Shown here: positions 1 through 64,000 of the stretch, one piece after another
How the letters are laid out: every line of letters starts with the position of its first letter
Numbering within the stretch: the first letter of the stretch is position 1
Assembly: GCA_017624715.1 (NCBI GenBank)
Contig: JAGAMN010000064.1
Coordinates: 1-64,000 of the forward strand
Reading direction: 5' to 3'
Source: Oscillospiraceae bacterium
GTDB lineage: Bacteria; Bacillota; Clostridia; Oscillospirales; Oscillospiraceae
DNA: 64,000 nucleotides
Program-made: the position numbers and the translations under genes
The notes under the pieces: model-generated
What the model was told of the DNA's origin: nothing
Seen by the model: the letters and a program-made list of their open reading frames with translations, nothing else
The model's database searches: none

Positions 1-2
1 CC

Positions 3-584
3 TACACCTGCCAAAGATTAGACAAGGAAGAACAGGTGGGCTGGCTGGAGGTCAACGTTTCCTGCCCCAATGTCCACGGCGGCGGCATGAGCTTCGGCAC
101 ATCCCCGGAAGCCGCGGCGGAGGTCACAAAGGCCGTCAAGGCTGTGACCACCAAGCCTGTGATCGTCAAGCTTTCCCCCAACGTGACGGACATCGTATCC
201 ATTGCGCGCGCCTGCGAGGACGCGGGGGCGGACGGCATCAGCCTGATCAATACCATGCTGGGCATGCGCATCAACCTGAAGACCCGCAAGCCCGTCATCG
301 CCAACAAGATGGGTGGCTTCTCCGGCCCCGCCATCTTCCCCGTGGCTGTCCGCATGGTCTATCAGGTCTCCAACGCCGTCAAGATCCCCGTCGTCGGCAT
401 GGGCGGTGTTTCCAGCGCTGAGGACGTCATCGAAATGATGCTGGCCGGTGCCACCGCTGTTGAAGTGGGCGCTGCCAACCTGGTCAATCCGTATGTCTGC
501 CGTGATATCGTCCGGGATCTGCCGGAAGTCATGGCCAAGTATAGAATCAACTCTCTGAACGAAATTATAGGAGGCGCAAAATAA
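3..584 (+). CDS. pyrD: Dihydroorotate dehydrogenase catalytic subunit, C-terminal part (5' end outside window)
   Basis: This is the C-terminal part of a class 1 dihydroorotate dehydrogenase, which oxidises dihydroorotate to orotate in pyrimidine synthesis. The reading frame is open from the left edge, so the start lies outside the window. The NVSCPN motif typical of the active-site region, the INTMLG segment and the FMN phosphate-binding GMGGV stretch are visible. It ends TAATG, sharing one base with pyrF, so it belongs to the pyr operon. Clostridia commonly have the class 1B (PyrDB) form, which needs a PyrK partner; whether pyrK lies upstream cannot be seen. Confidence 0.93.
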   Translation, partial: YTCQRLDKEEQVGWLEVNVSCPNVHGGGMSFGTSPEAAAEVTKAVKAVTTKPVIVKLSPNVTDIVSIARACEDAGADGISLINTMLGMRINLKTRKPVIANKMGGFSGPAIFPVAVRMVYQVSNAVKIPVVGMGGVSSAEDVIEMMLAGATAVEVGAANLVNPYVCRDIVRDLPEVMAKYRINSLNEIIGGAK

Positions 585-1282
585 TGGGTAAAGACGTAAT
601 CGTAGCATGTGACTTTGCTTCTGCTGAAGCAGTCTACAACTTCCTGGACAAGTTCACCGGCCGCAAGCCCTTTGTCAAGATCGGCATGGAGCTGTACTAC
701 GCAGAAGGTCCCGCCATCGTCAAGGAGATCAAGGCCCGCGGCCACAAGATCTTCCTGGACCTGAAGCTGCACGACATCCCCAATACCGTCAAGAAGTCCA
801 TGGCAGTTCTGAGCAAGCTGGACGTTGACATCACCAATCTGCACGCTGCCGGTGCCACCGCCATGATGCAGGGCGCTCTGGAAGGCCTGACCCGTCCCGA
901 CGGCACCCGCCCCCTGCTGATCGCCGTTACCCAGCTGACCTCCACCGACCAGGAGACCATGGAGCGTGATCTGCTGATCCACGAGCCCATCGACCAGGTC
1001 GTCATGCACTACGCCGAGACCGCCAAGAACGCAGGCCTGGACGGCGTCGTCTGCTCCCCCCTGGAAGCCGGCAAGGTCCACGACCGCTGCGGTAAGAACT
1101 TCCTGACCATCACCCCCGGCGTCCGCTTTGCCGACGGCGACATCGGTGACCAGAAGCGCGTCATGACCCCCGCCGCTGCCAAGGAGATCGGCTCCGACTA
1201 CATCGTTGTCGGCCGTCCCATCACCGCCGCCGCCGATCCTGTGGCCGCTTACGAGCGCTGCATCGCTGAGTTCTGCGACTGA
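584..1282 (+). CDS. pyrF: Orotidine 5'-phosphate decarboxylase
   Basis: This enzyme decarboxylates OMP to UMP, the last step of de novo pyrimidine synthesis. At 232 residues it has the usual length for the short bacterial PyrF. The catalytic motif DLKLHDIPNT lies at residues 59-68, giving the Asp-Lys-Asp catalytic set (D59, K61, D64). The C-terminal VVGRPI phosphate-binding segment is present. Translation starts at an ATG overlapping the pyrD stop by one base, which implies translational coupling. Confidence 0.96.
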   Translation: MGKDVIVACDFASAEAVYNFLDKFTGRKPFVKIGMELYYAEGPAIVKEIKARGHKIFLDLKLHDIPNTVKKSMAVLSKLDVDITNLHAAGATAMMQGALEGLTRPDGTRPLLIAVTQLTSTDQETMERDLLIHEPIDQVVMHYAETAKNAGLDGVVCSPLEAGKVHDRCGKNFLTITPGVRFADGDIGDQKRVMTPAAAKEIGSDYIVVGRPITAAADPVAAYERCIAEFCD

Positions 1283-1377
1283 TAAAAGGCTTACCCCCTC
1301 TGCCCGGATCGATGCCCGTTTCGGTTCCCGCGAGAGGTTTACCCAAGTTTCTTAATTCTTAAATAAGGAGATAAATC

Positions 1378-2034
1378 ATGGAAGCTTATAAGAGAGAGTT
1401 TATCGAATTCCTGAAGAGCGCCAACGTTCTGAAATTCGGCGATTTCATCGCCAAGTCCGGCCGCCGCATCCCCTATTTCGTCAACGCAGGCGAAATCAAG
1501 ACCGGTGACCAGATCTGCAAGCTGGGCGAGTTCTACGCCAAGGCTTACGCAGACAAGCTGGGTGACAAGAAGACCGTCCTGTACGGCCCCGCCTACAAGG
1601 GCATTCCCATCGCTGTCGCTGTTTCCGTCGCACTGTCCAAGGAAGGCATGGACCTGCCCTTCTTCTTCAACCGCAAGGAAGCCAAGGACCACGGCGAAGG
1701 CGGCATCTTTGTCGGCTACAAGCCCAAGGCAGGCGAGGAAGTCGTCATCGTTGAGGATGTCATTACCGCCGGCACCGCCATCCGCGAGTCCATGGAGAAC
1801 CTGAAGTCCCTGGAGGGCATCAAGGTCGCCGCCTGCTTCGTCATGGTCGACCGCAAGGAAAAGGGCCAGACCGAGCTGGCCGCTACCACTGAAGTCACCC
1901 GCAACTTCGGCTTCCCCGTCTACTCCGTCATCGACGTTTACGACATCATCGAGTATCTGGAAGAGGATCCCGCCAACGAAGAAAATGTCACCCGTATCAA
2001 GAACTATCTGGCTGTGAACGGAGCTAAAGCATGA
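1378..2034 (+). CDS. pyrE: Orotate phosphoribosyltransferase
   Basis: PyrE transfers the phosphoribosyl group of PRPP to orotate, giving OMP. The PRPP-binding signature [13 protein letters not shown] lies at residues 122-134, and the flexible catalytic loop [13 protein letters not shown] at 97-109. The 218-residue length is normal. An AAGGAG site precedes the ATG. A 95-base gap separates it from pyrF with no obvious terminator, so it is probably co-transcribed. Its 3' end overlaps pyrB by four bases (ATGA). Confidence 0.96.
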
Positions 2035-2948
2035 GAAATCTGATGAATATTACCGATCTCTCTCTGGAGGAGATCGACGAGCTGATTGCAACTGCTGAAG
2101 ACATCATTGCAAATCCCAAGAAGTACGAGAACGCCTGTGACCACAAGCTGCTGGCCGCACTGTTCTTTGAGCCCTCCACCCGTACCCGTCTGAGCTTCGA
2201 GGCTGCCATGCAGCGCCTGGGCGGCAGAGTCATCGGCTTCAGCGAGGCCGGTTCCTCCTCCACCGCCAAGGGCGAGAGCCTGTCCGACACCGTTCAGACC
2301 GTCGGCTGCTACGCTGACATCATCGTCATGCGTCATCCCAAGGAAGGCGCCCCCGTTGTGGCTGCCCGCCGCGCAGGCGTCCCCATCATCAACGCAGGTG
2401 ACGGCGCTCACAACCATCCCACCCAGACCCTGACTGACCTGCTGACCATCTGGCGCAGCAAGCACACCTTCGAGGGTCTGACCATCGGCCTGTGCGGCGA
2501 CCTGAAGTTCGGCCGTACCGTCCACTCCCTGGTTGCCGCCATGGCCCGTTACAGCGGCATCAAGTTCGTCTTCATCGCTCCCGAGGAGCTGAAGTTCCCC
2601 CGCTATATCATCGAGGAAGAACTGGATACCCGCGGTATTGAGTACAAGGAAGTCACTTCCATGGAAGAGGCCATGCCCGAGCTGGACGTGCTGTATATGA
2701 CCCGCGTCCAGAAGGAGCGCTTCTTCAACGAGGCTGACTATATCCGTCTGAAGGATACCTATATCCTGACTCCCGACAAGCTGGAGCCCGCCAAGAAGGA
2801 TATGATCGTCATGCATCCCCTGCCCCGCGTCAATGAAATCAGCGTTGCCGTGGACGACGACCCCAGAGCCGCCTACTTCCCCCAGGCTAAAAACGGCATG
2901 TTTATCCGGATGGCTCTGATTATGAAGATGCTGGAGGTTACCGTATGA
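2031..2948 (+). CDS. pyrB: Aspartate carbamoyltransferase catalytic chain
   Basis: PyrB condenses aspartate with carbamoyl phosphate, the committed step of pyrimidine synthesis. The carbamoyl-phosphate motif S-T-R-T-R is at residues 49-53, and the HPLPR motif typical of the family is near residue 263. The length of 305 residues matches catalytic chains of the PyrBI holoenzyme type. It overlaps pyrE and pyrI by four bases each (ATGA), so translation of the three is probably coupled. Confidence 0.97.
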
Positions 2949-3367
2949 TTATCGGACAGATTAAGGACGGCATCGTCCTGGACCACATCACCGCCGGCAA
3001 GTCCATGGACATCTACAATGTCCTGAAGCTGGGCAAGCTGGACTGCTCCGTTGCTATGATCCAGAACGCCACTTCCGTCAAGATGGGCAAGAAGGATATC
3101 ATCAAGATCGGCACCCTGCTGGACATCAATCTGGATGTTCTGGGTTATATTGATCCCGGCATCACGGTCAACATCATCCGTGACGGCAAGGTTGCAAAGC
3201 GCCACCACCTGTGGCTGCCTGAGCGTGTTGTCGGCGTCATCAAGTGCAGAAATCCCCGCTGCATCACCTCCACCGAGGTCAACGCCGTCCACGAGTTCCG
3301 TCTGGCTGACAAGGAAAAGAAGCTCTACCGCTGCATCTACTGCGAGCACAAGGCTGAGCGTAAGTAA
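2945..3367 (+). CDS. pyrI: Aspartate carbamoyltransferase regulatory chain
   Basis: PyrI is the allosteric chain that binds ATP/CTP and joins PyrB trimers into the holoenzyme. The zinc site C-x4-C...C-x2-C is complete (C101, C106, C130, C133), as expected for the C-terminal domain that contacts PyrB. The protein is 140 residues, slightly shorter than the enterobacterial chain. It is the last gene of the pyr operon and is followed by a strong terminator. Its presence predicts nucleotide feedback at the enzyme level. Confidence 0.96.
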
Positions 3368-3375
3368 ACACTTAC

Positions 3376-3407
3376 AACCCCGGAGAAAATCCTCCGGGGT
3401 TTCTTTT
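3376..3407 (+). terminator. Rho-independent terminator of the pyr operon
   Basis: The inverted repeat AACCCCGGAG / CTCCGGGGTT with a 5-base loop is followed by a T-rich run. It lies a few bases after the pyrI stop. Confidence 0.9.
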
Positions 3408-3431
3408 GTCTGCTGCAGATCACGGTTTGTC

Positions 3432-3460
3432 TTGCTCAGCAGCGTCCCGCGTGGTACAAT
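3432..3460 (+). promoter_or_regulatory. Promoter of the MobA-like gene
   Basis: TTGCTC (3432-3437) and TACAAT (3455-3460) are separated by 17 bases, 20 bases before the start codon of the next gene. Confidence 0.65.
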
Positions 3461-3480
3461 GATTCCCAAGAGGTGATTTT

Positions 3481-4056
3481 ATGAAAATCGGATGTGTCAT
3501 TATGGCCTCGGGTATGGCCCGGCGGTTTGGCAGCAACAAGCTCCTGCATGATTTCCACGGCGAACCTGTTATGGTCCGAATCCTGCGCAGCGTCAAAGCC
3601 GCGGGCATTGATTTCCCCATCACGGTAACCCGGCATCCGGAGGTGGTGGAAATCTGTAATACAGAGGGAATCCCCTCCATTCTCCACGAGCTTCCCAAGC
3701 GCAGCGATACCGTCCGGCTGGGCATGGAATACCTGCTGAAGGCCTGCCCGGAGCTGGACGGCATCATGTTTGCCGCATCGGATCAGCCCTGTCTGAGCTG
3801 GGAGAGCATCGCTGCCCTGTGCGCTGCCCTGAAGGCACAGCCGGAGTGCATCCACCGCCTGAGCCACAAAGGCGCCGAAGGCAACCCGGTGCTGTTCCCC
3901 AAGTCCACCTTTGATGCGCTGTGCCATCTGCCGGAGGGAAAGGGCGGCGGCGCAGTAATCAAGGCCCACCCGGAGCTTGTACGGCTGGTGGAGGTCTCCG
4001 ATCCCCGGGAACTGGTGGACGTGGACACTCCGGAAATTTTGCAATCACTGCTGTAA
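3481..4056 (+). CDS. MobA/MocA-like nucleotidyltransferase
   Basis: The protein has 191 residues and a GT-A/NTP-transferase fold signature. The N-terminal motif ASGMARRFGSNKLL matches the nucleotide-binding loop of MocA/MobA-like enzymes (molybdenum cofactor cytidylyl- or guanylyltransferases). The ASDQP segment near residue 100 supplies the metal-binding Asp. It stands alone behind its own promoter, between the pyr operon and a MarR gene, with no molybdenum-enzyme gene nearby. The true substrate is therefore uncertain: a molybdenum cofactor or another sugar/pterin phosphate are both possible. Confidence 0.8.
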   Translation: MKIGCVIMASGMARRFGSNKLLHDFHGEPVMVRILRSVKAAGIDFPITVTRHPEVVEICNTEGIPSILHELPKRSDTVRLGMEYLLKACPELDGIMFAASDQPCLSWESIAALCAALKAQPECIHRLSHKGAEGNPVLFPKSTFDALCHLPEGKGGGAVIKAHPELVRLVEVSDPRELVDVDTPEILQSLL

Positions 4057-4067
4057 TATATTGTTCC

Positions 4068-4094
4068 TGCCTCCCATTCGGGAGGCAGTTTTTT
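4068..4094 (+). terminator. Terminator of the MobA-like gene
   Basis: The stem CTGCCTCC / GGAGGCAG with a 5-base loop is followed by a TTTTTT run. Confidence 0.9.
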
Positions 4095-4103
4095 GAAATA
4101 ACT

Positions 4104-4133
4104 GTTGACATATCAACGTTTTTATAGTATCAT
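4104..4133 (+). promoter_or_regulatory. Promoter and palindromic operator of the marR gene
   Basis: TTGACA (4105-4110) and TATCAT (4128-4133) have a 17-base spacer. The palindrome GTTGACATATCAAC (4104-4117) covers the -35 box. Related TGTTGA and TCAACA half-sites follow downstream, before the gene. This fits autorepression by the MarR protein (inference). Confidence 0.75.
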
Positions 4134-4187
4134 GCATCCTGTTGAGGAAACGATGACAAATCAACATTTTGGTGAGGTGTTTTTTCT

Positions 4188-4649
4188 ATGATCAGTCGTT
4201 TTGAACAGTTTACCCTGTCCGTGGCCAGCCTCTACCGCTGCATCCAGAAGATCGAGCGGGTGGAGATGGCAAAATTCGGCCTGAAGGGTCCCCATGCCCA
4301 GTGCCTGCTGGCGATGCACCGCCGCCCCGAGGGCGTAACCTCCAGCGAGCTGTGCACCCTCTGCGACAAGGATAAGGCCGCCATTTCCCGCACGGTGACG
4401 GAGCTGGAGCGGGAAGGTATGATCACGCGTCTGGCAAAAAACGGCAGCATGTACCGCGCCGCCCTGAAGCTGACTCCCCGGGGACAGGAAGCCGCCCGGC
4501 AGGTCGATGAGCGGGCTCAGTTTGCTGTGGAAAAAGCCGGCGAATGCCTGACGGACCAGGAGCGGATCATCATGTATAAGGCCCTCGCCATGATTGCCTC
4601 CAACCTGCAGACCATCTGCGCCGAAGGCTTGGAAGAACAAGAAGACTAA
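4188..4649 (+). CDS. MarR-family transcriptional regulator
   Basis: The protein has 153 residues and a winged-helix MarR layout. A helical N-terminus is followed by the recognition region SSELCTLCDKDKAAISRTV near residues 50-70, then the wing REGMITRLAKNGSMYRAALKLT, then a C-terminal dimerisation helix. MarR proteins are dimeric repressors, often released by small phenolic or lipid ligands. A palindrome overlaps its own promoter. It is directly followed by a degV gene only 23 bases away, so the two probably form one transcription unit; a role in fatty-acid or membrane-lipid control is possible but unproven. Confidence 0.9.
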   Translation: MISRFEQFTLSVASLYRCIQKIERVEMAKFGLKGPHAQCLLAMHRRPEGVTSSELCTLCDKDKAAISRTVTELEREGMITRLAKNGSMYRAALKLTPRGQEAARQVDERAQFAVEKAGECLTDQERIIMYKALAMIASNLQTICAEGLEEQED

Positions 4650-4672
4650 GATAAATTTTGAGGTATGAATTC

Positions 4673-5509
4673 ATGAGTGTTAAGATTGTTGTAGACTCTA
4701 CCGTCGATCTGACTCCCGATATCAAGTCCCAGGTGAAGGTCGTTCCCCTGTCCGTCCTCTTCGGTGAGGAGGAATATCAGGACGGCGTTACCATCACCGC
4801 TGAGAAGTTCTATGAAATGCTGGTTAAGTGCGAGCAGCTGCCCACCACCAGCCAGCCCACCCCCGCCGCTTTTGAAACTGTATATCAGGAGCTGGTGGAC
4901 GAAGGCCACGAGGTCGTGGTCATCACCATCGCCTCCAAGCTCTCCGGTACCTACCAGAGCGCCACCATCGCCGCCGAGGAATTCCCCGGCAAGGTCTTCG
5001 TGGTGGACAGCCGCAACGCCGCCCTGGCCTCCGGCGTTCTGGCCGAGTACGCCCTGCAGCTGGCTGCGGACGGCATGAGCGGTCAGCAGATCCTGGACGC
5101 ACTGATCGAAAAGCGCAAGCACGCCCGTCTGTATGCCATCGTGGATACCCTGGAGTATCTGAAGAAGGGCGGCCGCCTGAGCTCCACCGTGGCATTCGTA
5201 GGCGGTATGCTGAACCTGAAGCCCGTGATCTGCGTGGAAGACGGCGAGATCAAAACCGTCGGCAAGGCTCGTGGCCTGAAGGCAGCATTCTCCATGCTGA
5301 CCAAAGAATGCAGCACCAACGGCGGCGTGGACTTCACCATGCCCACTCTGCTGGGCTACACCGGCAACGACGCTGCCCCGCTGAAAAACTACATGGAAGC
5401 CAGCGCAGAACTGTGGACCCCTGATACCAGAACCACCATCGTGGGCTCTGCCATCGGCGTCCACGCAGGCCCCGGCGCCGTTGCCCTGGGCTTCTTCAGC
5501 AAGGAGTAA
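4673..5509 (+). CDS. DegV family fatty-acid-binding protein
   Basis: DegV (FakB-like) proteins bind a fatty acid and present it to a FakA kinase for phosphorylation. The N-terminal KIVVDSTVDLT segment, the TTSQPTP segment near residue 55 and the C-terminal IGVHAGPGAVALGF motif are diagnostic. I chose the ATG at 4673, preceded by GAGG with a 9-10 base spacing, over an in-frame TTG at 4658. This gives 278 residues, the normal size. A second DegV protein lies at 28156-29016. It is probably co-transcribed with the preceding marR gene. Confidence 0.92.
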   Translation: MSVKIVVDSTVDLTPDIKSQVKVVPLSVLFGEEEYQDGVTITAEKFYEMLVKCEQLPTTSQPTPAAFETVYQELVDEGHEVVVITIASKLSGTYQSATIAAEEFPGKVFVVDSRNAALASGVLAEYALQLAADGMSGQQILDALIEKRKHARLYAIVDTLEYLKKGGRLSSTVAFVGGMLNLKPVICVEDGEIKTVGKARGLKAAFSMLTKECSTNGGVDFTMPTLLGYTGNDAAPLKNYMEASAELWTPDTRTTIVGSAIGVHAGPGAVALGFFSKE

Positions 5510-5514
5510 TATGC

Positions 5515-5548
5515 AAAAAATCCCGGATCGCATGATCCGGGATTTTTT
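5515..5548. terminator. Bidirectional terminator between degV and the DUF1846 gene
   Basis: An A-run, the stem AATCCCGGATC / GATCCGGGATT with a 4-base loop, and a T-run make it usable for both convergent genes. Confidence 0.9.
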
Positions 5549-5550
5549 CA

Positions 5551-7017
5551 TCAGCCTTTGTACTTGGGCTCGCAGGTCAGGTTCACGCCCAGACGCTTGA
5601 AGGTCTTCTCATCCACCGGGGACAGAATCACCGTGGAATGGACCTCACACCCCCGCAGGCCGCTGAGCTGCTCCATAGCCAGCTCAGCCGTGGGGTTGGT
5701 GGCGGCACTGATGGACAGGGCGATGAGCGTCTCATCGGTGTGGAGTCTGGGATTGCGGTTGCCCAGATGCCCCACCTTCAGATGCTGGATGGGGTCCAGG
5801 ACCACCGGGGAGATCAGATGCAGCCGGTCATTCATGCCGCCCAGAGCCTTCAATGCGTTCAGCAGCAGCGCAGAGGACGCGCCCAGCAATGCAGAAGTCT
5901 TGCCGGTGACGATCCGGCCGTCGGGCAGCTCCATGGCTGCAGCCGGGGCGCCGGTTTCCTCTTCCCTGGCCAGTGCGGCAGCAACCACCTTCCGGTCCGC
6001 CACACTGACGCCAACCTTTTTCATCAGCAGCTCCAGCTTGGGCACCACTTCGTCGGAAATCTTGCCCTTCTTTTGCTCGCACAGGGCATTGTAGTACCGG
6101 CGGATGATCTCCTGACCGGAGGCCTGGCGGCAGGCTTCATCGTCCACAATACAGTTGCCCACCATGTTGACGCCCATGTCCGTGGGGGACTTGTAGGGAC
6201 AGTGGCCCAGAATCTTTTCAAACATGGCCACCAGCACGGGGAAGGCCTCCACGTCGCGGTTGTAGTTGACGGTGGTGGTGCCATAAGCTTCCAGATGGAA
6301 GGGGTCGATCATATTGACGTCATTCAGGTCAACAGTTGCGGACTCATAGGCCAGGTTCACCGGATGGTTCAACGGCAGATTCCAGACCGGGAAGGTCTCG
6401 AACTTTGCGTAGCCCGCCTGAATGCCCCGCTTGTGCTCGTGGTATAGCTGGCTCATGCAGGTGGCCAGCTTGCCGCTGCCGGGGCCGGGGGCAGTGACCA
6501 CCACCAGTTCCCGGGTGGTCTCGATATAATCATTCTTGCCGTAGCCCTCGTCGCTGACGATGCCGGCAATGTTGTAGGGGTAACCCTCGATGGCGTAGTG
6601 ATGGTAGACCTTCAGGCCCAGACTCTCCAGACGGGACTGGAAGGCCTTCGCCTGGGGCTGACCATTATAGCGGGTCAGCACCACGCTGGAAACGTAAAGA
6701 CCGAAGCCGCGGAAAATATCGATGAGCCGGATCACATCCCGGTCATAGGTGATGCCCAGGTCACCGCGGACCTTGTTCTTTTCGATATCGGCTGCGTTGA
6801 TGGCGATGACCATCTCCACCTGGTCCTTCAGCTGCAGCAGCATCCGCAGCTTGGAATCCGGCTGGAAGCCGGGCAAAACTCTGGATGCATGGTAATCGTC
6901 GTAAAGCTTTCCGCCGAACTCCAGATACAGCTTTCCGCCGAACTGAGCCAGGCGGTCACGGATGTGGGCGGACTGCATTTGCAGATACTTATCGTTGTCA
7001 AATCCCATTTTAACCAT
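5551..7017 (-). CDS. DUF1846 domain protein
   Basis: This 488-residue protein matches the DUF1846 family over its full length; family members are about 490-500 residues. The N-terminal [14 protein letters not shown] segment and the [17 protein letters not shown] motif (P-loop-like, near residue 175) are typical. Its biochemical function is not established. An AGAGG site lies 8 bases before the ATG at 7017; a second in-frame ATG three codons later is the alternative start. It is monocistronic, with its own promoter at 7058-7086 and a shared terminator with degV. Confidence 0.9.
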
Positions 7018-7057
7018 GATGAGCGCCTCTTTTCCAAATCAAAATCAAGTACTTCTT

Positions 7058-7086
7058 ATTGTACTAGAAACAGCTCAAAATAGCAA
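7058..7086 (-). promoter_or_regulatory. Promoter of the DUF1846 gene
   Basis: On the minus strand TTGCTA and TACAAT are separated by 17 bases, 40 bases upstream of the start codon. Confidence 0.7.
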
Positions 7087-7124
7087 GAAATTTGACAAGG
7101 AAATTTCTCCACACCCCATAAGCA

Positions 7125-7153
7125 TTGACTTTCGATGCGATACAAACTATAAT
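7125..7153 (+). promoter_or_regulatory. Promoter of lrgAB
   Basis: TTGACT (7125-7130) and TATAAT (7148-7153) have a 17-base spacer. The resulting leader of about 115 bases contains copy 1 of the dispersed repeat. Confidence 0.75.
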
Positions 7154-7181
7154 TTTTGTTAGAAATTTCGGAAACAAAATC

Positions 7182-7257
7182 AAATCGTGCGCTTCGCGCA
7201 CACCATAATTCTGCATTTTTCATTTTGAATTTTGCATTGTGCTGCCATCAACAGCAT
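7182..7257 (+). repeat. Dispersed intergenic repeat, copy 1
   Basis: The copy carries the hairpin GTGCGCTTCGCGCAC followed by ACCATAATTCTGCATTTT and a GTGCTGCC...CAGCA partial hairpin. Matching copies lie near 8382 and 14357, all in the same orientation and each upstream of a plus-strand membrane-protein gene. Confidence 0.8.
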
Positions 7258-7276
7258 GCTACAAGGAGGTAATCTT

Positions 7277-7639
7277 TTGAAATTCTTACGTCAGATGTGC
7301 ATCATCGTTTTATTTTCTTTCCTGGGAGAGGTCTGCCGGGCGGTGATCCCCTTCCCCATCCCCGCATCCATCTATGGTATGGTGCTGATGCTGGCAGCCC
7401 TGGCGCTGAAAATCGTCAAAGTCGAACAGGTGAAAGACGCCGGTACCTTCCTGGTCTCCTTCTTTCCGATCCTGTTTATCGCTCCCACGGTCAATCTGAT
7501 CGCCTGCTGGGATGATATCAAAAACGATCTTCTGGTGCTGGTGGTCATCATCGTCGTGACCACCGTCCTGACCTTCGGTGTTTCCGGACTGGTAGCCCAG
7601 TGGATCGGCCGCGGAAAGGGGGACAAGAACCATGATTGA
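7277..7639 (+). CDS. lrgA: CidA/LrgA family holin-like protein
   Basis: This small membrane protein of 120 residues has four predicted hydrophobic helices, the size and layout of the LrgA/CidA family. These proteins are holin-like and are linked to murein hydrolase control and to transport of small metabolites. I chose a TTG start at 7277 because AAGGAGG lies just upstream; the in-frame ATG at 7232 has no such site. It overlaps the lrgB start by 8 bases, making a classic lrgAB pair. Confidence 0.88.
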   Translation: MKFLRQMCIIVLFSFLGEVCRAVIPFPIPASIYGMVLMLAALALKIVKVEQVKDAGTFLVSFFPILFIAPTVNLIACWDDIKNDLLVLVVIIVVTTVLTFGVSGLVAQWIGRGKGDKNHD

Positions 7640-8324
7640 GTTTCTGAGCAGCAGCAGCTTTTTCGCCTTGGCGCTGGCGCTGGTCGTTTATGCCTTTGCC
7701 GATGTGCTCCAGAAGAAGTTCAAGACGCCCCTTCTGAACCCGCTGGTGGTCTCTTCCGCGGTGATCATCCTCCTTCTGGTGGTGCTGGATATTCCAAACG
7801 AACGCTTCCAGGCCGGCTGTCAGGTTCTGAGCTACCTGCTGACCCCCGCCACCATTTGCCTTGCCATCTCCTTCTATGAAAAATTCCAGGCTCTGAAGCA
7901 TTATCTGCCCGCTGTCATTGCCGGCGTTCTGGCAGGTGTGGTATGCAGTCTGGGCTCTGTGTACATCCTGTGCAAGGTCTGCCATGTGGACCACACCGTC
8001 ATGCTGTCGCTGATGCCCAAGAGTGTTACCACCGCCATCGGCATGGCTCTCAGCGCCGAGCTGGGCGGCATCACCGCCATCTCCACCGTTGCCATTGTCA
8101 TCACCGGCAACATCGGCAATATGGCAGGTCCGACACTGTGCAAGCTTCTGCACATTGATGACGAGATTTCCCGGGGCGTGGCCTTCGGCACCGCCTCCCA
8201 TGTCATCGGCACCTCCAAGGCCATTGAGCTCAGCCAGCTCACCGGCGCGGTGAGCAGTCTGTCTCTGACCCTGGCAGGCATCGTCACCTGTCTGCTGATG
8301 TCCTTCCTGGCCCAATATATGTGA
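7632..8324 (+). CDS. lrgB: LrgB family protein
   Basis: The 230-residue multi-pass membrane protein shows the LrgB hallmark segments: PLLNPLVVSS near the N-terminus, PKSVTTAIGM near residue 130 and GTASHVIGTSKA near residue 190. LrgB works with LrgA in the cytoplasmic membrane and has been connected with cell lysis control and with pyruvate or short-chain acid movement in some Firmicutes. It overlaps lrgA by 8 bases and is followed by a terminator, so this is a two-gene operon. Confidence 0.93.
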   Translation: MIEFLSSSSFFALALALVVYAFADVLQKKFKTPLLNPLVVSSAVIILLLVVLDIPNERFQAGCQVLSYLLTPATICLAISFYEKFQALKHYLPAVIAGVLAGVVCSLGSVYILCKVCHVDHTVMLSLMPKSVTTAIGMALSAELGGITAISTVAIVITGNIGNMAGPTLCKLLHIDDEISRGVAFGTASHVIGTSKAIELSQLTGAVSSLSLTLAGIVTCLLMSFLAQYM

Positions 8325-8330
8325 TTTTTC

Positions 8331-8366
8331 AGCACAGGCACCCCAATGGGCGCCTGTGCTTCTTTT
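8331..8366 (+). terminator. Terminator of lrgAB
   Basis: The stem AGCACAGGC / GCCTGTGCT is followed by a T-rich stretch directly after the lrgB stop. Confidence 0.88.
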
Positions 8367-8381
8367 AAATTTCAGTTTAGA

Positions 8382-8490
8382 GGAGTTTTCTTCAAAAACA
8401 ATTTAAATCCTGCGTTTTGCGCACACCATCATTCTGCATTTTGAATTTTGGATTGTGCGACCTTCGGCAGCATCCCAAACTGCAATTTGG
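8382..8490 (+). repeat. Dispersed intergenic repeat, copy 2
   Basis: It shares GAGTTTTCTTC, TTTAAATC, the TGCG...GCGCACACCAT block and ATTCTGCATTTTGAATTTTG with copies 1 and 3. It is more diverged in the first hairpin (TGCGTTTTGCGCA). Confidence 0.78.
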
Positions 8491-8501
8491 AGCCCCAAAT
8501 C

Positions 8502-8530
8502 TTGTTTTACAAATTCACCCATGCTATAAT
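8502..8530 (+). promoter_or_regulatory. Promoter of the DUF5058/M20 operon
   Basis: TTGTTT (8502-8507) and a perfect TATAAT (8525-8530) are separated by 17 bases, just after repeat copy 2. Confidence 0.75.
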
Positions 8531-8562
8531 GATTCCATCAATTTCAGCCGGAGGTGTACTCT

Positions 8563-9315
8563 ATGACATTCGATGTCAATCATCCAATTCTTTTTGTGCT
8601 GGCAGGTTTCCTGGTTGCAGTGGTGCTGGGCCAGTCGGTCTATTCTCTGGTGAAAGCCATCCGCCGCAGCAAGGCCATTGGCATGGACCAGATCAAAATC
8701 AAAAAAACCATCAAAACCGCCGCCGTCTTCACCATCGCTCCAGCGGTCTCCATCGTCATCAGCGTCATCGCCCTGAGCAAAAGCCTGGGCCTTCCCCTGC
8801 CCTGGCTGCGGCTTTCCGTGGTCGGCTCCCTCAGCTATGAGACCATCGCCGCCGAAAATGCCGTCAGCGCCATGGGGCTGACCCTGGGCAAAATCGACGC
8901 GCTGACCGCGCAGCAGTATGTGAACATCTCGCTGGTCATGACCATCTCCATCATGATGGGCATCTGGCTGGTGCCCGTCATCGGCAAAAAGCTGCTGGGC
9001 GGCATGTCCTCCCTGGAAAACCGGGACGCCAAGTGGGCAGATATCCTCCAGAGCGCCATGTTCATCGGCATGATTGCCGCCTTCCTGGGCTATGTGTTCT
9101 CTGATTTTTCCATGCTGTGGAACCCCGTGGAGGGCGTTGCCGCCACCACGGCTCTGATCCCCGTGTGTGTCATGGCTGTATCCGCAATTATCATGGCCCT
9201 GTGCGGCCTGCTGATGAAAAAGCTGAACTGGAAGTGGCTGGGCGATTATGCCCTTCCCATTTCTCTGATTCTGGGCATGGCTTCCGCCATTCCCATCACC
9301 GCATGGCTGAGTTGA
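8563..9315 (+). CDS. DUF5058 family membrane protein
   Basis: The protein has 250 residues and about six hydrophobic helices, and it resembles the DUF5058 family. The start is the ATG at 8563 with GGAG about 9 bases upstream; an in-frame GTG at 8554 is less likely. The soluble segment IRRSKAIGMDQIKIKKT follows the first helix. It is the first gene of a three-gene operon with another membrane protein (9328) and an M20 metallopeptidase (9994). I infer that the two membrane proteins form a carrier delivering a peptide or acylated amino acid to the peptidase. Confidence 0.72.
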   Translation: MTFDVNHPILFVLAGFLVAVVLGQSVYSLVKAIRRSKAIGMDQIKIKKTIKTAAVFTIAPAVSIVISVIALSKSLGLPLPWLRLSVVGSLSYETIAAENAVSAMGLTLGKIDALTAQQYVNISLVMTISIMMGIWLVPVIGKKLLGGMSSLENRDAKWADILQSAMFIGMIAAFLGYVFSDFSMLWNPVEGVAATTALIPVCVMAVSAIIMALCGLLMKKLNWKWLGDYALPISLILGMASAIPITAWLS

Positions 9316-9327
9316 GGAGGAAGCAGT

Positions 9328-9993
9328 ATGAAAAAAGAACTTTCTTACATTGATTCCGTCCACCGGGACGGCCGGATCTGGAACTTGGGCGTCATGGTCC
9401 TTCTGATGATGTTCCCCCTGACGGTGGCGTTTCTCTTCGGCGCTTCCCCTGACTGGAAGGCACTGGGATTGGGTCTGCTGGCCACTGCCCCCATGTACTG
9501 GGCTGTTGGTATCATTGAGACCATCACCTTCACCCCCATGCTGGGTGCCGGCGGCTCCTATCTGAGCTTCGTCACCGGCAACATCTCCAATCTGAAGCTC
9601 CCCTGCGCCCTGAACGCTCTGGAGCAGAATGAGGTCAGTGCCAATTCCGAGGAAGGCGAGATCATTTCCACCATCGCCATCGCCACCTCCTCCATCGTCA
9701 CCACCATCATTATCATCATCGGCGTTGTCTGCATCGTACCCCTGACGCCCATTCTGGAAGCCCCTGTCCTGGAACCTGCCTTCCATCAAATGCTCCCCGC
9801 CCTCTTTGGCGGTCTTGGCGTGGTGTTCGTCAGCAAAAACTGGAAGATCTCCATCGCCCCGGTGGTACTGATGCTGCTCCTGTTCATCTTCGTCCCCGCC
9901 TGTAATGCCGGCACTGTCGGCATCATGGTCCCCGTGTCCGTGGTGTTCACCATCGCCGTGTCCCGGCTGCTGTATAAGAGAGGAGTGCTGTAA
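9328..9993 (+). CDS. Membrane protein of the DUF5058-M20 module
   Basis: A 221-residue polytopic protein of unassigned family with about six hydrophobic segments. Near residue 65 there is a polar intramembrane-looking stretch, ETITFTPMLGAGGSYLSF, followed by the conserved-looking loop GNISNLKLPCALNALEQNEV, which suggests a transporter core. It starts 12 bases after the DUF5058 gene behind a GGAGGAAG site, and its stop codon directly abuts the next ATG. The two membrane genes may encode a heteromeric transporter; that is inference from co-occurrence only. Confidence 0.6.
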   Translation: MKKELSYIDSVHRDGRIWNLGVMVLLMMFPLTVAFLFGASPDWKALGLGLLATAPMYWAVGIIETITFTPMLGAGGSYLSFVTGNISNLKLPCALNALEQNEVSANSEEGEIISTIAIATSSIVTTIIIIIGVVCIVPLTPILEAPVLEPAFHQMLPALFGGLGVVFVSKNWKISIAPVVLMLLLFIFVPACNAGTVGIMVPVSVVFTIAVSRLLYKRGVL

Positions 9994-11427
9994 ATGATCG
10001 GTTATCTCATTTGGGGCATCATCGCGCTCTTTTTGGCAGTGGTCCTGATCCGCACGGCAGCTTTCAACCCCAAGCATCAGCCCGAAACCGCTCACGAGAC
10101 GGTGTCCTTCAACAAAAACGCCGTCATCCATGGTCTCGCCGAGCTGGTCAAATGCAAAACGATCTCCTATTCCGACCATGCGCTGGAAGACGACGCCGAA
10201 TTCGAAAAGCTGATCGCCAAGCTCCCCAGCCTGTATCCCGATGTCTTCCGGGTCTGCGAATTTCAGCGGCTGCCGGACCGGGCTCTGCTGTTCAAGTGGC
10301 CCGGCAAAATTGCGGGCGATCCTGCCGTCATGATGGCCCACTATGACGTGGTTCCCGTCAACGAAGAAAACTGGGAAAAGCCCCCCTTCGACGCCATTAT
10401 CGAAGACGGCGTGATGTGGGGCCGGGGCACCCTGGACACCAAGGTCACCTTCAATGGTATTCTCTTCGCCGCAAACCATCTGATCGCTCAGGACTTCCTG
10501 CCGGAGCATGATGTTTATTTCGCCTTCTCCGGCGGCGAGGAGGTCAACGGCAAGGGCGCGCCCAACATCGTCTCCTGGTTTGAAGAAAAGGGCATCACCC
10601 CCGCCCTGGTGCTGGATGAAGGCGGCGCGGTGGTCGAAAACGTTTTTCCCGGCGTCAAAAAGCCCTGCGGACTCATCGGCATCGCTGAAAAGGGCATGAT
10701 CAACGCCCAGTTTCGGTGTACCAGCGCCGGCGGCCACGCCTCCGCCCCCAAGGCTCACACCCCCGTGGGCATTCTGGCAGACGCCTGCGTGAAGGTGGAA
10801 GGCCATCCCTTCAAAATGCACCTGACCAAACCGGTGGCTGAGATGTTCAACACTCTGGGCCGCCACTCTACCTTCGCGTACCGGCTTATTTTCGCCAACC
10901 TCTGGTGCTTCGGCTGGGTACTGGATCTGATGGGCAGAACCTCCGGCGGTGAAATGAACGCTCTGATGCGCACCACCGTGGCCTTTACCCAGATGGAGGG
11001 AAGCTCCGCCCGAAATGTCATTCCCCCCGAAGCAAAGATGGTGGCTAATATGCGCCTGAATCCCGCCGACTCCGTGGATTCCGCCCTGGAATACCTGCGC
11101 AGAACCGTCAACAACAGCGACGTTGAGATTACCGCCCTGGAAGCCTTCGAGCCCAGCCCCATCTCCAGAACGGACTGCGCCGGCTGGGAGAAGGTGGCCT
11201 CCTCCGTGGCCGCAACCTGGCCCGGCACCATCGTCTCCCCCTATCTGATGGTCCAGTGCTCCGACGCCCGGCACTGGGGACGGATCTCCGACCGGGTCTA
11301 CCGCTTCTCCGCCATGGACTTAACCTCCGCCGAGCGGGCCAGCATCCACGCCAACAACGAGCGGATCCGCATTCCGTGCGCTGAGAGGGCTGCGGAATTT
11401 TACATCCGCCTGTTGAAACAGTGCTGA
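9994..11427 (+). CDS. M20 family metallopeptidase
   Basis: A 477-residue zinc peptidase of the M20 family with one N-terminal hydrophobic helix (residues 1-25) that may anchor it in the membrane. The metal and catalytic motifs are present: MMAHYDVVPV (near 110), WGRGTLDTK (Asp ligand, near 142) and FSGGEEVNGKG (Glu pair, near 175). The family cleaves dipeptides or N-acyl amino acids; the length and the N-terminal helix resemble the CPS1/PM20D1-like subgroup. It is the third gene of the DUF5058 operon and starts immediately after the preceding stop. Confidence 0.9.
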   Translation: MIGYLIWGIIALFLAVVLIRTAAFNPKHQPETAHETVSFNKNAVIHGLAELVKCKTISYSDHALEDDAEFEKLIAKLPSLYPDVFRVCEFQRLPDRALLFKWPGKIAGDPAVMMAHYDVVPVNEENWEKPPFDAIIEDGVMWGRGTLDTKVTFNGILFAANHLIAQDFLPEHDVYFAFSGGEEVNGKGAPNIVSWFEEKGITPALVLDEGGAVVENVFPGVKKPCGLIGIAEKGMINAQFRCTSAGGHASAPKAHTPVGILADACVKVEGHPFKMHLTKPVAEMFNTLGRHSTFAYRLIFANLWCFGWVLDLMGRTSGGEMNALMRTTVAFTQMEGSSARNVIPPEAKMVANMRLNPADSVDSALEYLRRTVNNSDVEITALEAFEPSPISRTDCAGWEKVASSVAATWPGTIVSPYLMVQCSDARHWGRISDRVYRFSAMDLTSAERASIHANNERIRIPCAERAAEFYIRLLKQC

Positions 11428-11451
11428 AAAGGTTTACAATTTATCATTTTC

Positions 11452-11490
11452 GCTCCGCGGCCAGTTTTGCCGCGGAGCTTCATCTTTCCC
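11452..11490 (+). terminator. Terminator of the M20 operon
   Basis: The stem GCTCCGCGG / CCGCGGAGC with a loop of about 9 bases is followed by a moderately T-rich tail. Confidence 0.75.
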
Positions 11491-11571
11491 CATTGGGACA
11501 AATTAACCCCGGTTGTTCCCGAAAAACTTAGTCGTTTTACACAATTTTTTGACAACATCATCGTAGGTTCA

Positions 11572-11622
11572 GATACCAAATACTGATTGCAATTTACCAC
11601 ATTCCATGCTAATATAATATCT
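11572..11622 (+). promoter_or_regulatory. Probable promoter of the ROK-nagA operon
   Basis: A TATAAT box lies in the AT-rich stretch near 11612-11622, with a TTGCAA about 19 bases upstream. The spacing is longer than usual, which suggests an activator or a different -35. The rest of the 265-base gap from 11428 holds the terminator above and no ORF. Confidence 0.5.
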
Positions 11623-11692
11623 GGTAGGGTTTGGATATCCTGCCGCCCGGATATGTTTTATCTTTTATTAATATATTTGTAGGAGGATTATC

Positions 11693-13075
11693 ATGCAGTA
11701 CTTAGGCGTTAATTACGACATCAAGCACATTCCTGTTCTGGATCCCGGCTACATTCCCTTTGGTGTATGGATGCAGGCTTACCTGAAGGGCGCCCAGAAG
11801 CCCCTGGCAATCGCTGTCGAGCGTACCAACGGCCATATCACAGTTCGTCACACCATGATCCACGGTACCCCCGAAATGCGCGATGCTGACTACCGTTACG
11901 TTGAAAGAATCGTCAAGTTCCTGCTGTGGTCCGTCGGCGGTTTCAAGGTCTACATCTGTGGCTGCTCCGAGCTGGCACAGAAGCTGCAGGCCTCCTATAA
12001 GATCGGCGGCGAGCGTGAGTTTGACTTCACCTTCGTTGATCAGCTGTTCGAGAAGACTCTGGAAGTCATCGACCTGCCTCTGGAAGAGTGCCCCATTGCC
12101 AACGAGCAGCCCGAGCCCATGGGCGGCTACATGGACGGCTGCCGCATCGGCTTCGATGCCGGCGGATCTGACCGTAAGGTCTCAGCTGTCATCGACGGCG
12201 AGTGCGTCTACTCCGAAGAAGTCGTCTGGTTCCCCAAGCTGAACGAGGATCCCGACTATCACTACGAGCACATCCTGGCTGCATTCCAGACCGCCGCTTC
12301 CAAGATGCCCAGAGTTGATGCCATCGGTGTTTCCTCCGCCGGTGACTACATTGATAACGAGCCCCGTGTTGCTTCCCTGTTCATCAAGGTTCCCCGCAAC
12401 AACTGGGATAAGGTCAAGACCATCTACACCCGCGCTGCTGCAGCCATCGGTGATGTTCCCCTGGTCGTTGCCAACGACGGCGACGTCTCCGCTCTGGCAG
12501 GCGCCATGGGTCTGGGCAAGGGCAAGCTGATGGGCCTGGCTATGGGTACTTCCGAGGCTGTCGGCTATGTCGATGCCGACCAGAACGTTCTGGGCTGGAT
12601 CAACGAGCTGGCATTTGCTCCCGTTGACCTGAACCCCGATGCCATGCAGGACGAGTGGTCCACCGACTTCGGTGTTGGCTGCAAGTACTTCTCTCAGGAC
12701 GCCGTCATCAAACTGGCTCCCGCTGCCGGCATTGAGCTGGACGAGAGCCTGTCCCTGGCCGAAAAGCTGAAGGCTGTTCAGAAGCTGATGGAAGCTGACG
12801 ATCCCAGAGCTCAGAAGATCTTCGAGTCCATCGGTGTTTACTTCGGTTACACTGTGGTTCTGTACTCCCAGTTCTACGATCTGGACTACATCATGCTGAT
12901 GGGCCGCGTCATGTCCGGTAAGGGCGGCGATACCATCCTCCGGGTCACCAACGAGATCCTGGCCGATGAGTATCCAGAGCTGGCTGCAAAGTGCTGCGTC
13001 ACTCTGCCCGACGAGAAGATGCGCCGTGTTGGTCAGGCTGTGGCTGCTGCCAGCCTGCCTGAGCTGAAAAAGTAA
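11693..13075 (+). CDS. ROK family protein with extended N-terminal domain
   Basis: The C-terminal 310 residues form an ROK/ASKHA ATPase fold. The first phosphate motif FDAGGSDRK begins near residue 154, VVANDGDVSALAGAMGLG is near 258, and a GTS phosphate-2 loop follows. ROK proteins are sugar kinases or sugar-responsive regulators. The usual ROK zinc motif (CxCGxxGCxE) is not seen. About 150 N-terminal residues of unclear function precede the kinase-like part, and no helix-turn-helix is evident. It is located just before nagA, so a role in N-acetylglucosamine/N-acetylmannosamine phosphorylation is plausible. A GGAGG site precedes the ATG. Confidence 0.75.
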   Translation: MQYLGVNYDIKHIPVLDPGYIPFGVWMQAYLKGAQKPLAIAVERTNGHITVRHTMIHGTPEMRDADYRYVERIVKFLLWSVGGFKVYICGCSELAQKLQASYKIGGEREFDFTFVDQLFEKTLEVIDLPLEECPIANEQPEPMGGYMDGCRIGFDAGGSDRKVSAVIDGECVYSEEVVWFPKLNEDPDYHYEHILAAFQTAASKMPRVDAIGVSSAGDYIDNEPRVASLFIKVPRNNWDKVKTIYTRAAAAIGDVPLVVANDGDVSALAGAMGLGKGKLMGLAMGTSEAVGYVDADQNVLGWINELAFAPVDLNPDAMQDEWSTDFGVGCKYFSQDAVIKLAPAAGIELDESLSLAEKLKAVQKLMEADDPRAQKIFESIGVYFGYTVVLYSQFYDLDYIMLMGRVMSGKGGDTILRVTNEILADEYPELAAKCCVTLPDEKMRRVGQAVAAASLPELKK

Positions 13076-13085
13076 GATCTCACTG

Positions 13086-13122
13086 AAGAGGCAGCACAAA
13101 TATTTGTGCTGCCTCTTGTTTT
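13086..13122 (+). terminator. Hairpin between the ROK gene and nagA
   Basis: A near-perfect 15-base-pair inverted repeat (AAGAGGCAGCACAAA arm) is followed by TTGTTTT. It may be a full or partial terminator, allowing nagA to be expressed at a lower level than the ROK gene. Confidence 0.8.
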
Positions 13123-13140
13123 CGAAAGGAGTTTGGTTTT

Positions 13141-14277
13141 ATGTTCTATAAGAATGCCAGAATTTACGGAAGCGATTTCCAGTTCCATAACGGTGCTTTC
13201 GAGGTTACCGCAGACGGCCGCTTCGGCGCTGTGTGCCCTGAAAATGTTCCTGCTGACGCCATTGACCTCAATGGTGCCACTGTCATCCCCGGCCTCATCG
13301 AGGTCCACAGCCACGGCAACTCCGGCTACGACTTCTCCGACGGCGATTACGAAGGCCTGAAGAAGATGGCCGAATTCTACCTGTCCTGCGGCGTCACCTC
13401 CTTCGCTCCCGCTTCCATGACCCTGCCTTATGACGTGCTGGAGAAGGCATTTGCCACCGCAAAGCAGCTGGTAGAAGAAAAGCCCGCCGGCTGCGCCGTG
13501 CTGCGCGGCATCCAGATGGAAGGCCCCTACTTCTCCTACAAGAAGCGCGGCGCTCAGAACGCCGACTACCTGAAGGAGCCCGATTTTGAGGGCTTCAAGA
13601 AGCTCTTCGACAGCTGTGGCGGTCTGGTCCGCATCGTGGACATCGCCCCCGAGCTGCCCGGCGCCGTGGAATTCACCAGGGAAGCCAGCAAGCTGTGCAC
13701 CGTGTCCGTTGCACACACCGACTCCGACTATGACCACGCCAGAGACGTCTTCGCCAACGGCGCAACTCACCTGACCCACCTGTACAACGCCATGCCCGGT
13801 ATCAACCACCGTAATCCCGGTGTCATTCCCGCCGCTGTGGAAGCTCCCCAGGTCCGTGCCGAGATCATCTGCGACGGCCTGCACATCCATCCCGCAGCTG
13901 TCCGCATGGCCTTCTCCATGTTCGGCGGTGAGCGCATGATCATCGTCTCCGACTCCGGCCGCTGCGCCGGTCAGACTGAGGGCTACCAGTTCGATCTGGG
14001 TGGTCAGATGGCTGAAATCCGCGGCGGTGTTGCCAAGCTGGTGGGCACTGAGACCATCGCCTGCTCCGCCACCAACCTGTGGCAGTGCCTGGTCAACTGT
14101 GTCTCCTGGGGCATCAAGGAAGAGGACGTGGTCCGTGCCTGCACCTACAACCCTGCCTGCGCACTGGGCGCTCAGGGCGAAGTGGGCTCCATCGAGTCCG
14201 GTAAGGCTGCTGACTTTGTCATCTGCAACGCCGACTATTCCGGCCGCCGTGTCTTCCTGGCCGGCAAAGAAATCTAA
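13141..14277 (+). CDS. nagA: N-acetylglucosamine-6-phosphate deacetylase
   Basis: NagA removes acetate from GlcNAc-6-phosphate, feeding amino-sugar catabolism and cell-wall recycling. At 378 residues it has the family length. The amidohydrolase metal motifs are present: VHSHGNSGYD near residue 60, the metal Glu in IQMEGPYF near 125, the His of VAHTDSD near 190, and HLYNAMPGINHR near 215. The catalytic Asp is in IVSDSG near 270. An AAAGGAG site precedes the ATG. The gene follows an ROK protein and is closed by a terminator; no nagB is in view. Confidence 0.95.
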   Translation: MFYKNARIYGSDFQFHNGAFEVTADGRFGAVCPENVPADAIDLNGATVIPGLIEVHSHGNSGYDFSDGDYEGLKKMAEFYLSCGVTSFAPASMTLPYDVLEKAFATAKQLVEEKPAGCAVLRGIQMEGPYFSYKKRGAQNADYLKEPDFEGFKKLFDSCGGLVRIVDIAPELPGAVEFTREASKLCTVSVAHTDSDYDHARDVFANGATHLTHLYNAMPGINHRNPGVIPAAVEAPQVRAEIICDGLHIHPAAVRMAFSMFGGERMIIVSDSGRCAGQTEGYQFDLGGQMAEIRGGVAKLVGTETIACSATNLWQCLVNCVSWGIKEEDVVRACTYNPACALGAQGEVGSIESGKAADFVICNADYSGRRVFLAGKEI

Positions 14278-14288
14278 GGAACAACACC

Positions 14289-14318
14289 AAGGGCGGGGAC
14301 TTGTCCCCGCCCTTTTTC
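14289..14318 (+). terminator. Terminator of nagA
   Basis: The stem AAGGGCGGGGAC / GTCCCCGCCCTT with a 2-base loop is followed by a T-run. Confidence 0.92.
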
Positions 14319-14356
14319 TGTGTTATGATACAGCTGTTCAAATTACAGGTTAATTG

Positions 14357-14455
14357 TGGAGTTTTCTTCGAAAACATTTTAAATCGTGCGCTTCGCGCAC
14401 ACCATAATTCTGCATTTTGTATTGTGCTGCTATTGGCAGCACGTTAAGCTGTCAT
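14357..14455 (+). repeat. Dispersed intergenic repeat, copy 3
   Basis: This is the best preserved copy. It holds GGAGTTTTCTTCGAAAACA, the perfect hairpin GTGCGCTTCGCGCAC, the block ACCATAATTCTGCATTTT and a second hairpin GTGCTGC / GCAGCAC. It sits directly upstream of a MATE transporter gene. Confidence 0.82.
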
Positions 14456-14486
14456 TTGAAATACTTCCCCATCCATAGAGGTCATT

Positions 14487-15869
14487 ATGTTTCGTAAATT
14501 CATCGGCGACAGGGCATTTTACCGCCATGTGCTGGCCATCGCCATTCCCATCATCATTCAAAACGGCATCACCAATTTTGTTTCTCTGCTGGACAACATC
14601 ATGGTGGGCCAGGTGGGCACCGCACCCATGAGCGGTGTGTCCATCGTCAACAATCTGCTGTTTGTCTTTAATATGTGCGTCTTCGGCGCCACCTCCGGCG
14701 CCGGCATCTTCACCGCCCAGTTCCATGGCTGCCGGGATCAGGAGGGCATCCGCCACACCTTCCGGTTCAAGCTGCTGATCTGCCTGGTGCTGACCGCGGC
14801 CAGCATCGGCCTGTTCCTCACTTGGGGCAGGGATCTGATCCTGCTCTATCTCCAGGGCGAGGGCGATACATCCGCCATCGCCGATTCCCTGCACTACGGA
14901 ATGGGGTATCTGGGCATCATGCTCTGGGGCCTGCCGCCCTTTGCGCTGAGCTATGCCTATTCCAGCACTCTGCGAGAAACCAACGAAACCGTCATCCCCA
15001 TGATCGCCGGCATCACAGCGGTCTTTGTCAATCTGGCGCTGAACTATGTGCTGATCTTCGGCAAATTCGGCGCACCGGCACTGGGCGTCAACGGCGCGGC
15101 CATCGCCACTGTGGTGTCGCGCTATGTGGAACTTGCCATCGTAGCCCTGTGGACCCACCGCAACAGCGGCACGCATCCGTTCATCACCGGCGCGTTCCGC
15201 TCTGTCTACATTCCCGGCAGGCTTTTCCGGCTTATCAGCATCAAGGGCTTTCCCCTGCTGGTCAACGAGTTCTTCTGGTCCACCGGTATGGCATTTCTGA
15301 ATCAGTGTTACTCCATCCGGGGTCTGGATGTGGTGGCTGCCTTCACCATCGCCACCACCATTTCCAATCTGTCCAGCGTGGTGTTTATGGCCATGGGCAA
15401 TTCCGTCGGCATCATCATGGGCCAGATGCTGGGTGCCGGGGCCTCAGCCGGGGCGGTCCGGGATTCCAACCGGAAGCTGATCTTTGTGGCCGTGGCCTCC
15501 TGCGCCGTTTTCGGCGGACTGATGGCGGCGGTTTCCGGCGTTTTCCCATTGCTGTACAACACCACCTCCAGTGTCCGGAGTATCGCAACGGCACTGATTC
15601 TGGTCACGGCGGCCATCATGCCCTTCAACGCCTACACCACCTCCGCCTATTTCACCCTCCGCTCCGGCGGCAAAACCGCCATCACCTTCATCTTCGACAG
15701 CGGCTTTGTCTGGTGCATCATCGTACCCCTGGCCTTTGTACTGAGCCGCTTCACAGCGCTGCCCATCGTCCCCCTGTACGCCGCCTGCCAGGCCACGGAC
15801 CTGATCAAATGCGTCCTCGGCCGCTGGATGATCAAAAGAGGCAGCTGGATCCAGAACCTGACCACCTGA
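14487..15869 (+). CDS. MATE family efflux transporter
   Basis: A 460-residue protein with about twelve hydrophobic helices in two homologous halves, the standard MATE layout. The helix-1 region (IAIPIIIQNGITNFVSLLDNIMVG) and the second-half LVNEFFWSTGMAFLNQ segment are typical. MATE proteins export cationic drugs or metabolites using sodium or proton gradients from the cytoplasmic membrane. It is monocistronic, with GAGG before the ATG, a dispersed repeat upstream and a terminator downstream. Substrate unknown. A second MATE protein is at 30553. Confidence 0.93.
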   Translation: MFRKFIGDRAFYRHVLAIAIPIIIQNGITNFVSLLDNIMVGQVGTAPMSGVSIVNNLLFVFNMCVFGATSGAGIFTAQFHGCRDQEGIRHTFRFKLLICLVLTAASIGLFLTWGRDLILLYLQGEGDTSAIADSLHYGMGYLGIMLWGLPPFALSYAYSSTLRETNETVIPMIAGITAVFVNLALNYVLIFGKFGAPALGVNGAAIATVVSRYVELAIVALWTHRNSGTHPFITGAFRSVYIPGRLFRLISIKGFPLLVNEFFWSTGMAFLNQCYSIRGLDVVAAFTIATTISNLSSVVFMAMGNSVGIIMGQMLGAGASAGAVRDSNRKLIFVAVASCAVFGGLMAAVSGVFPLLYNTTSSVRSIATALILVTAAIMPFNAYTTSAYFTLRSGGKTAITFIFDSGFVWCIIVPLAFVLSRFTALPIVPLYAACQATDLIKCVLGRWMIKRGSWIQNLTT

Positions 15870-15870
15870 C

Positions 15871-15905
15871 AAAAAAGGCCACCCTCGCGGGTGGTCTTCT
15901 TTTAT
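15871..15905. terminator. Bidirectional terminator between the MATE and DHHW genes
   Basis: An A-run, a GGCCACCC / GGGTGGTC stem and a T-rich run serve two convergent genes. Confidence 0.85.
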
Positions 15906-17002
15906 TTTATCGTGCTGCTGGAATTGAGCACCAGCGTGCTGTAGAGGAACAGCACATCCTGTCCGTGGAAATCCACGAAATTGCCCAGCAATTCACTGGA
16001 AAGATACCGGATATCCACCACCGTAACAGTGCTGTATCCATCCAGCAGCAGAGGTACAATGCTGCTGCCGAAGGAATCCCGGAAGACAATCAGCTCCCGG
16101 TCCGGATCTCCCTGGGGGTTTTCAATGGTCAGCAACGCTGCTGCGCCTGACAGATACACCTCATACAGATCCCAGCCCCCCAGCTTTTCCAGGTCATAGA
16201 TAGGCGTGGTTTTTCCGGTTTCGTGGTTGTAGACAGTGCAACCGTCCAGTATGGGGCTGCGCAGCAGATACATGATGTCCGCATCCATCGGAATGGCCGC
16301 CTGGCCGCTGTACACCCCATAAAAGGGCTGTTCCACTTCCTCGGCGGTATAATTCTCAGCTTTCGGAACCGTCGTTCCCAGGGCCTCACAAAGCCGCTGG
16401 GCCACATTGACGATCTGTTCCTGCCGCCAGTGGGTATCGGTGGCGTAATAGCTCTCGGTGCTGAGCAGATCCGTAATGTCCACGAACTGCGCCCAGGATG
16501 TTCCCTCCCGAACCAGAGCAAACAGTTTCTCATAGTCCATGGCCGGATAACCGTTGGCCTCTGCCAGATAATAGCCCTTGTCCGGCACCACTGTCACTGC
16601 GACGCTGCTTCCGGTGCCTTCCAGATACTTGCGGTAAATGGCGTCAAACTTTTTCACCGCATGGCTTATAGAGTCCTCATTCAGCGGGTATTCCAGCTTC
16701 GCGGCGCTGCCGTCTGCCAGATAGATGCCATTGTTATCCTTCTGGCCGAACAAATCATAATGAACCAATGCCTTCAGCTGCCGGAACGCATCCCGCAGCG
16801 GAAACTGGTCCAGGGTATAGCTTTCAAAATCCTTCATAAAGCGGCCGTCCAGAACCGTCTTCACGGAAACGGACGGCAACTGCGCCAGCTTTCGCCGTTC
16901 CGAAACGGAAATTTCCTCCGCCGGATCCAGCCATGCGCCTAAGGTAAGCGCCAGCCACACAGCCGCGACACACAAGGTGCCAATGATTCGTGTTTTCTTC
17001 AT
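15902..17002 (-). CDS. DHHW family (AlgJ/AlgX-like) surface acetylation protein
   Basis: A 366-residue exported protein with an N-terminal signal/anchor helix (residues 5-24). The YYATDTHW motif near residue 190 (the family's D-x-H-W signature) and the SGNH-type nucleophile region FRDSFGSS near residue 310 identify it as a DHHW protein. These work outside the membrane together with an MBOAT protein to O-acylate a surface polymer. It begins 12 bases downstream of the MBOAT gene stop, forming a two-gene operon. The target polymer is not apparent. Confidence 0.88.
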   Translation of the reverse strand: MKKTRIIGTLCVAAVWLALTLGAWLDPAEEISVSERRKLAQLPSVSVKTVLDGRFMKDFESYTLDQFPLRDAFRQLKALVHYDLFGQKDNNGIYLADGSAAKLEYPLNEDSISHAVKKFDAIYRKYLEGTGSSVAVTVVPDKGYYLAEANGYPAMDYEKLFALVREGTSWAQFVDITDLLSTESYYATDTHWRQEQIVNVAQRLCEALGTTVPKAENYTAEEVEQPFYGVYSGQAAIPMDADIMYLLRSPILDGCTVYNHETGKTTPIYDLEKLGGWDLYEVYLSGAAALLTIENPQGDPDRELIVFRDSFGSSIVPLLLDGYSTVTVVDIRYLSSELLGNFVDFHGQDVLFLYSTLVLNSSSTIK

Positions 17003-17014
17003 ATCAGCACCCCC

Positions 17015-18394
17015 TTAGAACCGGAAATAGAGGAAGGGATTGAAGGACCCATCCACCAGATAGGCGCTGCACACCAGCAGCAGCGCGATCATCGCAATCG
17101 GCTCCAGCACCACCGCAATCTTCTCCGGGATCCGGTTCGACAGATTCCGGACCAGCGGGGCAGCGCCCAGGATGCTCAGTGCCAGAATTACGGCGTAGCT
17201 TCTGAGATAATAGGCCGTCTGCACCGTCATCAGGGGCAGTCCTCCGGCACCGAACATGCCCAGGATATCCTGCCATGCCTGGCCCAGGTTCTCGCCGCCG
17301 AAGATCACAAAGCTGATGACCACCGCCAGAACCACATAGCCATGGCGCACAAGTCCCGGCAGCCGCTCGGGCTTCAGCCATTTTTCCAGCATCAGAAGCA
17401 GACCGAAGAACAGACCCCAAACCACAAAATTCCAGCTGGCGCCGTGCCACAGACCCGTCAGCATCCACACGGTCAGAATGTTGCACACCCACCGGCCCCG
17501 TCTCACCCGGCTGCCGCCCATGGGAATATAGACATAGTCCCGGAACCAGGTGCCCAGGCTCATATGCCAGCGCCTCCAGAATTCCGTCACGCTTTTGGAC
17601 AGATACGGATAATTGAAATTCTCATTGAAGTGGAAGCCCAGGATCCGTCCCAGGCCGATGGCCATATCGGAATAGCCGGAGAAATCGAAGTAGATCTGCA
17701 GCGAGAAGGCGATGGCGTACATCCAGCAGAAGACTAGAGACTTTTCTCCGGAAGCACGGTAAATACCCGCCAGCTCGCCCAGCTGATTGGCAAGAAGGAT
17801 TTTCTTACCTAGGCCTACCAGAAAGCGCCGCAGGCCAATCTGCAGATCCTCCCAACCGGCATGCCGGTTTTCCAATTCCCGGGCGATGTCCGCGTAACGG
17901 ACGATGGGGCCCGCGATCAGCTGGGGAAACAGCGCCACATAGGCGCCGAAGGCAATGGGGCTTCTCTGCGCCGGTACCGTTCCCCGGTACACATCCACAA
18001 CATAGCTGACACACTGGAAGGTGTAAAAGCTGATGCCGATGGGCAGCGCCAGCTTCAGCAGGGGCAGATTCAGTCCCGTCATGGCTGCAAAGTTCTCCAC
18101 AAAGAAATCCGCATACTTGAACACCGCCAGCAGGCCTAATCCGATGACCAGCGACAGAATCAGGAGGACTTTACGCTGCCCGGCGCCTTTTACCCTGCCG
18201 ACGCCAAGACCGCAGACATAGAAAACCAGAATGGTTCCCACCATCAGCAACAGATACCTGGGCTCACCCCAGTCATAGAACACCAGGCTGGCCATCAGCA
18301 GCACCGCGTTGCGCCAGCTGCGGGGCACCAGGAAGTACACCGCCAGCACCACCGGCAGGAAATAGTATAGAAATGGAATACTTGAAAAGAGCAT
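17015..18394 (-). CDS. MBOAT family O-acyltransferase (AlgI-like)
   Basis: A 459-residue polytopic membrane protein of the AlgI/DltB type. The segment WRRWHMSLGTWFRDYVYIP near residues 265-283 and the catalytic His in LWHGASWNFVVWG near 315 are the family signatures. It moves acyl groups across the membrane to an extracellular acceptor such as an exopolysaccharide or cell-wall polymer. The neighbouring DHHW protein is the probable extracellular partner. A terminator hairpin separates it from the upstream lipoprotein gene, so it probably has its own promoter or depends on read-through. Confidence 0.93.
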   Translation of the reverse strand: MLFSSIPFLYYFLPVVLAVYFLVPRSWRNAVLLMASLVFYDWGEPRYLLLMVGTILVFYVCGLGVGRVKGAGQRKVLLILSLVIGLGLLAVFKYADFFVENFAAMTGLNLPLLKLALPIGISFYTFQCVSYVVDVYRGTVPAQRSPIAFGAYVALFPQLIAGPIVRYADIARELENRHAGWEDLQIGLRRFLVGLGKKILLANQLGELAGIYRASGEKSLVFCWMYAIAFSLQIYFDFSGYSDMAIGLGRILGFHFNENFNYPYLSKSVTEFWRRWHMSLGTWFRDYVYIPMGGSRVRRGRWVCNILTVWMLTGLWHGASWNFVVWGLFFGLLLMLEKWLKPERLPGLVRHGYVVLAVVISFVIFGGENLGQAWQDILGMFGAGGLPLMTVQTAYYLRSYAVILALSILGAAPLVRNLSNRIPEKIAVVLEPIAMIALLLVCSAYLVDGSFNPFLYFRF

Positions 18395-18410
18395 AACATG
18401 TTCCTCGTCG

Positions 18411-18442
18411 AAAAATGGCAGCGATCACTCGCTGCCATTTTT
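18411..18442. terminator. Terminator after the lipoprotein gene
   Basis: A perfect inverted repeat AAAAATGGCAGCGA / TCGCTGCCATTTTT with a 4-base loop lies between the lipoprotein gene and the MBOAT gene. Confidence 0.88.
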
Positions 18443-18448
18443 GTTTGA

Positions 18449-19027
18449 TTAGCCTGTAATTGCCTCGCTGTACAGAACGTTAACGCCGGGGTAAGCCTCA
18501 GCCAGCTTCGCCTCGAAGGTGCCCATGGCATCGTTGACGCCCAGAGCGATCAACAGATAATTGCCGCCCAGATCCGCAGCGATCATCTTCTCAGGAGAGC
18601 CGCACAGCCACTGGCCATTCACAATGGCGTCCCTGGCGGTGGCAGCAAAGTCAGCAGCGCTGACGCCTTCCTTCAGATGGACCACAGCACCGGTGAAGGT
18701 GTTGGAGTTCATCATGTGGATCATGGTGGCAGCTTCATCGATGTTTGCGATGTCATCAGCAGTCAGCTGCAGGAAGGAAGTCAGGCCCTCCGCATAGGTC
18801 AGGTCCCAGTTTGCGGGAGCGTCCATGACGCCGCCCTCGGGATTGCCGCCCATGACGGGGAACTTCTCGCTGTCAGCGTACAGTGCCCAGATATTCTCCA
18901 GCACTTCCAGCGCGGAAGCGGGTGCATCCGCAGTGGGTGCGACGGTTTCATCGGTTCCGGCGCCGGTGCAGGCAGTCAGGCCAAAGACCATGACCAGAGC
19001 CAGCGCCATGGAAATAAACTTCTTCAT
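18449..19027 (-). CDS. Lipoprotein of unknown family
   Basis: A 192-residue protein with a clear lipoprotein signal peptide: basic MKK, a hydrophobic core, then the lipobox GLTAC (Cys20). A Thr/Ala/Pro-rich linker follows. The mature domain is acidic and contains NIWALYADSEKFPVMGG, HMMNSNTFTGAVVHL and GQWLCGSPEKM. I do not recognise a named family. It starts 18 bases after the VanZ-like gene and is the last gene of the mntP-led operon, so manganese-linked expression is possible (inference). Confidence 0.75.
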   Translation of the reverse strand: MKKFISMALALVMVFGLTACTGAGTDETVAPTADAPASALEVLENIWALYADSEKFPVMGGNPEGGVMDAPANWDLTYAEGLTSFLQLTADDIANIDEAATMIHMMNSNTFTGAVVHLKEGVSAADFAATARDAIVNGQWLCGSPEKMIAADLGGNYLLIALGVNDAMGTFEAKLAEAYPGVNVLYSEAITG

Positions 19028-19045
19028 ATTGTATCCTCCAAAAAG

Positions 19046-19501
19046 TTACTTGCCGTGTAAGTTTCTGATGAGAGCATGTCCGATTATCAGGAAAATCATA
19101 CCTGCGGCTGTGCCGCCGGTATCGATCAATACATCCAGGATTCCCGGACCCCGATCCACAGCAAAGATTTGGATCGTCTCATCAATGCATGCCGCAGCGA
19201 AGCCACCCAGCAGCGTCAGCGCCGCCAAAGGCCTGCCCCGCTTTCCGGCGATGGTCAGATGCCAGTACAGCAGCATACCCAGGCATGCAAATTCCGTAAA
19301 ATGAGCCAGCTTTCTCAACAGGCCGTGGCCGCCCTCTGTTTGTATTTCCGGCTGGTTCAGGACCCCCTCCAGCAGGCTGCTCACCCACTGGCTGATCTGC
19401 CGCGACACATCCCCGGGCATCAGGGAATTGCCCCAGATGAAGGCCAGATTCAGGCACAAAAGCGCCGTGCACAGCCTGCTCCATCTTCCGGTGCGGTCCA
19501 T
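19046..19501 (-). CDS. VanZ-like membrane protein
   Basis: A 151-residue protein with four hydrophobic helices. The RKLAHFTEFACLGMLLYW stretch near residue 65 and DETIQIFAVDRGPGILDVLIDTGG near residue 110 are signatures of the VanZ family. VanZ-like proteins confer low-level teicoplanin resistance in enterococci, but in most bacteria their role is unknown. The ATG overlaps the mntP stop by one base (TAATG), so it is translationally coupled to mntP and lies under the same riboswitch. Confidence 0.88.
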   Translation of the reverse strand: MDRTGRWSRLCTALLCLNLAFIWGNSLMPGDVSRQISQWVSSLLEGVLNQPEIQTEGGHGLLRKLAHFTEFACLGMLLYWHLTIAGKRGRPLAALTLLGGFAAACIDETIQIFAVDRGPGILDVLIDTGGTAAGMIFLIIGHALIRNLHGK

Positions 19502-20070
19502 TACAGCACTCCCAGATGCTCCAGCAGGATCTTCGTGCCCAACAGGATCAGGATGATGCCGCCCACAGCCTCTGCCTTGTGCTCATACCGGCTGCCAAAG
19601 ACGTTGCCGATCTTCACGCCGATGGAAGAAAGCACACAGGTGGTCAGGCCGATGAAGATCACGGCAGCGAAGATGTTGACATTGCCGGCCATGGCCAGGG
19701 AAATGCCCACCGCCAGAGCGTCAATGGACGTTGCCACCGCCATGATGAACATGGTCTTCACGGAAAGATCCGCGTCGTGGCATTCTTCGCACTCGTCGCT
19801 GCCGAAGGCCTCCCGCAGCATGTTCACGCCGATCAGGGCCAGCAGGCCGAAGGCCACCCAGTGGTCGAAGGCCTCAATGGCCTCGGCAAACATGGCGCCC
19901 AGGAAAAAGCCGATCAGAGGCATCAGCGCCTGAAATCCGCCGAACCAAACACCGCAGGTCAGCGCGCCCTTCAGCGTCGCCCGCTTCATGGCCAGGCCCT
20001 TGCACACGGACACCGCGAAGGCGTCCATACTAAGGCCCACCGCCAGCAGGAATAATTCCAAAAATCCCAT
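19501..20070 (-). CDS. mntP: Manganese efflux pump MntP
   Basis: A 189-residue membrane protein with six helices in two inverted halves. The paired acidic motifs GLSMDAFAVSVCKG (residues 13-26) and ATSIDALAVGISLA (near 114) are the Mn-binding signatures of MntP. It exports excess Mn2+ from the cytoplasm. The central cytoplasmic loop carries DECEECHDAD, a potential metal-binding patch. A GGAGG site precedes the ATG. A long leader contains a yybP-ykoY-type riboswitch, the known manganese sensor for this gene family. Confidence 0.95.
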   Translation of the reverse strand: MGFLELFLLAVGLSMDAFAVSVCKGLAMKRATLKGALTCGVWFGGFQALMPLIGFFLGAMFAEAIEAFDHWVAFGLLALIGVNMLREAFGSDECEECHDADLSVKTMFIMAVATSIDALAVGISLAMAGNVNIFAAVIFIGLTTCVLSSIGVKIGNVFGSRYEHKAEAVGGIILILLGTKILLEHLGVL

Positions 20071-20084
20071 AAAAAAGAACCTCC

Positions 20085-20228
20085 GTACTGATTCTCAATC
20101 GGTCAGCACAGAAGTCTGTAAAGAGACTGAGAGCCGGCCGCAAAGTCTCGTCATTTCAGTCCGGACCAGAGATTGCTCTCAGTATGTTGACCCGGACCCG
20201 CATATCGCGCCGACTACTCCCTCTTCGG
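20085..20228 (-). promoter_or_regulatory. yybP-ykoY manganese riboswitch upstream of mntP
   Basis: Read on the minus strand, the leader begins with GGGAGTAG, passes through paired regions, and carries GAGACTTTGC in the conserved 3' position, as in the yybP-ykoY aptamer. The following CTCAGTCTCTTTACAGAC region and a CTGA...TCAG hairpin before the GGAGG site could form the expression platform. Family knowledge: this aptamer binds Mn2+ and turns on Mn exporters. The base pairing was judged by eye. Confidence 0.82.
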
Positions 20229-20233
20229 CGAGT

Positions 20234-20262
20234 ATTATAGCAAAAGCCCCCCATTCTGTCAA
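20234..20262 (-). promoter_or_regulatory. Consensus promoter of the mntP operon
   Basis: On the minus strand a perfect TTGACA and a perfect TATAAT are separated by 17 bases, immediately before the riboswitch. Confidence 0.9.
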
Positions 20263-20300
20263 GCAAAACGGAAAAAATGACACATAAACTTAACAAACGG

Positions 20301-20330
20301 AACCGGGGCGCCCCAAGGGACGCCCCGGTT
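20301..20330 (-). terminator. Terminator of malQ
   Basis: The stem AACCGGGGCG / CGCCCCGGTT lies just after the malQ stop; the minus-strand tail is T-rich. Confidence 0.85.
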
Positions 20331-20333
20331 GTG

Positions 20334-21902
20334 TTATGCTTCTTCCGCTGCGGTTTCTGCTTCATCAGCCTTTTTCTCGGGCTCTTTCTTCTCGATGGTC
20401 GCCCAGTTGAAGCGGTTATAACGCTTGCTGAGCATGATGATCTCGTCGCGGACCTCGTCGGTCAGGGAGCCGGCGGCCATTCTCCAGCGCCAGTTCTTCT
20501 TGACGGTGCCGGGCTGGTTCATCCGGGCGGTGTTGTCAAGCCCCAGATAGTCCTGGATGGGAATGATGCAGATTCTGGCGCAGGTAGCCATGGTTTCTGC
20601 CAGGACGGTGTGATAGAGCTCCTTCACGGGAGTATGCTCGTCCCGCAGATAAGTACGGACGGTCTTCAGAAGCTCAGGGGACATATCCTCCAGCCAGCCG
20701 GAGGTGGTTTCATTATCGTGGGTGCCGGTGTAGACCACGCAGTTGGTGCCGTAATTGTGGGGCAGGTAGTCATTGGCGCCGCCGATGTCATTTACATCAA
20801 AGGCGAACTGGATCACCTTCATGTTGGGGAAGCCGCTGTCCCTGACCAGCTTGCGGACGGTGTCGGTCATGTGGCCCAGGTCCTCGGCAATAAACTGCTT
20901 GTCACCCAGCTTCCTTACCACAGCATTGAACAGGTCCATACCGGGGCCCTGCTCCCAATGGCCGTTCAGCGCAGTCTTGCTGCCATGGGGAATGGAGAAA
21001 TACTCGTCAAAGCCGCGGAAATGGTCGATTCTCACCGCGTCATAGAGCCGGAAGCTCTGATACAGCCGGGAGATCCACCATTCATAGCCCGTTGCCTTGT
21101 GATAATCCCAGCGGTAGAGGGGGTTGCCCCACATCTGGCCGTCGGCGGAGAAGGCATCGGGAGGACAGCCCGCCACGGCGGTGGGGGTGTTGTTTTCGTC
21201 CAGCTGGAACAGCTCGGGGTGTGCCCAGACATCGGAGCTGTCGGGAGAAACGTAAATGGGAATGTCGCCCACGATCTGAATGTGCTTGCCGTTGGCATAT
21301 TCCTTCAGCTTCAGCCACTGCTGGAAGAACTTGAACTGCATGTACTGCTGGTATTCGATGTCGAAATACAACTCCCGGCGGTAGTAATCCAGGGCGTACC
21401 AATAGCGCAGGCGAATATCCTCAGGCCAGGTGGTCCAGCCGGCATCCTTGAAGCGGCCCTTCAGCGCCATGTACAGAGCGTAGTCGCTGAGCCACCAGTT
21501 GTTTTCCTCCAAAAACTTCTGATACTCGGGGTCCTGGCTGATGTTGCTGCGCTCATAGGCCTTGCGCAGCAGGGCCCAGCGGTGCTCATGGAGCTTGTCA
21601 AAGTCCACATTGCCGGAGCCAAAATCCACGGCGTCACATTCTTCCTTGGTCAGGACACCCTCCTCGATCAGATCCTCCAGGCAGATCATGTAGGGATTGC
21701 CCGCAAATGCGGAGAAGGCCTGATAGGGGGAGTCGTCGGCGCCGCCGTAGCTGGTGGGGCCCAGGGGCAGGATCTGCCAGTAGGTCTGACCGGCAGAGGC
21801 CAGCCAGTCCACGAAATCGTAAGCCTCCTTGGAGAAGCAGCCGATGCCATACTTGGAGGGAAGGCTGGTGACAGACATCAAAATACCTGCACTGCGATTC
21901 AT
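20334..21902 (-). CDS. malQ: 4-alpha-glucanotransferase (amylomaltase)
   Basis: MalQ transfers glucan chains between maltodextrins in glycogen and starch metabolism. The 522-residue protein has the GH77 layout: ILMSVTSLPSKYGIG at the N-terminus, the nucleophile Asp in DAVRIDHFRG near residue 290, the acid Glu in IAEDLG near 340, and GTHDNET near 392. The last 20 residues form an unusual Lys/Glu/Ala-rich tail (EKKADEAETAAEEA). A GGAG site precedes the ATG. It is monocistronic with its own promoter and terminator. Confidence 0.95.
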   Translation of the reverse strand: MNRSAGILMSVTSLPSKYGIGCFSKEAYDFVDWLASAGQTYWQILPLGPTSYGGADDSPYQAFSAFAGNPYMICLEDLIEEGVLTKEECDAVDFGSGNVDFDKLHEHRWALLRKAYERSNISQDPEYQKFLEENNWWLSDYALYMALKGRFKDAGWTTWPEDIRLRYWYALDYYRRELYFDIEYQQYMQFKFFQQWLKLKEYANGKHIQIVGDIPIYVSPDSSDVWAHPELFQLDENNTPTAVAGCPPDAFSADGQMWGNPLYRWDYHKATGYEWWISRLYQSFRLYDAVRIDHFRGFDEYFSIPHGSKTALNGHWEQGPGMDLFNAVVRKLGDKQFIAEDLGHMTDTVRKLVRDSGFPNMKVIQFAFDVNDIGGANDYLPHNYGTNCVVYTGTHDNETTSGWLEDMSPELLKTVRTYLRDEHTPVKELYHTVLAETMATCARICIIPIQDYLGLDNTARMNQPGTVKKNWRWRMAAGSLTDEVRDEIIMLSKRYNRFNWATIEKKEPEKKADEAETAAEEA

Positions 21903-21947
21903 AAGGGAACACTCCTTTTCTCTTGTTGCGTAGTTTGGTCTTCCTTA

Positions 21948-21976
21948 ATAATAAAAGATTTGCCCGCCGCCGTCAA
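21948..21976 (-). promoter_or_regulatory. Promoter of malQ
   Basis: On the minus strand TTGACG and TATTAT are separated by 17 bases. Confidence 0.75.
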
Positions 21977-21981
21977 GGCAT

Positions 21982-22008
21982 AAAAAGAGACACCCGCAGG
22001 TGTCTCTT
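21982..22008. terminator. Terminator of the cyuA-azlCD operon
   Basis: The stem AAGAGACACC / GGTGTCTCTT directly follows azlD; on the minus strand it is followed by TTTT. Confidence 0.87.
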
Positions 22009-22011
22009 GAT

Positions 22012-22320
22012 TTATAGTAGGCTGATGATCCGCTCGATGATATACACCGCCGCACAGCTGGCCAGGGAGACCGTCAGCAGGCTCTTGCCCCGGAAGGCAA
22101 GGATCACCGCGATGATCAGCGCACCCAGACCGCTGAGTATGGACTCTCCCGAATAGAGAATCGCCGGAAAGGTCATGGCCGTCAGACAGGCATAGGGCAC
22201 ATAATGCAGGAAGGACCGGATAAAACGGCTCTTGATAGGCTTTCGGAACACCGTCAGGGGCAGCACCCGGATCAGATAGGTAGTCGCCGCCATGGCGATG
22301 ATGTAGGTATAGATGCTCAC
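22012..22320 (-). CDS. azlD: AzlD family branched-chain amino acid export subunit
   Basis: A 102-residue protein with three to four hydrophobic helices, the size of AzlD. The segment TTYLIRVLPLTVFRKPIKS at residues 13-31 and the YVPYACLTAMTFPAIL helix are characteristic. AzlCD is a two-subunit exporter of branched-chain amino acids and analogues (azaleucine resistance in Bacillus). The start codon overlaps the azlC stop by four bases. Confidence 0.9.
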   Translation of the reverse strand: MSIYTYIIAMAATTYLIRVLPLTVFRKPIKSRFIRSFLHYVPYACLTAMTFPAILYSGESILSGLGALIIAVILAFRGKSLLTVSLASCAAVYIIERIISLL

Positions 22321-23027
22321 TGCGCCACCTCCTCATCGGGAATCGGGAACAGCCAGGCGCAGACTGCCGCAGCCGCCACCGTGCAGATAACGATGGAAAT
22401 ACCCGCAGACACCGTGTTCAGCACCGGCACCCAGGTAAACAGGCAGCTGAGCACCAGCGCCAATGCAGCTGTGACCAGAACAGGCTTTTCCTGCCGGGCG
22501 GGAGGCACCACGATGGCGATGAACATGCCGTAGAGCATGACGCCCAGTGCAAGCCGGATGGATTCCGGCAGCACGGAGCCCGCCAGGGCGCCGCAGAGGG
22601 TGCCGCTGGTCCAGCCCAAAAACGGTGTCAGCCCCAGTCCCAGCAGGAACGGCACCGTCAGCGGCTGTTTTTCCGCCATGGCAAGAGCGAAAATCTCATC
22701 GGTATTCATAAATGCAATGGGCAGCCGTGGCAAAACGCCGATGCGGGTACCCATTTTCTGGCTCAGGGCCAGGCTCATCAGGGCATAGCGGCTGTTGATC
22801 ACCAGCTGGGTCAGAATGATCTCCCACAACCCCGCCGATGCCAGAATCAGCGTCAGACCCGCAAACTGACCGGCGCTGGTGACATTGCTGGCGGAAATCA
22901 GGGTCGCATCCAGCCACTTGATGCCGTTGGCCACCGCCATGGCGCCGAAGCCGAAGCTGACAGAGAAATATCCCACGCCCACGGGCACGCCCCGCCGGAC
23001 GCCCCGGCAGTAATCTTTCCATTTCAT
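22317..23027 (-). CDS. azlC: AzlC family branched-chain amino acid export permease
   Basis: A 236-residue membrane protein. The family segments GVPVGVGYFSVSFGFGAMA (near residue 15), SASNVTSAGQFAG and LVINSRYALMSLALS are all present. AzlC pairs with AzlD to export branched-chain amino acids. It starts 18 bases after the cysteine desulfidase gene, so the three genes form one operon. Its substrate here may be different, given that neighbour (inference). Confidence 0.93.
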   Translation of the reverse strand: MKWKDYCRGVRRGVPVGVGYFSVSFGFGAMAVANGIKWLDATLISASNVTSAGQFAGLTLILASAGLWEIILTQLVINSRYALMSLALSQKMGTRIGVLPRLPIAFMNTDEIFALAMAEKQPLTVPFLLGLGLTPFLGWTSGTLCGALAGSVLPESIRLALGVMLYGMFIAIVVPPARQEKPVLVTAALALVLSCLFTWVPVLNTVSAGISIVICTVAAAAVCAWLFPIPDEEVAQ

Positions 23028-23045
23028 AATCTCATCATCTCGATC

Positions 23046-24326
23046 TTAATCATTATTCAGCATAATTTCCAGAATGGTACGGTCCGTCTCCCGCATGCCC
23101 TCCCGGGCCAGGATGCCCACATTTCGAACAGTCTTGTCCACGCCCTTGGTGACGATGCCATCGCCGCCGTAGAACTGCTGGCCGTCCAGATACATGTGGT
23201 AGCCCAGAATGCCCGCGTCCACCGCCGCGGCTATTTTTGCAGCGCAGGAGGGCTTGGCGCCGTCGCAGATGGTGCCGGAGAGGATGGCGATGGCATTGAC
23301 CAGAATATGGGCCACAGCCTCCTCACCGCCGCCCTGGAGGTAAGCGATGCCCGCCGCCGCACCGCAGCCGGCGCTGATGGCGCCGCAGTAGGCGGACAGG
23401 CGGCCAATGCCGGCCTTCTGATGCAGCGTCACCAGATCCGACAGCGCCACCGCTCTAAGGAGCTTGTCCTCGGAAACCTCCAGACCTCTTGCAAAGACCA
23501 CCACCGGCACGCTGGCGGTGATGCCCTGATTGCCGGAGCCGGAGCAAATGATGACGGGCATTTCGCAGCCGCTCATCCGGGCGTCGGAGCCCGCCGCCGC
23601 ATAGGCGCTGGCCTTCTTCTCAAGGTTCCCGCCCTGATGGTGCAGCATGACGGTGCCGATGTTGGCGCCCCAGTGGCCGGACAGGCCCTCTTCGGCGATG
23701 GCCATGTTGTACTCGATCTGGCGGCCCACCAGCGGGCGGATATCTTCCACATCCACGCAGTCGGCAAACTCCACGATCCCCGCCACACTGAGGCAGGACT
23801 TGTCTGTCAAACCCTCTTCAGAGGAATCGCTGATGGGCTGCTGCAGGAGGACTTCACCATTCTTTTCCAGCAGAACGATGTTGGTATGGTTGTTGACAAT
23901 CCGGATGCGCGCCTTCTGCCCCTGGGCTTCCAGGGTCAGATCAATGTCGAAAACCAGGTCAGAGGAGGCAGGCTGGATGTTCAGCTCTACCCGATTCATG
24001 TAGTCCCGGATAGCGGCGTGGGCCTGCTGGGGCACCTGGCTGATAACCTCCAGCTCCCGGTCCGCGTCACCGGCCACGATGCCGGCACAGACCGCCGCGG
24101 CCATGCCGTGAAGGCCCCCCGTGTTGGGCACGATGACACTCTTGACATTTTTGATGATGTTGCCGCTGACCAGCAGATCGATCTTCTCCGGCAGGCAGCC
24201 GAGGATCTGTCTTCCCTTGGCAGCGGCATAGGCCAGGGCGATGGGCTCGGTGCAGCCCATGGCGGGCTTCAGCTCCTCTGCCAGGATGTTCAGATACTGC
24301 TGATACAGGATATCTCCTTTTTTCAT
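23046..24326 (-). CDS. L-cysteine desulfidase family protein (CyuA/UPF0597)
   Basis: The 426-residue protein belongs to the serine dehydratase alpha-like UPF0597 family, which includes CyuA. CyuA cleaves L-cysteine to pyruvate, ammonia and sulfide using a [4Fe-4S] cluster. Candidate cluster Cys residues are seen in AMGCTEP (residue 24), IICSGSGNQG near 268 and CDGAKPSCAAKI near 345. The SGNIIKNVKSV segment near 55 is typical. It heads an operon with azlCD, which suggests coupling of amino-acid breakdown with export. Confidence 0.88.
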   Translation of the reverse strand: MKKGDILYQQYLNILAEELKPAMGCTEPIALAYAAAKGRQILGCLPEKIDLLVSGNIIKNVKSVIVPNTGGLHGMAAAVCAGIVAGDADRELEVISQVPQQAHAAIRDYMNRVELNIQPASSDLVFDIDLTLEAQGQKARIRIVNNHTNIVLLEKNGEVLLQQPISDSSEEGLTDKSCLSVAGIVEFADCVDVEDIRPLVGRQIEYNMAIAEEGLSGHWGANIGTVMLHHQGGNLEKKASAYAAAGSDARMSGCEMPVIICSGSGNQGITASVPVVVFARGLEVSEDKLLRAVALSDLVTLHQKAGIGRLSAYCGAISAGCGAAAGIAYLQGGGEEAVAHILVNAIAILSGTICDGAKPSCAAKIAAAVDAGILGYHMYLDGQQFYGGDGIVTKGVDKTVRNVGILAREGMRETDRTILEIMLNND

Positions 24327-24362
24327 GGGGCGTTCTCCTTACAGTGACAATTTTTGCTATAT

Positions 24363-24391
24363 ATTATACCAGCCGATCCGGGCGAAATCAA
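24363..24391 (-). promoter_or_regulatory. Promoter of the cysteine desulfidase-azlCD operon
   Basis: On the minus strand TTGATT and TATAAT are separated by 17 bases, 36 bases before the start codon. Confidence 0.78.
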
Positions 24392-24462
24392 TATCGCGCC
24401 CAAAAATCATCTCTTTCAAATCGAAAATCAGAGCCTTGGAGGGAAGAAGATATTACAAATTA

Positions 24463-24491
24463 TTGACTTTTCAGAAGGTTTGTGAAATAAT
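24463..24491 (+). promoter_or_regulatory. Promoter of aspS
   Basis: TTGACT (24463-24468) and AATAAT (24486-24491) have a 17-base spacer. No T-box is seen in the short leader. Confidence 0.65.
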
Positions 24492-24534
24492 AAATGGGTT
24501 AAAATTATAGAAAAATAAGAGAGGGAAATTCATC

Positions 24535-26313
24535 ATGACCCAATCCAGAACTCATAACTGCGGCGAGCTGCGTATCAGCGACGCCGGTAAGAAGGTCACC
24601 ATCGTTGGCTGGCTGGAAAATGTCCGCGAGGTCGGCTCCAACTTTGCTTTCTGCGTCGTCCGTGACTTCTATGGCACCACCCAGGTGGTTGTTGAGAACG
24701 AGGAGATGATGCAGGTCGTCAAGCCCATCACCAAGGAATCCACCATCTGCGTCGAAGGCGTCGTCCGCGAGCGCGAGAGCAAGAACGCCAAGCAGGCCAC
24801 CGGCGACATCGAAGTCGTCCCCGAGAAGATCACCGTTCTCGGCAAGTGCCGCCATGCTCAGCTGCCCTTTGAGATCAACAAGTCCAGGGATGCTGACGAG
24901 AACGTCCGCCTGAAGTACCGTTATCTGGACCTGCGTAATCCCGCTGTCAAGTCCAACATCGTTCTGCGCTGCCAGGTCGTTGCCGAGCTGCGCCGCCTGA
25001 TGACCGAGAAGGGCTTCCTGGAGATCACCACCCCCATCCTGACCGCTTCCTCCCCCGAGGGCGCCCGTGACTATCTGGTTCCCGCCCGTAACCATCCCGG
25101 CAAGTTCTATGCCCTGCCCCAGGCTCCCCAGCAGTTCAAGCAGCTGCTGATGACCTCCGGCTTCGACAAGTACTTCCAGATCGCTCCCTGCTTCCGTGAT
25201 GAGGACGCCCGTGCCGACCGCACTCCCGGCGAATTCTATCAGATGGACATGGAGATGGCCTTTGCCAACCAGAACGACGTCCTGACCACCCTGGAAGAGG
25301 TGCTGGTCCCCGTCTTCGAGAAGTTCGGCAAGTACAAGAGAATTTCCACCGCTCCCTTCCGCCACATCCCCTTCAACGAGGCCATGGAGCGCTACGGCTC
25401 CGACAAGCCCGACCTGCGTATCGACCTGGAGGTCCAGGACATCACCGCCGAGGTCCAGGGCTGCGGCTTCGGCCCCTTCCAGGACGCAACCGTCAAGGCC
25501 GTCGTGGTTGACAATTTCACCCAGGCCCGTAAGTGGATCGACAAGCTGCTCCTTGACGTGGAAGTCCAGACCGGCAACAAGGCCTGCTGGGTCAAGGTCG
25601 ACGATCAGGGCAACCTGACCGGCGGCGTTTCCAAGTTCCTGGCCGATTGCAAGGACGCTCTGACCGAGAAGCTCTCCCTGAAGCCCGGCTCCTTCGTCTG
25701 CATGGCCGCCGGCAAGAAGCTGGCCGCCCAGAAGACCGCCGGCGTCATCCGCACCATGCTGGGCAAGCGTGTTCCCGGCCACTTCGACGAAGAGCAGTAC
25801 GCACTGTGCTGGATCGTTGACTTCCCCATGTACGAAATGGGCGAGGAGTCCGGCGAGCTGGAATTCTGCCACAACCCCTTCTCCATGCCCCAGGGCGGCA
25901 TGCAGGCTCTGCTGGATGCTGAGGGCGACACCGAGAAGCTGCTGGCCATCAATGCTGACCAGTACGACCTGGTCGTCAACGGCTACGAGTCCGCTTCCGG
26001 CGCTGTCCGTAACCACGATCCCGAGATCATGGTCAAGGCCTTCGAGATGGTGGGCCTGGGCGAAGAGGATGTCAAGGCCAAGTTCCCCGCCATGTACAAC
26101 GCCTTTACCTACGGCGCACCTCCCCATGCAGGTGCAGCTCCCGGCGTTGACCGCCTGATCATGCTGCTGACCGGCGAGGAGAGCATCCGCGAGGTCATCA
26201 CCTTCCCCATGAACAAGAATGCGCAGGACCTGATGATGGACGCACCCACCACTGTTTCCCAGAAGCAGCTGGACGACGTGCATATCGCCATCGCCATCAA
26301 GGAAAAGGAATAA
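24535..26313 (+). CDS. aspS: Aspartate-tRNA ligase
   Basis: This class II synthetase charges tRNA-Asp with aspartate. At 592 residues it is a bacterial-type enzyme with an N-terminal OB-fold anticodon-binding domain (residues 10-110) and a GAD insertion (about 285-415). Motif 1 (GFLEITTPIL), motif 2 (FRDEDARADRTPGEFYQ) and motif 3 (HAGAAPGVDRLIMLL) are complete. Whether it is discriminating or non-discriminating for Asn was not determined. A GAGGG site precedes the ATG. Confidence 0.97.
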   Translation: MTQSRTHNCGELRISDAGKKVTIVGWLENVREVGSNFAFCVVRDFYGTTQVVVENEEMMQVVKPITKESTICVEGVVRERESKNAKQATGDIEVVPEKITVLGKCRHAQLPFEINKSRDADENVRLKYRYLDLRNPAVKSNIVLRCQVVAELRRLMTEKGFLEITTPILTASSPEGARDYLVPARNHPGKFYALPQAPQQFKQLLMTSGFDKYFQIAPCFRDEDARADRTPGEFYQMDMEMAFANQNDVLTTLEEVLVPVFEKFGKYKRISTAPFRHIPFNEAMERYGSDKPDLRIDLEVQDITAEVQGCGFGPFQDATVKAVVVDNFTQARKWIDKLLLDVEVQTGNKACWVKVDDQGNLTGGVSKFLADCKDALTEKLSLKPGSFVCMAAGKKLAAQKTAGVIRTMLGKRVPGHFDEEQYALCWIVDFPMYEMGEESGELEFCHNPFSMPQGGMQALLDAEGDTEKLLAINADQYDLVVNGYESASGAVRNHDPEIMVKAFEMVGLGEEDVKAKFPAMYNAFTYGAPPHAGAAPGVDRLIMLLTGEESIREVITFPMNKNAQDLMMDAPTTVSQKQLDDVHIAIAIKEKE

Positions 26314-26320
26314 TAATTCA

Positions 26321-26350
26321 CGCCCCGCCGGTCCGGCGGGGCGTTCTTCC
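26321..26350 (+). terminator. Terminator of aspS
   Basis: The stem CGCCCCGCCG / CGGCGGGGCG with a 3-base loop is followed by a short T-containing tail. The next gene begins 19 bases later, so some read-through is possible. Confidence 0.8.
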
Positions 26351-26368
26351 AATCAGAGGAACTCATAT

Positions 26369-27844
26369 ATGGAACAATTCACCATCCGCACCGCCTCCAT
26401 GGCGGACCTGGAAGCCATTGCCGCGGTGGAAACCGAGTGCTTCCCTGCCGCCGAGGCCGCCACAAAAGCTGAATTCGAAGACCGCCTCACCCATTACGCC
26501 AACCATTTCTGGCTGATGTTCGAGGGGGACCGGCTCATCTCCTTTGTCGATGGCTTCGCCACGGACGTCCCCGACCTGACTGACGAAATGTTCGCAGAGG
26601 CTTCCATGCACAACGAAACCGGTGCCTGGCAGATGATCTTCGGCGTCAACACCATCCCCTCCCACCGCTGCCGGGGCTATGCCGGGCAGCTGCTCCAGCG
26701 GGCCATCGACGACGCAAAAAGCGCGGGCCGCAAGGGGCTGGTGCTGACCTGCAAGAAAGAAAAAATCCATTACTACGCAAAGCTCGGCTTTGTAGACGAG
26801 GGCGTCTGTGCTTCTTCCCACGGCGGCGCAGTCTGGCACCAGATGCGCCTGACCTTCCGCAAGGGGCTGGTCATCACCTTCCCCTGGGACGATGCCACCC
26901 GGCAGCGGCTGGTGGACGCTGCCGGAAACCGCTGCGACTTTGCCTTCATGGATGACAGCTGGACCCGGAAGGACTACATTACTGCCCTGAAGCAGACCAA
27001 CATCCTCATCGGCGAACCCCGGAACGAGGATTTCCGGTTCTGTGAACAGCTGGAGCTGATGCACAGCCCCTGCTCCGGCGTCAATTATTATATAGGCGGC
27101 GGCCAGTTCCCCGCGGGGGCAATGATGTGCTGCGCCAGCGGCTGCTATGGCAATGTGATCGCTGAGCATATGCTGGCCATGACCCTGGCCCTTTGCCGGC
27201 GGCTGCCGGAATACCGGGACCAGCAGCATCGGCACAACTGGCAGCTGCGGAAATTCGACAAACAGCTGGAGGACGCCACCGTGCTGATTCTGGGTGCCGG
27301 TGACATCGGCACCACCCTGGCCCGGTGGATGAAGCCCATGGTGGCTCAGGTCATCGGTCTGCGCCGGGTCAGCCGCAGCTTCCCAGACTGCTTTGACCGG
27401 ATGGTTACGACGGCGCAGCTTGACGATGTGCTGCCCGAAGCGGATATCATCCTCTGCGCCCTGCCTCAGACTCCGGAAACGGTAGGCCTGCTGAACGAAG
27501 CGCGGCTGCGCAGGACAAAAAAAGACGCCGTTCTGGTCAACGGCGGTCGCGGCAGTCTGATCGATCAGGATGCTCTGTGCAAGCTGCTGCAGGAGGGACA
27601 TTTCTACGGCGTAGGTCTGGAGGTCACCAGTCCCGAGCCCCTGCCGGCGGAGCATCCCCTCTGGGATCAGCCCCGGGTCCTCATCACCCCCCACGCCTCC
27701 GGCAACTCCTTCGCCCCGGACAGCCCGCTGGTGCGCAAGATCTGGGCTCTCATGATCCGTAACGTGGACGCGTTCCTGTCCGGTAAGGAGCCCCGGAATC
27801 AGGTGGATTTCGCCACCGGCTACCGCAAAACTATCCAGTCATAA
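26369..27844 (+). CDS. Fusion of a GNAT acetyltransferase and a D-2-hydroxyacid dehydrogenase
   Basis: This 491-residue protein joins two enzymes. Residues 1-165 form a GNAT N-acetyltransferase with the acetyl-CoA loop SHRCRGYAGQLL and the YYAKLGF segment. Residues 170-480 form a D-isomer 2-hydroxyacid dehydrogenase: NAD-binding LILGAGDIGTTLA near 305, catalytic Arg in GGRGS near 390, Glu in GLEVTSPEPLP near 416 and His in PHASG near 440. All three catalytic residues are kept. The reading frame is continuous with a short linker (TFRKGLVITF). It may couple acetylation of an amino compound with keto-acid reduction, but the substrate is unknown. Confidence 0.85.
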   Translation: MEQFTIRTASMADLEAIAAVETECFPAAEAATKAEFEDRLTHYANHFWLMFEGDRLISFVDGFATDVPDLTDEMFAEASMHNETGAWQMIFGVNTIPSHRCRGYAGQLLQRAIDDAKSAGRKGLVLTCKKEKIHYYAKLGFVDEGVCASSHGGAVWHQMRLTFRKGLVITFPWDDATRQRLVDAAGNRCDFAFMDDSWTRKDYITALKQTNILIGEPRNEDFRFCEQLELMHSPCSGVNYYIGGGQFPAGAMMCCASGCYGNVIAEHMLAMTLALCRRLPEYRDQQHRHNWQLRKFDKQLEDATVLILGAGDIGTTLARWMKPMVAQVIGLRRVSRSFPDCFDRMVTTAQLDDVLPEADIILCALPQTPETVGLLNEARLRRTKKDAVLVNGGRGSLIDQDALCKLLQEGHFYGVGLEVTSPEPLPAEHPLWDQPRVLITPHASGNSFAPDSPLVRKIWALMIRNVDAFLSGKEPRNQVDFATGYRKTIQS

Positions 27845-27975
27845 AAAAGAAGCAACCCCTGACTCAAGACCGGTCAGGGGTTACTCCTCATGATTCTTGG
27901 GTTCCATCTATGGTTAACCTCACTTTCTGTTATTTGGGAAGATTCCTTAGTACATTGGACTCACTCCTTTTTTGT
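27843..27975 (-). ncRNA. Candidate small RNA, copy A (paralogue at 29796-29940)
   Basis: A compact minus-strand transcription unit. Promoter TTGCAA-17-TATCAT (28005-28010, 27982-27987) is followed by AAAAAAGGAGTGAGTCC, a mini-ORF ATGTACTAA (27947-27955) and a conserved hairpin region GGTTAACCATAGATGGAACC. It ends in a strong terminator (stem AACCCCTGAC arm plus T6) that overlaps the 3' end of the GNAT-dehydrogenase gene. The predicted RNA is about 130 nt. Copy B has the same order with different terminator sequence. I recognise no known RNA family. Confidence 0.68.
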
Positions 27976-28085
27976 ATCTTTATGATACCCTGCGAAAGCG
28001 AATTTTGCAAGATGGGAAATTTCATAAGAAAGTTTGCCCGCAGCTGTGCAAACAGGAGAAATCCCCATTCCACTCTCAATAAACA

Positions 28086-28149
28086 TTGACAGAAAATGGC
28101 TGCGTGTGTTATGATAAATATGTTGGGGCGGTTCCGATAGAACCGCCCC
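28086..28149 (+). promoter_or_regulatory. Plus-strand promoter followed at once by a GC-rich hairpin (copy A)
   Basis: TTGACA (28086-28091), 18 bases, TATGAT (28110-28115), then the hairpin GGGGCGGTT / AACCGCCCC at 28125-28149. It is read divergently from small RNA A. The hairpin also sits right after the stop codon of the degV gene on the opposite strand and may terminate it. Confidence 0.65.
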
Positions 28150-28155
28150 TTATTC

Positions 28156-29016
28156 TTATCTTTGCAGACCCAGATGGAACAAGCCCATGACGCCGGGTCC
28201 GGTATGGGCGCCCAGAATCGGGCCCACGAAGCCCACCAGCACATGCTTGACGCCATACTCCTCCTTCAGGAGTTTTTTCAGCAGTTCAGCCTCCCCGGCG
28301 CAGTCGCCGTGGGCGATGGCAACCACTTCCTCGTCATGGCAGCGGGCCTCGGCAAATTTTTTCGCCAGCGCCCGAATGGAGGCCTTTCTGCCCCGGGCCA
28401 CACCGGCAGCCACCAGCTTGCCCTCCTCCGTCACCCGGATGATGGGCTTGATGTTCAGCATGGTACCCACCATAGCCGATGTGCTGCTGAGACGGCCGCT
28501 GCGCTTCAGATGTGCCAGATTATCCACCGTGACCCAGTGGCACAGCCGGGTGCAATGCTTTTTCACCCATTCTGCCACGGTGTGCAGGCTCTCACCGGCG
28601 TCGCGCATCTTGCAGGCGTACCACACCAGCAGGCCCTCACCCAGAGAGCCGCTGCGGGTATCCACCACCCGGATCACCCGGTCGGGATAGCGCTCCCGCA
28701 AATCCTCCGCGGCAATGACGGCGGACTGATAAGTAGCAGAAATGCCGGAGGATACCGCCATGACCAGCAGGTCCTTGCCCCCGCGCAGCCAGGGCTCCAT
28801 GGCCCCGGCCCAGTCTGCAGGATTCAGGGCAGAGGTGGTGGCCACAAGGCCCTGACGCATCCGCTCATAGAAATCCTTCAGGGCTTTTTCATCCGAAAAA
28901 TGGCTGTGATTCTCCCCGTCCCACATAACGGACAGGGGCACAGCAGTCACACGCAGGGCCTCATACTCCCGGTCGGTAAAGTCGCAGCAGGAATCGGTAA
29001 TGATCTGATAGCTCAT
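28156..29016 (-). CDS. DegV family fatty-acid-binding protein (second copy)
   Basis: A 286-residue FakB/DegV-type protein. The N-terminus QIITDSCCDFT, the central KRSGRLSSTSAMVGTMLNIKP stretch near residue 165 and the C-terminal GAHTGPGVMGLFHLG are typical fatty-acid-binding signatures. I chose the ATG at 29016, with GGAG upstream, over an in-frame ATG at 29058. It is only distantly similar to the DegV at 4673, so it probably prefers a different acyl chain. The gene lies between the two copies of the duplicated small-RNA unit. Confidence 0.92.
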   Translation of the reverse strand: MSYQIITDSCCDFTDREYEALRVTAVPLSVMWDGENHSHFSDEKALKDFYERMRQGLVATTSALNPADWAGAMEPWLRGGKDLLVMAVSSGISATYQSAVIAAEDLRERYPDRVIRVVDTRSGSLGEGLLVWYACKMRDAGESLHTVAEWVKKHCTRLCHWVTVDNLAHLKRSGRLSSTSAMVGTMLNIKPIIRVTEEGKLVAAGVARGRKASIRALAKKFAEARCHDEEVVAIAHGDCAGEAELLKKLLKEEYGVKHVLVGFVGPILGAHTGPGVMGLFHLGLQR

Positions 29017-29183
29017 AAAAACACTCCTGTATTCGTACACAGTTTTCTCAGCTATCATATCACCCGGCGGGAGAAAAAGTCACCCTATTCCCCGGACAAA
29101 GCCTCTCGCAGAGGTAGAATCCGGGACTCTACCGGCAGTAGAAATGCGAAAAACGCCGAAATCTCCGCGCTGTCCGGCCGGAA

Positions 29184-29705
29184 TCATTCGATCCAGTAGA
29201 CGTAATTCTCTTTTCTGGGCGCTCTGGGAGCAGGGTCGGCGGCGGGGTAGCCCAGAATGCAGTTGCCGATGCCCTCGTAGTCGCCCTCAATGCCCAGGGA
29301 TTTCAGGAGCTCCTTGCCCTCGGGCAATTCAAACACTTCCTTGGCCCGGTGGATCCAGCAGCTGCCGACCCCCAGGGCATGGGCAGCGGTCATCATGTTG
29401 CCCAGAACCAGGCTGCCGTCATAAACGCAGGTAGGGACCTTCTTGTCCGCCAGAACCACCAGCACCACCGGCGCGCCATAGAAGGGGTCGATGGGTGCGT
29501 TCATGATGGCCGCATTGAGCTTGGACAGGCGATCCCGGATCTCCCGGTTGGTAATTGCCAGAATGATGGGGGCCTGGAGGCCTCTGCCGTTGGCGGCGCA
29601 GGTGCCGGCGGCGATGATCTGATCCAGGATCTCACGGGGCACCATGTCGGGCTTGTACTTCTTGGTACTTCTTCTGGTCAGCAGGTTGTTGATAACTTCG
29701 TTCAT
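29184..29705 (-). CDS. Nitroreductase family protein
   Basis: A 173-residue FMN-dependent oxidoreductase of the nitroreductase superfamily. The N-terminal RRSTKKYKPDMVP segment (FMN phosphate contacts), GTCAANGRGLQAP near residue 35 and GVGSCWIHRAKEVFE near 120 are family signatures. The short length matches the compact clostridial subgroup. It reduces an unidentified electron acceptor with NAD(P)H. An AAGGAG site precedes the ATG. No obvious operon partner. Confidence 0.92.
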   Translation of the reverse strand: MNEVINNLLTRRSTKKYKPDMVPREILDQIIAAGTCAANGRGLQAPIILAITNREIRDRLSKLNAAIMNAPIDPFYGAPVVLVVLADKKVPTCVYDGSLVLGNMMTAAHALGVGSCWIHRAKEVFELPEGKELLKSLGIEGDYEGIGNCILGYPAADPAPRAPRKENYVYWIE

Positions 29706-29765
29706 AACGATCGCTCCTTATTATGGATTTGATTTCATTATAGCACGCCCCCGACAGCAGGGCAA

Positions 29766-29791
29766 TAAAAAAGCGCTCCATTGCGGAGCGT
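29766..29791 (-). terminator. Second terminator hairpin after small RNA B
   Basis: On the minus strand the stem CGCTCC / GGAGCG with a 5-base loop is followed by a T6 run, just upstream of the nitroreductase gene. Confidence 0.75.
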
Positions 29792-29795
29792 GAAC

Positions 29796-29940
29796 AAAAA
29801 GAAATAACCCTCGACAAATCAGCTAATCACTCTGATGCGTCGAGGGTTATCTCATGAAGTTGTTGGGTTCCATCTATGGTTAACCTCGCTTTCTATGGTA
29901 TAGGAGATTGATTAGTACATTGGACTCACTCCTTTTTTGT
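29796..29940 (-). ncRNA. Candidate small RNA, copy B (paralogue of 27843-27975)
   Basis: It has the same architecture as copy A: minus-strand promoter TTGAAA-17-TATCAT (29970-29975, 29947-29952), AAAAAAGGAGTGAGTCC, the mini-ORF ATGTACTAA, the GGTTAACCATAGATGGAACC hairpin region and an intrinsic terminator (AACCCTCGAC / GTCGAGGGTT, then TTTTT). The central block is almost identical to copy A while the terminator stem differs in sequence but not in form. That pattern suggests selection on structure. About 145 nt. Confidence 0.68.
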
Positions 29941-30050
29941 ACCTTTATGATACCCTCTCGCAGCCTGTTTTTCAAGATGGGATGTTTCATAAGAAAATAC
30001 CGGTTACCCTGTGCAAACCGGAGAAAAAGTTCTCCAAAAGCGAATGGATG

Positions 30051-30116
30051 TTGACTTCAGATGCGCGTTATGCTATGCTGAATATGTTGGGGCGGTTATC
30101 GGATCGCCCCATTTTT
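30051..30116 (+). promoter_or_regulatory. Plus-strand promoter followed by a terminator-like hairpin (copy B)
   Basis: TTGACT (30051-30056), 17 bases, TATGCT (30074-30079), then GGGGCG / CGCCCC (30089-30110) and ATTTTT. It precedes the Nudix gene by 24 bases, so it could be an attenuator or the source of a very short RNA. Confidence 0.62.
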
Positions 30117-30139
30117 CTATTAGGAAAGGACGAACCACC

Positions 30140-30532
30140 ATGCTGGAGGTAACCGCAGCCATCATCCGAAAGGACGATCGGTTTTTAATTTGTCAGCGCC
30201 CAGAGGGCAAAAGCTGTGCATACCTGTGGGAATTTCCCGGCGGGAAAATCGAGCCCGGCGAAACCGGCGAGACCTGCATCATCCGTGAATGCAGCGAAGA
30301 GCTGGGTGTTACCATTCGAGTTCTAGGAAAATATACGGATGTGGTCTATGACTACCCGGACCGTTCGGTGCATCTTCATTTTTACCTTGCGGAAATCCAC
30401 GCGGGCGAACTGTCCCGGAAGGAGCACAATGCCCTGACCTGGATCCGGTCTGAAGATATCCCCCGCTTCTCCTTCTGCCCCGCCGACGCGAAAATGCTGC
30501 GGCAGATGGACAATCTGCAGGCTATGAAATAA
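30140..30532 (+). CDS. MutT-like Nudix hydrolase
   Basis: A 130-residue protein with an intact Nudix box at residues 35-57, GGKIEPGETGETCIIREC followed by SEELGV. The short length and the CQRPEGK...WEFPGGK context match the MutT/(d)NTP pyrophosphohydrolase group, which cleans oxidised nucleotides from the pool. The ATG at 30140 has GGAAAGGA upstream. A MATE gene follows 20 bases downstream and may be co-transcribed. The promoter and hairpin at 30051-30116 lie directly upstream. Confidence 0.9.
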   Translation: MLEVTAAIIRKDDRFLICQRPEGKSCAYLWEFPGGKIEPGETGETCIIRECSEELGVTIRVLGKYTDVVYDYPDRSVHLHFYLAEIHAGELSRKEHNALTWIRSEDIPRFSFCPADAKMLRQMDNLQAMK

Positions 30533-30552
30533 CCTTTTCAGGAGACTAGAAT

Positions 30553-31884
30553 ATGAACATTCAGCTTTCCGAACACTTTACCTACCGCAAACTTCTGCGC
30601 TTCACCCTGCCATCCATCGTGATGATGGTCTTTTCCTCGATTTACGGCGTGGTGGACGGCATTTTCGTCTCGAATTTCGCAGGCAAGCAGGCCTTTGCAG
30701 CTATCAATCTGATCATGCCCTACATCATGCTCTTCGGCACCCTGGGCATTATGGTGGGCACCGGCGGTACCGCCCTGGTTTCCATGACCATGGGTACCGG
30801 CGATTCGAAACGGGCCAACCAAATCTTTTCCCAGCTGATCTACGCCACTGCACTGGGCGGTATTGTCCTGACAATCATCGGCATCGCCCTGCTGCGGCCC
30901 GCGGCAATCCTCATGGGCGCCCAGGGTGATACCATCGGCCTATGCGTCACCTACGGCCTCTATGTTCTCCCCGCCACTCCGGCGCTGCTGCTGCAGTTCG
31001 CCTTCCAGAGCTTCTGCGCCGCGGCGGAAAAGCCCAATCTGGGTCTGGGCCTGACCGTTGCCGCTGGCGTTGCCAATATCATTCTCGATGCCTTGTTTGT
31101 GGGGGTATTCCGGTGGGGCCTGATCGGCGCCGCTGTGGCCACTGCCCTGAGCCAATGCATCGGCGGCATCGTGCCCCTGATCTACTTCGCAAGAGAGAAC
31201 CCCTCTCCCCTACGGCTGACCAGGGCAAAGATCGAGGGCCCGATTCTGCTGCGGACCTGCACCAACGGATCCTCCGAACTGATGAGCAATCTGTCCATGA
31301 GCGTAGTGGGCGTGCTTTACAACCGCCAGCTGATGGCCTACGCCGGAGAGGACGGCGTGGCCGCCTACGGCGTCATCATGTACGTCACCTTCATTTTCAT
31401 TGCGGTATTCCTGGGCTATTCCATCGGCGCCGCACCGGTCATCGGCTATCATTACGGCGCGGGCAACCGGGAGGAGCTGAAGAGCCTCTTCCGCAAGAGT
31501 CTCGTCATCATCGGCATCATGGCTCTGGTGCTGACCGCCGCAGCAGAGGCCCTGGCCGCTCCCCTGTCCGCCGTTTTCGTAGGCTACGACCGGGGGCTTT
31601 ATGAGATGACCAAGTGGGCATTCATGGTCTACTCCCTGTCCTTCCTTGTCTGCGGCTTCAGCATCTATGGCTCCTCCCATTTCACAGCGCTGAACAACGG
31701 CCTGATTTCCGCGGTGATCTCCTTTCTGCGGACTCTGGTTTTCCAGTCCGCTGCGGTAATGCTGCTGCCCATTTTCTTCGGTCTGGACGGAATCTGGTTT
31801 GCCATCGTAGCGGCGGAGCTGATTTCCATGATCCTGACCATTTTCTGCTTCGTCAAATTTCGCAAAAGATACCATTATGCATGA
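30553..31884 (+). CDS. MATE family efflux transporter (second copy)
   Basis: A 443-residue polytopic membrane protein with the two-bundle MATE layout. The N-terminal FTLPSIVMMVFSSIYGVVDGIFVS and the central SNLSMSVVGVLYNRQLMAYAGEDG segments are typical of the clostridial DinF/NorM-like branch. It exports an unknown compound using an ion gradient. It is 20 bases after the Nudix gene with AGGAGA before the ATG, and is closed by a terminator. It differs substantially from the MATE at 14487, so the two are old paralogues. Confidence 0.93.
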   Translation: MNIQLSEHFTYRKLLRFTLPSIVMMVFSSIYGVVDGIFVSNFAGKQAFAAINLIMPYIMLFGTLGIMVGTGGTALVSMTMGTGDSKRANQIFSQLIYATALGGIVLTIIGIALLRPAAILMGAQGDTIGLCVTYGLYVLPATPALLLQFAFQSFCAAAEKPNLGLGLTVAAGVANIILDALFVGVFRWGLIGAAVATALSQCIGGIVPLIYFARENPSPLRLTRAKIEGPILLRTCTNGSSELMSNLSMSVVGVLYNRQLMAYAGEDGVAAYGVIMYVTFIFIAVFLGYSIGAAPVIGYHYGAGNREELKSLFRKSLVIIGIMALVLTAAAEALAAPLSAVFVGYDRGLYEMTKWAFMVYSLSFLVCGFSIYGSSHFTALNNGLISAVISFLRTLVFQSAAVMLLPIFFGLDGIWFAIVAAELISMILTIFCFVKFRKRYHYA

Positions 31885-31889
31885 TTTTT

Positions 31890-31922
31890 GCCCGGGAGGA
31901 AACCTCCCGGGCTTTGATTTTT
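31890..31922. terminator. Terminator between the MATE and MerR genes
   Basis: The stem GCCCGGGAGG / CCTCCCGGGC with a 3-base loop lies between convergent genes and is followed by a T-rich tail. Confidence 0.9.
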
Positions 31923-32646
31923 ATTTGCAGTAGATTTCGATCGCCTCGTGGGCAAACCTTGCGGTGCCTTCACCACCGGCTTTTTCGATGTTTTCGGTCA
32001 TGGTGTCACCGGCGATGTACATCTGCCCAAGGCCCCGGAGGATCTGCCTGGTGCAGGTGTAATAATGGTCAGTGATAAAGCTCTGCAGCTCGGCCACCAG
32101 CGCCTGAGCCTCCGCACAGTCCGGCGCGCTGTGGCGAATGGTACCGAACCGGGTAAAAATCTCCATCAGCGCATCCCCGGTTTGCTTCATCTGTCCCTGG
32201 GTCTGACCGGCGGTTTTCTGCTCGAATTCCTTGTAGGCGTCGATTGCGCCCCAGCGGCGCTTGGCCTCGGCGCAATAGCGGTTCAGTTCACTCTGGTCAA
32301 AGGCGGAAAAATCCATTTCCATCACTCCTGTTTTCTGAATCTGACGGGCGTGGGCGATGATCCCCTCCAGCTGACGGCATCGAAGCTCCAGCATCTGAAT
32401 CTGTGCCTCCAGCGCATCCACCGGGTCAAAATCGGGTGCATCCAGAATCCTCTGAATCTCCTTCAGCGGGAACTGCAGCTCCCGGAACAGCAAAATGGAC
32501 TTCAGACGCATCACTGCCGTATCGTCATACAGCCGGTAGCCCGCCTCCGTCACCCGGGATGGCTTCAGCAGGCCGATGGCATCATAATGGTGGAGCGTGC
32601 GCACACTCACCCCGGTCATTTTGCTGACCTCTTTTACTGTTTTCAT
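31921..32646 (-). CDS. MerR-family regulator with TipAS-like antibiotic-binding domain
   Basis: The 241-residue protein starts with a MerR winged helix-turn-helix (KEVSKMTGVSVRTLHHYDAIGLL, then GYRLYDD), continues through a dimerisation coiled coil (about 75-110), and ends in a TipAS-like domain with the typical QMYIAGDTMTENIEKAGGEGTARF tail. TipA-type regulators bind thiopeptides and other antibiotics and switch on resistance genes. I chose the ATG at 32646 (GGAGGG upstream) over a TTG at 32664. Its promoter has the long 19-base spacer expected for MerR activation, indicating autoregulation. Confidence 0.9.
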   Translation of the reverse strand: MKTVKEVSKMTGVSVRTLHHYDAIGLLKPSRVTEAGYRLYDDTAVMRLKSILLFRELQFPLKEIQRILDAPDFDPVDALEAQIQMLELRCRQLEGIIAHARQIQKTGVMEMDFSAFDQSELNRYCAEAKRRWGAIDAYKEFEQKTAGQTQGQMKQTGDALMEIFTRFGTIRHSAPDCAEAQALVAELQSFITDHYYTCTRQILRGLGQMYIAGDTMTENIEKAGGEGTARFAHEAIEIYCK

Positions 32647-32668
32647 GTTCTTCCCTCCCGTCAATTGG

Positions 32669-32699
32669 ATTATAAACCATGACGTTAGGTGAGAGTCAA
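32669..32699 (-). promoter_or_regulatory. MerR-type promoter with 19-base spacer
   Basis: On the minus strand TTGACT and TATAAT are separated by 19 bases. The spacer contains a near-palindrome, ACCTAACGTCATGGT. MerR regulators act by twisting such over-long spacers. Confidence 0.8.
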
Positions 32700-32723
32700 T
32701 AGGAAAATCCGCAAATTAATGCA

Positions 32724-32752
32724 GTGACAGCGAACTTCTTCCATGATACAAT
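32724..32752 (+). promoter_or_regulatory. Promoter of the methyltransferase gene
   Basis: GTGACA (32724-32729) and TACAAT (32747-32752) are separated by 17 bases, divergent from the MerR promoter. Confidence 0.55.
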
Positions 32753-32781
32753 GGAAAAAACACCCAGACAGGAGGCCGCCC

Positions 32782-33567
32782 ATGAACAACGTCAACAAAA
32801 CCCTTTATATCCCCCTCTATGGAAAAGCCTACGTCAGCCACAGGGGCATCATCCTCCGCGACCCCACCGCTGAGGCAATCTGGGCCGCCGAGGGCTTCCC
32901 CCTGAAAGGAAAATCCCGTTCCAAGTGGCTGGCCTGTTACATGGGCATGCGCGCGGCGGTCTTTGACCGCTGGCTCGCACAGCAGATGGAAGCCCAGCCC
33001 GATGCGGTGATCCTCCATATGGGCTGCGGCATGGACAGCAGAATTCATCGTGTCGGTACCCGGAGACATCGCTGGTTTGATATCGACTTCCCGGATGTGA
33101 TCGCCCAGCGGAAGCTGCATTATGAGGAATCGGAGAATTATCAAATGCTGGCCGCCGATGTCAGAGATGATGGTTGGCTGAAAGCGATCCCTGCGGAAAA
33201 TGCCATCGTGGTCATGGAGGGTGTCAGCATGTACCTGCGCCTGAAGGAGCTCATGGACCTGCTCGCCAGGCTCCGGGAGCATTTTGAGTCCGTCAGTCTG
33301 CTGATGGATTGCTACACAGAGTTCGCGGCAAAAGCCTCCCGGTATAAAAACCCCGTCAACGACGTAGGCGTGACCCAAGTCTATGGGCTGGATGAACCAA
33401 AGATTCTGGAAGCCGCGGGACTGCACTTTTCAGGCGAGCAGGACATGACGCCCCGGGAGATGGTGGCGAAACTCAGCGGTATGGAGCGGGTGGTTTTCAA
33501 AAAGCTCTACGCAGGCAGTATTGCAAGGAAAATGTATCGGCTGTATGAATTTAAGAAAGATGCCTAA
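32782..33567 (+). CDS. Class I SAM-dependent methyltransferase (TcmP/leucine carboxyl methyltransferase-like)
   Basis: A 261-residue protein. The AdoMet motif MGCGMDSRIHR near residue 77 matches the GCGxDxR signature of the LCM/TcmP-like O-methyltransferases, and VVMEGVSMYL near residue 143 is the equivalent of the family's second motif. The start at 32782 follows an AGGAGG site. It is divergent from a TipA-like MerR regulator, so it may be a regulated resistance or detoxification gene (inference). The substrate is unknown. Confidence 0.87.
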   Translation: MNNVNKTLYIPLYGKAYVSHRGIILRDPTAEAIWAAEGFPLKGKSRSKWLACYMGMRAAVFDRWLAQQMEAQPDAVILHMGCGMDSRIHRVGTRRHRWFDIDFPDVIAQRKLHYEESENYQMLAADVRDDGWLKAIPAENAIVVMEGVSMYLRLKELMDLLARLREHFESVSLLMDCYTEFAAKASRYKNPVNDVGVTQVYGLDEPKILEAAGLHFSGEQDMTPREMVAKLSGMERVVFKKLYAGSIARKMYRLYEFKKDA

Positions 33568-33570
33568 GCA

Positions 33571-33604
33571 AAGGGCGTGCTGCAACCCAGCACGCCCTTC
33601 TTTA
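33571..33604. terminator. Terminator between the methyltransferase and xre genes
   Basis: The stem AAGGGCGTGCTG / CAGCACGCCCTT is followed by TTTATTTT; it serves both convergent genes. Confidence 0.9.
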
Positions 33605-33850
33605 TTTTACTTCCTGAAGCAGCTCTTCATAAGAAACGCCCAATACCCTTGCCAAATACACCAGCTCAATATCCGTCACAAAGCGCTTGCCCGCTTCCAT
33701 GCGCTGAATCGCATTTTTGTCTATATCCAGACCCAAAAGCTGCAATGCATCCGCAAGCTCTCTCTGAGATTTTTCCATTTTTTTACGATAATGGGCGATC
33801 TGTTTTCCACAAACGTTGTTGCGGCCATCACTTGTTTTGTTCGTAAACAT
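33602..33850 (-). CDS. XRE-family helix-turn-helix regulator
   Basis: A small 82-residue DNA-binding protein: QIAHYRKKMEKSQRELADALQLLG, then DKNAIQRMEAGKRFVTDIELVYLARVLGVSYEELL, the Cro/C1 five-helix fold. I chose the ATG at 33850 because AAGGG lies 8 bases upstream; an ATG at 33871 lacks such a site. It is divergently transcribed from the RpoA-CTD-like gene at 33975, with a perfect 19-base palindrome between them that is its likely operator. Confidence 0.88.
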   Translation of the reverse strand: MFTNKTSDGRNNVCGKQIAHYRKKMEKSQRELADALQLLGLDIDKNAIQRMEAGKRFVTDIELVYLARVLGVSYEELLQEVK

Positions 33851-33918
33851 ATTTGTTTCCCTTCTTGACATTCTGTGCTTGTCATTAAGGAAAGTATATG
33901 TTAAAATACCGTTGTAGA

Positions 33919-33937
33919 TGACATTTACTAAATGTCA
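33919..33937. promoter_or_regulatory. Perfect palindromic operator between xre and the alpha-CTD-like gene
   Basis: TGACATTTACTAAATGTCA has two 9-base arms around a single C. It lies between divergent genes and fits a homodimeric XRE repressor site. Confidence 0.72.
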
Positions 33938-33974
33938 CTCACAAAACAAAAGCCATCGAAAAGAGGGAATCAAG

Positions 33975-34295
33975 ATGGAACAGTCGCAGCATGATCCGTA
34001 TTACAAAGGGTATATCGCCGACTATCGGGACGGCATCCGAGATGGCGTCTGCGGTAAATCTGCAAAAGCTACTGAAATGGATATCACAAAACTACCAATT
34101 CAAGCAATGGCCCTTTCCACGCGGGCCCATCATTGCCTCTCCCAGGCAGGCTGTACGTATATTGCAGACGTTGCGTCGCTCAGCGAGCTTACCATCGCAA
34201 CCATGCGGAATATGGGTGCAAAAACCGCCGCGGAAGTCGCCCATTGGCTAGATATGCACGGCATTTATTACACCGCCTGGAGCGCATACCTGTAA
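33975..34295 (+). CDS. Small protein with an RNA polymerase alpha C-terminal-like domain
   Basis: A 106-residue protein. Residues 40-95 (IQAMALSTRAHHCLSQAGCTYIADVASLSE...MRNMGAKTAAEVAHWL) closely follow the helix-hairpin-helix pattern of the RpoA C-terminal domain (LS.R..N.L...GI..i.dL), without the alpha N-terminal domain. The alpha-CTD binds UP elements and activators; a stand-alone copy could recruit or titrate regulators. The ATG at 33975 is preceded by GAGGG. It is divergent from an xre gene with a shared palindrome. Confidence 0.72.
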   Translation: MEQSQHDPYYKGYIADYRDGIRDGVCGKSAKATEMDITKLPIQAMALSTRAHHCLSQAGCTYIADVASLSELTIATMRNMGAKTAAEVAHWLDMHGIYYTAWSAYL

Positions 34296-34304
34296 GCGCC
34301 TTTC

Positions 34305-34398
34305 TGGTACGCCGGAAGGGACTCGAACTGGTGGTTCCGCTCCGTCAAGCCGTCGCGACTGACTGTCCACCGGACAGTCAGATTTTATAGTTCGAGTC
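34305..34398. repeat. tRNA-end-like structured element at the edge of the accessory region
   Basis: On the minus strand 34330-34305 reads like a tRNA 3' end: a GTTCGAGTCCC T-loop followed by a CCGGCGTACCA acceptor end, but without a matching 5' half. The 9-base inverted repeat GACTCGAAC (34320-34328) / GTTCGAGTC (34390-34398) encloses a second hairpin, CTGACTGTCC / GGACAGTCAG. It may be a mobile structured repeat or an attachment-site relic. The composition shift begins here. Confidence 0.55.
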
Positions 34399-34412
34399 TG
34401 TCAAGAAATAAA

Positions 34413-34447
34413 AATAATCCGAACCCGCAAATGTGGTTCGGATTATT
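34413..34447. terminator. Terminator of the DISARM-like operon (bidirectional)
   Basis: A perfect 13-base stem AATAATCCGAACC / GGTTCGGATTATT is followed by T-rich sequence on both strands. The rest of the gap to 34556 has no ORF or recognisable site. Confidence 0.85.
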
Positions 34448-34556
34448 CTTCTTTGGCATAGACTACGCTATTTGATACAATGCAACACCAAACCGCAGAG
34501 CGTTGCGTATACTCGTTAATAATTTGGGCAATCTGTTTTATTTCGATCAACTGCTC

Positions 34557-36863
34557 TTAAAAAACAAGTATTCCCATCAGCCAATCATGAATGCTCTTAA
34601 CGTAGCTATATTCATCCACTGGGACGCTATAGCTCTCTTTAGATAACTTATTCATGATCGAGTTAACTCTCAAAATCCAGTCAGTCTTAGGATCCTTTCC
34701 TCCAACCAAATGAGTTTCCTCAGGCCGTACAAAGGTATCCTCAAAGAACAGCGACCAGTTTTTTCCGTTAAGAATAATCTGTTTACATTCAGAAAGCGTA
34801 ACGTAGTTCCATATCGGAATATCAATTTCTTCGCCGGTACTTGTTACATGGACATACATCGCCTCATCAGCCTCACCCTTTGCCCGGGTATAGATATTCT
34901 TGGGTAATCCCTTGATCAGCCAACTATCTCCATAATAATCGCAAAGCCGTTCTGAAATAAGCAGCTTAACTTTGGATTCAATCTCACGCAGCATGGACTT
35001 GGTTTCTTCGTTGTATACCTTAGTCTCATTCTGCCAGAACTCTTCCAATCCTTCCGGTTTGAAATCCGGACGCATATCAGCAATCGCCTTTTGGTATGCA
35101 CGCCAGAAGCGGGTATCCGCACCACCACCAAAATAGCCACGAAGATCCTTGCGCTGCTCCGTATTGAGATTATTGATATAATCGGTTAAGGGTTTGAGAT
35201 AATAGCGGATCAGTCCAAACATATCATCTAGCTCCTGCGTTTTGGGCTGGATCATACCCTTTTCCACCAGCATATTGACCACATCGTCAATGACACGGAT
35301 AACAGCCTGGATACCACGATTCATGGTGAGCATTCCGCTATCCCTGTCGCCCCTGTCCCATTCGTCCAAACAAGTTTCTCTGATATACAGCAAGCATTTC
35401 TCCAGGAATGGGTAAAACAGATCACATGTTTCCTGGTTATCCTTGCAATCAAATGTACCTTCCTTTTGCAGCACATTTTTCTTTCCGTAACTATCAAAAA
35501 ATCTACATTTCTTCAATGCGGCCTGGATAGCTTCAACAGTGATGCAACGGATGGGAGTTAACTCGTTTTCGCCAATAACAACCCGGGAATTAAGGGGAGA
35601 TGTCGGTTCCTCACCCAGCATCTGTGCGATTTTAGAGCGAAGCGCCTGGCGCTGCTCACCAAAATCCGGAGATTCCCAAAGCATATCAGCATTCAGCGTT
35701 ACACGCAGAGATTTGGGAACAGCTTTCTGGTTTTCGTTAATATCCATAAACAGCTTAATCTGTTCAGATCGCTCCAAATCTACAAATGCAACTACCGGGA
35801 TTGTATTTGTTTCCGCGTAGAGAGAATCGGAATATCCATAAAGACGGTGCTGTCCATCAATTATATATGCTGACCGATACCGCTTGGGGATATGTAAAAT
35901 ACCTATTTTGGAAATGGTGCTATCAACCTTGGAGGAGGACTGATCAAAAGCAAGACCCTTTCCGTTTGTATCGATGCTGATAATTATGGAGTTGGGGAAG
36001 TAACCGCCGTCATTGATGAAAGAACGCACTTCCTGGAGACGCTTTTTCTTTATCAGTCGCTGGTATGTAGGCATCATATTTTTGTTGGCCTCAGAACGAT
36101 GCAGTACATATCCAATTTTCAACAATTTTTCCGGTTCGATTGAGAAAGAGTAATAGGTATATCCACCCATTTTTCCCTGGATTGCCGGTACACGGTCATC
36201 CATATTTTTGATTTCCTGATTTGCAAAAAGGCTACCCAGAAGCTGATACCGGGAGCAGGAACCCAAATGCTTAGCTAGGTCGGTGTAATATTCAACTATT
36301 GTATCGCTGAAATACGCCATACCCGCTTTATCCAGCAAAGCAAGGTCTCTCCGATTCATGATATAGTTATGAGAAGCCCAAATAAACTTTGTCTTTCTTC
36401 CCGGGAACTGCCGAAGGACTTCTTTCCTGATGCCGGGTATTTTTTTGCTAAAGTCTGTGATTTCTGCCGTAAAGTTGCCTTCAATCATTACATCAGCCGC
36501 ATGGCATACGACAAGCAGTACTGTTTCTTCATCTACAGCCATGACACAGATTCGTTCTTTCAGCTCATCCTCATTAAAATCATAGGAAATAGCCATGCCG
36601 TTATCTGCATTCATGCCTGAGAATCCCATGCTGGCAAACAGCAGCCAGATCCGATCCTCAAACTGTTCTGCAATAGGTTTTTCTTTGGCGACACCGACAT
36701 ATTTGGGACTTTTATAATCCTTACATTTCTCCCATCCGGCATCAATATGTTCCGGAAGTTCCGAGGATAGGATTTTTTTCGTGATAAACTGCTTCTTGTG
36801 GGCACTTTTCGCAGTTGCCAGCTGCTTGTCATAAACCAATTGGTTCCAATCCGTTCTAGCCAT
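34557..36863 (-). CDS. DGQHR-domain (DndB-like) protein with N-terminal nuclease-like region
   Basis: A 768-residue protein, last gene of the six-gene operon. The DGQHR motif is at residues 336-340 and a second family-like segment, FMDINENQKAV, at 372-382, as in DndB/DpdB-type proteins linked to DNA modification. Residues 60-130 (FEDRIWLLFASMGF...VDEETVLLVVCHAA) resemble a restriction-endonuclease fold, but the expected Asp/Glu-x-Lys positions are replaced, so it may be catalytically dead. The C-terminal 350 residues are unassigned. The ATG overlaps the methylase stop by one base; AAGGAG lies upstream. Confidence 0.82.
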   Translation of the reverse strand: MARTDWNQLVYDKQLATAKSAHKKQFITKKILSSELPEHIDAGWEKCKDYKSPKYVGVAKEKPIAEQFEDRIWLLFASMGFSGMNADNGMAISYDFNEDELKERICVMAVDEETVLLVVCHAADVMIEGNFTAEITDFSKKIPGIRKEVLRQFPGRKTKFIWASHNYIMNRRDLALLDKAGMAYFSDTIVEYYTDLAKHLGSCSRYQLLGSLFANQEIKNMDDRVPAIQGKMGGYTYYSFSIEPEKLLKIGYVLHRSEANKNMMPTYQRLIKKKRLQEVRSFINDGGYFPNSIIISIDTNGKGLAFDQSSSKVDSTISKIGILHIPKRYRSAYIIDGQHRLYGYSDSLYAETNTIPVVAFVDLERSEQIKLFMDINENQKAVPKSLRVTLNADMLWESPDFGEQRQALRSKIAQMLGEEPTSPLNSRVVIGENELTPIRCITVEAIQAALKKCRFFDSYGKKNVLQKEGTFDCKDNQETCDLFYPFLEKCLLYIRETCLDEWDRGDRDSGMLTMNRGIQAVIRVIDDVVNMLVEKGMIQPKTQELDDMFGLIRYYLKPLTDYINNLNTEQRKDLRGYFGGGADTRFWRAYQKAIADMRPDFKPEGLEEFWQNETKVYNEETKSMLREIESKVKLLISERLCDYYGDSWLIKGLPKNIYTRAKGEADEAMYVHVTSTGEEIDIPIWNYVTLSECKQIILNGKNWSLFFEDTFVRPEETHLVGGKDPKTDWILRVNSIMNKLSKESYSVPVDEYSYVKSIHDWLMGILVF

Positions 36864-37681
36864 TATGTGGAACTCCTTTCCGGAATATTTGTAAAAATAT
36901 ATTCTTTCACTTTTCCGCGATACGACTTTTTACCGCCGATCAAACTGTTACGTTCAAGTGTGACCATTCTGCCTTTGTCTTTAAAAATTTCCAAAATTGT
37001 TTCATGGGCCGCATTTGTCATAATGTAATAGGCACCCACTTTGTTGATGTGATCAATCAATCCAGCAAGGCGGCGCTGGTCTTCAAGGGAAAACCATGTA
37101 GAATTATATCCCACAAACCCAGTGTCTTCTTTTGATACCGTATATGGTGGGTCTAAAAAGATCAGATCGCCTTTCTGTATTTTGGGTGCAATGGTAGCAA
37201 AATCTTGGCATAATATTTCGAATCCATCAAGCTTGGCTCCAACATCCAAAAGGCGCTGATAGTTCACAGTGGCATTTTTATGTCCATAAGGGACATTATA
37301 CTTGCCCTTCTTGTTCACACGATAAAGGCCGTTAAACGAGTTGGCATTTAAATACAAAAAACGTGCAGCCCTTTGATATTTATCTTCGGGTTCACTTTCC
37401 CGAATTATGTAATAGCTATCTTCGTCCGATTTGTATTCCTTCAAGTAATTGATAATTCTATTCGGGTCGTCTCGTACTGCACAGAATGTATTAACCAATT
37501 CCTCGTTAATATCCGAAAGACATCCTCCTTTAGGAAGGTTCAGAGAGAAGAAAATTGATGCACCGCCCATAAAAGGTTCATAATAATTATTATATTCAAG
37601 TTTTTCGGTAAGCTGGGCAACATACGGAACAAGCCATGATTTGCCACCTGCCCAACGAATAAATGATGTTATAGGTGCCAT
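36863..37681 (-). CDS. Dam/DpnIIA-type DNA adenine N6-methyltransferase
   Basis: A 272-residue class D12 adenine methylase. Motif I FIRWAGGKSWLVPYV (residues 7-21), YYEPFMGGASIFF near 33 and the catalytic DPPY at 177-180 are intact. It transfers a methyl group from AdoMet to adenine in DNA, probably marking self DNA for the neighbouring helicase/nuclease genes. It is a Dam/DpnM-like enzyme, not the larger DrmMI type known from class 1 DISARM. The ATG overlaps the upstream stop by one base (TAATG). The target site cannot be predicted. Confidence 0.93.
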   Translation of the reverse strand: MAPITSFIRWAGGKSWLVPYVAQLTEKLEYNNYYEPFMGGASIFFSLNLPKGGCLSDINEELVNTFCAVRDDPNRIINYLKEYKSDEDSYYIIRESEPEDKYQRAARFLYLNANSFNGLYRVNKKGKYNVPYGHKNATVNYQRLLDVGAKLDGFEILCQDFATIAPKIQKGDLIFLDPPYTVSKEDTGFVGYNSTWFSLEDQRRLAGLIDHINKVGAYYIMTNAAHETILEIFKDKGRMVTLERNSLIGGKKSYRGKVKEYIFTNIPERSST

Positions 37682-39270
37682 TATTTTTTCCTCACCAATT
37701 CTATCAAATAGTACTTTGCTCGTGTATAAGCAATATAGTTGATGTTTTCAGAAGTACTTTGATCATGGATATAGATAACCAGGTTGGCCTCAAGTCCCTT
37801 GTACTCATCAACAGAATACACACTAACTTCATTTTCCGTCTGTGGCGGCCCCGATACAAACATCCATTTAGCAATTCCCTGGGGGAACAATGATATGAAT
37901 TCATCCTTGGATTCCGTAAGGATAACTAAGGAATCATTCTTCAGGTATTCATCTTCCAAATACCGTTTGAGTAGAGTCTCAAGGAACAGCACCAACTGTC
38001 CCTGTTCCGTAATGATTTCTGTAACCGGAGAAGGTCCTTCTACAGGATTTGCGATCATATCTGTGCCCAGTTTTGTTTTTTCCGCCACCCAATTATAGAT
38101 ATTGGCTGTATTTCTAATGTTTTCATGCAAGAGATACGGTGGCTCGGCAATAGCAAAGCCAGCGCCAAAGCTGTCTTCACGCAAAACCTGAACATCATCA
38201 TAGAACACACCCAACCTTGAGTTGTTCTCATCGGATAGGAGCTTACGGATAATTTCTGCCCATTCCACTGTAAAGTCCTGCGCTTCGTCTATAAAAATAG
38301 CGTCATATTGGGGAAGCGCCGCCACCAGACTATCAGAGATTCCCCTATACAGCGGGGCTTGGTATTTATCCGCATTTTCTGATATCAGTGCGAACAGAGA
38401 TCGCATATCATATACGTCAACACTATTTCCAACGTGTTGCTTGACCATCTCTGCAAGCGGCTTGGATGCACAAGCAAAAAGCACCCTTTGCCCAGATCGA
38501 TCAGCTTCAGCCAGGGCCATTTTCATGGCAATCCAAGTCTTTCCAGTTCCAGCACCACCGCGAATATAGAATTGCCGTACATTAGACAAAAGATAGATAT
38601 AGCTATCCTGGACACGATTAATTACACTCAACTGCCGATCTTTATATCGGATAAGGGCACCTGCCGCAGCCGAAATAGCTATCCTATCCCGTATCAATTC
38701 CAAAAATGCCCGGTGCTGGCTAATGGGGTAGATGCGGCGTCCATACGCCTTTCCGGCCCATAGGCGAAACATTTTTTTAATCTTGTCATGTAAATTGTTG
38801 AGATCATTGCTGTCGATCGTACATGTTCTGTCCCGATGACTTAATTGAAGGTCTTCCCCTACAGGATAAAACGGAAAAATAACACCCGCTCCGTGAATGC
38901 CAGCATACCTCATGTTATATTTGCTGGAAAACACCTGCGCAAAGTAGTACATGTTTTTCTCAGCCTGCTCATATGGAGAGATCTTCAACTTGCGCTCACC
39001 GTGGATCGCATCCGAAAGATACCAAATATTATCCTCAATTCTGATTCCGCTTCCACCCTTAACTTCCAAGCACAGAAAGCCGTAGTCGGGACTGGCAATA
39101 ACGAAATCCGCTTCGGATTTTACAAGTCGCCCTGCATAATAGCTTGTCCAGCTTACTGAATAGAAGACGTCAAATGAATCCGGCAGTTGATTCTTCAACT
39201 CCTGATAGACTATCCGCTCAGAATCCGTTGGTAAATATTCATTTATATTTTTCGGATACATATTAGCCAT
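37681..39270 (-). CDS. NERD-nuclease/superfamily 1 helicase fusion
   Basis: A 529-residue protein. Residues 15-120 form a NERD domain, a nuclease-related fold, with the putative catalytic set in SEADFV (D55) and LEVKGG (E69, K71). Residues 210-529 are a UvrD/DUF2075-type helicase: Walker A GGAGTGKT at 238-245, Walker B FIDEAQDF at 326-333 and a C-terminal AYTRAKYYLI segment. I chose the ATG at 39270, two bases after the drmB-like stop and with GGGAG upstream. It could supply the nuclease activity that DrmC provides in classic DISARM (inference). Confidence 0.87.
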   Translation of the reverse strand: MANMYPKNINEYLPTDSERIVYQELKNQLPDSFDVFYSVSWTSYYAGRLVKSEADFVIASPDYGFLCLEVKGGSGIRIEDNIWYLSDAIHGERKLKISPYEQAEKNMYYFAQVFSSKYNMRYAGIHGAGVIFPFYPVGEDLQLSHRDRTCTIDSNDLNNLHDKIKKMFRLWAGKAYGRRIYPISQHRAFLELIRDRIAISAAAGALIRYKDRQLSVINRVQDSYIYLLSNVRQFYIRGGAGTGKTWIAMKMALAEADRSGQRVLFACASKPLAEMVKQHVGNSVDVYDMRSLFALISENADKYQAPLYRGISDSLVAALPQYDAIFIDEAQDFTVEWAEIIRKLLSDENNSRLGVFYDDVQVLREDSFGAGFAIAEPPYLLHENIRNTANIYNWVAEKTKLGTDMIANPVEGPSPVTEIITEQGQLVLFLETLLKRYLEDEYLKNDSLVILTESKDEFISLFPQGIAKWMFVSGPPQTENEVSVYSVDEYKGLEANLVIYIHDQSTSENINYIAYTRAKYYLIELVRKK

Positions 39271-39272
39271 GG

Positions 39273-41183
39273 TCACATCTCCCAAAAACCAATAGACGGA
39301 GCCCCCGCACCATCAATGGAGTACAGGTATTTCCGACCTAATTCTGCATTAAAATGATTACATGAGATTTCCGGAATGATCAAGCATGCACTACATGCAG
39401 AATGATCTCTTTCCGTACAAATCGGATCAAATACACAGAATTTTGATTCATCATATACTTTTTTCAAAAAGTAAGCATAATTGGATTCTGCCATTCCGGA
39501 CAGGGCTCCCAGAGGAATGCCCTGACTGGTTTGCGCGTAAATAAAAATACTGGCTGTTTCCACAATGATGCTTTCGGTGAGAGAATTACTGGAAAGTCCA
39601 CTGAGTTCACCGGCGGCTTTCATCAATGCATGAGACATCGAATGCAACAGTGCAAAAACATATTTTGTTATGATTTCACTGTCATCAATTTCACCGAACA
39701 TAGAAATAACATCACTGTGAACATATTCAGCAAACCATTTTTTCACAGAAATATCATCATCCAAATCAGGCAACTGCTCTTCGCTGGTAATGCGGTTGGC
39801 ATACAGCCATTCAATAATCCTTCTTTGGCTTACTTCAAAGAGAATGCCTTCTGTATCCAGTTTGGCTCCATAAACGAGGTTTTCTGTGCCATCCCTGGTT
39901 CTATCATAGGCATTCAATTTTAGCCTGCAATTCTTATTTGCGGAGTTCTTCGGATCGGCTACCTTTCGGGAGTAGCCATATGTGCAGTTGATTATTTGAA
40001 TATCGCACGCTACCTGCATGTTCTTTATGCCGAGTCTCTTGTGCATATCCAAAATTTCCTGTGGGGAATCGATAAACTCCATCTCCAACTGCCGCTGAAT
40101 AGAATCATCAAGAGATACAATCCGTTTTGCGTATTTCAATGTGTAGTATTGCATCAGCTTGAACGAAAAATGATTCAGCCATTCCACATATCCTGCCGGG
40201 TTCCCCGCCTTTTTTCTGGAGAAAAGATCGTCGCAAATTGCAACATACCGTTCAACGCTACCGTTGTTCGGGCTATTCTTAAGCATATTGCTGACTGCGC
40301 TTTCGAACATTTCCTGCGGCAGCATGCCGGCGTCGATTAGGCTCTGTACCTGTTGTTCAATAGCCTTTCTCTGTGCGTCACTCTTGAATGCATCGCTGAA
40401 AGCCAACTCAACATTGTCCAGAATATGCTCATAGTCTGGGGTTGCGATTTTCCCAAACCATCTGGACACGATGACTTTTTGAGCATCAAGACCTTTTTTG
40501 TAAAACTGGCCACTTCTTTTGTCTACAAGATTAATTACCCGCAGGGTGAATGGCTTGTAGTTCCTACCAGAATTTGCGTTATCTGGAACCAATCTGGAAT
40601 TACAATTGGGGCACATTTGGACGAATTCTGCAGGTTTATCCACACGGCCGCTTCTGTAAAACATTTTATACTGTGTTTCGTTAGGACGGTATTTAAAATC
40701 CTTTACTCCCTGCACATAAGGAGTCCGGATTGGCTGCGCATAACCGCATTCACAGGTATAGATCATCTGCAACTGCTTTACAGCCATTTTTCCGCATTCA
40801 GGATTTCTGCATTTCCATGTGTACTTATCAACTGCATTCGGATTGCGGAGTTCATGAACCGTTCCACAGGAACTACAGTAAAAGACCAGCGGTGACATCT
40901 CACCGATAATATCCGGAATTCCCTCTCTGCAGGCGGGTTCAACAATTGAAAATGAATGTACCCCAGGAGTAACATCAAATGCGCTGATGTCACCGCCACG
41001 GTCACCGAATAACTTTATTTGCCGCTTGATTTCGTCCTCAATAAAATCTTCGTAAATACCGTCCATTTTCATGTAATTCCAGTTATTAATTCTCGCAGAA
41101 ACCGCTCTTTCGGAATCACCTTTTTCTGATATCCACATTTCCGGCAAGAATCTGTATACCGCTTGGGTTTTACTTCTTTTCAT
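39273..41183 (-). CDS. DrmB-like DUF1998 protein
   Basis: A 636-residue protein resembling DrmB of the DISARM anti-phage system. It has an N-terminal zinc-ribbon-rich part (CSSC at 103-106, C125/C130, C144/C146, CPNC at 191-194). The DUF1998 signature is near residue 512, HSMSHALMKAAGELSGLS, with a downstream CSACLIIPEISCNHFN Cys cluster. In DISARM, DrmA and DrmB form a DNA-loading complex. It starts 11 bases after the DrmA-like gene with GAGG upstream, so the two are co-transcribed. Confidence 0.83.
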   Translation of the reverse strand: MKRSKTQAVYRFLPEMWISEKGDSERAVSARINNWNYMKMDGIYEDFIEDEIKRQIKLFGDRGGDISAFDVTPGVHSFSIVEPACREGIPDIIGEMSPLVFYCSSCGTVHELRNPNAVDKYTWKCRNPECGKMAVKQLQMIYTCECGYAQPIRTPYVQGVKDFKYRPNETQYKMFYRSGRVDKPAEFVQMCPNCNSRLVPDNANSGRNYKPFTLRVINLVDKRSGQFYKKGLDAQKVIVSRWFGKIATPDYEHILDNVELAFSDAFKSDAQRKAIEQQVQSLIDAGMLPQEMFESAVSNMLKNSPNNGSVERYVAICDDLFSRKKAGNPAGYVEWLNHFSFKLMQYYTLKYAKRIVSLDDSIQRQLEMEFIDSPQEILDMHKRLGIKNMQVACDIQIINCTYGYSRKVADPKNSANKNCRLKLNAYDRTRDGTENLVYGAKLDTEGILFEVSQRRIIEWLYANRITSEEQLPDLDDDISVKKWFAEYVHSDVISMFGEIDDSEIITKYVFALLHSMSHALMKAAGELSGLSSNSLTESIIVETASIFIYAQTSQGIPLGALSGMAESNYAYFLKKVYDESKFCVFDPICTERDHSACSACLIIPEISCNHFNAELGRKYLYSIDGAGAPSIGFWEM

Positions 41184-41194
41184 ATCTTCTTACC

Positions 41195-44100
41195 TCAGAT
41201 TTTGATTTCGATCTGTTCTTCCGTATCACGCAGGCTTGTCATAGGTGTTTTTTTGCCATGAGAGAACTTGCCGATAGCCTCCGAAAGAGACATTTCCTTT
41301 GCGAAATTACCGTTTTGAATCCCCAAAAGAATATTAGTAGCCTCTTCAATAATGATTTCCTTATATGCCAAAGACATTTTCTCTTGATCATTGCAGCCAT
41401 AGGCAGCAATCAACTTGGACACGACATCATCAATGTCTATATCCCCGGATCTGAGCAATTTTTGCACCTTAATGGCCTGGTGAAGACTATCCGACTTAGT
41501 CGTCCCAGTGTAGTATTGTCTGATTAGGCCCGCCAGCAGTCCGGGCAATGTGCTGTAAATTGCATTTTTTGCCCAACGGTTAATGGGGACCGGTTCCACC
41601 AGATCGTCTCTGTTTTGATGGAAAATCACAAAATTTTTCAAATAAGAACGATCGCGCACTCGCATGAGACGAATAATGTCAATTACGATTCCGGTGTGCT
41701 TACGTCCGGTACGGGAATAAGCCTGGATGTATTCCGCATTGTTATTCGGCATACCGAAGAAATACATCAGATTGAAGGAATCCTCATCGACACCATGCGA
41801 AATTGTGCTGGTAGCCAGCAGAAGATTCGTACTGTTAAAGTTTCTTCTATTAGATTGGATATCAAACAAAGTCTTTCTGACAGTCTGAAAATCCACATCA
41901 CTGGTCATCTGCTCTATTGCAAACTTTGGAACACCCTTAGCTTCCAGATAGTTATTTGCCTGGTTTTGGAATGCATTCTCCAGTTCCATTGCATCCTGCT
42001 TTCGGTTGTTGTAGACCAGTTCAATCCAGTAGTCATACAGCATCTCCTTATATTGCTCGATACTGCCGGAAAAACCGTTTTCACAAACTGCTGCGTAGCT
42101 TTCCTCCAGGAATTGAATCATTCTGTATATTACCAATCTCATAATATACACGGATTCCCACATGCCATCTGTAATCGAACGTCCATACGGAGCATATCCG
42201 ATCAGAATTCGGGTGATATCATTACTATCTGTATATGAATAGAAGTCTTCACCCGCTGTGGCAGAAGGATACTCACAGGGGAACCGTCTGCCATCCATGT
42301 GGTACAAATTCCAGATATGGCTCTCATACATAGAAATTGTCGCAGTAGCGCCAACAAATCTGATTAGCTTCCTTTGCTGTGCCGGAACAAGCTCCTTTGC
42401 ATAATAACTCAGGAACGATTCATAATGTGCATCAAATGTTCCCAGGCTTTCTTTTACAAGGTGCATCTCATCCTGGATGAACAAGGTTGGAATTGGATCC
42501 TTCAACAGGCCGACATCTACCAATTTACCGCTACATGCTGCACAGGAACATTTGCTTCCCCCTGTGAATCCATGCACCAGGCATTTCTTTTTCACTTGAC
42601 CGAACAGCATTTTGAAGTCATTACTGGTTCCCAGCATGGCCATCTTATCGATTGTGCTGACAACAATTGACGGCAAATAGCGATAAATCTCATTGTCCAC
42701 AATCATCAGAGGCAGGACAGTGATAGGGCATTCCGGATTGTCGCACACATGCTCCAGCCGCCAGGTGCTTCGATTAAAACGCAGATTCACTTCTTTTTTG
42801 CCGCAGAACGGACAGGTATCAATAAATCTGTAGTAATCGTTCAGTGTTTCTGTTTCGCTTTCTAGAATCAAATCCTTTGTTTTGTTCTTTTCGCCTCTGT
42901 CGCTTAGCCGCTCAGAAGAATCTATTTTGTTAGGCGTATTTCCCTTGCCCACAAAAAATCCGACCTGGAACGGGTTGGTATGAGACAACTCACGGCTGGA
43001 TTCTCTTACCACATTTGCTTTCATAACGATCGTCAGCACACGATCCAGCTGTTGTACCGCAAGCAGTCTAAGAGGATATTTTAAGAACGCGCTAATGCCA
43101 TCATTTTTTCCCCGAAGCCTGTCAAAAAACATTGCAAACACGCAGGAGCCCAGAAACGCTTCCGTTTTACCACCGCCGGTCGGGAAGTACAGCAGATTTG
43201 CCACTTCAATATCCGCTTCAGCAATGGTCCGGTCATTGGGGTACTCGCTTCGAATTACTTCACATATGAGTGTAACAATAAAAACAATCTGGAACAGGCG
43301 CCAGCCGGTGATTTGTCTGTGTTCTCCGGAAAGTTTTGTCATAAAGGTTTTATTCATATAAATAAATGCCTTTTTGACATAGTCTTTATATTCAATCTGA
43401 TCGATGCCCTTCTTGAACCGGGCGATTTCATGTCGGTACTCTTCCAATGCTGAGTGGAATCGTTCCTTTGCAGTTGCACTTGTAAATCTCGTAGTATTAT
43501 ATTCCCGAAGGCATTTATCGTAATCCGCACGCATCTGTTGATAAATAAATGACAGATTACCTACTGGATCCTGAATTAACTTTTCAAAGGTTACATATTG
43601 AGATAGGCCATCTTTGGTCTTCAGCCGCAATTGGTCATACCGAGGTATATTGTCCGTTCGTATCGAATTGTCCTCGGAGTGATATGCTGCCGATGTATTT
43701 TCGGACACAGCATATACCAGGGATCGTTTTCTGTAGCTGTTTTTGAAATAATCCAGTTTGATATCGACAAATTCCACATGTTCATTACCAACAATATTCA
43801 TGCCAGCATTGAATATTTTCGGCAAATACCCCATGTTATATTTCCCGTTTACCGGAGTTTTGTTTACCATCTGCAACAAGAACCGATAGGTATCGCCTTC
43901 TTCGGTAACAGTGCAATAAATATCAATATTCCATCTTGGATTTACACTCTCATCCGAGCCTCCGGTCACTAAATAAAAGCGGTCTTCATCGAGCAAGTCG
44001 GCAAATGTTACGCGATCGCTCTTGACGATTTTTATTTCTTTGATGATCCGCTCAGAAAGGGTTCTCAATTTCCCGTTGATTTTCTGTTCCAGATGGAATT

Positions 44101-44590
44101 TGCTCTCCTGTATGGACTCCAGACAAATAGGGACACCTTCGCCAATCTCGTCTTCAATCCGGACTTTTTTATATGTAAGAGGAAGATAGAATTTTTCTTC
44201 AGGATAGCAATCAAACAACTGCTGAATGCTATCATATGGAACATTATCTTTTTCGGAATACTTCTGCAGCAGAAATGCAACAGTCTTCTTATAATCCGGC
44301 TCGACTGTATAAAACAGCAAACCTTTGGGGATTACACGGATAATTCCCGCCACGTTCTTTTTGACAATGAAAGACACGCTGATAGAAGGGACGCTTTCGA
44401 AGCGAGTGCTGTTGTTTTCAATGTATCCTCCGTCAAAGCGCTCCTCCATGCGATTCTCTGCCAGCATTCCAACCATAACGCGATCCGCCGGGGAGTCATC
44501 GACAAATGTTTCTTCGATATCATTACCGGAAATTCGGTCTATGTACCTTGAAACAATATAATCAGCCAGTATGTTGTAATTATTAGCCAT
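41195..44590 (-). CDS. DrmA-like superfamily 2 helicase
   Basis: An 1131-residue helicase. Walker A FPTGGGKTEAF at residues 469-479, the DEMH box at 707-710 and GATAT at 747-751 (motif III) are present. The C-terminal ATSTISHGVDED near 928 and YIQAYSRTGR near 955 complete the set and match the DISARM DrmA pattern. A Cys-rich insertion (CPFC at 593-596, C616, C621, C680-C686) lies between motifs. A 450-residue N-terminal region of unknown fold precedes the motor. An AAAGGAG site precedes the ATG. Its direct DrmB-like neighbour supports the call. Confidence 0.85.
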   Translation of the reverse strand: MANNYNILADYIVSRYIDRISGNDIEETFVDDSPADRVMVGMLAENRMEERFDGGYIENNSTRFESVPSISVSFIVKKNVAGIIRVIPKGLLFYTVEPDYKKTVAFLLQKYSEKDNVPYDSIQQLFDCYPEEKFYLPLTYKKVRIEDEIGEGVPICLESIQESKFHLEQKINGKLRTLSERIIKEIKIVKSDRVTFADLLDEDRFYLVTGGSDESVNPRWNIDIYCTVTEEGDTYRFLLQMVNKTPVNGKYNMGYLPKIFNAGMNIVGNEHVEFVDIKLDYFKNSYRKRSLVYAVSENTSAAYHSEDNSIRTDNIPRYDQLRLKTKDGLSQYVTFEKLIQDPVGNLSFIYQQMRADYDKCLREYNTTRFTSATAKERFHSALEEYRHEIARFKKGIDQIEYKDYVKKAFIYMNKTFMTKLSGEHRQITGWRLFQIVFIVTLICEVIRSEYPNDRTIAEADIEVANLLYFPTGGGKTEAFLGSCVFAMFFDRLRGKNDGISAFLKYPLRLLAVQQLDRVLTIVMKANVVRESSRELSHTNPFQVGFFVGKGNTPNKIDSSERLSDRGEKNKTKDLILESETETLNDYYRFIDTCPFCGKKEVNLRFNRSTWRLEHVCDNPECPITVLPLMIVDNEIYRYLPSIVVSTIDKMAMLGTSNDFKMLFGQVKKKCLVHGFTGGSKCSCAACSGKLVDVGLLKDPIPTLFIQDEMHLVKESLGTFDAHYESFLSYYAKELVPAQQRKLIRFVGATATISMYESHIWNLYHMDGRRFPCEYPSATAGEDFYSYTDSNDITRILIGYAPYGRSITDGMWESVYIMRLVIYRMIQFLEESYAAVCENGFSGSIEQYKEMLYDYWIELVYNNRKQDAMELENAFQNQANNYLEAKGVPKFAIEQMTSDVDFQTVRKTLFDIQSNRRNFNSTNLLLATSTISHGVDEDSFNLMYFFGMPNNNAEYIQAYSRTGRKHTGIVIDIIRLMRVRDRSYLKNFVIFHQNRDDLVEPVPINRWAKNAIYSTLPGLLAGLIRQYYTGTTKSDSLHQAIKVQKLLRSGDIDIDDVVSKLIAAYGCNDQEKMSLAYKEIIIEEATNILLGIQNGNFAKEMSLSEAIGKFSHGKKTPMTSLRDTEEQIEIKI

Positions 44591-44664
44591 ACCAATCTCC
44601 TTTTTACCTGCCTATAACTGTAGCGGCCCGCCTGATTTGAATCTGGGAAGATTCAGGACCCAGC

Positions 44665-47196
44665 TTATTTATTAGATTTCGTCCACCACCCAGATTTATA
44701 CGATGTTGCTTTTCCAGAACCGTATGCACCATTCGCCCTAAACAATCTTGCAGCTTCCAACACATAGGGCTCCAATTGCTTCTTCTCGCCAATTACCCAT
44801 AGGCACCCACCGTTTGGCCTACAGTCTACTACCTTAAAACCTTTACCCTGGAAATACGATGCCAAGGAAGTGGTGTTCCCTGCAGACTGTGATACCTTGC
44901 TGGACGGAGCAATTGTAGGGGTTTGGGGTTGTGCGCCATTGGGAATAATTCTGTCAACTCTGTAGGTCAAGGGGACACCTTCAAGTTTGAATGTTTCTCC
45001 AACCTTTTTGCCGATGATCCCTTTTTGCTTAGGGTATTTCTTTAGATCAACAGTTATGCTGGTGTCCTTTTTGGTGTCCAGAATCGTTGCTTTGATAGTC
45101 ACATGATCAATTACTTCCGGCAAGGACGGTCCATTATCCTTCGATACTGACTTTGCCGCTGCGTTTTGTCGAGTTACATTGCCAGAATTCTTTCCTGCAC
45201 TTCTCTGTGATACCTGAGGTGCGGGCAGTGATGCTCTATCGGCATCTCTCTTTATAATTTCTTCCATAGGAGTACCGGACTTAATATCACTAATTACATA
45301 CAGGACATCTCTTGCTCTGGAGCAAGCGGTATAGATCGCCCTCATTTGGCTTTGAACAGATGCTTGGCCAGCGGCATCCATCGCTTTGATGCCGCTCCAA
45401 CTTTTGATTGAATCACCAACGACCCCATCCGTGTTCACATAACCGTAAGGGAACAATCCAGTTAACACTACCGCTTTAAAATCCAGGCCAAGAGAAGATT
45501 CGATAGTGGAAATTACAACACCCGAAATGTCACCCTGTCTTTTCTTAACGAACATATTATCTTCGTTAATGATCATGGAATATGGGATACCCTCATCATC
45601 AAGACCTTGCTTTAACCAGTAGAGAAAACGATAGTTATGGTACGGTACCTGTCTGAACGGAAATAGCACTGCAATCTCAGAATAGCTAATACGATATTTT
45701 TGTGCGATTTCTTTCACTGCGGCAATTGTTCTCGCTTTAATCTCCATCCGGTTTACACCTGTTTGAACATTGAGTGCAATAGTGGGATTTGATCCTACTT
45801 TAAAAGAGTTATATTCATATTCGAGCGAGTTAATCAAATCCAGCATAGTAAGTCGGTTGTTCATATGCTGGAGCATGCTCGCAATGTACTCACCAATGTC
45901 TTTGCTGTTGCGGTAATTTTTCTCTATATAGCGCACACGTCCCTTAAAATCCAGCTGGATACCGTTCATCCGTTTCCATGGAGCATCGCCCTTTCGGCTC
46001 AATGCACGGACGGCCTGGTTCAAATCACCCGCCATTAAAAATACACGATCGTCATCATCTTCTAGCAGCCGGTAGCAAAGCTCAAGGTACAACGGATCAA
46101 AAATCTGAACCTCATCTATAAAAATTGCTTTGAAGCGAAGTTTAATTTTCCCCTGCTTGACCAAATCAATGCATTTTTGAATTTCTTCCTCGGTAGCTAT
46201 ATTGGATGCACAATGCGAATGCAGACATTCCTCATAAATTTTCTTCACCAACTTATGGAATGTCATAATAAAAAGATTATTATTTTCGCCAAAATTCGCA
46301 CAATTGCGTTTAAAATTATACGAGTCTGCCAAATTATTATTGTAGCAGGCCAGCAGGACATTCGATCCTTTGTACAAACTTGCGTATTTAAATGCCTTCG
46401 AAAGGAGGAGAACACTTTTACCTGCTCCGGGGTTCGCCAAAATAACTCTATGGCCTTTGCCCATATCATTGACAATGCCTACTTGGTATTCATCCAGGAA
46501 AAATGTCTTAAATTCCTGTTCCTGGCCCGTGATGAGCAAATCTTTTTCTGTTACAAGTGTCTTCTTTTCATCAATGCGGACATGAAGAGTTTCATTCATA
46601 ACCACGGTATATTCGGGCGCCAATCGCTCAAATACCGCACGGCATTCTATATCCGAGACTGATTTGAATGTATGGTCATATGCTTTCCGGATACAGTCAA
46701 AAATCCGCAAATCCTCGATTCTTTTTTCCTTACCGTCAGAGGTGATTGGGCGGAAAGCATCAAATGTTGCATATCCATACAATTGCTTGAGTTGATCAGC
46801 GGATATAGATACCTTTCCTATGCTTTCCTCCGGAAAAATAACGATGTGCTTATAGGGAAACTTTAGTGCTTTTTTATCACCATTTCGAACAATCAGCAGC
46901 TTTGAATCCAGTAAGCGCTCATATATTTTCTGTTCCACCATTTCGGCATATCCGATATATGCCGGGATCATCATTGCGTTAATTTTTCCGGGATAAATAG
47001 AGAATGTGATGAGGCCCTCATTGAGAGATATGTACATTCCCATTCTGGTGGTTTCATTGCTTAAGCCAACCGGATCAATTCCAACAGCTATGTGGCCATT
47101 CTGAAAATTCCGTGCAGCATAACGCAGCAAATTTTTTTCTGCTTTGGTAATATGATCTTTTCTTTCATAATCTTTTGGCCATAAGCGAATCGCCAT
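44665..47196 (-). CDS. UvrD-like helicase with novel N- and C-terminal extensions
   Basis: An 843-residue protein, first gene of the DISARM-like operon. Walker A ANPGAGKS is at 254-261 and Walker B FIDEVQ at 359-364; a C-terminal motif with YTACSRARDVLYV lies near residue 625. Residues 75-125 look NERD/nuclease-like (MVEQKIYERLLDSK...IVIFPEE). After a low-complexity linker (about 645-690) come two small domains, the last one (GFKVVDCRPNGGCLWVIGE...YKSGWWTK) possibly a DNA-binding module. Not part of classic DISARM. No clear promoter is visible in the 98-base gap upstream. Confidence 0.8.
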   Translation of the reverse strand: MAIRLWPKDYERKDHITKAEKNLLRYAARNFQNGHIAVGIDPVGLSNETTRMGMYISLNEGLITFSIYPGKINAMMIPAYIGYAEMVEQKIYERLLDSKLLIVRNGDKKALKFPYKHIVIFPEESIGKVSISADQLKQLYGYATFDAFRPITSDGKEKRIEDLRIFDCIRKAYDHTFKSVSDIECRAVFERLAPEYTVVMNETLHVRIDEKKTLVTEKDLLITGQEQEFKTFFLDEYQVGIVNDMGKGHRVILANPGAGKSVLLLSKAFKYASLYKGSNVLLACYNNNLADSYNFKRNCANFGENNNLFIMTFHKLVKKIYEECLHSHCASNIATEEEIQKCIDLVKQGKIKLRFKAIFIDEVQIFDPLYLELCYRLLEDDDDRVFLMAGDLNQAVRALSRKGDAPWKRMNGIQLDFKGRVRYIEKNYRNSKDIGEYIASMLQHMNNRLTMLDLINSLEYEYNSFKVGSNPTIALNVQTGVNRMEIKARTIAAVKEIAQKYRISYSEIAVLFPFRQVPYHNYRFLYWLKQGLDDEGIPYSMIINEDNMFVKKRQGDISGVVISTIESSLGLDFKAVVLTGLFPYGYVNTDGVVGDSIKSWSGIKAMDAAGQASVQSQMRAIYTACSRARDVLYVISDIKSGTPMEEIIKRDADRASLPAPQVSQRSAGKNSGNVTRQNAAAKSVSKDNGPSLPEVIDHVTIKATILDTKKDTSITVDLKKYPKQKGIIGKKVGETFKLEGVPLTYRVDRIIPNGAQPQTPTIAPSSKVSQSAGNTTSLASYFQGKGFKVVDCRPNGGCLWVIGEKKQLEPYVLEAARLFRANGAYGSGKATSYKSGWWTKSNK

Positions 47197-47294
47197 GATT
47201 TCACCCCATTGTTGCAGTATGCTGTAAAAAGTCTATACATACAGGATACCAAATCATTTATTTTTCTCAGAAATTGCTCAGCTTGTACAATTTG

Positions 47295-48194
47295 TTAGAG
47301 AATCCAGGTCCCTGCAGAAGCTGACCATTTCTCATCAAAAGATCCACCATCCACCGCTGCAGTGAACGGTTTTGTAAGGAACACCTTAATTGTCTGCAGC
47401 ACCGTGCTGTAATCATCGGTTTTAATATCCGTTTTCCGGCAGAATGCCCGCCACTTTTTCTGCATGGCATCGTCGCCGTCAAAAGCTACGATCTGTTCAA
47501 ACTGTGCCACCGTAAAAGTATGGCTGCGGTTGGCAAAGGTCTTTTTCAGAGCCTCTGTCAGCACTGCTCCGTCAAAGTCGAACTTATTGGCCAGATAATA
47601 AATATCGTAGTAATCCTTCATGCGGCTGGAAAACTCCATCAGATTCAGGATCGCATCCAGCTTTTCCGCAATGGTGGTCTCCAGGGAGTATGTATTGACC
47701 ACAGGAGCATCAAAGCCTTCCAGCTGAGTGGGAATTTTCCGTTTTTCCTGTTTAGGAACAATGACATCGCCGATACCGAAATCAATACCGAAGGGTGTCC
47801 GGGTGTTTTTGATTCTGGCTACCACCGTCGCTCCAACACCGGCATATTTCTTGGTGACGGCGATCGGTGCGACGCTCTTGATCTCAAAGGTCACAAAATC
47901 ATTTTCGCTGGGAACGGCAATGATCTCCTCCAGCACTGCTTTGACCTGCTCCGGAGTATTGGGGACTTTGCGAAGCAGGAAGTCCACATCAACGGTTACC
48001 CGGCTGTCAAAATCCGTAACTGCATACACGAACAGGCCACCCTTCAGAACAAAGTTCTCAGCATATCTGGATTTTTCCAGACGGCGCAGGAATTCTTCCT
48101 GACAAAAGAGCTGCAGGCACAACTGGTGACTTCTCCCGCTTGCCGCCGCCTTATTCTTCAGTCTTGCCAGCACGGATGCTGCCATATCAGCCAT
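47295..48194 (-). CDS. AbiEii-like nucleotidyltransferase toxin
   Basis: A 299-residue member of the AbiEii/AbiGii family. The GGLFVYAVTDFDSRVTVDVDFLL stretch near residue 50 carries the GG...DxD nucleotidyltransferase core, and the KLDAILNLMEFSSRMKDYYDIYYL segment is diagnostic. AbiEii toxins use GTP and are thought to block growth during phage infection by modifying RNA; the AbiEi partner keeps them off. The start overlaps the antitoxin gene by 8 bases, giving tight coupling. Located directly upstream of the DISARM-like operon on the same strand. Confidence 0.92.
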   Translation of the reverse strand: MADMAASVLARLKNKAAASGRSHQLCLQLFCQEEFLRRLEKSRYAENFVLKGGLFVYAVTDFDSRVTVDVDFLLRKVPNTPEQVKAVLEEIIAVPSENDFVTFEIKSVAPIAVTKKYAGVGATVVARIKNTRTPFGIDFGIGDVIVPKQEKRKIPTQLEGFDAPVVNTYSLETTIAEKLDAILNLMEFSSRMKDYYDIYYLANKFDFDGAVLTEALKKTFANRSHTFTVAQFEQIVAFDGDDAMQKKWRAFCRKTDIKTDDYSTVLQTIKVFLTKPFTAAVDGGSFDEKWSASAGTWIL

Positions 48195-48792
48195 TGAGAA
48201 GCACCTCCATCAGTTCGATAACTTTTTTATATACACGCAGCTTTTTAGCATATATGGAAAGGTTGTTCAAGTTCTTTCGGGGATCGTTTGCATAGGCATT
48301 CAGCGCCTTGGAAAACAGTTCCGTATCCAGCCGGGAACGATACTTGAAGCAATCGCAGATCGTACGCTCTCTGTCATATATGGGCAGTGTAACACCATGG
48401 AAGTCCCCAGAGGATATGCCCAGTTCGTAAAGATCCTGCTGAACAAAATAGGTTTGAAGAGGCAGCCCACCTACATCCAGCTTGGTTCTGGATACAGTGC
48501 GGGGTACAGCAACAGACCACTTTCGCGGAGCGAAATCGCTGTAGCCATAGTAGAACAGTGCCGATTCCACACATACAACACCCATAGGAAGCAGCGTTGC
48601 CAGTATCTGTTCCTCCGTTGCCTCATCCTTTTCTGCCATCTGATAATAGCCATGCCGGACACGATCCAGATAACCGGCATTACACATATTCACAACATCG
48701 ACTGCACGGATTCCAGCCGCCACAAAATCGGCAGACTTCGCAATGCCGCCTTTGCTTTCAATTACATTTTTTGCTACTGCACGAATATCCAC
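48187..48792 (-). CDS. AbiEi-like antitoxin and autorepressor
   Basis: A 201-residue protein with an N-terminal winged helix (AVAKNVIESKGGIAKSADFVAAGIR...GYLDRVRHGYYQM), then the AbiEi core. AbiEi is the antitoxin of the type IV AbiE system and represses its own promoter. I chose a GTG start at 48792 with GCAGGTG upstream; the in-frame ATG at 48837 has no ribosome site. Three copies of a 13-base motif around the promoter are its probable binding sites. Confidence 0.88.
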   Translation of the reverse strand: MDIRAVAKNVIESKGGIAKSADFVAAGIRAVDVVNMCNAGYLDRVRHGYYQMAEKDEATEEQILATLLPMGVVCVESALFYYGYSDFAPRKWSVAVPRTVSRTKLDVGGLPLQTYFVQQDLYELGISSGDFHGVTLPIYDRERTICDCFKYRSRLDTELFSKALNAYANDPRKNLNNLSIYAKKLRVYKKVIELMEVLLNG

Positions 48793-48813
48793 GCAATCAC
48801 CTGCCTTCAAATT

Positions 48814-48924
48814 AAAATTCGTACACATTTGCAACATCTATGTGTTCTATTTTATTATATCCACCATACGACAAAAATGCAACTAAAATTCGTACACGCA
48901 TATAAAATATTTGTGTACGAAATT
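48814..48924 (-). promoter_or_regulatory. AbiE promoter with three operator repeats
   Basis: Minus-strand TTGCAT (48877-48882) and TATAAT (48854-48859) have a 17-base spacer. The motif AAAATTCGTACAC occurs at 48814-48826 and 48885-48897 and, inverted as GTGTACGAAATT, at 48913-48924. It flanks the promoter on both sides. The inverted pair upstream of -35 fits known AbiEi autoregulation. Confidence 0.82.
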
Positions 48925-48929
48925 AAATA

Positions 48930-48962
48930 CACCGACTCTGCCTGTTACAGCGGAGTCGGTGT
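48930..48962 (-). terminator. Terminator of the DUF6076-like gene
   Basis: The stem ACACCGACTC / GAGTCGGTGT with an inner loop is followed on the minus strand by ATTTAATTT. Confidence 0.8.
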
Positions 48963-48977
48963 GAACTATTTAAATAT

Positions 48978-50153
48978 TTATTTTTTTAGCCAGGTTGCGT
49001 ATTCGTCCATATCGAGGATACCGGATTCAACCTTCTGCCGCTTGTCTGTGGCCTCGTCCTTCCAGGCTTCAAACTGCTCACGGGTCATAGTGCCGGAGCG
49101 GATGCGGGCAAAGTGGGTCTTGTATGCTTTGCGGTACAATGCCATAGCAGTACCACCCTTGGCAATTTTCTGCTCATAGGTGCGGGATTTGCCGATCTCA
49201 CTGCAAGGCTTGGTTTCCCCGGCAGCGATCCGGTCGCAGTATTCCACATTGCTCTTATCGATCACGAAGTATCTGCCACAGTTCTTACACCGCTTGATCC
49301 GCTTTTCCGCCTGGGTCATGTTGTACACTTCGTATTTCAGAAGGTCTTCCAGGGACTGAACAACGTAGGTGTGCATTTCACAGCTTTCCGTCATTTTTTC
49401 CGCCTCACGGATCAGTTCCAAAATACAGTCCGGTGTAACTGCCGGATCTTTCTGCATTTGGCCACATCCCCGGAGGATCGCTTGTTTATGGTCTTCATCA
49501 AAGTCCATACCGATTCTCATTGCGCGGGCACTGTATGGAAGCTGCATATTCTTTTGTACATTCGATTCAAGTAGCGGGGTATATTCATCACCATATACCA
49601 GGCAATACAGCGCGTTTCGCTGAGCGCCGGTCAAATGGGCCAGATCCAGGTTTGTGTTGTCCAGTGCAAGAAATACCCACTGGCGGATACGCTCCTGCAG
49701 GACCTGCAGATCGGCAAAAATCCATTCGGATTCGCTGCCGCGAGCATCCTCAAGCCAGGTAGCCACATCCGGGAGCAGCAGGTTTTTCGTGTCAAAAACA
49801 CTGGCCATAGCTGTTTTCTGCCGCTCTGGATCGCTCGGAAAATGTCCAACGATATAGGATGCCAGCGTCCGATTGATGATATCGGTTACATTGGCTGGGC
49901 AAAAGCGAAAGAATGGATGCAACGCGACCAGTTCCTCCCGGATTCTTTGAAGCACGGTCTTGTCCGCTTCTTCGCCGGAATCCAGACAGGACAGATAGTT
50001 TTTTGCGTATGCTTCCAAGCGGCTCAGATCGGCATCCAAAAAGTGAAACAGATATTCATGGGTCTGAGGTATGATCTGCTCCTCCGGAAGAATTTCATAA
50101 CTTTCTCCCATAGGATCAAAGGACATACCAATATTCAAATAGACGGCAGCCAT
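48978..50153 (-). CDS. DUF6076-like protein with C-terminal zinc site
   Basis: A 391-residue protein of unknown function that resembles DUF6076 proteins seen in clostridial mobile elements. The only clear motif is the C-terminal zinc-finger-like region KRCKNCGRYFVIDKSNVEYC...CSEIG (near 288-325), followed by the conserved RKAYKTHFARIRSGTMTREQF stretch. The N-terminal 280 residues are helical. It is monocistronic, with a promoter overlapped by a palindrome at 50209-50233, and it is divergent from the phage-like module. Confidence 0.7.
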   Translation of the reverse strand: MAAVYLNIGMSFDPMGESYEILPEEQIIPQTHEYLFHFLDADLSRLEAYAKNYLSCLDSGEEADKTVLQRIREELVALHPFFRFCPANVTDIINRTLASYIVGHFPSDPERQKTAMASVFDTKNLLLPDVATWLEDARGSESEWIFADLQVLQERIRQWVFLALDNTNLDLAHLTGAQRNALYCLVYGDEYTPLLESNVQKNMQLPYSARAMRIGMDFDEDHKQAILRGCGQMQKDPAVTPDCILELIREAEKMTESCEMHTYVVQSLEDLLKYEVYNMTQAEKRIKRCKNCGRYFVIDKSNVEYCDRIAAGETKPCSEIGKSRTYEQKIAKGGTAMALYRKAYKTHFARIRSGTMTREQFEAWKDEATDKRQKVESGILDMDEYATWLKK

Positions 50154-50192
50154 AATCGTCCTCCTGGTCTAATTTGATTTGTTCATGTCTAT

Positions 50193-50233
50193 ATAATAGC
50201 AGCGAACTGTCTATTCGTCAAGTGGTTAGACAT
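50193..50233 (-). promoter_or_regulatory. Promoter and palindrome of the DUF6076-like gene
   Basis: Minus-strand TTGACG and TATTAT (50216-50221, 50193-50198) have a 17-base spacer. The inverted arms TGTCTA / TAGACA (50209-50233) overlap the -35 box. Confidence 0.68.
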
Positions 50234-50272
50234 TGTTTTATAAATTAGACTTACCTTTTATATCTATTGCGG

Positions 50273-50301
50273 TTGACATGTGCCGTGGCATATGATAGAA
50301 T
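50273..50301 (+). promoter_or_regulatory. Promoter of the phage-satellite-like module
   Basis: TTGACA (50273-50278) and TAGAAT (50296-50301) have a 17-base spacer containing a near-perfect inverted repeat, CATGTGCC / GGCATATG, a likely repressor site. Confidence 0.72.
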
Positions 50302-50349
50302 AGTCACAGTGGAAAACCATATCAACCCGAGATAAAGGAGGAACGAACA

Positions 50350-50751
50350 ATGATTGTACAGACCATTACCAGAGCAAGAGACGCTACCGACGCAGTTGAA
50401 CAGACGAAGATGTCAATCCGGGATGTGGCCGGAATCCACAGTTTTCCCGGCACTTCCACCCGAAGGGCACAGGGAGGCCACGGAGATCCGGTTTTCGGTG
50501 CTGTTCAGCTTCGTGAAAAACTGATGCAGAAGCTGAAACAGCAGCAGACCTATGCAACAACCTGCTATGATCAGATGCTTATCGCCTTGGATGATATTCC
50601 TGATCCTGTTACAAGAAAGCTATTTTATGATCGGTATTATTTGAAGTGCTGCTGGGAGCAGGCTGCCGGGAATGCGGGTATCGGCGTATCCGCCGCAAAG
50701 ATGAGACATAAGCGGTATTTGGATGAAGAACGCAGAAAAACTGCCGCATAA
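50350..50751 (+). CDS. Sigma-like phage regulatory protein (ArpU/DUF1492 type)
   Basis: A 133-residue protein. Its C-terminal half, LIALDDIPDPVTRKLFYDRYYLKCCWEQAAGNAGIGVSAAKMRHKR, reads like a sigma region-4 helix-turn-helix, as in small phage late-gene activators. The N-terminal part (IRDVAGIHSFPGTSTRR) has no known match. An AAAGGAGG site precedes the ATG. It is the first gene of the module and may control its late genes (inference). Alternative: a structural or packaging accessory protein. Confidence 0.55.
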   Translation: MIVQTITRARDATDAVEQTKMSIRDVAGIHSFPGTSTRRAQGGHGDPVFGAVQLREKLMQKLKQQQTYATTCYDQMLIALDDIPDPVTRKLFYDRYYLKCCWEQAAGNAGIGVSAAKMRHKRYLDEERRKTAA

Positions 50752-50858
50752 TTCACTACACAACAATTGAATGTTTTTTATGAACCACTGACGGTTGATT
50801 GCAATCATGCCGCGGTGGATTTTTTATACCCATTTTTCCTGGAAGGAGGAAACTGCAA

Positions 50859-50918
50859 ATGCAAAACACCCAAAATCTGCAGTGCATGGGTCAGGAGGTG
50901 ATGCCTCATGTCCCATAA
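50859..50918 (+). CDS. 19-residue leader ORF overlapping the primase start
   Basis: A strong AAGGAGG site lies 7 bases upstream of this ATG. The 19-codon frame ends 11 bases inside the primase gene. The primase's own ribosome site (AGGAGG) lies within it. This layout suggests translational coupling or attenuation. The peptide (MQNTQNLQCMGQEVMPHVP) has no recognisable feature. Confidence 0.5.
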   Translation: MQNTQNLQCMGQEVMPHVP

Positions 50919-53826
50919 TCAGCAGTTGAAAGAATTCTTTCACAGCTTGTATGGTCAGTGTACCGACTGCAAGCTGGGAATTATGACTTTGCCGGATAAA
51001 CAGATTCGCCATTATTTGCCCGAGCAGCTGGAGCAGTTCATTGCGGACGGTCAGCGGCTGGGAGCCGTTTCCAACACATATTTCGATGTTAACCCTAAGT
51101 CCCAATCTCTGAAGGACGGTCTGCGTGGCGGTTCCGAGGCTGTGCAGTATTTATGCTCACTCTACACGGATATTGATGTGTTTGGCCCGGCGCATAAGGA
51201 AAAACACCTCCCGGAAACAAAGGATGCCGCTCTGGAACATCTTATGGCTTTGCCGTTACAGCCAACCTATGTAATTGATACAGGTTATGGACTGCAGGCT
51301 TACTGGGTTCTGGAAGAGCCGCTTCGTCTGGAAAGCCAGGATGATTGGATGAAGGGTGACGGTATCCTGAAAGGATACGGCCAGTTCCTTACCGATCACT
51401 TCGCTCAGAAAGGTTGGAAGCTGGACCCTGTATTTGATCTTGCCAGAATGCTCCGTTTCCCCGGAAGTTACAATTTTAAGCTAGATACGCCGGTACACGG
51501 AGATTTCCTTATCTTCGGTGGCCCCCGATATACCATTGAGGATTTTTCTGAATATATGGTCCCGGCGGTCATTATCGAGAAAAAACCTTTCGAAGCGGAC
51601 GAGCGGGTTGTCGGCAGCGCAGATCGTATCATGCAGCGATGCAAAATTGCACAGCAGATGCTGGATGATCCGGACTCTGTATCTGAGCCTCTCTGGTACG
51701 CACTTTGCTGCAATTCCGTATTAACCCCCGATGGTGCTGAAAAGTTCCACGAGTGGAGTTCCCACTACAGTGGGTATGACTACGATGAAACGGAAGCGAA
51801 AATCGCACGTGCTCAGGAAATAAAAGCGCCCTGTACATGCGAGTATTTCAAATCCCGACTTGGATGTCAGTGTCCCGAAGGGGGCTGCGGTGTAAAGGCT
51901 CCCGTTGTCCATGCATTACTCAGTAAGGATGAACAGCTTCAGAATTTGCTGTCAAAAGCGAATCTGGATGTGGATGAGGTGCTGGACAAATATTCGTTGG
52001 GGCTTCTCTATTACGCAATGGAGAATCGCCCGGCAGAATATCTGAAATTCAAGATACGTGTCCGGAAAATGGGCATCAGCATTAAGGATTTTGAACGAGC
52101 CGTGAAAAGTGAAGCACCGAAACCGGAAATTTCCGAATTCGACGAACTCCCTCAGGCGATCCAGCTGGATGGGCTTGATTTGCATGGCGCTGTGGCACCA
52201 CAGGGATACCGTGTTGGAATGAGCGGTGTGGATACGGTTTCCGCTACCGTGTCCGGTTTGGAGAGTGTCCCTCTGTGCAATGATCCGATGGTAATCAGCC
52301 GCAGAATGGAAAATATCGACTCCGGTCTGGAGCGCATGGAGTTGATATTCCACCGGAACGGACGCTGGAAAACCATCATCGCTCCTCGGGCGGATCTGCT
52401 CAGTAAGAACACCATCATCCATTATTCGGATCACGGTCTGCCGGTCAATTCCTGCAATTCTGAGGGTGTAGTCCGGTATCTGACCGAATATGAAAATGAA
52501 AACAGAAGCGTTATCCCTTTTACCCGTAGCATCAACCGGATCGGTTGGATGAATAAGGAATTCTATCCCTATGCTGTCGATCAGGAAATCGTGTTTGAGG
52601 ACAATGAGCATACCGATCTGGTACGCAGTCTGCACAAATGCGGTGACTATGATATCTGGCTTGAAACCGCCGGTGAACTGCGGAAGAATCCTTTCGCACG
52701 AACCATGCTGGCTGCATCCTTTGCATCGCCCATGCTGGAGCCTCTGCAAAACCGGGTGATTCTTCTGCACTGCTGGCACGCATCCCGCAGCGGCAAAACC
52801 GCCACACTGAAATTTGCGTTGTCTGTTTGGGGCGATCCCATTCAGCTGATGGGCAGCTTTAACAGCACGGCTGTGGGTCTGGAACGCAAGGCTGCTATCC
52901 TCCGTAATCTGCCCTTCGGCCTGGACGAACTTCAGGTCCTGAATGAACGTAAATTGTCGCCTGCTCAAATAGTCTATTCCCTGGGCAACGGAACTGGAAA
53001 GACCCGTGGCAGCCGCAATGGCAAACTACAGGAAACACCCACCTGGCGCAATTGCATCATCTGCACCGGCGAACAGCCCATCAGCAGCGAAAGCTCCATG
53101 GACGGTGTCAACACCCGTGTGCTGGAACTGTATGGCCAGCCGATCTCCGATCCGGAATACGGCAGGCTTGTCCATCAGGTCAGTGAGAGTAATTACGGTT
53201 TTGCAGGGAAGGCATTCATCCGGTTTTTACAGCAGAACATTCTGGCTCACCGGGGTAAGCTGCGGCAGGATTACGCTTTGCTTCGGGATACACTGAAGGA
53301 GAAGTTCGCTTCTTTTTCCACAGATCCTGGTGTGCATTTGGACAATGTTGCCGTTTTGACCCTTGCCGATTATTATGCCTCTTTGGCACTGTTCCAGATG
53401 GATGAAACTACAGCATGGGCGGAAGCGCTAGATATGGGCATCAGTATTCTTACAAACGCAAAGAGCCTGGAACCCCTGGACAGCATTGAACGGGCATGGG
53501 ATTTTGTCAAAGATTGGGTGGCTTCCAACCGTACAAGATTTACCAACATGGCACCGGAATGCTTCGGTTTGGTTGAAGGTCAGTGTGTGTATGCCCTTGC
53601 CAATAAACTGCGGCAGGCACTGGAGAGTGCCGGGTTTTCCTATACCAAATCCATCAAGGGATTCCGGGAGCGAGGCTATTTGGTTGTAACCACCGATTCC
53701 GACGGAAAGGAACGCAACCAGTGCCAGAAGCGCATTCAGGGTGTCAATACCCGTGCGTTCTGTCTGAATATTCCTGTCACCCCGGCAGAATTCGATGAAG
53801 ATGATTTTCTGGGAGCATCTGCGTAG
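50908..53826 (+). CDS. DUF927-type primase-helicase
   Basis: A 972-residue replication protein of the phage/plasmid kind. Residues 1-240 form a primase-like (RepB/AEP-type) domain with DVNPKSQSLKDG, LYTDIDVFGP and ARMLRFPGSYNFK. After a Cys-containing linker (CTCEYFKSRLGCQC near 310), residues 430-860 form a DUF927 helicase-like ATPase with a Walker-type HASRSGKTATL near residue 624 and FGLDELQ near 670. Such proteins initiate replication of satellites and integrative elements. Iteron-like repeats begin in its last codons. Confidence 0.82.
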   Translation: MSHNQQLKEFFHSLYGQCTDCKLGIMTLPDKQIRHYLPEQLEQFIADGQRLGAVSNTYFDVNPKSQSLKDGLRGGSEAVQYLCSLYTDIDVFGPAHKEKHLPETKDAALEHLMALPLQPTYVIDTGYGLQAYWVLEEPLRLESQDDWMKGDGILKGYGQFLTDHFAQKGWKLDPVFDLARMLRFPGSYNFKLDTPVHGDFLIFGGPRYTIEDFSEYMVPAVIIEKKPFEADERVVGSADRIMQRCKIAQQMLDDPDSVSEPLWYALCCNSVLTPDGAEKFHEWSSHYSGYDYDETEAKIARAQEIKAPCTCEYFKSRLGCQCPEGGCGVKAPVVHALLSKDEQLQNLLSKANLDVDEVLDKYSLGLLYYAMENRPAEYLKFKIRVRKMGISIKDFERAVKSEAPKPEISEFDELPQAIQLDGLDLHGAVAPQGYRVGMSGVDTVSATVSGLESVPLCNDPMVISRRMENIDSGLERMELIFHRNGRWKTIIAPRADLLSKNTIIHYSDHGLPVNSCNSEGVVRYLTEYENENRSVIPFTRSINRIGWMNKEFYPYAVDQEIVFEDNEHTDLVRSLHKCGDYDIWLETAGELRKNPFARTMLAASFASPMLEPLQNRVILLHCWHASRSGKTATLKFALSVWGDPIQLMGSFNSTAVGLERKAAILRNLPFGLDELQVLNERKLSPAQIVYSLGNGTGKTRGSRNGKLQETPTWRNCIICTGEQPISSESSMDGVNTRVLELYGQPISDPEYGRLVHQVSESNYGFAGKAFIRFLQQNILAHRGKLRQDYALLRDTLKEKFASFSTDPGVHLDNVAVLTLADYYASLALFQMDETTAWAEALDMGISILTNAKSLEPLDSIERAWDFVKDWVASNRTRFTNMAPECFGLVEGQCVYALANKLRQALESAGFSYTKSIKGFRERGYLVVTTDSDGKERNQCQKRIQGVNTRAFCLNIPVTPAEFDEDDFLGASA

Positions 53827-54046
53827 CCACTGTATCCACTGTAACCACTTTCTGGTGGGTAAAGGGAAATATATATAATGAGAAAACTTCAGCACCTGAG
53901 TGTGCGTTAAATTCTCTCCCAATATATAATCTATTTCTTTTTTAGTGGCTACAGTGGTTACATAGCATAAAAAACAAGCCACAGAACCACTTTTCCGGTA
54001 GCCACTTCCGTTTTGGAGGTGGCTGCCAGTGGTTTCGGGTGGCTAC
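53824..54046. repeat. Iteron-like 9-mer array, candidate replication origin
   Basis: Three tandem 9-mers (TAGCCACTG, TATCCACTG, TAACCACTT) run from 53824 to 53850, overlapping the primase stop. Two inverted copies (TAGTGGCTA, CAGTGGTTA) are at 53943-53960, one direct copy (TAGCCACTT) near 53999-54007 and further inverted copies to 54046. Two AT-rich tracts with ATATATATAAT lie between the blocks. This layout, right after a primase gene, resembles satellite or plasmid origins. Confidence 0.65.
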
Positions 54047-54075
54047 ATAACCGATACGAGAGGAGGTGGATCGAT

Positions 54076-54420
54076 ATGAAAATCAAAAGCATTGTGCCCG
54101 TTGGCAATGATTATGCCGTTCTGGCTACCCGCAAATCTGATTTCTCCAGACTCTGCTATGACCAGCAGGGTGATGGCCACAGTTATTTCTGGGCCGTGGT
54201 AGACGGTGACGCAGGAGATTACATCGAACTGATCGATGTGGATGTGGACGGAAACCAGCGGATCTGTGACCGCAGACTGGTGGTGCATAAACGAAACTGT
54301 CCCTTCTGCGATCACCAGATGGATCCTGTGTATCACAATGAGCACGAACCGTTTTTCTGGCAGGAGTGTCCTACCTGTGGCTTTGTGTACGATATGCGCT
54401 GCCACGACATGAATGAATAA
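54076..54420 (+). CDS. Small zinc-ribbon protein of the phage-like module
   Basis: A 114-residue protein. The C-terminal half has paired Cys motifs, CPFCDHQM and CPTCGFVYD, which form a zinc ribbon. The N-terminal half is a predicted beta-rich domain (IVPVGNDYAVLATRKSDFSRLCY). The ATG at 54076 follows GAGGAGGTG. The function is unknown; position between the origin candidate and the packaging genes suggests a regulatory or replication role (weak inference). Confidence 0.62.
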   Translation: MKIKSIVPVGNDYAVLATRKSDFSRLCYDQQGDGHSYFWAVVDGDAGDYIELIDVDVDGNQRICDRRLVVHKRNCPFCDHQMDPVYHNEHEPFFWQECPTCGFVYDMRCHDMNE

Positions 54421-54456
54421 CCCGGGAAAATCCGGTGCGGAAAGGATGTGAAACAT

Positions 54457-54696
54457 ATGGCAAGTGAAGACCTGTCCAGATATCTGTGGAAGGGACTGAA
54501 CTTGAAGCGGTATTCCGTTGTCCGGATCATCCCTCAGGACAAGCACAATGCGGTCATCGTAATGTACAGCAACGACAAGAACGATCCCCATTGGTGTCTG
54601 GAGTACATGGGTGGCGGTCATTACTTTGATACCGCACAGCAGTTGCTGGACTACTACAACAGCCGCTTCAAGAAGCCTTTCGGTGCGGCCCTGTAA
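54457..54696 (+). CDS. Small hypothetical protein
   Basis: A 79-residue protein starting at 54457, preceded by GGAAAGGA at suitable distance; an in-frame ATG at 54448 is too close to it. The content is aromatic and charged (YLWKGLNLKRYSVVRIIPQ, HWCLEYMGGGHYFDTAQQLLDYYNSRF) with no family I recognise. It sits in the same direction and spacing as the rest of the module. Probably a small phage-type accessory protein. Confidence 0.55.
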   Translation: MASEDLSRYLWKGLNLKRYSVVRIIPQDKHNAVIVMYSNDKNDPHWCLEYMGGGHYFDTAQQLLDYYNSRFKKPFGAAL

Positions 54697-54830
54697 CCCC
54701 CTATGGGGGGTCAAATCTTGGGCTGCAAATCCCAGTATACCGGTTGGCCCCCCTCACGCTAAAAAACGGCGATTTCAAAGGTAAAAAACTGAGAAATCAA
54801 ATCATTATCACACAAGAAGGAGATGATTCT

Positions 54831-55388
54831 ATGTCGAAAGACGGTACGAATCGCGGCGGTGCCCGTCCCGGAGCGGGCAGGAAACCCAAAGCGATTACGG
54901 AAAAAATCGCATCCGGGACCCCCGGCGGCAGGCCACTGATGGTTGTGGACTTCGGTGACGAAGCTGTTAATCTGAAAGGCAGCGATATGCCGCCCGTAAA
55001 GGAATATCTGAAGGCAAAACAGAAGGACGGCAGCGTCACCTGTGCCGAAGATATCTACAAGGAGACATGGGAGTGGCTCCATGAACGAAAATGTGACCAT
55101 CTGATCCCCGTGCAGCAGATCGAGCAGTACGCTATGTCCATTGCCCGGTGGATCCAGTGTGAAGAAGCGGTGTCCGAGTTTGGCTTCCTGGCAAAGAAGC
55201 CTACGGGCACCGTTATTTCTTCCCCTTATGTCACCATGGCCCGTGAATACATGAAACAGGCCAACACCGCCTGGTATCAGATCTATCAGGTGGTCAAAGA
55301 AAACTGTACCATCGATCTGGGTGACAGAACGCCCCAGGACGATGTGATGGAACGACTTCTCACCGCTCGTTTGAACGGGAGACGATAA
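54831..55388 (+). CDS. P27 family phage terminase small subunit
   Basis: A 185-residue protein. The N-terminal GGARPGAGRKPK segment and the helical core (EWLHERKCDHLIPVQQIEQYAMSIARWIQCEEAV) are diagnostic for P27-type small terminases, which recognise pac or cos sites for DNA packaging. The ATG at 54831 follows AAGGAG; longer in-frame starts have no site. No large terminase follows: the next gene, 24 bases on, encodes the capsid protein. This suggests redirection of a helper phage's packaging machinery (inference). Confidence 0.88.
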   Translation: MSKDGTNRGGARPGAGRKPKAITEKIASGTPGGRPLMVVDFGDEAVNLKGSDMPPVKEYLKAKQKDGSVTCAEDIYKETWEWLHERKCDHLIPVQQIEQYAMSIARWIQCEEAVSEFGFLAKKPTGTVISSPYVTMAREYMKQANTAWYQIYQVVKENCTIDLGDRTPQDDVMERLLTARLNGRR

Positions 55389-55411
55389 ATATACTTTGGA
55401 GGTAAAACAAT

Positions 55412-56437
55412 ATGAGTAATGTAAGAAATGCAGATGAACTGATGGCTCGTCTGGATGCCATCGCAGATACGATTCCCGAAATTCAGAGGGATAAGGCAGA
55501 AGCCGCCGCCCGTAAGGCCGCAGCTTACAATGCCGCTTTCTGGGACACCATGCACACCGGTATGCCTCACAACGCCCTGAAAGAAGGCAGCGATGGTTCC
55601 GGCGGCTATCTGGTCCCGGATACCTACCATGACCGCATGGTGAAGGCCCTAGCTAAAAAGAATGTCCTGCGTCAGATCAGCCATGTGATTCCCACCAGCC
55701 ACCGGATGCATATTCCTGTTGCTGGAGATGTGGACTGCGCGGACTGGATCCCCGAAAATACCGTCATGAAGTTTATGGATGCCGAATTTGGTGAGGTAAT
55801 TTTGGATGCATACAAGCTGGGCACCACCATCCGGGCCTCGGACGAAATGCTGGAAGACAACGGCATCGATCTGGAGAAGTACATTCTGGATATGTTCTCC
55901 GAGCGCATCGGCGATGCGGAGGAGAAAGCCTTCATCCGTGGTGACGGCAATGGCAAGCCTATGGGCCTGATCCACCAGGCGGAACTGGGTGTCATGTCCG
56001 AATTGGATGGCAACATCACCATGGACGATATGGTGAATCTGGAATACGCTCTCAGTTCCGAGTATCGGGACAACGCCGTCTGGCTCATGTCCGAGGATGC
56101 CTACAACAGACTCCGCCGGATTCCCCACTACCTGGGCCACGGTGTATGGCGCAATGATCTGAAGGAAGGTGATCCCGTGCGGCTGTTTGGGTATCCCATC
56201 TACATCTGCCATGCTATGGACGATGTCGCTCCCGGCAATATCCCTGTCATGTTCGGTGACTTCAGCAACTACTGGATCGGCGACCGTGGCAAGCGCACCA
56301 TCAAGCGGCTGGTGGAACGGTATGCTGACCGGGGCCAGGTGGCCTTCATCACCACCGAGCGTGTGGATGCCAAGCTTACGCTGCCCAAGGCTGTAAAGAT
56401 GCTCAAGATCAGCGGCACTCCCGTAGCAGAAGAATAA
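55412..56437 (+). CDS. HK97-family phage major capsid protein
   Basis: A 341-residue HK97-fold capsid protein. The N-terminal scaffold-like helical segment (residues 1-45) is short. The segments GSGGYLVPDTYHDRMV near 70, IRASDEMLEDNGIDLEKYILDMFSERIGDAEEKAFIRGDG near 140 and YPIYICHAMDDVAPGNIPVMFGDFSNYWIGDR near 260 are classical P-domain and A-domain pieces. Usually it is encoded with portal and protease genes; here neither is near. A TTGGAGG site precedes the ATG. Confidence 0.93.
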   Translation: MSNVRNADELMARLDAIADTIPEIQRDKAEAAARKAAAYNAAFWDTMHTGMPHNALKEGSDGSGGYLVPDTYHDRMVKALAKKNVLRQISHVIPTSHRMHIPVAGDVDCADWIPENTVMKFMDAEFGEVILDAYKLGTTIRASDEMLEDNGIDLEKYILDMFSERIGDAEEKAFIRGDGNGKPMGLIHQAELGVMSELDGNITMDDMVNLEYALSSEYRDNAVWLMSEDAYNRLRRIPHYLGHGVWRNDLKEGDPVRLFGYPIYICHAMDDVAPGNIPVMFGDFSNYWIGDRGKRTIKRLVERYADRGQVAFITTERVDAKLTLPKAVKMLKISGTPVAEE

Positions 56438-56510
56438 TCAGTCCGGGGAGAGTGGCTGACTGTAGTCACTCTCCCCATCACTTTGCGGTCATGACGGAAG
56501 GAGTGTCACT

Positions 56511-56885
56511 ATGAGACTGCAGGATAAAATCGCTATCAACAATATGCGGCTGGAGGGACACAGTCCTTCCGTGATCGCCGCAACGCTGGGACTGCCGCCC
56601 GGAACGGTCAGATCCCATATCCACCGCCACCCCAATATTCCCGGTGCCAAAGCCTGCAAAAACTGCGGCAAACCACTGATGCAACCAAAAGGCCGCCGGG
56701 AAAAGAAGTTCTGCTCAGACAGCTGCAGGATGGTCTGGTGGAACAGCCATCAGACGGAAGTCAGCAGAAAAGCCTACTACAATCTTGTGTGCCAGCACTG
56801 CGGAAAGGAGTTTGAGAGCTATGGCAACAAAAACCGGAAATACTGCTGCCGGGCCTGTTATGTTGCGTCCCGACAGCCAAAATAA
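56511..56885 (+). CDS. Helix-turn-helix and zinc-ribbon protein associated with recombinases
   Basis: A 124-residue protein. Residues 1-40 form a sigma-4-like helix-turn-helix (IAINNMRLEGHSPSVIAATLGLPPGTVRSHIHRH). Two zinc knuckle-like units follow: CKNCGKPL...KKFCSDSC and CQHCGKEF...KYCCRACY. Such proteins often precede serine recombinase genes in clostridial elements and may help recombination directionality (inference). GGAAGGAG precedes the ATG. Confidence 0.7.
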   Translation: MRLQDKIAINNMRLEGHSPSVIAATLGLPPGTVRSHIHRHPNIPGAKACKNCGKPLMQPKGRREKKFCSDSCRMVWWNSHQTEVSRKAYYNLVCQHCGKEFESYGNKNRKYCCRACYVASRQPK

Positions 56886-57048
56886 ATATGCCCCCGGCAA
56901 TCTGATCCTTTACCGCACCTCCCTTGCACTGTACAGAAATCTGATGGACGAGGGCATTTTCGATGAGGAAGAGTATTGTCACATACGCACCATATTAACC
57001 CAAAAGTACGGCCTATCTTCGGATAGTATTTTCGCAGAATGTGCTTGA
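56821..57048 (+). CDS. SHOCT-like small protein
   Basis: A 75-residue protein overlapping the upstream gene by 65 bases. The C-terminal half, LYRNLMDEGIFDEEEYCHIRTILTQKYGL, resembles a SHOCT-like oligomerisation module common in element-borne proteins near serine recombinases. I chose the ATG at 56821 because GGAAAGGAG is about 10 bases upstream; ATG at 56860 is the alternative. Its role is unknown; it may modulate the recombinases downstream. Confidence 0.62.
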   Translation: MATKTGNTAAGPVMLRPDSQNKYAPGNLILYRTSLALYRNLMDEGIFDEEEYCHIRTILTQKYGLSSDSIFAECA

Positions 57049-57109
57049 TATATCCGCCGGTCAGAGCGAATATGAAGTACCCCAATATGATACAAAGGAG
57101 GAAACAGAA

Positions 57110-58408
57110 ATGGACCGAATTGTTGTGCAGCGGCGCTTTCCCAAAGCGAATATTCCCCAACTGAAGCGTGTGGCTGCTTACGCAAGAGTATCCAGCGGCA
57201 AGGATGCTATGCTGCACTCCCTGTCTGCCCAGGTCAGCTATTACAGCGACCTGATACAGAACCACAGTGGCTGGCAGTACGCAGGTGTCTATGCCGATGA
57301 AGCGCTGACCGGCACCAAAGACAACAGAGAGAATTTCCAGCGGCTGCTTGCGGATTGCAGATCCGGCAAGGTGGATATGGTCATTACCAAGAGCATTTCC
57401 CGCTTTGCCCGGAATACCGTCACCCTGCTGGAGACCGTAAGAGAATTGAAAACTATGGGAGTGGATGTGTTCTTTGAAGAGCAAAACATCCACTCTCTTT
57501 CTGCTGATGGGGAACTAATGCTGACGATCCTGGCCAGCTATGCCCAGGAGGAAAGCCTCTCCGCCAGCGAAAATCAGAAGTGGCGCATCCGCCACAACTA
57601 CGAAAACGGCCTTGCCTGGAACGGTACGATCCTCGGTTACCGTTATGACCATGGCACCTACATAATCGAGCCACAGGAAGCGGAGACCGTCCGGCTGATC
57701 TTTGATAGCTACCTGCAGGGAATGGGTCTTATGGCAATCATCAAGATGCTGAACACGGAGGGACGGGTCAGCCGGTACGGAAATACCTGGGGGCAGACCA
57801 ACCTCATGCGTGTACTGCGCAACTATACATACACCGGCAATCTGCTGTTGCAGCAGACTTTCTCTGAAAATCACCTCACCAAACGCAGACGGCAAAACAA
57901 CGGCGAGTTACCTATGTACCACATAAAAGATGCCCACGAAGCAATCATCCCTCTGGAGCAGTTTAACGCTGTCCAGGAAGAAATCCGGCGACGGGCAGAA
58001 AAGCACTATACTCCCCACCGGAACAAAGGTAAATATCCGTTTTCCGGTCTGCTGGTCTGCACTGGTTGCGGCAAACATTACAGACGCAAGAATACTGCTT
58101 CCGGTCCTGTATGGATCTGCCCCACATTTAACTCCAAGGGGAAGGCATTCTGCCAATCCAAGCAGATCCCGGAAGATATCCTGATTGCCGCCACCAAGGA
58201 GGTTATCGGCAGTCTGGATAGCCTTCACAGTAAAATAACGGCTGTGAGGGTGGAGAATGATAACACCTTGGTATTCTGCCTTACCGGCGGAGAGCAAATC
58301 GTTAAACGATGGCAAGACCGCTCCAGGCGGCAAAGCTGGACACCGGAGATGAAGAATGCCGCCCGGCAGAAGGAAATGGAGAGGAGGTCGCATCATGATA
58401 AATGCTAA
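57110..58408 (+). CDS. Large serine recombinase 1
   Basis: A 432-residue site-specific recombinase. The catalytic Ser lies in YARVSS (residue 28). The resolvase domain carries ITKSISRFARNTV and continues into a recombinase domain with the IVPLEQ/HEAIIPLEQF boundary and a C-terminal zinc ribbon (CTGCGKHYRRKN...CPTFNSKGKAFC). I chose the ATG at 57110 with AAAGGAGG upstream; the frame opens earlier at 57041. It integrates or excises an element by a Ser-phosphate link, probably together with recombinase 2, which overlaps it by 14 bases. Confidence 0.9.
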   Translation: MDRIVVQRRFPKANIPQLKRVAAYARVSSGKDAMLHSLSAQVSYYSDLIQNHSGWQYAGVYADEALTGTKDNRENFQRLLADCRSGKVDMVITKSISRFARNTVTLLETVRELKTMGVDVFFEEQNIHSLSADGELMLTILASYAQEESLSASENQKWRIRHNYENGLAWNGTILGYRYDHGTYIIEPQEAETVRLIFDSYLQGMGLMAIIKMLNTEGRVSRYGNTWGQTNLMRVLRNYTYTGNLLLQQTFSENHLTKRRRQNNGELPMYHIKDAHEAIIPLEQFNAVQEEIRRRAEKHYTPHRNKGKYPFSGLLVCTGCGKHYRRKNTASGPVWICPTFNSKGKAFCQSKQIPEDILIAATKEVIGSLDSLHSKITAVRVENDNTLVFCLTGGEQIVKRWQDRSRRQSWTPEMKNAARQKEMERRSHHDKC

Positions 58409-59984
58409 AAATATTACAGTTATTCCCGCCACCATAAACCCCATGACTCACTTGCCAAAGATGGCGGTTCAGCTTCGCCGGGCAGCAGCCTATGCTCGCG
58501 TGTCCACCGATAGTGAGGAACAGCTGACCAGTTATGAGGCACAGGTGGACTACTACACCAAATACATCCACAGCCGATCCGACTGGGAGTTCGTGGATGT
58601 CTACACGGATGAAGGTATTTCCGCCACCAATACCAAAAAGCGTGACGGCTTCAACCGCATGGTGCAGGATGCCCTGAACGGCAAAATTGACCTCATCGTG
58701 ACCAAGAGTGTCAGCCGTTTCGCCCGCAACACCGTGGACAGCCTTACTACTGTCCGAAAGCTGAAGGATGCCGGTGTGGAAGTGTATTTTGAGAAAGAGA
58801 ACATCTGGACGCTTGACTCCAAGGGTGAGTTACTCATAACAATTATGTCCTCCCTTGCCCAGGAGGAGAGCCGATCCATTTCTGAAAATGTCACCTGGGG
58901 CCAGCGGAAGCGATTTGCGGATGGCAAGGTCAGTATTCCCTACGGCCAGTTCCTTGGTTACCGCAAGGGAGCAGACGGTTTGCCGGAGATCGTACCTGAG
59001 CAGGCAGAAATCGTCCGCTTCATTTACCGAATGTGCATTGAGGGTATGTCCACCAACGCCATTGCCAAGCACTTGACCCAGCAGGGCATCCCCACTCCGG
59101 CAGGCAAGCAGGTGTGGCAACGCGCCACTGTGGAAAGTATCCTCCGCAACGAAAAATATAAAGGTGCGGCGCTCTTGCAGAAGAAATTCACCGTGGATTT
59201 CCTGCAGAAAAAGATGAAGGTCAACGAAGGTGAGGTTCCCCAGTATTATGTGGAGCATAGCCACGCAGCCATTATCGATCCGGAAGAATGGGAGAAAGTT
59301 CAGTTAGAACTGGCTCGACGCAAGCGCAGCACCCGGCGCACCCAGTGCAACAGCCCATTTGCTGGAAAAATCATCTGCGGCGATTGTGGTGAGATTTTTG
59401 GTTCAAAGGTTTGGCACTCCAACAGCAAGTACCGCCAGGTCATTTGGCGGTGTAATGCCAAATACGAGGCTGGTAAGCACTGCAGCACACCCCACCTTTA
59501 CGAAGATGATCTGAAACAGCACTTCATAACCGCACTCAGCCAGCTGCTGACTGACCGGACAGTGCTTCTGGAAGACGGCAGACTGATCCGGAGTGAACTG
59601 CTGGATTACACCGCCATTGATGCTGAGTGCGCAAGCATCCTGCAGGAGATGGATATGGTCGCCGGAATGATCCGCCAGATGGTAAATGAAAATGCCACCC
59701 AGGCACAATCCCAGGCAGCATACACCGATCAGTATAATTCTCTTGTGGAACGGTTCGAAAATCTCCAGACCCGGTATGATACCTTGCAACAGCAAAAGGA
59801 GCGACGGCAGATCCAGGCTGATGCCATTGGCAACTGCCTCACTGCGCTGGAGGAAGTAGATCTGCTGGATATCACTTTTTCCGAAGCACTCTGGACCGCA
59901 GCGGTTAACCATGTGACCGTATATAGTAATGACACGATTGTATTTCATTTTAAATCTGGTAATAACATTTCAGTAGTGAACTAA
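58395..59984 (+). CDS. Large serine recombinase 2
   Basis: A 529-residue large serine integrase with catalytic Ser in YARVST (residue 37), VTKSVSRFARNTV, a recombinase domain (YYVEHSHAAIIDPEEW) and a zinc ribbon (CGDCGEIFGSKVW...CNAKYEAGKHC). A C-terminal coiled coil (about 420-490, LQTRYDTLQQQKERR) is typical of integrases that control synapsis. The ATG at 58395 follows GAGGAGG. Only modestly similar to recombinase 1, so the pair probably acts as a heteromer or was acquired as two genes. Confidence 0.92.
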   Translation: MINAKNITVIPATINPMTHLPKMAVQLRRAAAYARVSTDSEEQLTSYEAQVDYYTKYIHSRSDWEFVDVYTDEGISATNTKKRDGFNRMVQDALNGKIDLIVTKSVSRFARNTVDSLTTVRKLKDAGVEVYFEKENIWTLDSKGELLITIMSSLAQEESRSISENVTWGQRKRFADGKVSIPYGQFLGYRKGADGLPEIVPEQAEIVRFIYRMCIEGMSTNAIAKHLTQQGIPTPAGKQVWQRATVESILRNEKYKGAALLQKKFTVDFLQKKMKVNEGEVPQYYVEHSHAAIIDPEEWEKVQLELARRKRSTRRTQCNSPFAGKIICGDCGEIFGSKVWHSNSKYRQVIWRCNAKYEAGKHCSTPHLYEDDLKQHFITALSQLLTDRTVLLEDGRLIRSELLDYTAIDAECASILQEMDMVAGMIRQMVNENATQAQSQAAYTDQYNSLVERFENLQTRYDTLQQQKERRQIQADAIGNCLTALEEVDLLDITFSEALWTAAVNHVTVYSNDTIVFHFKSGNNISVVN

Positions 59985-60288
59985 GAGACCGTATTCTGTC
60001 CGGTATGTTGGACAGAACAAACTGTAATATGGGGGCACTAAATACTGATCGTCTTCACGATCAATTTGGATGATATCATAGAAGTCATCACTGAAAAATG
60101 AAAGCAGGTCGCATCAGAAAAAATGGTGCAACCTAAAAATTGCCCCAAAACTCGACAGAGTTTGAACTTACAATATGATAGAATAAGTTACATTCTGCAA
60201 ATGTGCAGAAAAGCGAAATCGTAAATTTGAATAAAAAATACAAAAATTAAGTTTCGTCTATTGACAGGGAGGGAGGTGAAAGAATATA
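59985..60288. other. Intergenic gap after the recombinases
   Basis: This 304-base AT-rich gap holds the perfect inverted repeat TTCTGTCC / GGACAGAA (59994-60017), which may be a weak terminator or part of an attachment site. Further on, TCGACA and TATGAT (about 60154 and 60176) form a weak promoter candidate with 16-base spacing. I see no ORF with a ribosome site. Confidence 0.5.
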
Positions 60289-61758
60289 ATGAAGGCAAAC
60301 AAAAATAGAGGTGGGTTTATGATCTACTATAAATACATGACAGACGAGCATGGCAAAAGGCTGCCGTTTGTTAGAATTAAGAAAGTTGAACTTACAACCT
60401 TTAAGGGTGTTAAGCATGGCATTCTGGAATTTAACTGCGCAAAAGAAAACATTCCGTATAATACTAAATCCGATATCATGGGTCTTTACGGTCAGAATGG
60501 CTCCGGCAAATCGTCCCTTGTGGATGCATTGAATATCATCAAGGATCTGATGTATGGGTTTAAGCTGGATGACGATTGCGTTCGCTTTATTGATGTTGAG
60601 ACTGGATATTCTATCATTTCTATTGTTTTCGATTTTCAATATGTTGATGGTCGACAGGCGGAGGTAGAGTATAGCGCCAAACTAACTACTATGCATCGGC
60701 CCGAAGCAGACAGATCCCCAGATAGCATTGATGACCAATCTGAGTATTATGTTGGTGTGTCTGAGGAGAAAATAATCTCCCATATTTATACCGATGGTAG
60801 TATTAAGAGACGGCACACAATCTTTGATACCGCCGATAATGTGCTTTGTGGAGACACAATTGCCAAGGAATTGTTTGGTAAGAATTATGTCGCCGTCAAG
60901 GATGAACTGAGCTATCTCAAGAGAAAATCGTATGAGGATGGGCGTTCCTTCATTTTTAGTTCTGGCCTTGCGAAGATTATTGGAGAAAAAACCGAAGAGA
61001 CTGCTTACAAAGAAATCCTCATCGAACTGAATTACTACGCAAGCCGTTTCCTCCATGTTATCGAGTCTCGTTCTAGTGGCATTGTACAGCTTAGACTTGG
61101 CATCCCCCTTTTCTTGCCTACTGTCAATATGCCACTTGTGTTAATCGAAAATGATCCCATTCCTGCACGATTTGAAAAATCAATCAAAGATGCATTTAAC
61201 CAGATCAATATTGTTATTGGTACAATAATCCCAGACCTGCAGTTGGATGTAGAGTTTTCACCTATGACAGCCCCAAATGGAGAAGCTGGCATTTGCACAA
61301 CCATCTATTCTGTCCGTGGGGAAAAGCGTTTCCCGTTTGCATACGAATCTGATGGCATTATTAAAATTGTTTGCATCCTCGCGGACTATATCGTTGCATT
61401 CAATCAAGGGTCAACCACATTAGTTGTGGATGAATTTGATTCTGGTATTTTTGAATATCTTCTTGGTGAACTGCTACAAATCTTTGAGGAATCCGGCAAG
61501 GGCCAATTCATCTTTACTTCCCACAATCTGCGTCCTTTGGAGATTATTGATAAGAAATTTATCCGCTTTACCACCTACGACCCACATAACAGATACTATC
61601 GGCTGTCTAATGTCGGTGAGACAAACAATCTGAGAGATTTGTATCTCCGGAAAGTTCAGCTTGGAAATGAAGATGTGGAAATTTATCGTAGAACCAAAAG
61701 CTTCAAAATCGTAAAGGCATTACGTTCTGCAGGTGGGAGGTTTGCGAATGGGCAATAA
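60289..61758 (+). CDS. AAA-family (AAA15/OLD-like) ATPase
   Basis: A 489-residue ABC/SMC-type ATPase without a long coiled coil. Walker A GQNGSGKS is at 68-75, Walker B VVDEFD near 380 and a conserved SHN switch near 410. The first strand (VELTTFKGVKHGILEF) is typical of AAA15/AbiL/RloA-like proteins. These pair with effector proteins in phage defence. GGAGGTG lies upstream of the ATG at 60289; a second ATG at 60319 is also plausible. It overlaps the next gene by 11 bases. Confidence 0.85.
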   Translation: MKANKNRGGFMIYYKYMTDEHGKRLPFVRIKKVELTTFKGVKHGILEFNCAKENIPYNTKSDIMGLYGQNGSGKSSLVDALNIIKDLMYGFKLDDDCVRFIDVETGYSIISIVFDFQYVDGRQAEVEYSAKLTTMHRPEADRSPDSIDDQSEYYVGVSEEKIISHIYTDGSIKRRHTIFDTADNVLCGDTIAKELFGKNYVAVKDELSYLKRKSYEDGRSFIFSSGLAKIIGEKTEETAYKEILIELNYYASRFLHVIESRSSGIVQLRLGIPLFLPTVNMPLVLIENDPIPARFEKSIKDAFNQINIVIGTIIPDLQLDVEFSPMTAPNGEAGICTTIYSVRGEKRFPFAYESDGIIKIVCILADYIVAFNQGSTTLVVDEFDSGIFEYLLGELLQIFEESGKGQFIFTSHNLRPLEIIDKKFIRFTTYDPHNRYYRLSNVGETNNLRDLYLRKVQLGNEDVEIYRRTKSFKIVKALRSAGGRFANGQ

Positions 61759-62548
61759 GGCATTCGTTTTCATCTGCGTAGATGGTCCAAGCGATATTGA
61801 TTCGCTGCGACGATCCTTTGAGGATTTGTTCGATACAATTGGACAGAATGATATCGAAGTTATGTTCCGCCATCCCAAATACCAAAGCAAGGATAAGGGA
61901 GATGTAACATCTATGGATGGTGTTACAACAGAAAATATTGAGAAAACCATATACAAGTATTTCTTTAAAGGTCAGGACAAACAGTCGACTTTTGGGTGGC
62001 AAGATGCAACCACAATCATCCACATCATTGATTTAGATGGGGCATATGTAGACGCCGACGATATTAAATTGTTTACAGCCGAGGAGGAAGCGATTGCTGA
62101 TTCTTTGCTCACGAATGGTGAACCTAAAAACACCCTTTATCTGAGCGATCACATTGCCGTGCGAAAAAGCCTCCCTGTTCGGCAGGAAGTCTTGCAGAGG
62201 AAGCGCAAAAACATAGAACATCTTCTGACGCTAAACGAGATTTCTGTTGGAAAACGAAAAGTACGCTATATGCTGTACTACTTTTCTTGCAATCTGGACC
62301 ATTTTATTCACGGCGATGCTAATATGACAGGTTATAAAAAAATGCAAAGCGCATCTGCCTTTTCAGGTCTCGTGACCGATGCTGACGGGCTAGTGGCCTA
62401 TTTTTCCGATAATGAGTTTTGTACCGCTACTGACTACGAACAGTCATGGAAATGCTTGCGGAAAGGTTGCGTATCCCTTCAGCGCGGTAGCAATGTTCAC
62501 TTGCTAATTGAAAAAATCAGAAATTCATCCGTTGAGGACTGGGCATGA
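61748..62548 (+). CDS. TOPRIM-like partner protein of the AAA ATPase
   Basis: A 266-residue protein. The N-terminal FICVDGPSDIDSL and the IIDLDG motif at 93-98 match the acidic-G...DxD pattern of TOPRIM nuclease domains, but the usual Glu is an Asp (D12). The C-terminus is unassigned. The ATG at 61748 follows GTGGGAGG. Its 11-base overlap with the ATPase gene is the layout of two-gene ATPase-TOPRIM immune systems (AbiL, PARIS or RloB-like). The name of the exact family is not certain. Confidence 0.68.
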   Translation: MGNKAFVFICVDGPSDIDSLRRSFEDLFDTIGQNDIEVMFRHPKYQSKDKGDVTSMDGVTTENIEKTIYKYFFKGQDKQSTFGWQDATTIIHIIDLDGAYVDADDIKLFTAEEEAIADSLLTNGEPKNTLYLSDHIAVRKSLPVRQEVLQRKRKNIEHLLTLNEISVGKRKVRYMLYYFSCNLDHFIHGDANMTGYKKMQSASAFSGLVTDADGLVAYFSDNEFCTATDYEQSWKCLRKGCVSLQRGSNVHLLIEKIRNSSVEDWA

Positions 62549-62581
62549 AAATTGCCCCAGTAAATGTTAGGAGGTATGCCG

Positions 62582-63700
62582 ATGTCTGAGCCTATGACTA
62601 ATCAAATTCCAGAATCAAACGCATTACAGCCATTAAACATATTTTTGACCAAGGCGGATCGGGTTGGCGAGGACCTGTCGGCAATGAGCAATTTCTTGGA
62701 CGGATACATTCAGCACCTGGCAATTAGTGTACAGCATAATGCAAGTCTTGAGGTTGCCCGCGAGTTACCTGTGGCCGACATTGGAATCATTAACGAACTG
62801 GTACACCAAGCTCATGCTGTTGTAAAAGGTAATGTAATGCTTCTACCGGATTTTGACAGGTTGCCTAGTGACATCAAGCGCAAGCTCAAGCAAGGGTTGT
62901 ACACTATCGGCGAATCACGGCAGGTCGAAGACAATCTGCGTGCTGTAATCCTCGACGAAAATGGTGTGCGCGTAAAGGATATCACACTAAAAAAAGTGAT
63001 TACAAATCCTGGTACCATGGAAACCGTGCGCAATCTGGAACAGCAAATCCAAATGCGCCAGGTTCTCGATAAACTTTCAGAAATACAGGAACTGCAACGC
63101 TTTCAGATTGAAAAAGATCGTGATCGTGATATTTTTAGCCCATTCCTTTTGGCCCGGAAATATGTTTTAAGGGCCGAATTACAGGCAAATCCCGAAGAGC
63201 GACGTGCCTTGCTGGCCAAAGCGGATGAAGAGATGACAAAGGCCATCCATGCTGTTATGCTAGATATCAACACAACGTCGCGCAGCTTAGCCAATGCAGC
63301 GTCTAAACCCTATGCCAATGTAGCTCACACGCTGGACACATATATGAACTACATAGCAAGAGATATGCAGGCGCTAAATCAGTTCGTCGGCATTGAATTG
63401 CAGGTTCTCACACACTTGGGTAAGCCGTTGGAGGCACAACTTGTCGTTGATGAATATCAGCACACATTAGATTTTTTCCTCAATACACCACTTGGGAAAA
63501 AAGGACTGCCCGCTGCTGATATCATGCACAACTACTTCAATTACGACGGGGCAAACATGAATTGTTGGTATCACTATGCGACCGAAATGAGGCCGGTGCT
63601 TGCACAGCATATGGATGCGTTAAGGTTGCAATGTGGACAGAATATGATGGATGTTTATGTCATAGACGTGGAGGATAGTGCTGTTGGAACAGAAGAATGA
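62582..63700 (+). CDS. Unknown protein of the ATPase/TOPRIM cluster
   Basis: A 372-residue, mostly helical soluble protein that I do not recognise. The middle part (about 145-200, RNLEQQIQMRQVLDKLSEIQELQRFQIEKDRDRD) is a predicted coiled coil; the N-terminal half has LSAMSNFLDGYIQHL, and the C-terminal half is rich in Asn, Tyr and His. The ATG at 62582 follows AGGAGG. It lies 33 bases after the TOPRIM-like gene and is followed by a small zinc protein that overlaps its end. Confidence 0.6.
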   Translation: MSEPMTNQIPESNALQPLNIFLTKADRVGEDLSAMSNFLDGYIQHLAISVQHNASLEVARELPVADIGIINELVHQAHAVVKGNVMLLPDFDRLPSDIKRKLKQGLYTIGESRQVEDNLRAVILDENGVRVKDITLKKVITNPGTMETVRNLEQQIQMRQVLDKLSEIQELQRFQIEKDRDRDIFSPFLLARKYVLRAELQANPEERRALLAKADEEMTKAIHAVMLDINTTSRSLANAASKPYANVAHTLDTYMNYIARDMQALNQFVGIELQVLTHLGKPLEAQLVVDEYQHTLDFFLNTPLGKKGLPAADIMHNYFNYDGANMNCWYHYATEMRPVLAQHMDALRLQCGQNMMDVYVIDVEDSAVGTEE

Positions 63701-63890
63701 AAAAATATGCCGCTGTGGCAGAATTATCATTGATCCCAAAAACATCACGGGTCTTTGTCCTCGGTGTCAAAAAACTTTTCTGGAATGGGCAGGTCCCGCC
63801 GCAGCGGCCGGTTTCGGCTATGTGGCTACGAAGTATGGTAAGCCTATTTTGAATGGAATCAAAGACTCCGTTAAAAACATAAAGAAATAA
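63684..63890 (+). CDS. Small zinc-ribbon protein
   Basis: A 68-residue protein with a zinc site, CRCG...CPRCQ, followed by a hydrophobic helix (GPAAAAGFGYVATKYG) and a basic end. I chose a TTG start at 63684 because GGAGG is 9 bases upstream; GTG at 63678 is too close. It overlaps the preceding gene by 17 bases. The hydrophobic helix suggests a membrane or oligomer role. It could be the effector or regulator of the four-gene cluster (inference). Confidence 0.58.
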   Translation: MEQKNEKICRCGRIIIDPKNITGLCPRCQKTFLEWAGPAAAAGFGYVATKYGKPILNGIKDSVKNIKK

Positions 63891-63905
63891 TGAACCATCA
63901 GAAAT

Positions 63906-63945
63906 TGCTCCCATTATTGCGGATTTTGCAATAATGGGAGCATTT
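63906..63945 (+). terminator. Terminator after the ATPase/TOPRIM cluster
   Basis: A perfect 15-base stem TGCTCCCATTATTGC / GCAATAATGGGAGCA with a 7-base loop is followed by a short T-rich tail. Confidence 0.88.
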
Positions 63946-64000
63946 CACTCTATTTCCTGGCTCATCATTACCCCAACCTTCACACCCTCTACAAATCCAG

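Follow-up and report, generated by a model that had tools for sequence, protein, structure and literature searches.

We identified six tightly packed genes on the minus strand of the window (the whole 64,000-nt stretch of DNA that was analysed), which belongs to contig C61 (69,106 bp) of a 2.27-Mb assembly with 69 contigs and a completeness of 85.9%. In order of transcription they encode an SF1 (UvrD-like) helicase of 843 aa, here termed Hel6 (44665–47196), a DrmA-like SF2 helicase of 1131 aa (41195–44590), a DrmB-like DUF1998/MZB protein of 636 aa (39273–41183), a NERD nuclease fused to an SF1 helicase (37681–39270), a Dam-type (D12) N6-adenine methyltransferase (36863–37681), and a long DGQHR protein of 768 aa (34557–36863). 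The open reading frames confirmed the original prediction of six co-directional, mostly touching or overlapping genes, with intergenic junctions of 74, 11, -13, -1, and -1 nt from Hel6 to the DGQHR gene. The NERD helicase frame as such extends from 37681 to 39285 on the minus strand; its likelier start is the ATG at 39270, the start site in relatives, with which the spacing between DrmB and the NERD helicase becomes 2 nt. The operon has a G+C content of 42.6% versus 57.3% at positions 1–33000, and is thus AT-richer than the core, as had been noted. PADLOC models of DrmC, DrmD, DrmE, DrmMI, and DrmMII had no match among 19 different window proteins (a subset of the window open reading frames), in agreement with the absences predicted, and no drmC-like gene was found beside the operon.

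The operon lies at the left end of an island of about 30.5 kb, bounded by a tRNA-Arg(CCG) gene (C61:64824-64899) and by 24 nt at 34305–34328 (plus strand) that repeat the 3' end of this gene exactly and that we propose as the left attachment repeat. An AbiEii/AbiEi toxin-antitoxin pair (47295–48837, minus strand), located 98 nt upstream of Hel6, is an island neighbour outside the system. Also present on the island are genes for the small subunit of a terminase and a major capsid protein, together with two large serine recombinases, a helicase (Cch/DUF927), and an AAA/AbiLi-like gene. The island resembles the satellite-like elements carrying ARMADA and Druantia in the accessible part of PMC12458937. 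An Rfam search found nothing in the window.

DrmA and DrmB were identified by strong PADLOC matches (E 1.6e-136 and 7.9e-44, respectively), as predicted, and DrmA also matched the DrmA structure 7s9v in the PDB (E 1e-44). Both score under the curated NCBIfam cut-offs (DrmA, 361.3 versus 950 bits; DrmB, 82.8 versus 240 bits) and are therefore divergent. DrmA contains the invariant helicase motifs FPTGGGKTE, DEMH, and QAYSRTGR, and CxxC zinc-binding pairs at residues 593 and 683. DrmB is encoded by a separate gene, 11 nt from DrmA, and its match to the Pfam zinc domain MZB (E 5.4e-4, 21.1 bits) is under the cut-off of 24.2 bits. Hel6 was assigned by alignment and by matches to Pfam AAA_19/UvrD and PADLOC model C3a187 'NERD+UvrD' (E 3.9e-20), and has a Walker A motif (ANPGAGKS) at residue 254 and a Walker B motif (FIDEVQ) at residue 359. 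The window copy has a C-terminal stretch of ~190 aa that most of 14 aligned relatives lack or have in shortened form. That Hel6 might be a form of DrmE was considered and rejected, as there is no homology between the two proteins; none of 23 DrmE rows contains a Walker motif. The NERD domain passed the Pfam cut-off with 39.5 bits and the whole protein matched PADLOC RTasNERD-Hel (E 1.5e-45); its nuclease residues E18, E53, D55, E69, and K71 show no variation across an alignment of relatives (12 of 12), and its helicase motifs are GGAGTGKT (Walker A) and FIDEAQD (Walker B).

The methyltransferase exceeded the NCBIfam dam cut-off of 114.85 bits with 204.1 bits, was also called as a methylase by PADLOC, and is the sole Dam match found in its own, incomplete assembly. 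Its best PDB match is M.DpnII (2dpm, E 3.6e-49), and it has the motifs DPPY and WAGGK and keeps the NGLYRVN loop of M.DpnII. We therefore guess GATC as its recognition site, which is the probable specificity given that M.DpnII is closest among the solved structures and the loop is kept. The sixth protein scored 170.1 bits with the NCBIfam DGQHR profile (cut-off 58.85 bits), so that the predicted assignment holds; it consists of an N-terminal PD-(D/E)xK-like domain, a central DGQHR domain of the ParB/Srx type, and a C-terminal domain like PADLOC PDC-M34B. Matches to PADLOC DpdB (E 1.7e-24) and DndB (E 1.5e-10) were also obtained, and the corresponding NCBIfam scores are under the cut-offs (DpdB, 82.7 versus 300 bits; DndB, 40.4 versus 328 bits). 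According to the available sections of PMC4619093, there is a resemblance between DGQHR domains and the GmrS NTPase, which is of the ParB/Srx type, and DpdB is described as an ATPase of DNA modification in the sections of PMC12839542 at hand.

When 84,980 species genomes were scanned with an alignment of DrmA sequences as query, at least 571 relatives came up, of which the best 80 were considered. Among the matches listed, the predicted six-gene order recurs completely in three other genomes, i.e. L024 (Pseudoflavonifractor phocaeensis), L025 (a Bacillota MAG), and L027 (a Ruminococcus MAG), which share 72–75% DrmA and 74–80% DGQHR identity with the window. A chance cluster or one-off MAG artefact is ruled out because these three other assemblies contain the set. 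Among the matches listed, a helicase of the Hel6 type lies upstream of DrmA at 18 loci from the species-genome scan, the viral-contig scan, and the window (the 3.1-kb contig L034 was left out). All 14 of them with DNA beyond DrmB encode the NERD helicase after DrmB, and the remaining four are cut within DrmA or DrmB; the latter include the Spirochaetaceae MAG L026 (Hel6-DrmA-DrmB, contig cut inside DrmB), the remainder of which gave no DGQHR match. No DrmC or DrmE HMM match was obtained in the available DNA of these 18 loci, again among the matches listed. The conserved core thus recovered consists of Hel6, DrmA, DrmB, and the NERD helicase. A NERD helicase also follows DrmB in the more distant DrmA loci L021, L140, and L141, and plasmid pC5.7d has a UvrD helicase, DrmA, DrmB, and NERD in the same order, with a helicase 20% identical to Hel6. 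No DrmA match was found in 24 other genomes of the host genus; within the phylum, a set of 397 further genomes included eight with a match at E 1e-30 or better. In viral contigs, a single DrmA sequence as query gave no match; the DrmA alignment as query did.

In a quick tree of 99 DrmA sequences, computed with warnings on long branches and sequence composition, the core-linked DrmAs among the matches listed form one branch of 17 rows (SH-aLRT 100), which sits beside archaeal and bacterial systems with DrmE and DrmC. Sequences L017 and L147 were omitted as duplicates and L034 and L046 for their length. The count of 17 includes L051, which our 300-bit rule labels 'other' although its Hel6 scores 177 bits; with L051 excluded, the core label needs two changes on the tree.

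As judged from these comparisons, the six genes more probably than otherwise constitute an anti-DNA system that is linked to methylation, belongs to the DISARM branch, and would destroy foreign DNA without the host methyl mark. From family knowledge, the Dam-type methylase would mark host DNA, probably at GATC, Hel6 would help to open or move along DNA, and the NERD helicase would degrade it in place of the PLD nuclease DrmC. Gene linkage suggests that the DGQHR protein, as a putative NTP-binding protein of the ParB/Srx type, may connect DrmAB with the methylase or with its sites. DrmAB itself would load on incoming unmarked DNA, as Serratia DrmAB binds unmethylated 5'-overhang DNA in the portion of PMC9142583 available.

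The last two genes of the operon are not constant companions of the core. Dam and DGQHR are present at four of the 14 loci with DNA beyond DrmB (the window, L024, L025, and L027), and a radical SAM protein directly follows the NERD helicase at six (L030, L031, L032, L033, L035, and L137), both among the matches listed; one or two GHKL ATPases accompany it in five of the radical SAM loci, L030 being the exception. Locus L037 ends after the NERD helicase and carries an extra 355-aa gene of the radical SAM group. A 915-aa protein without Pfam match occurs in L029 and L136, the latter also with a Dam-type methylase upstream, and L028 has a DpnII-like restriction-modification set (DpnII endonuclease-methylase and an N6/N4 methylase) 3.7 kb downstream of the core. 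In L049, which is cut within DrmA, a type III-like methylase and an endonuclease-helicase lie upstream of Hel6. Dam and DGQHR are an exchangeable cassette around a four-gene core. The original prediction of an undescribed DISARM class built on all six genes thus stands in that we found no name for it in print; its conserved unit is the core alone.

The cassette also occurs on its own. With the DGQHR alignment as query, viral contigs yielded at least 24 relatives, nine of them full-length among the matches listed. A Dam-type methylase adjoins the DGQHR gene in eight of these nine, and a radical SAM protein is found beside it in the ninth (L106); no core genes were found in the available stretches of the nine listed contigs. 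In L105, a short Dam frame of 175 aa lacks the N-terminal motif, and L104 has a phage setting, with portal-like and minor capsid genes. A query of the phages collection with the L104 DGQHR protein gave short partial matches in four records and nothing longer. Outside viral contigs, a search of 397 further genomes within the phylum gave no match to the long DGQHR protein at E 1e-12, and one of 398 genomes of another phylum had such a match at the threshold set; in it, Dam and long DGQHR are paired on one chromosome, with no core genes seen nearby.

The N-terminal domain of the DGQHR protein differs between these settings. Its D...E-x-K motif is complete in nine of nine Dam-paired proteins without core genes (nearer to eight independent rows, as L107 and L108 are near-copies) and in none of the four DrmAB-linked copies, which read C-V-H (C106, V119, and H121 in the window), S-V-Q, D-T-H, and S-S-H, both counts being among the matches listed; nor is it complete in any of three radical-SAM-linked copies (D-E-R, D-E-T, and N-E-R). 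The association of motif with linkage (Fisher's p 8.7e-5) is between related rows and corresponds to three changes on the tree. The four DrmAB-linked proteins form one clade (100/100), hence one motif loss, and group with the Dam-only proteins L104 and L105 (100/99). Ten of 16 DGQHR proteins entered a Pfam test of fragments, in which five of seven motif-complete fragments weakly matched Hjc, NERD, Card1, or HSDR_N_2, all PD-(D/E)xK families, with no match passing the curated cut-off; the other two fragments had no Pfam match, and the window and L012 fragments had none to these families. Likewise, PADLOC CARF/Csx1 nuclease models gave sub-threshold matches to three of five motif-complete long DGQHR proteins and no nuclease match to the other two. 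A profile search of PDB sequences with the N-terminus gave no nuclease, and hhalign found no relation to the NERD domain. Given the motif and the weak family matches, set against cut-offs that none passes and the two null results, the N-terminus of the motif-complete copies is likely a PD-(D/E)xK nuclease.

This distribution bears on whether core and cassette work together at all. Among the matches listed, the core lacks Dam and DGQHR at ten of 14 loci (L028–L033, L035, L037, L136, and L137) and the pair lacks the core at nine, as would suit independent neighbours that share mobile islands and have no joint function, although two of the ten, L028 and L136, have other Dam-type methylases nearby. 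We think such a coincidence unlikely: genes overlap or touch in the complete set of the window and their order is kept in L024, L025, and L027, and the nuclease-like motif of DGQHR is lost in precisely the four complete sets, which suggests a changed role on docking.

The part assigned to the DGQHR protein could also be a different one. Its Pfam match to DndB (E 1.4e-18) would fit a regulator that, instead of sensing, represses or tunes operon expression or Dam activity, since the consulted portion of PMC12839542 presents DndB as a negative regulator and that of PMC4507180 as regulating DNA phosphorothioation. A role of this kind seems improbable for the last gene of the operon, which encodes 768 aa with added N- and C-terminal domains, and the standalone relatives retain a nuclease-like motif that a repressor would not need.

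The nuclease, finally, might come from outside the operon. PLD proteins are encoded elsewhere in the host genome (contigs C52 and C37), where one PLD protein matched the DrmC HMM with 31 bits; L024 encodes a PLD-helicase in the vicinity of its operon, and L028 a homologue of it in the vicinity of the core. A PLD nuclease acting in trans is possible on these grounds. That the locus is an ordinary DISARM system minus drmC and class genes, using a PLD nuclease from elsewhere in the cell such as those on C52 and C37, in the manner of the recruitment proposed for DISARM in the accessible text of PMC9142583, is very unlikely, since none of the 18 branch loci listed has DrmC or DrmE, in all 14 with DNA beyond DrmB an invariant NERD nuclease occupies the place of DrmC (among the matches listed), and Hel6 is not homologous to DrmE.

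If the methylation-linked system proposed here is real, DISARM would be a DrmAB engine fitted with varied nucleases and self-marking cassettes, and not two fixed classes. The class makes it testable which nuclease acts without DrmC, with the operon-encoded NERD helicase as the candidate, and how a mark is tied to DrmAB, with the DGQHR protein and its apparently nuclease-competent free-living form for comparison. The radical SAM and GHKL cassette, common to DGQHR and DrmAB contexts, possibly makes a DNA modification not yet known. On the reading preferred here, Dam and DGQHR would have existed first as a free two-gene unit resembling restriction-modification, and the nuclease site would have been lost on the branch to the docked copies. 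We raise only tentatively, as a speculation with the odds against it, that Dam and a long DGQHR protein with active N-terminal PD-(D/E)xK nuclease are an undescribed NTP-dependent two-gene restriction-modification type on phages, and that DISARM-like engines capture such units, silence the nuclease, and use Dam and DGQHR as an 'identity cassette' that could be exchanged for radical SAM and GHKL modules, perhaps with another DNA mark.

DISARM classes are defined by DrmMI with DrmD or by DrmMII with DrmE. Because drmC and these class genes were looked for and not found, we term the locus DISARM-like, not DISARM as defined. The nearest comparison is DISARM with DrmE and DrmC, as on a Halomicrobium urmianum plasmid (L014, annotated with DrmE, which we take to be DISARM class 2), which likewise has separate adjacent DrmA and DrmB genes and a methylase in the operon; in the tree, the window DrmA falls in the same half as such systems. 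Unlike these, the window system is without DrmE, DrmC, and a cytosine methylase and has a Dam-type methylase and DGQHR added, with Hel6 at the position of DrmE and the NERD helicase at that of DrmC. DrmC is dispensable in DISARM and often missing, as stated in the part of PMC9142583 available.

Dpd (through DpdB) and Dnd (through DndB) have a DGQHR/ParB-like domain in common with the window DGQHR protein, and Dpd also includes a YprA-type helicase according to the accessible text of PMC12458937. Among the 19 window proteins, PADLOC matched the DpdB-like domain and no other Dpd protein, nor DndC, DndD, or DndE. Compared with DpnII restriction-modification, Dam is most like M.DpnII and is followed in the window by DGQHR; the DpnII endonuclease had no match among the window proteins scanned. 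Plasmid pNL1 and an Agrobacterium plasmid encode a radical SAM protein, a GHKL ATPase, a long DGQHR protein, and PIN. Their long DGQHR proteins are 26–30% identical, and their radical SAM (37–43%) and GHKL (28–36%) proteins are homologous to the core neighbours in L030–L033 and L035; no DrmA or DrmB was found in the stretches around long DGQHR.

A search of open-licence PMC papers, outside which most subscription papers lie, found no paper that treats DISARM together with DGQHR and none that names the six-gene set, which had been raised as a possible objection. The accessible text of Bell et al. 2025 (PMC12458937) places many uncharacterized classes in the DISARM-like clade, within the same wider YprA/DrmA clade as the window system, and mentions these classes without a gene list. 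The partners of the named systems described there differ from those found here: PglX/BrxHII in ARMADA, deazaguanine genes in BRIGADE, and TPR-CSD/TBP in TALON. The core-order genes of pC5.7d lie near a DUF2357 protein, so the layout may overlap a McrBC-linked DISARM-like cassette. Since the available part of Bell et al. 2025 already mentions many uncharacterized classes, DISARM-like diversity as such is not new; relative to that text, what is new is the present class, which we did not find in print, and its parts.

The 3' end of tRNA-Arg(CCG) is repeated directly over 24 nt (window 34305–34328, and in the tRNA gene itself at positions 4825–4900 of L171, a stretch of the same contig, corresponding to contig 64824–64899), and the two copies enclose an island of about 30.5 kb. 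Its genes include those for a capsid protein, a terminase small subunit, a Cch/DUF927 helicase, and two large serine recombinases. An AbiEi/AbiEii pair (window 47295–48837) lies 98 nt upstream of the operon and is encoded in the same direction. The island's right end holds an AAA_21/AbiLi-like gene followed by two ORFs without Pfam match (window 60289–63700), and these three genes perhaps constitute a second defence system. Outside the island, a gene just beyond the left repeat encodes a small protein that carries the C-terminal domain of RNA polymerase alpha (window 33918–34295), and a tyrosine integrase is located on the far side of tRNA-Arg(CCG), at approximately 67.05–68.26 kb of the contig.

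Some related loci carry additional genes beside the core. A 915-aa protein is encoded directly after the NERD helicase in L029 (7978–10725) and L136 (from 16712); it had no Pfam matches in either locus, and PADLOC returned none for the L029 copy. The gap between the SF1 helicase Hel6 and DrmA is occupied in L032 (8947–10008), L031, L033, L035, L037, and L137 by homologous proteins of 353–549 aa. They are limited to the radical-SAM group of core loci, and the L032 copy showed a weak match to a beta-solenoid (FapA).

In nine of eleven short-DGQHR viral loci examined (L114–L117, L120, L122–L125), the DGQHR gene is preceded by an ORF of about 285–310 aa with an SPPY motif, which in L117 was identified by Pfam as an N6/N4 methylase. 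Mostly, the short DGQHR gene is then followed by a protein of about 290–310 aa; no family was found for the following proteins of L117 and L113, both searched against Pfam, nor for that of L121. Long and short DGQHR proteins co-occur on two alphaproteobacterial plasmids (L012 15899–26301, on pNL1; L013 12182–22570), together with a radical SAM protein, two GHKL ATPases, and a PIN-like protein, a cluster that possibly represents a separate system.
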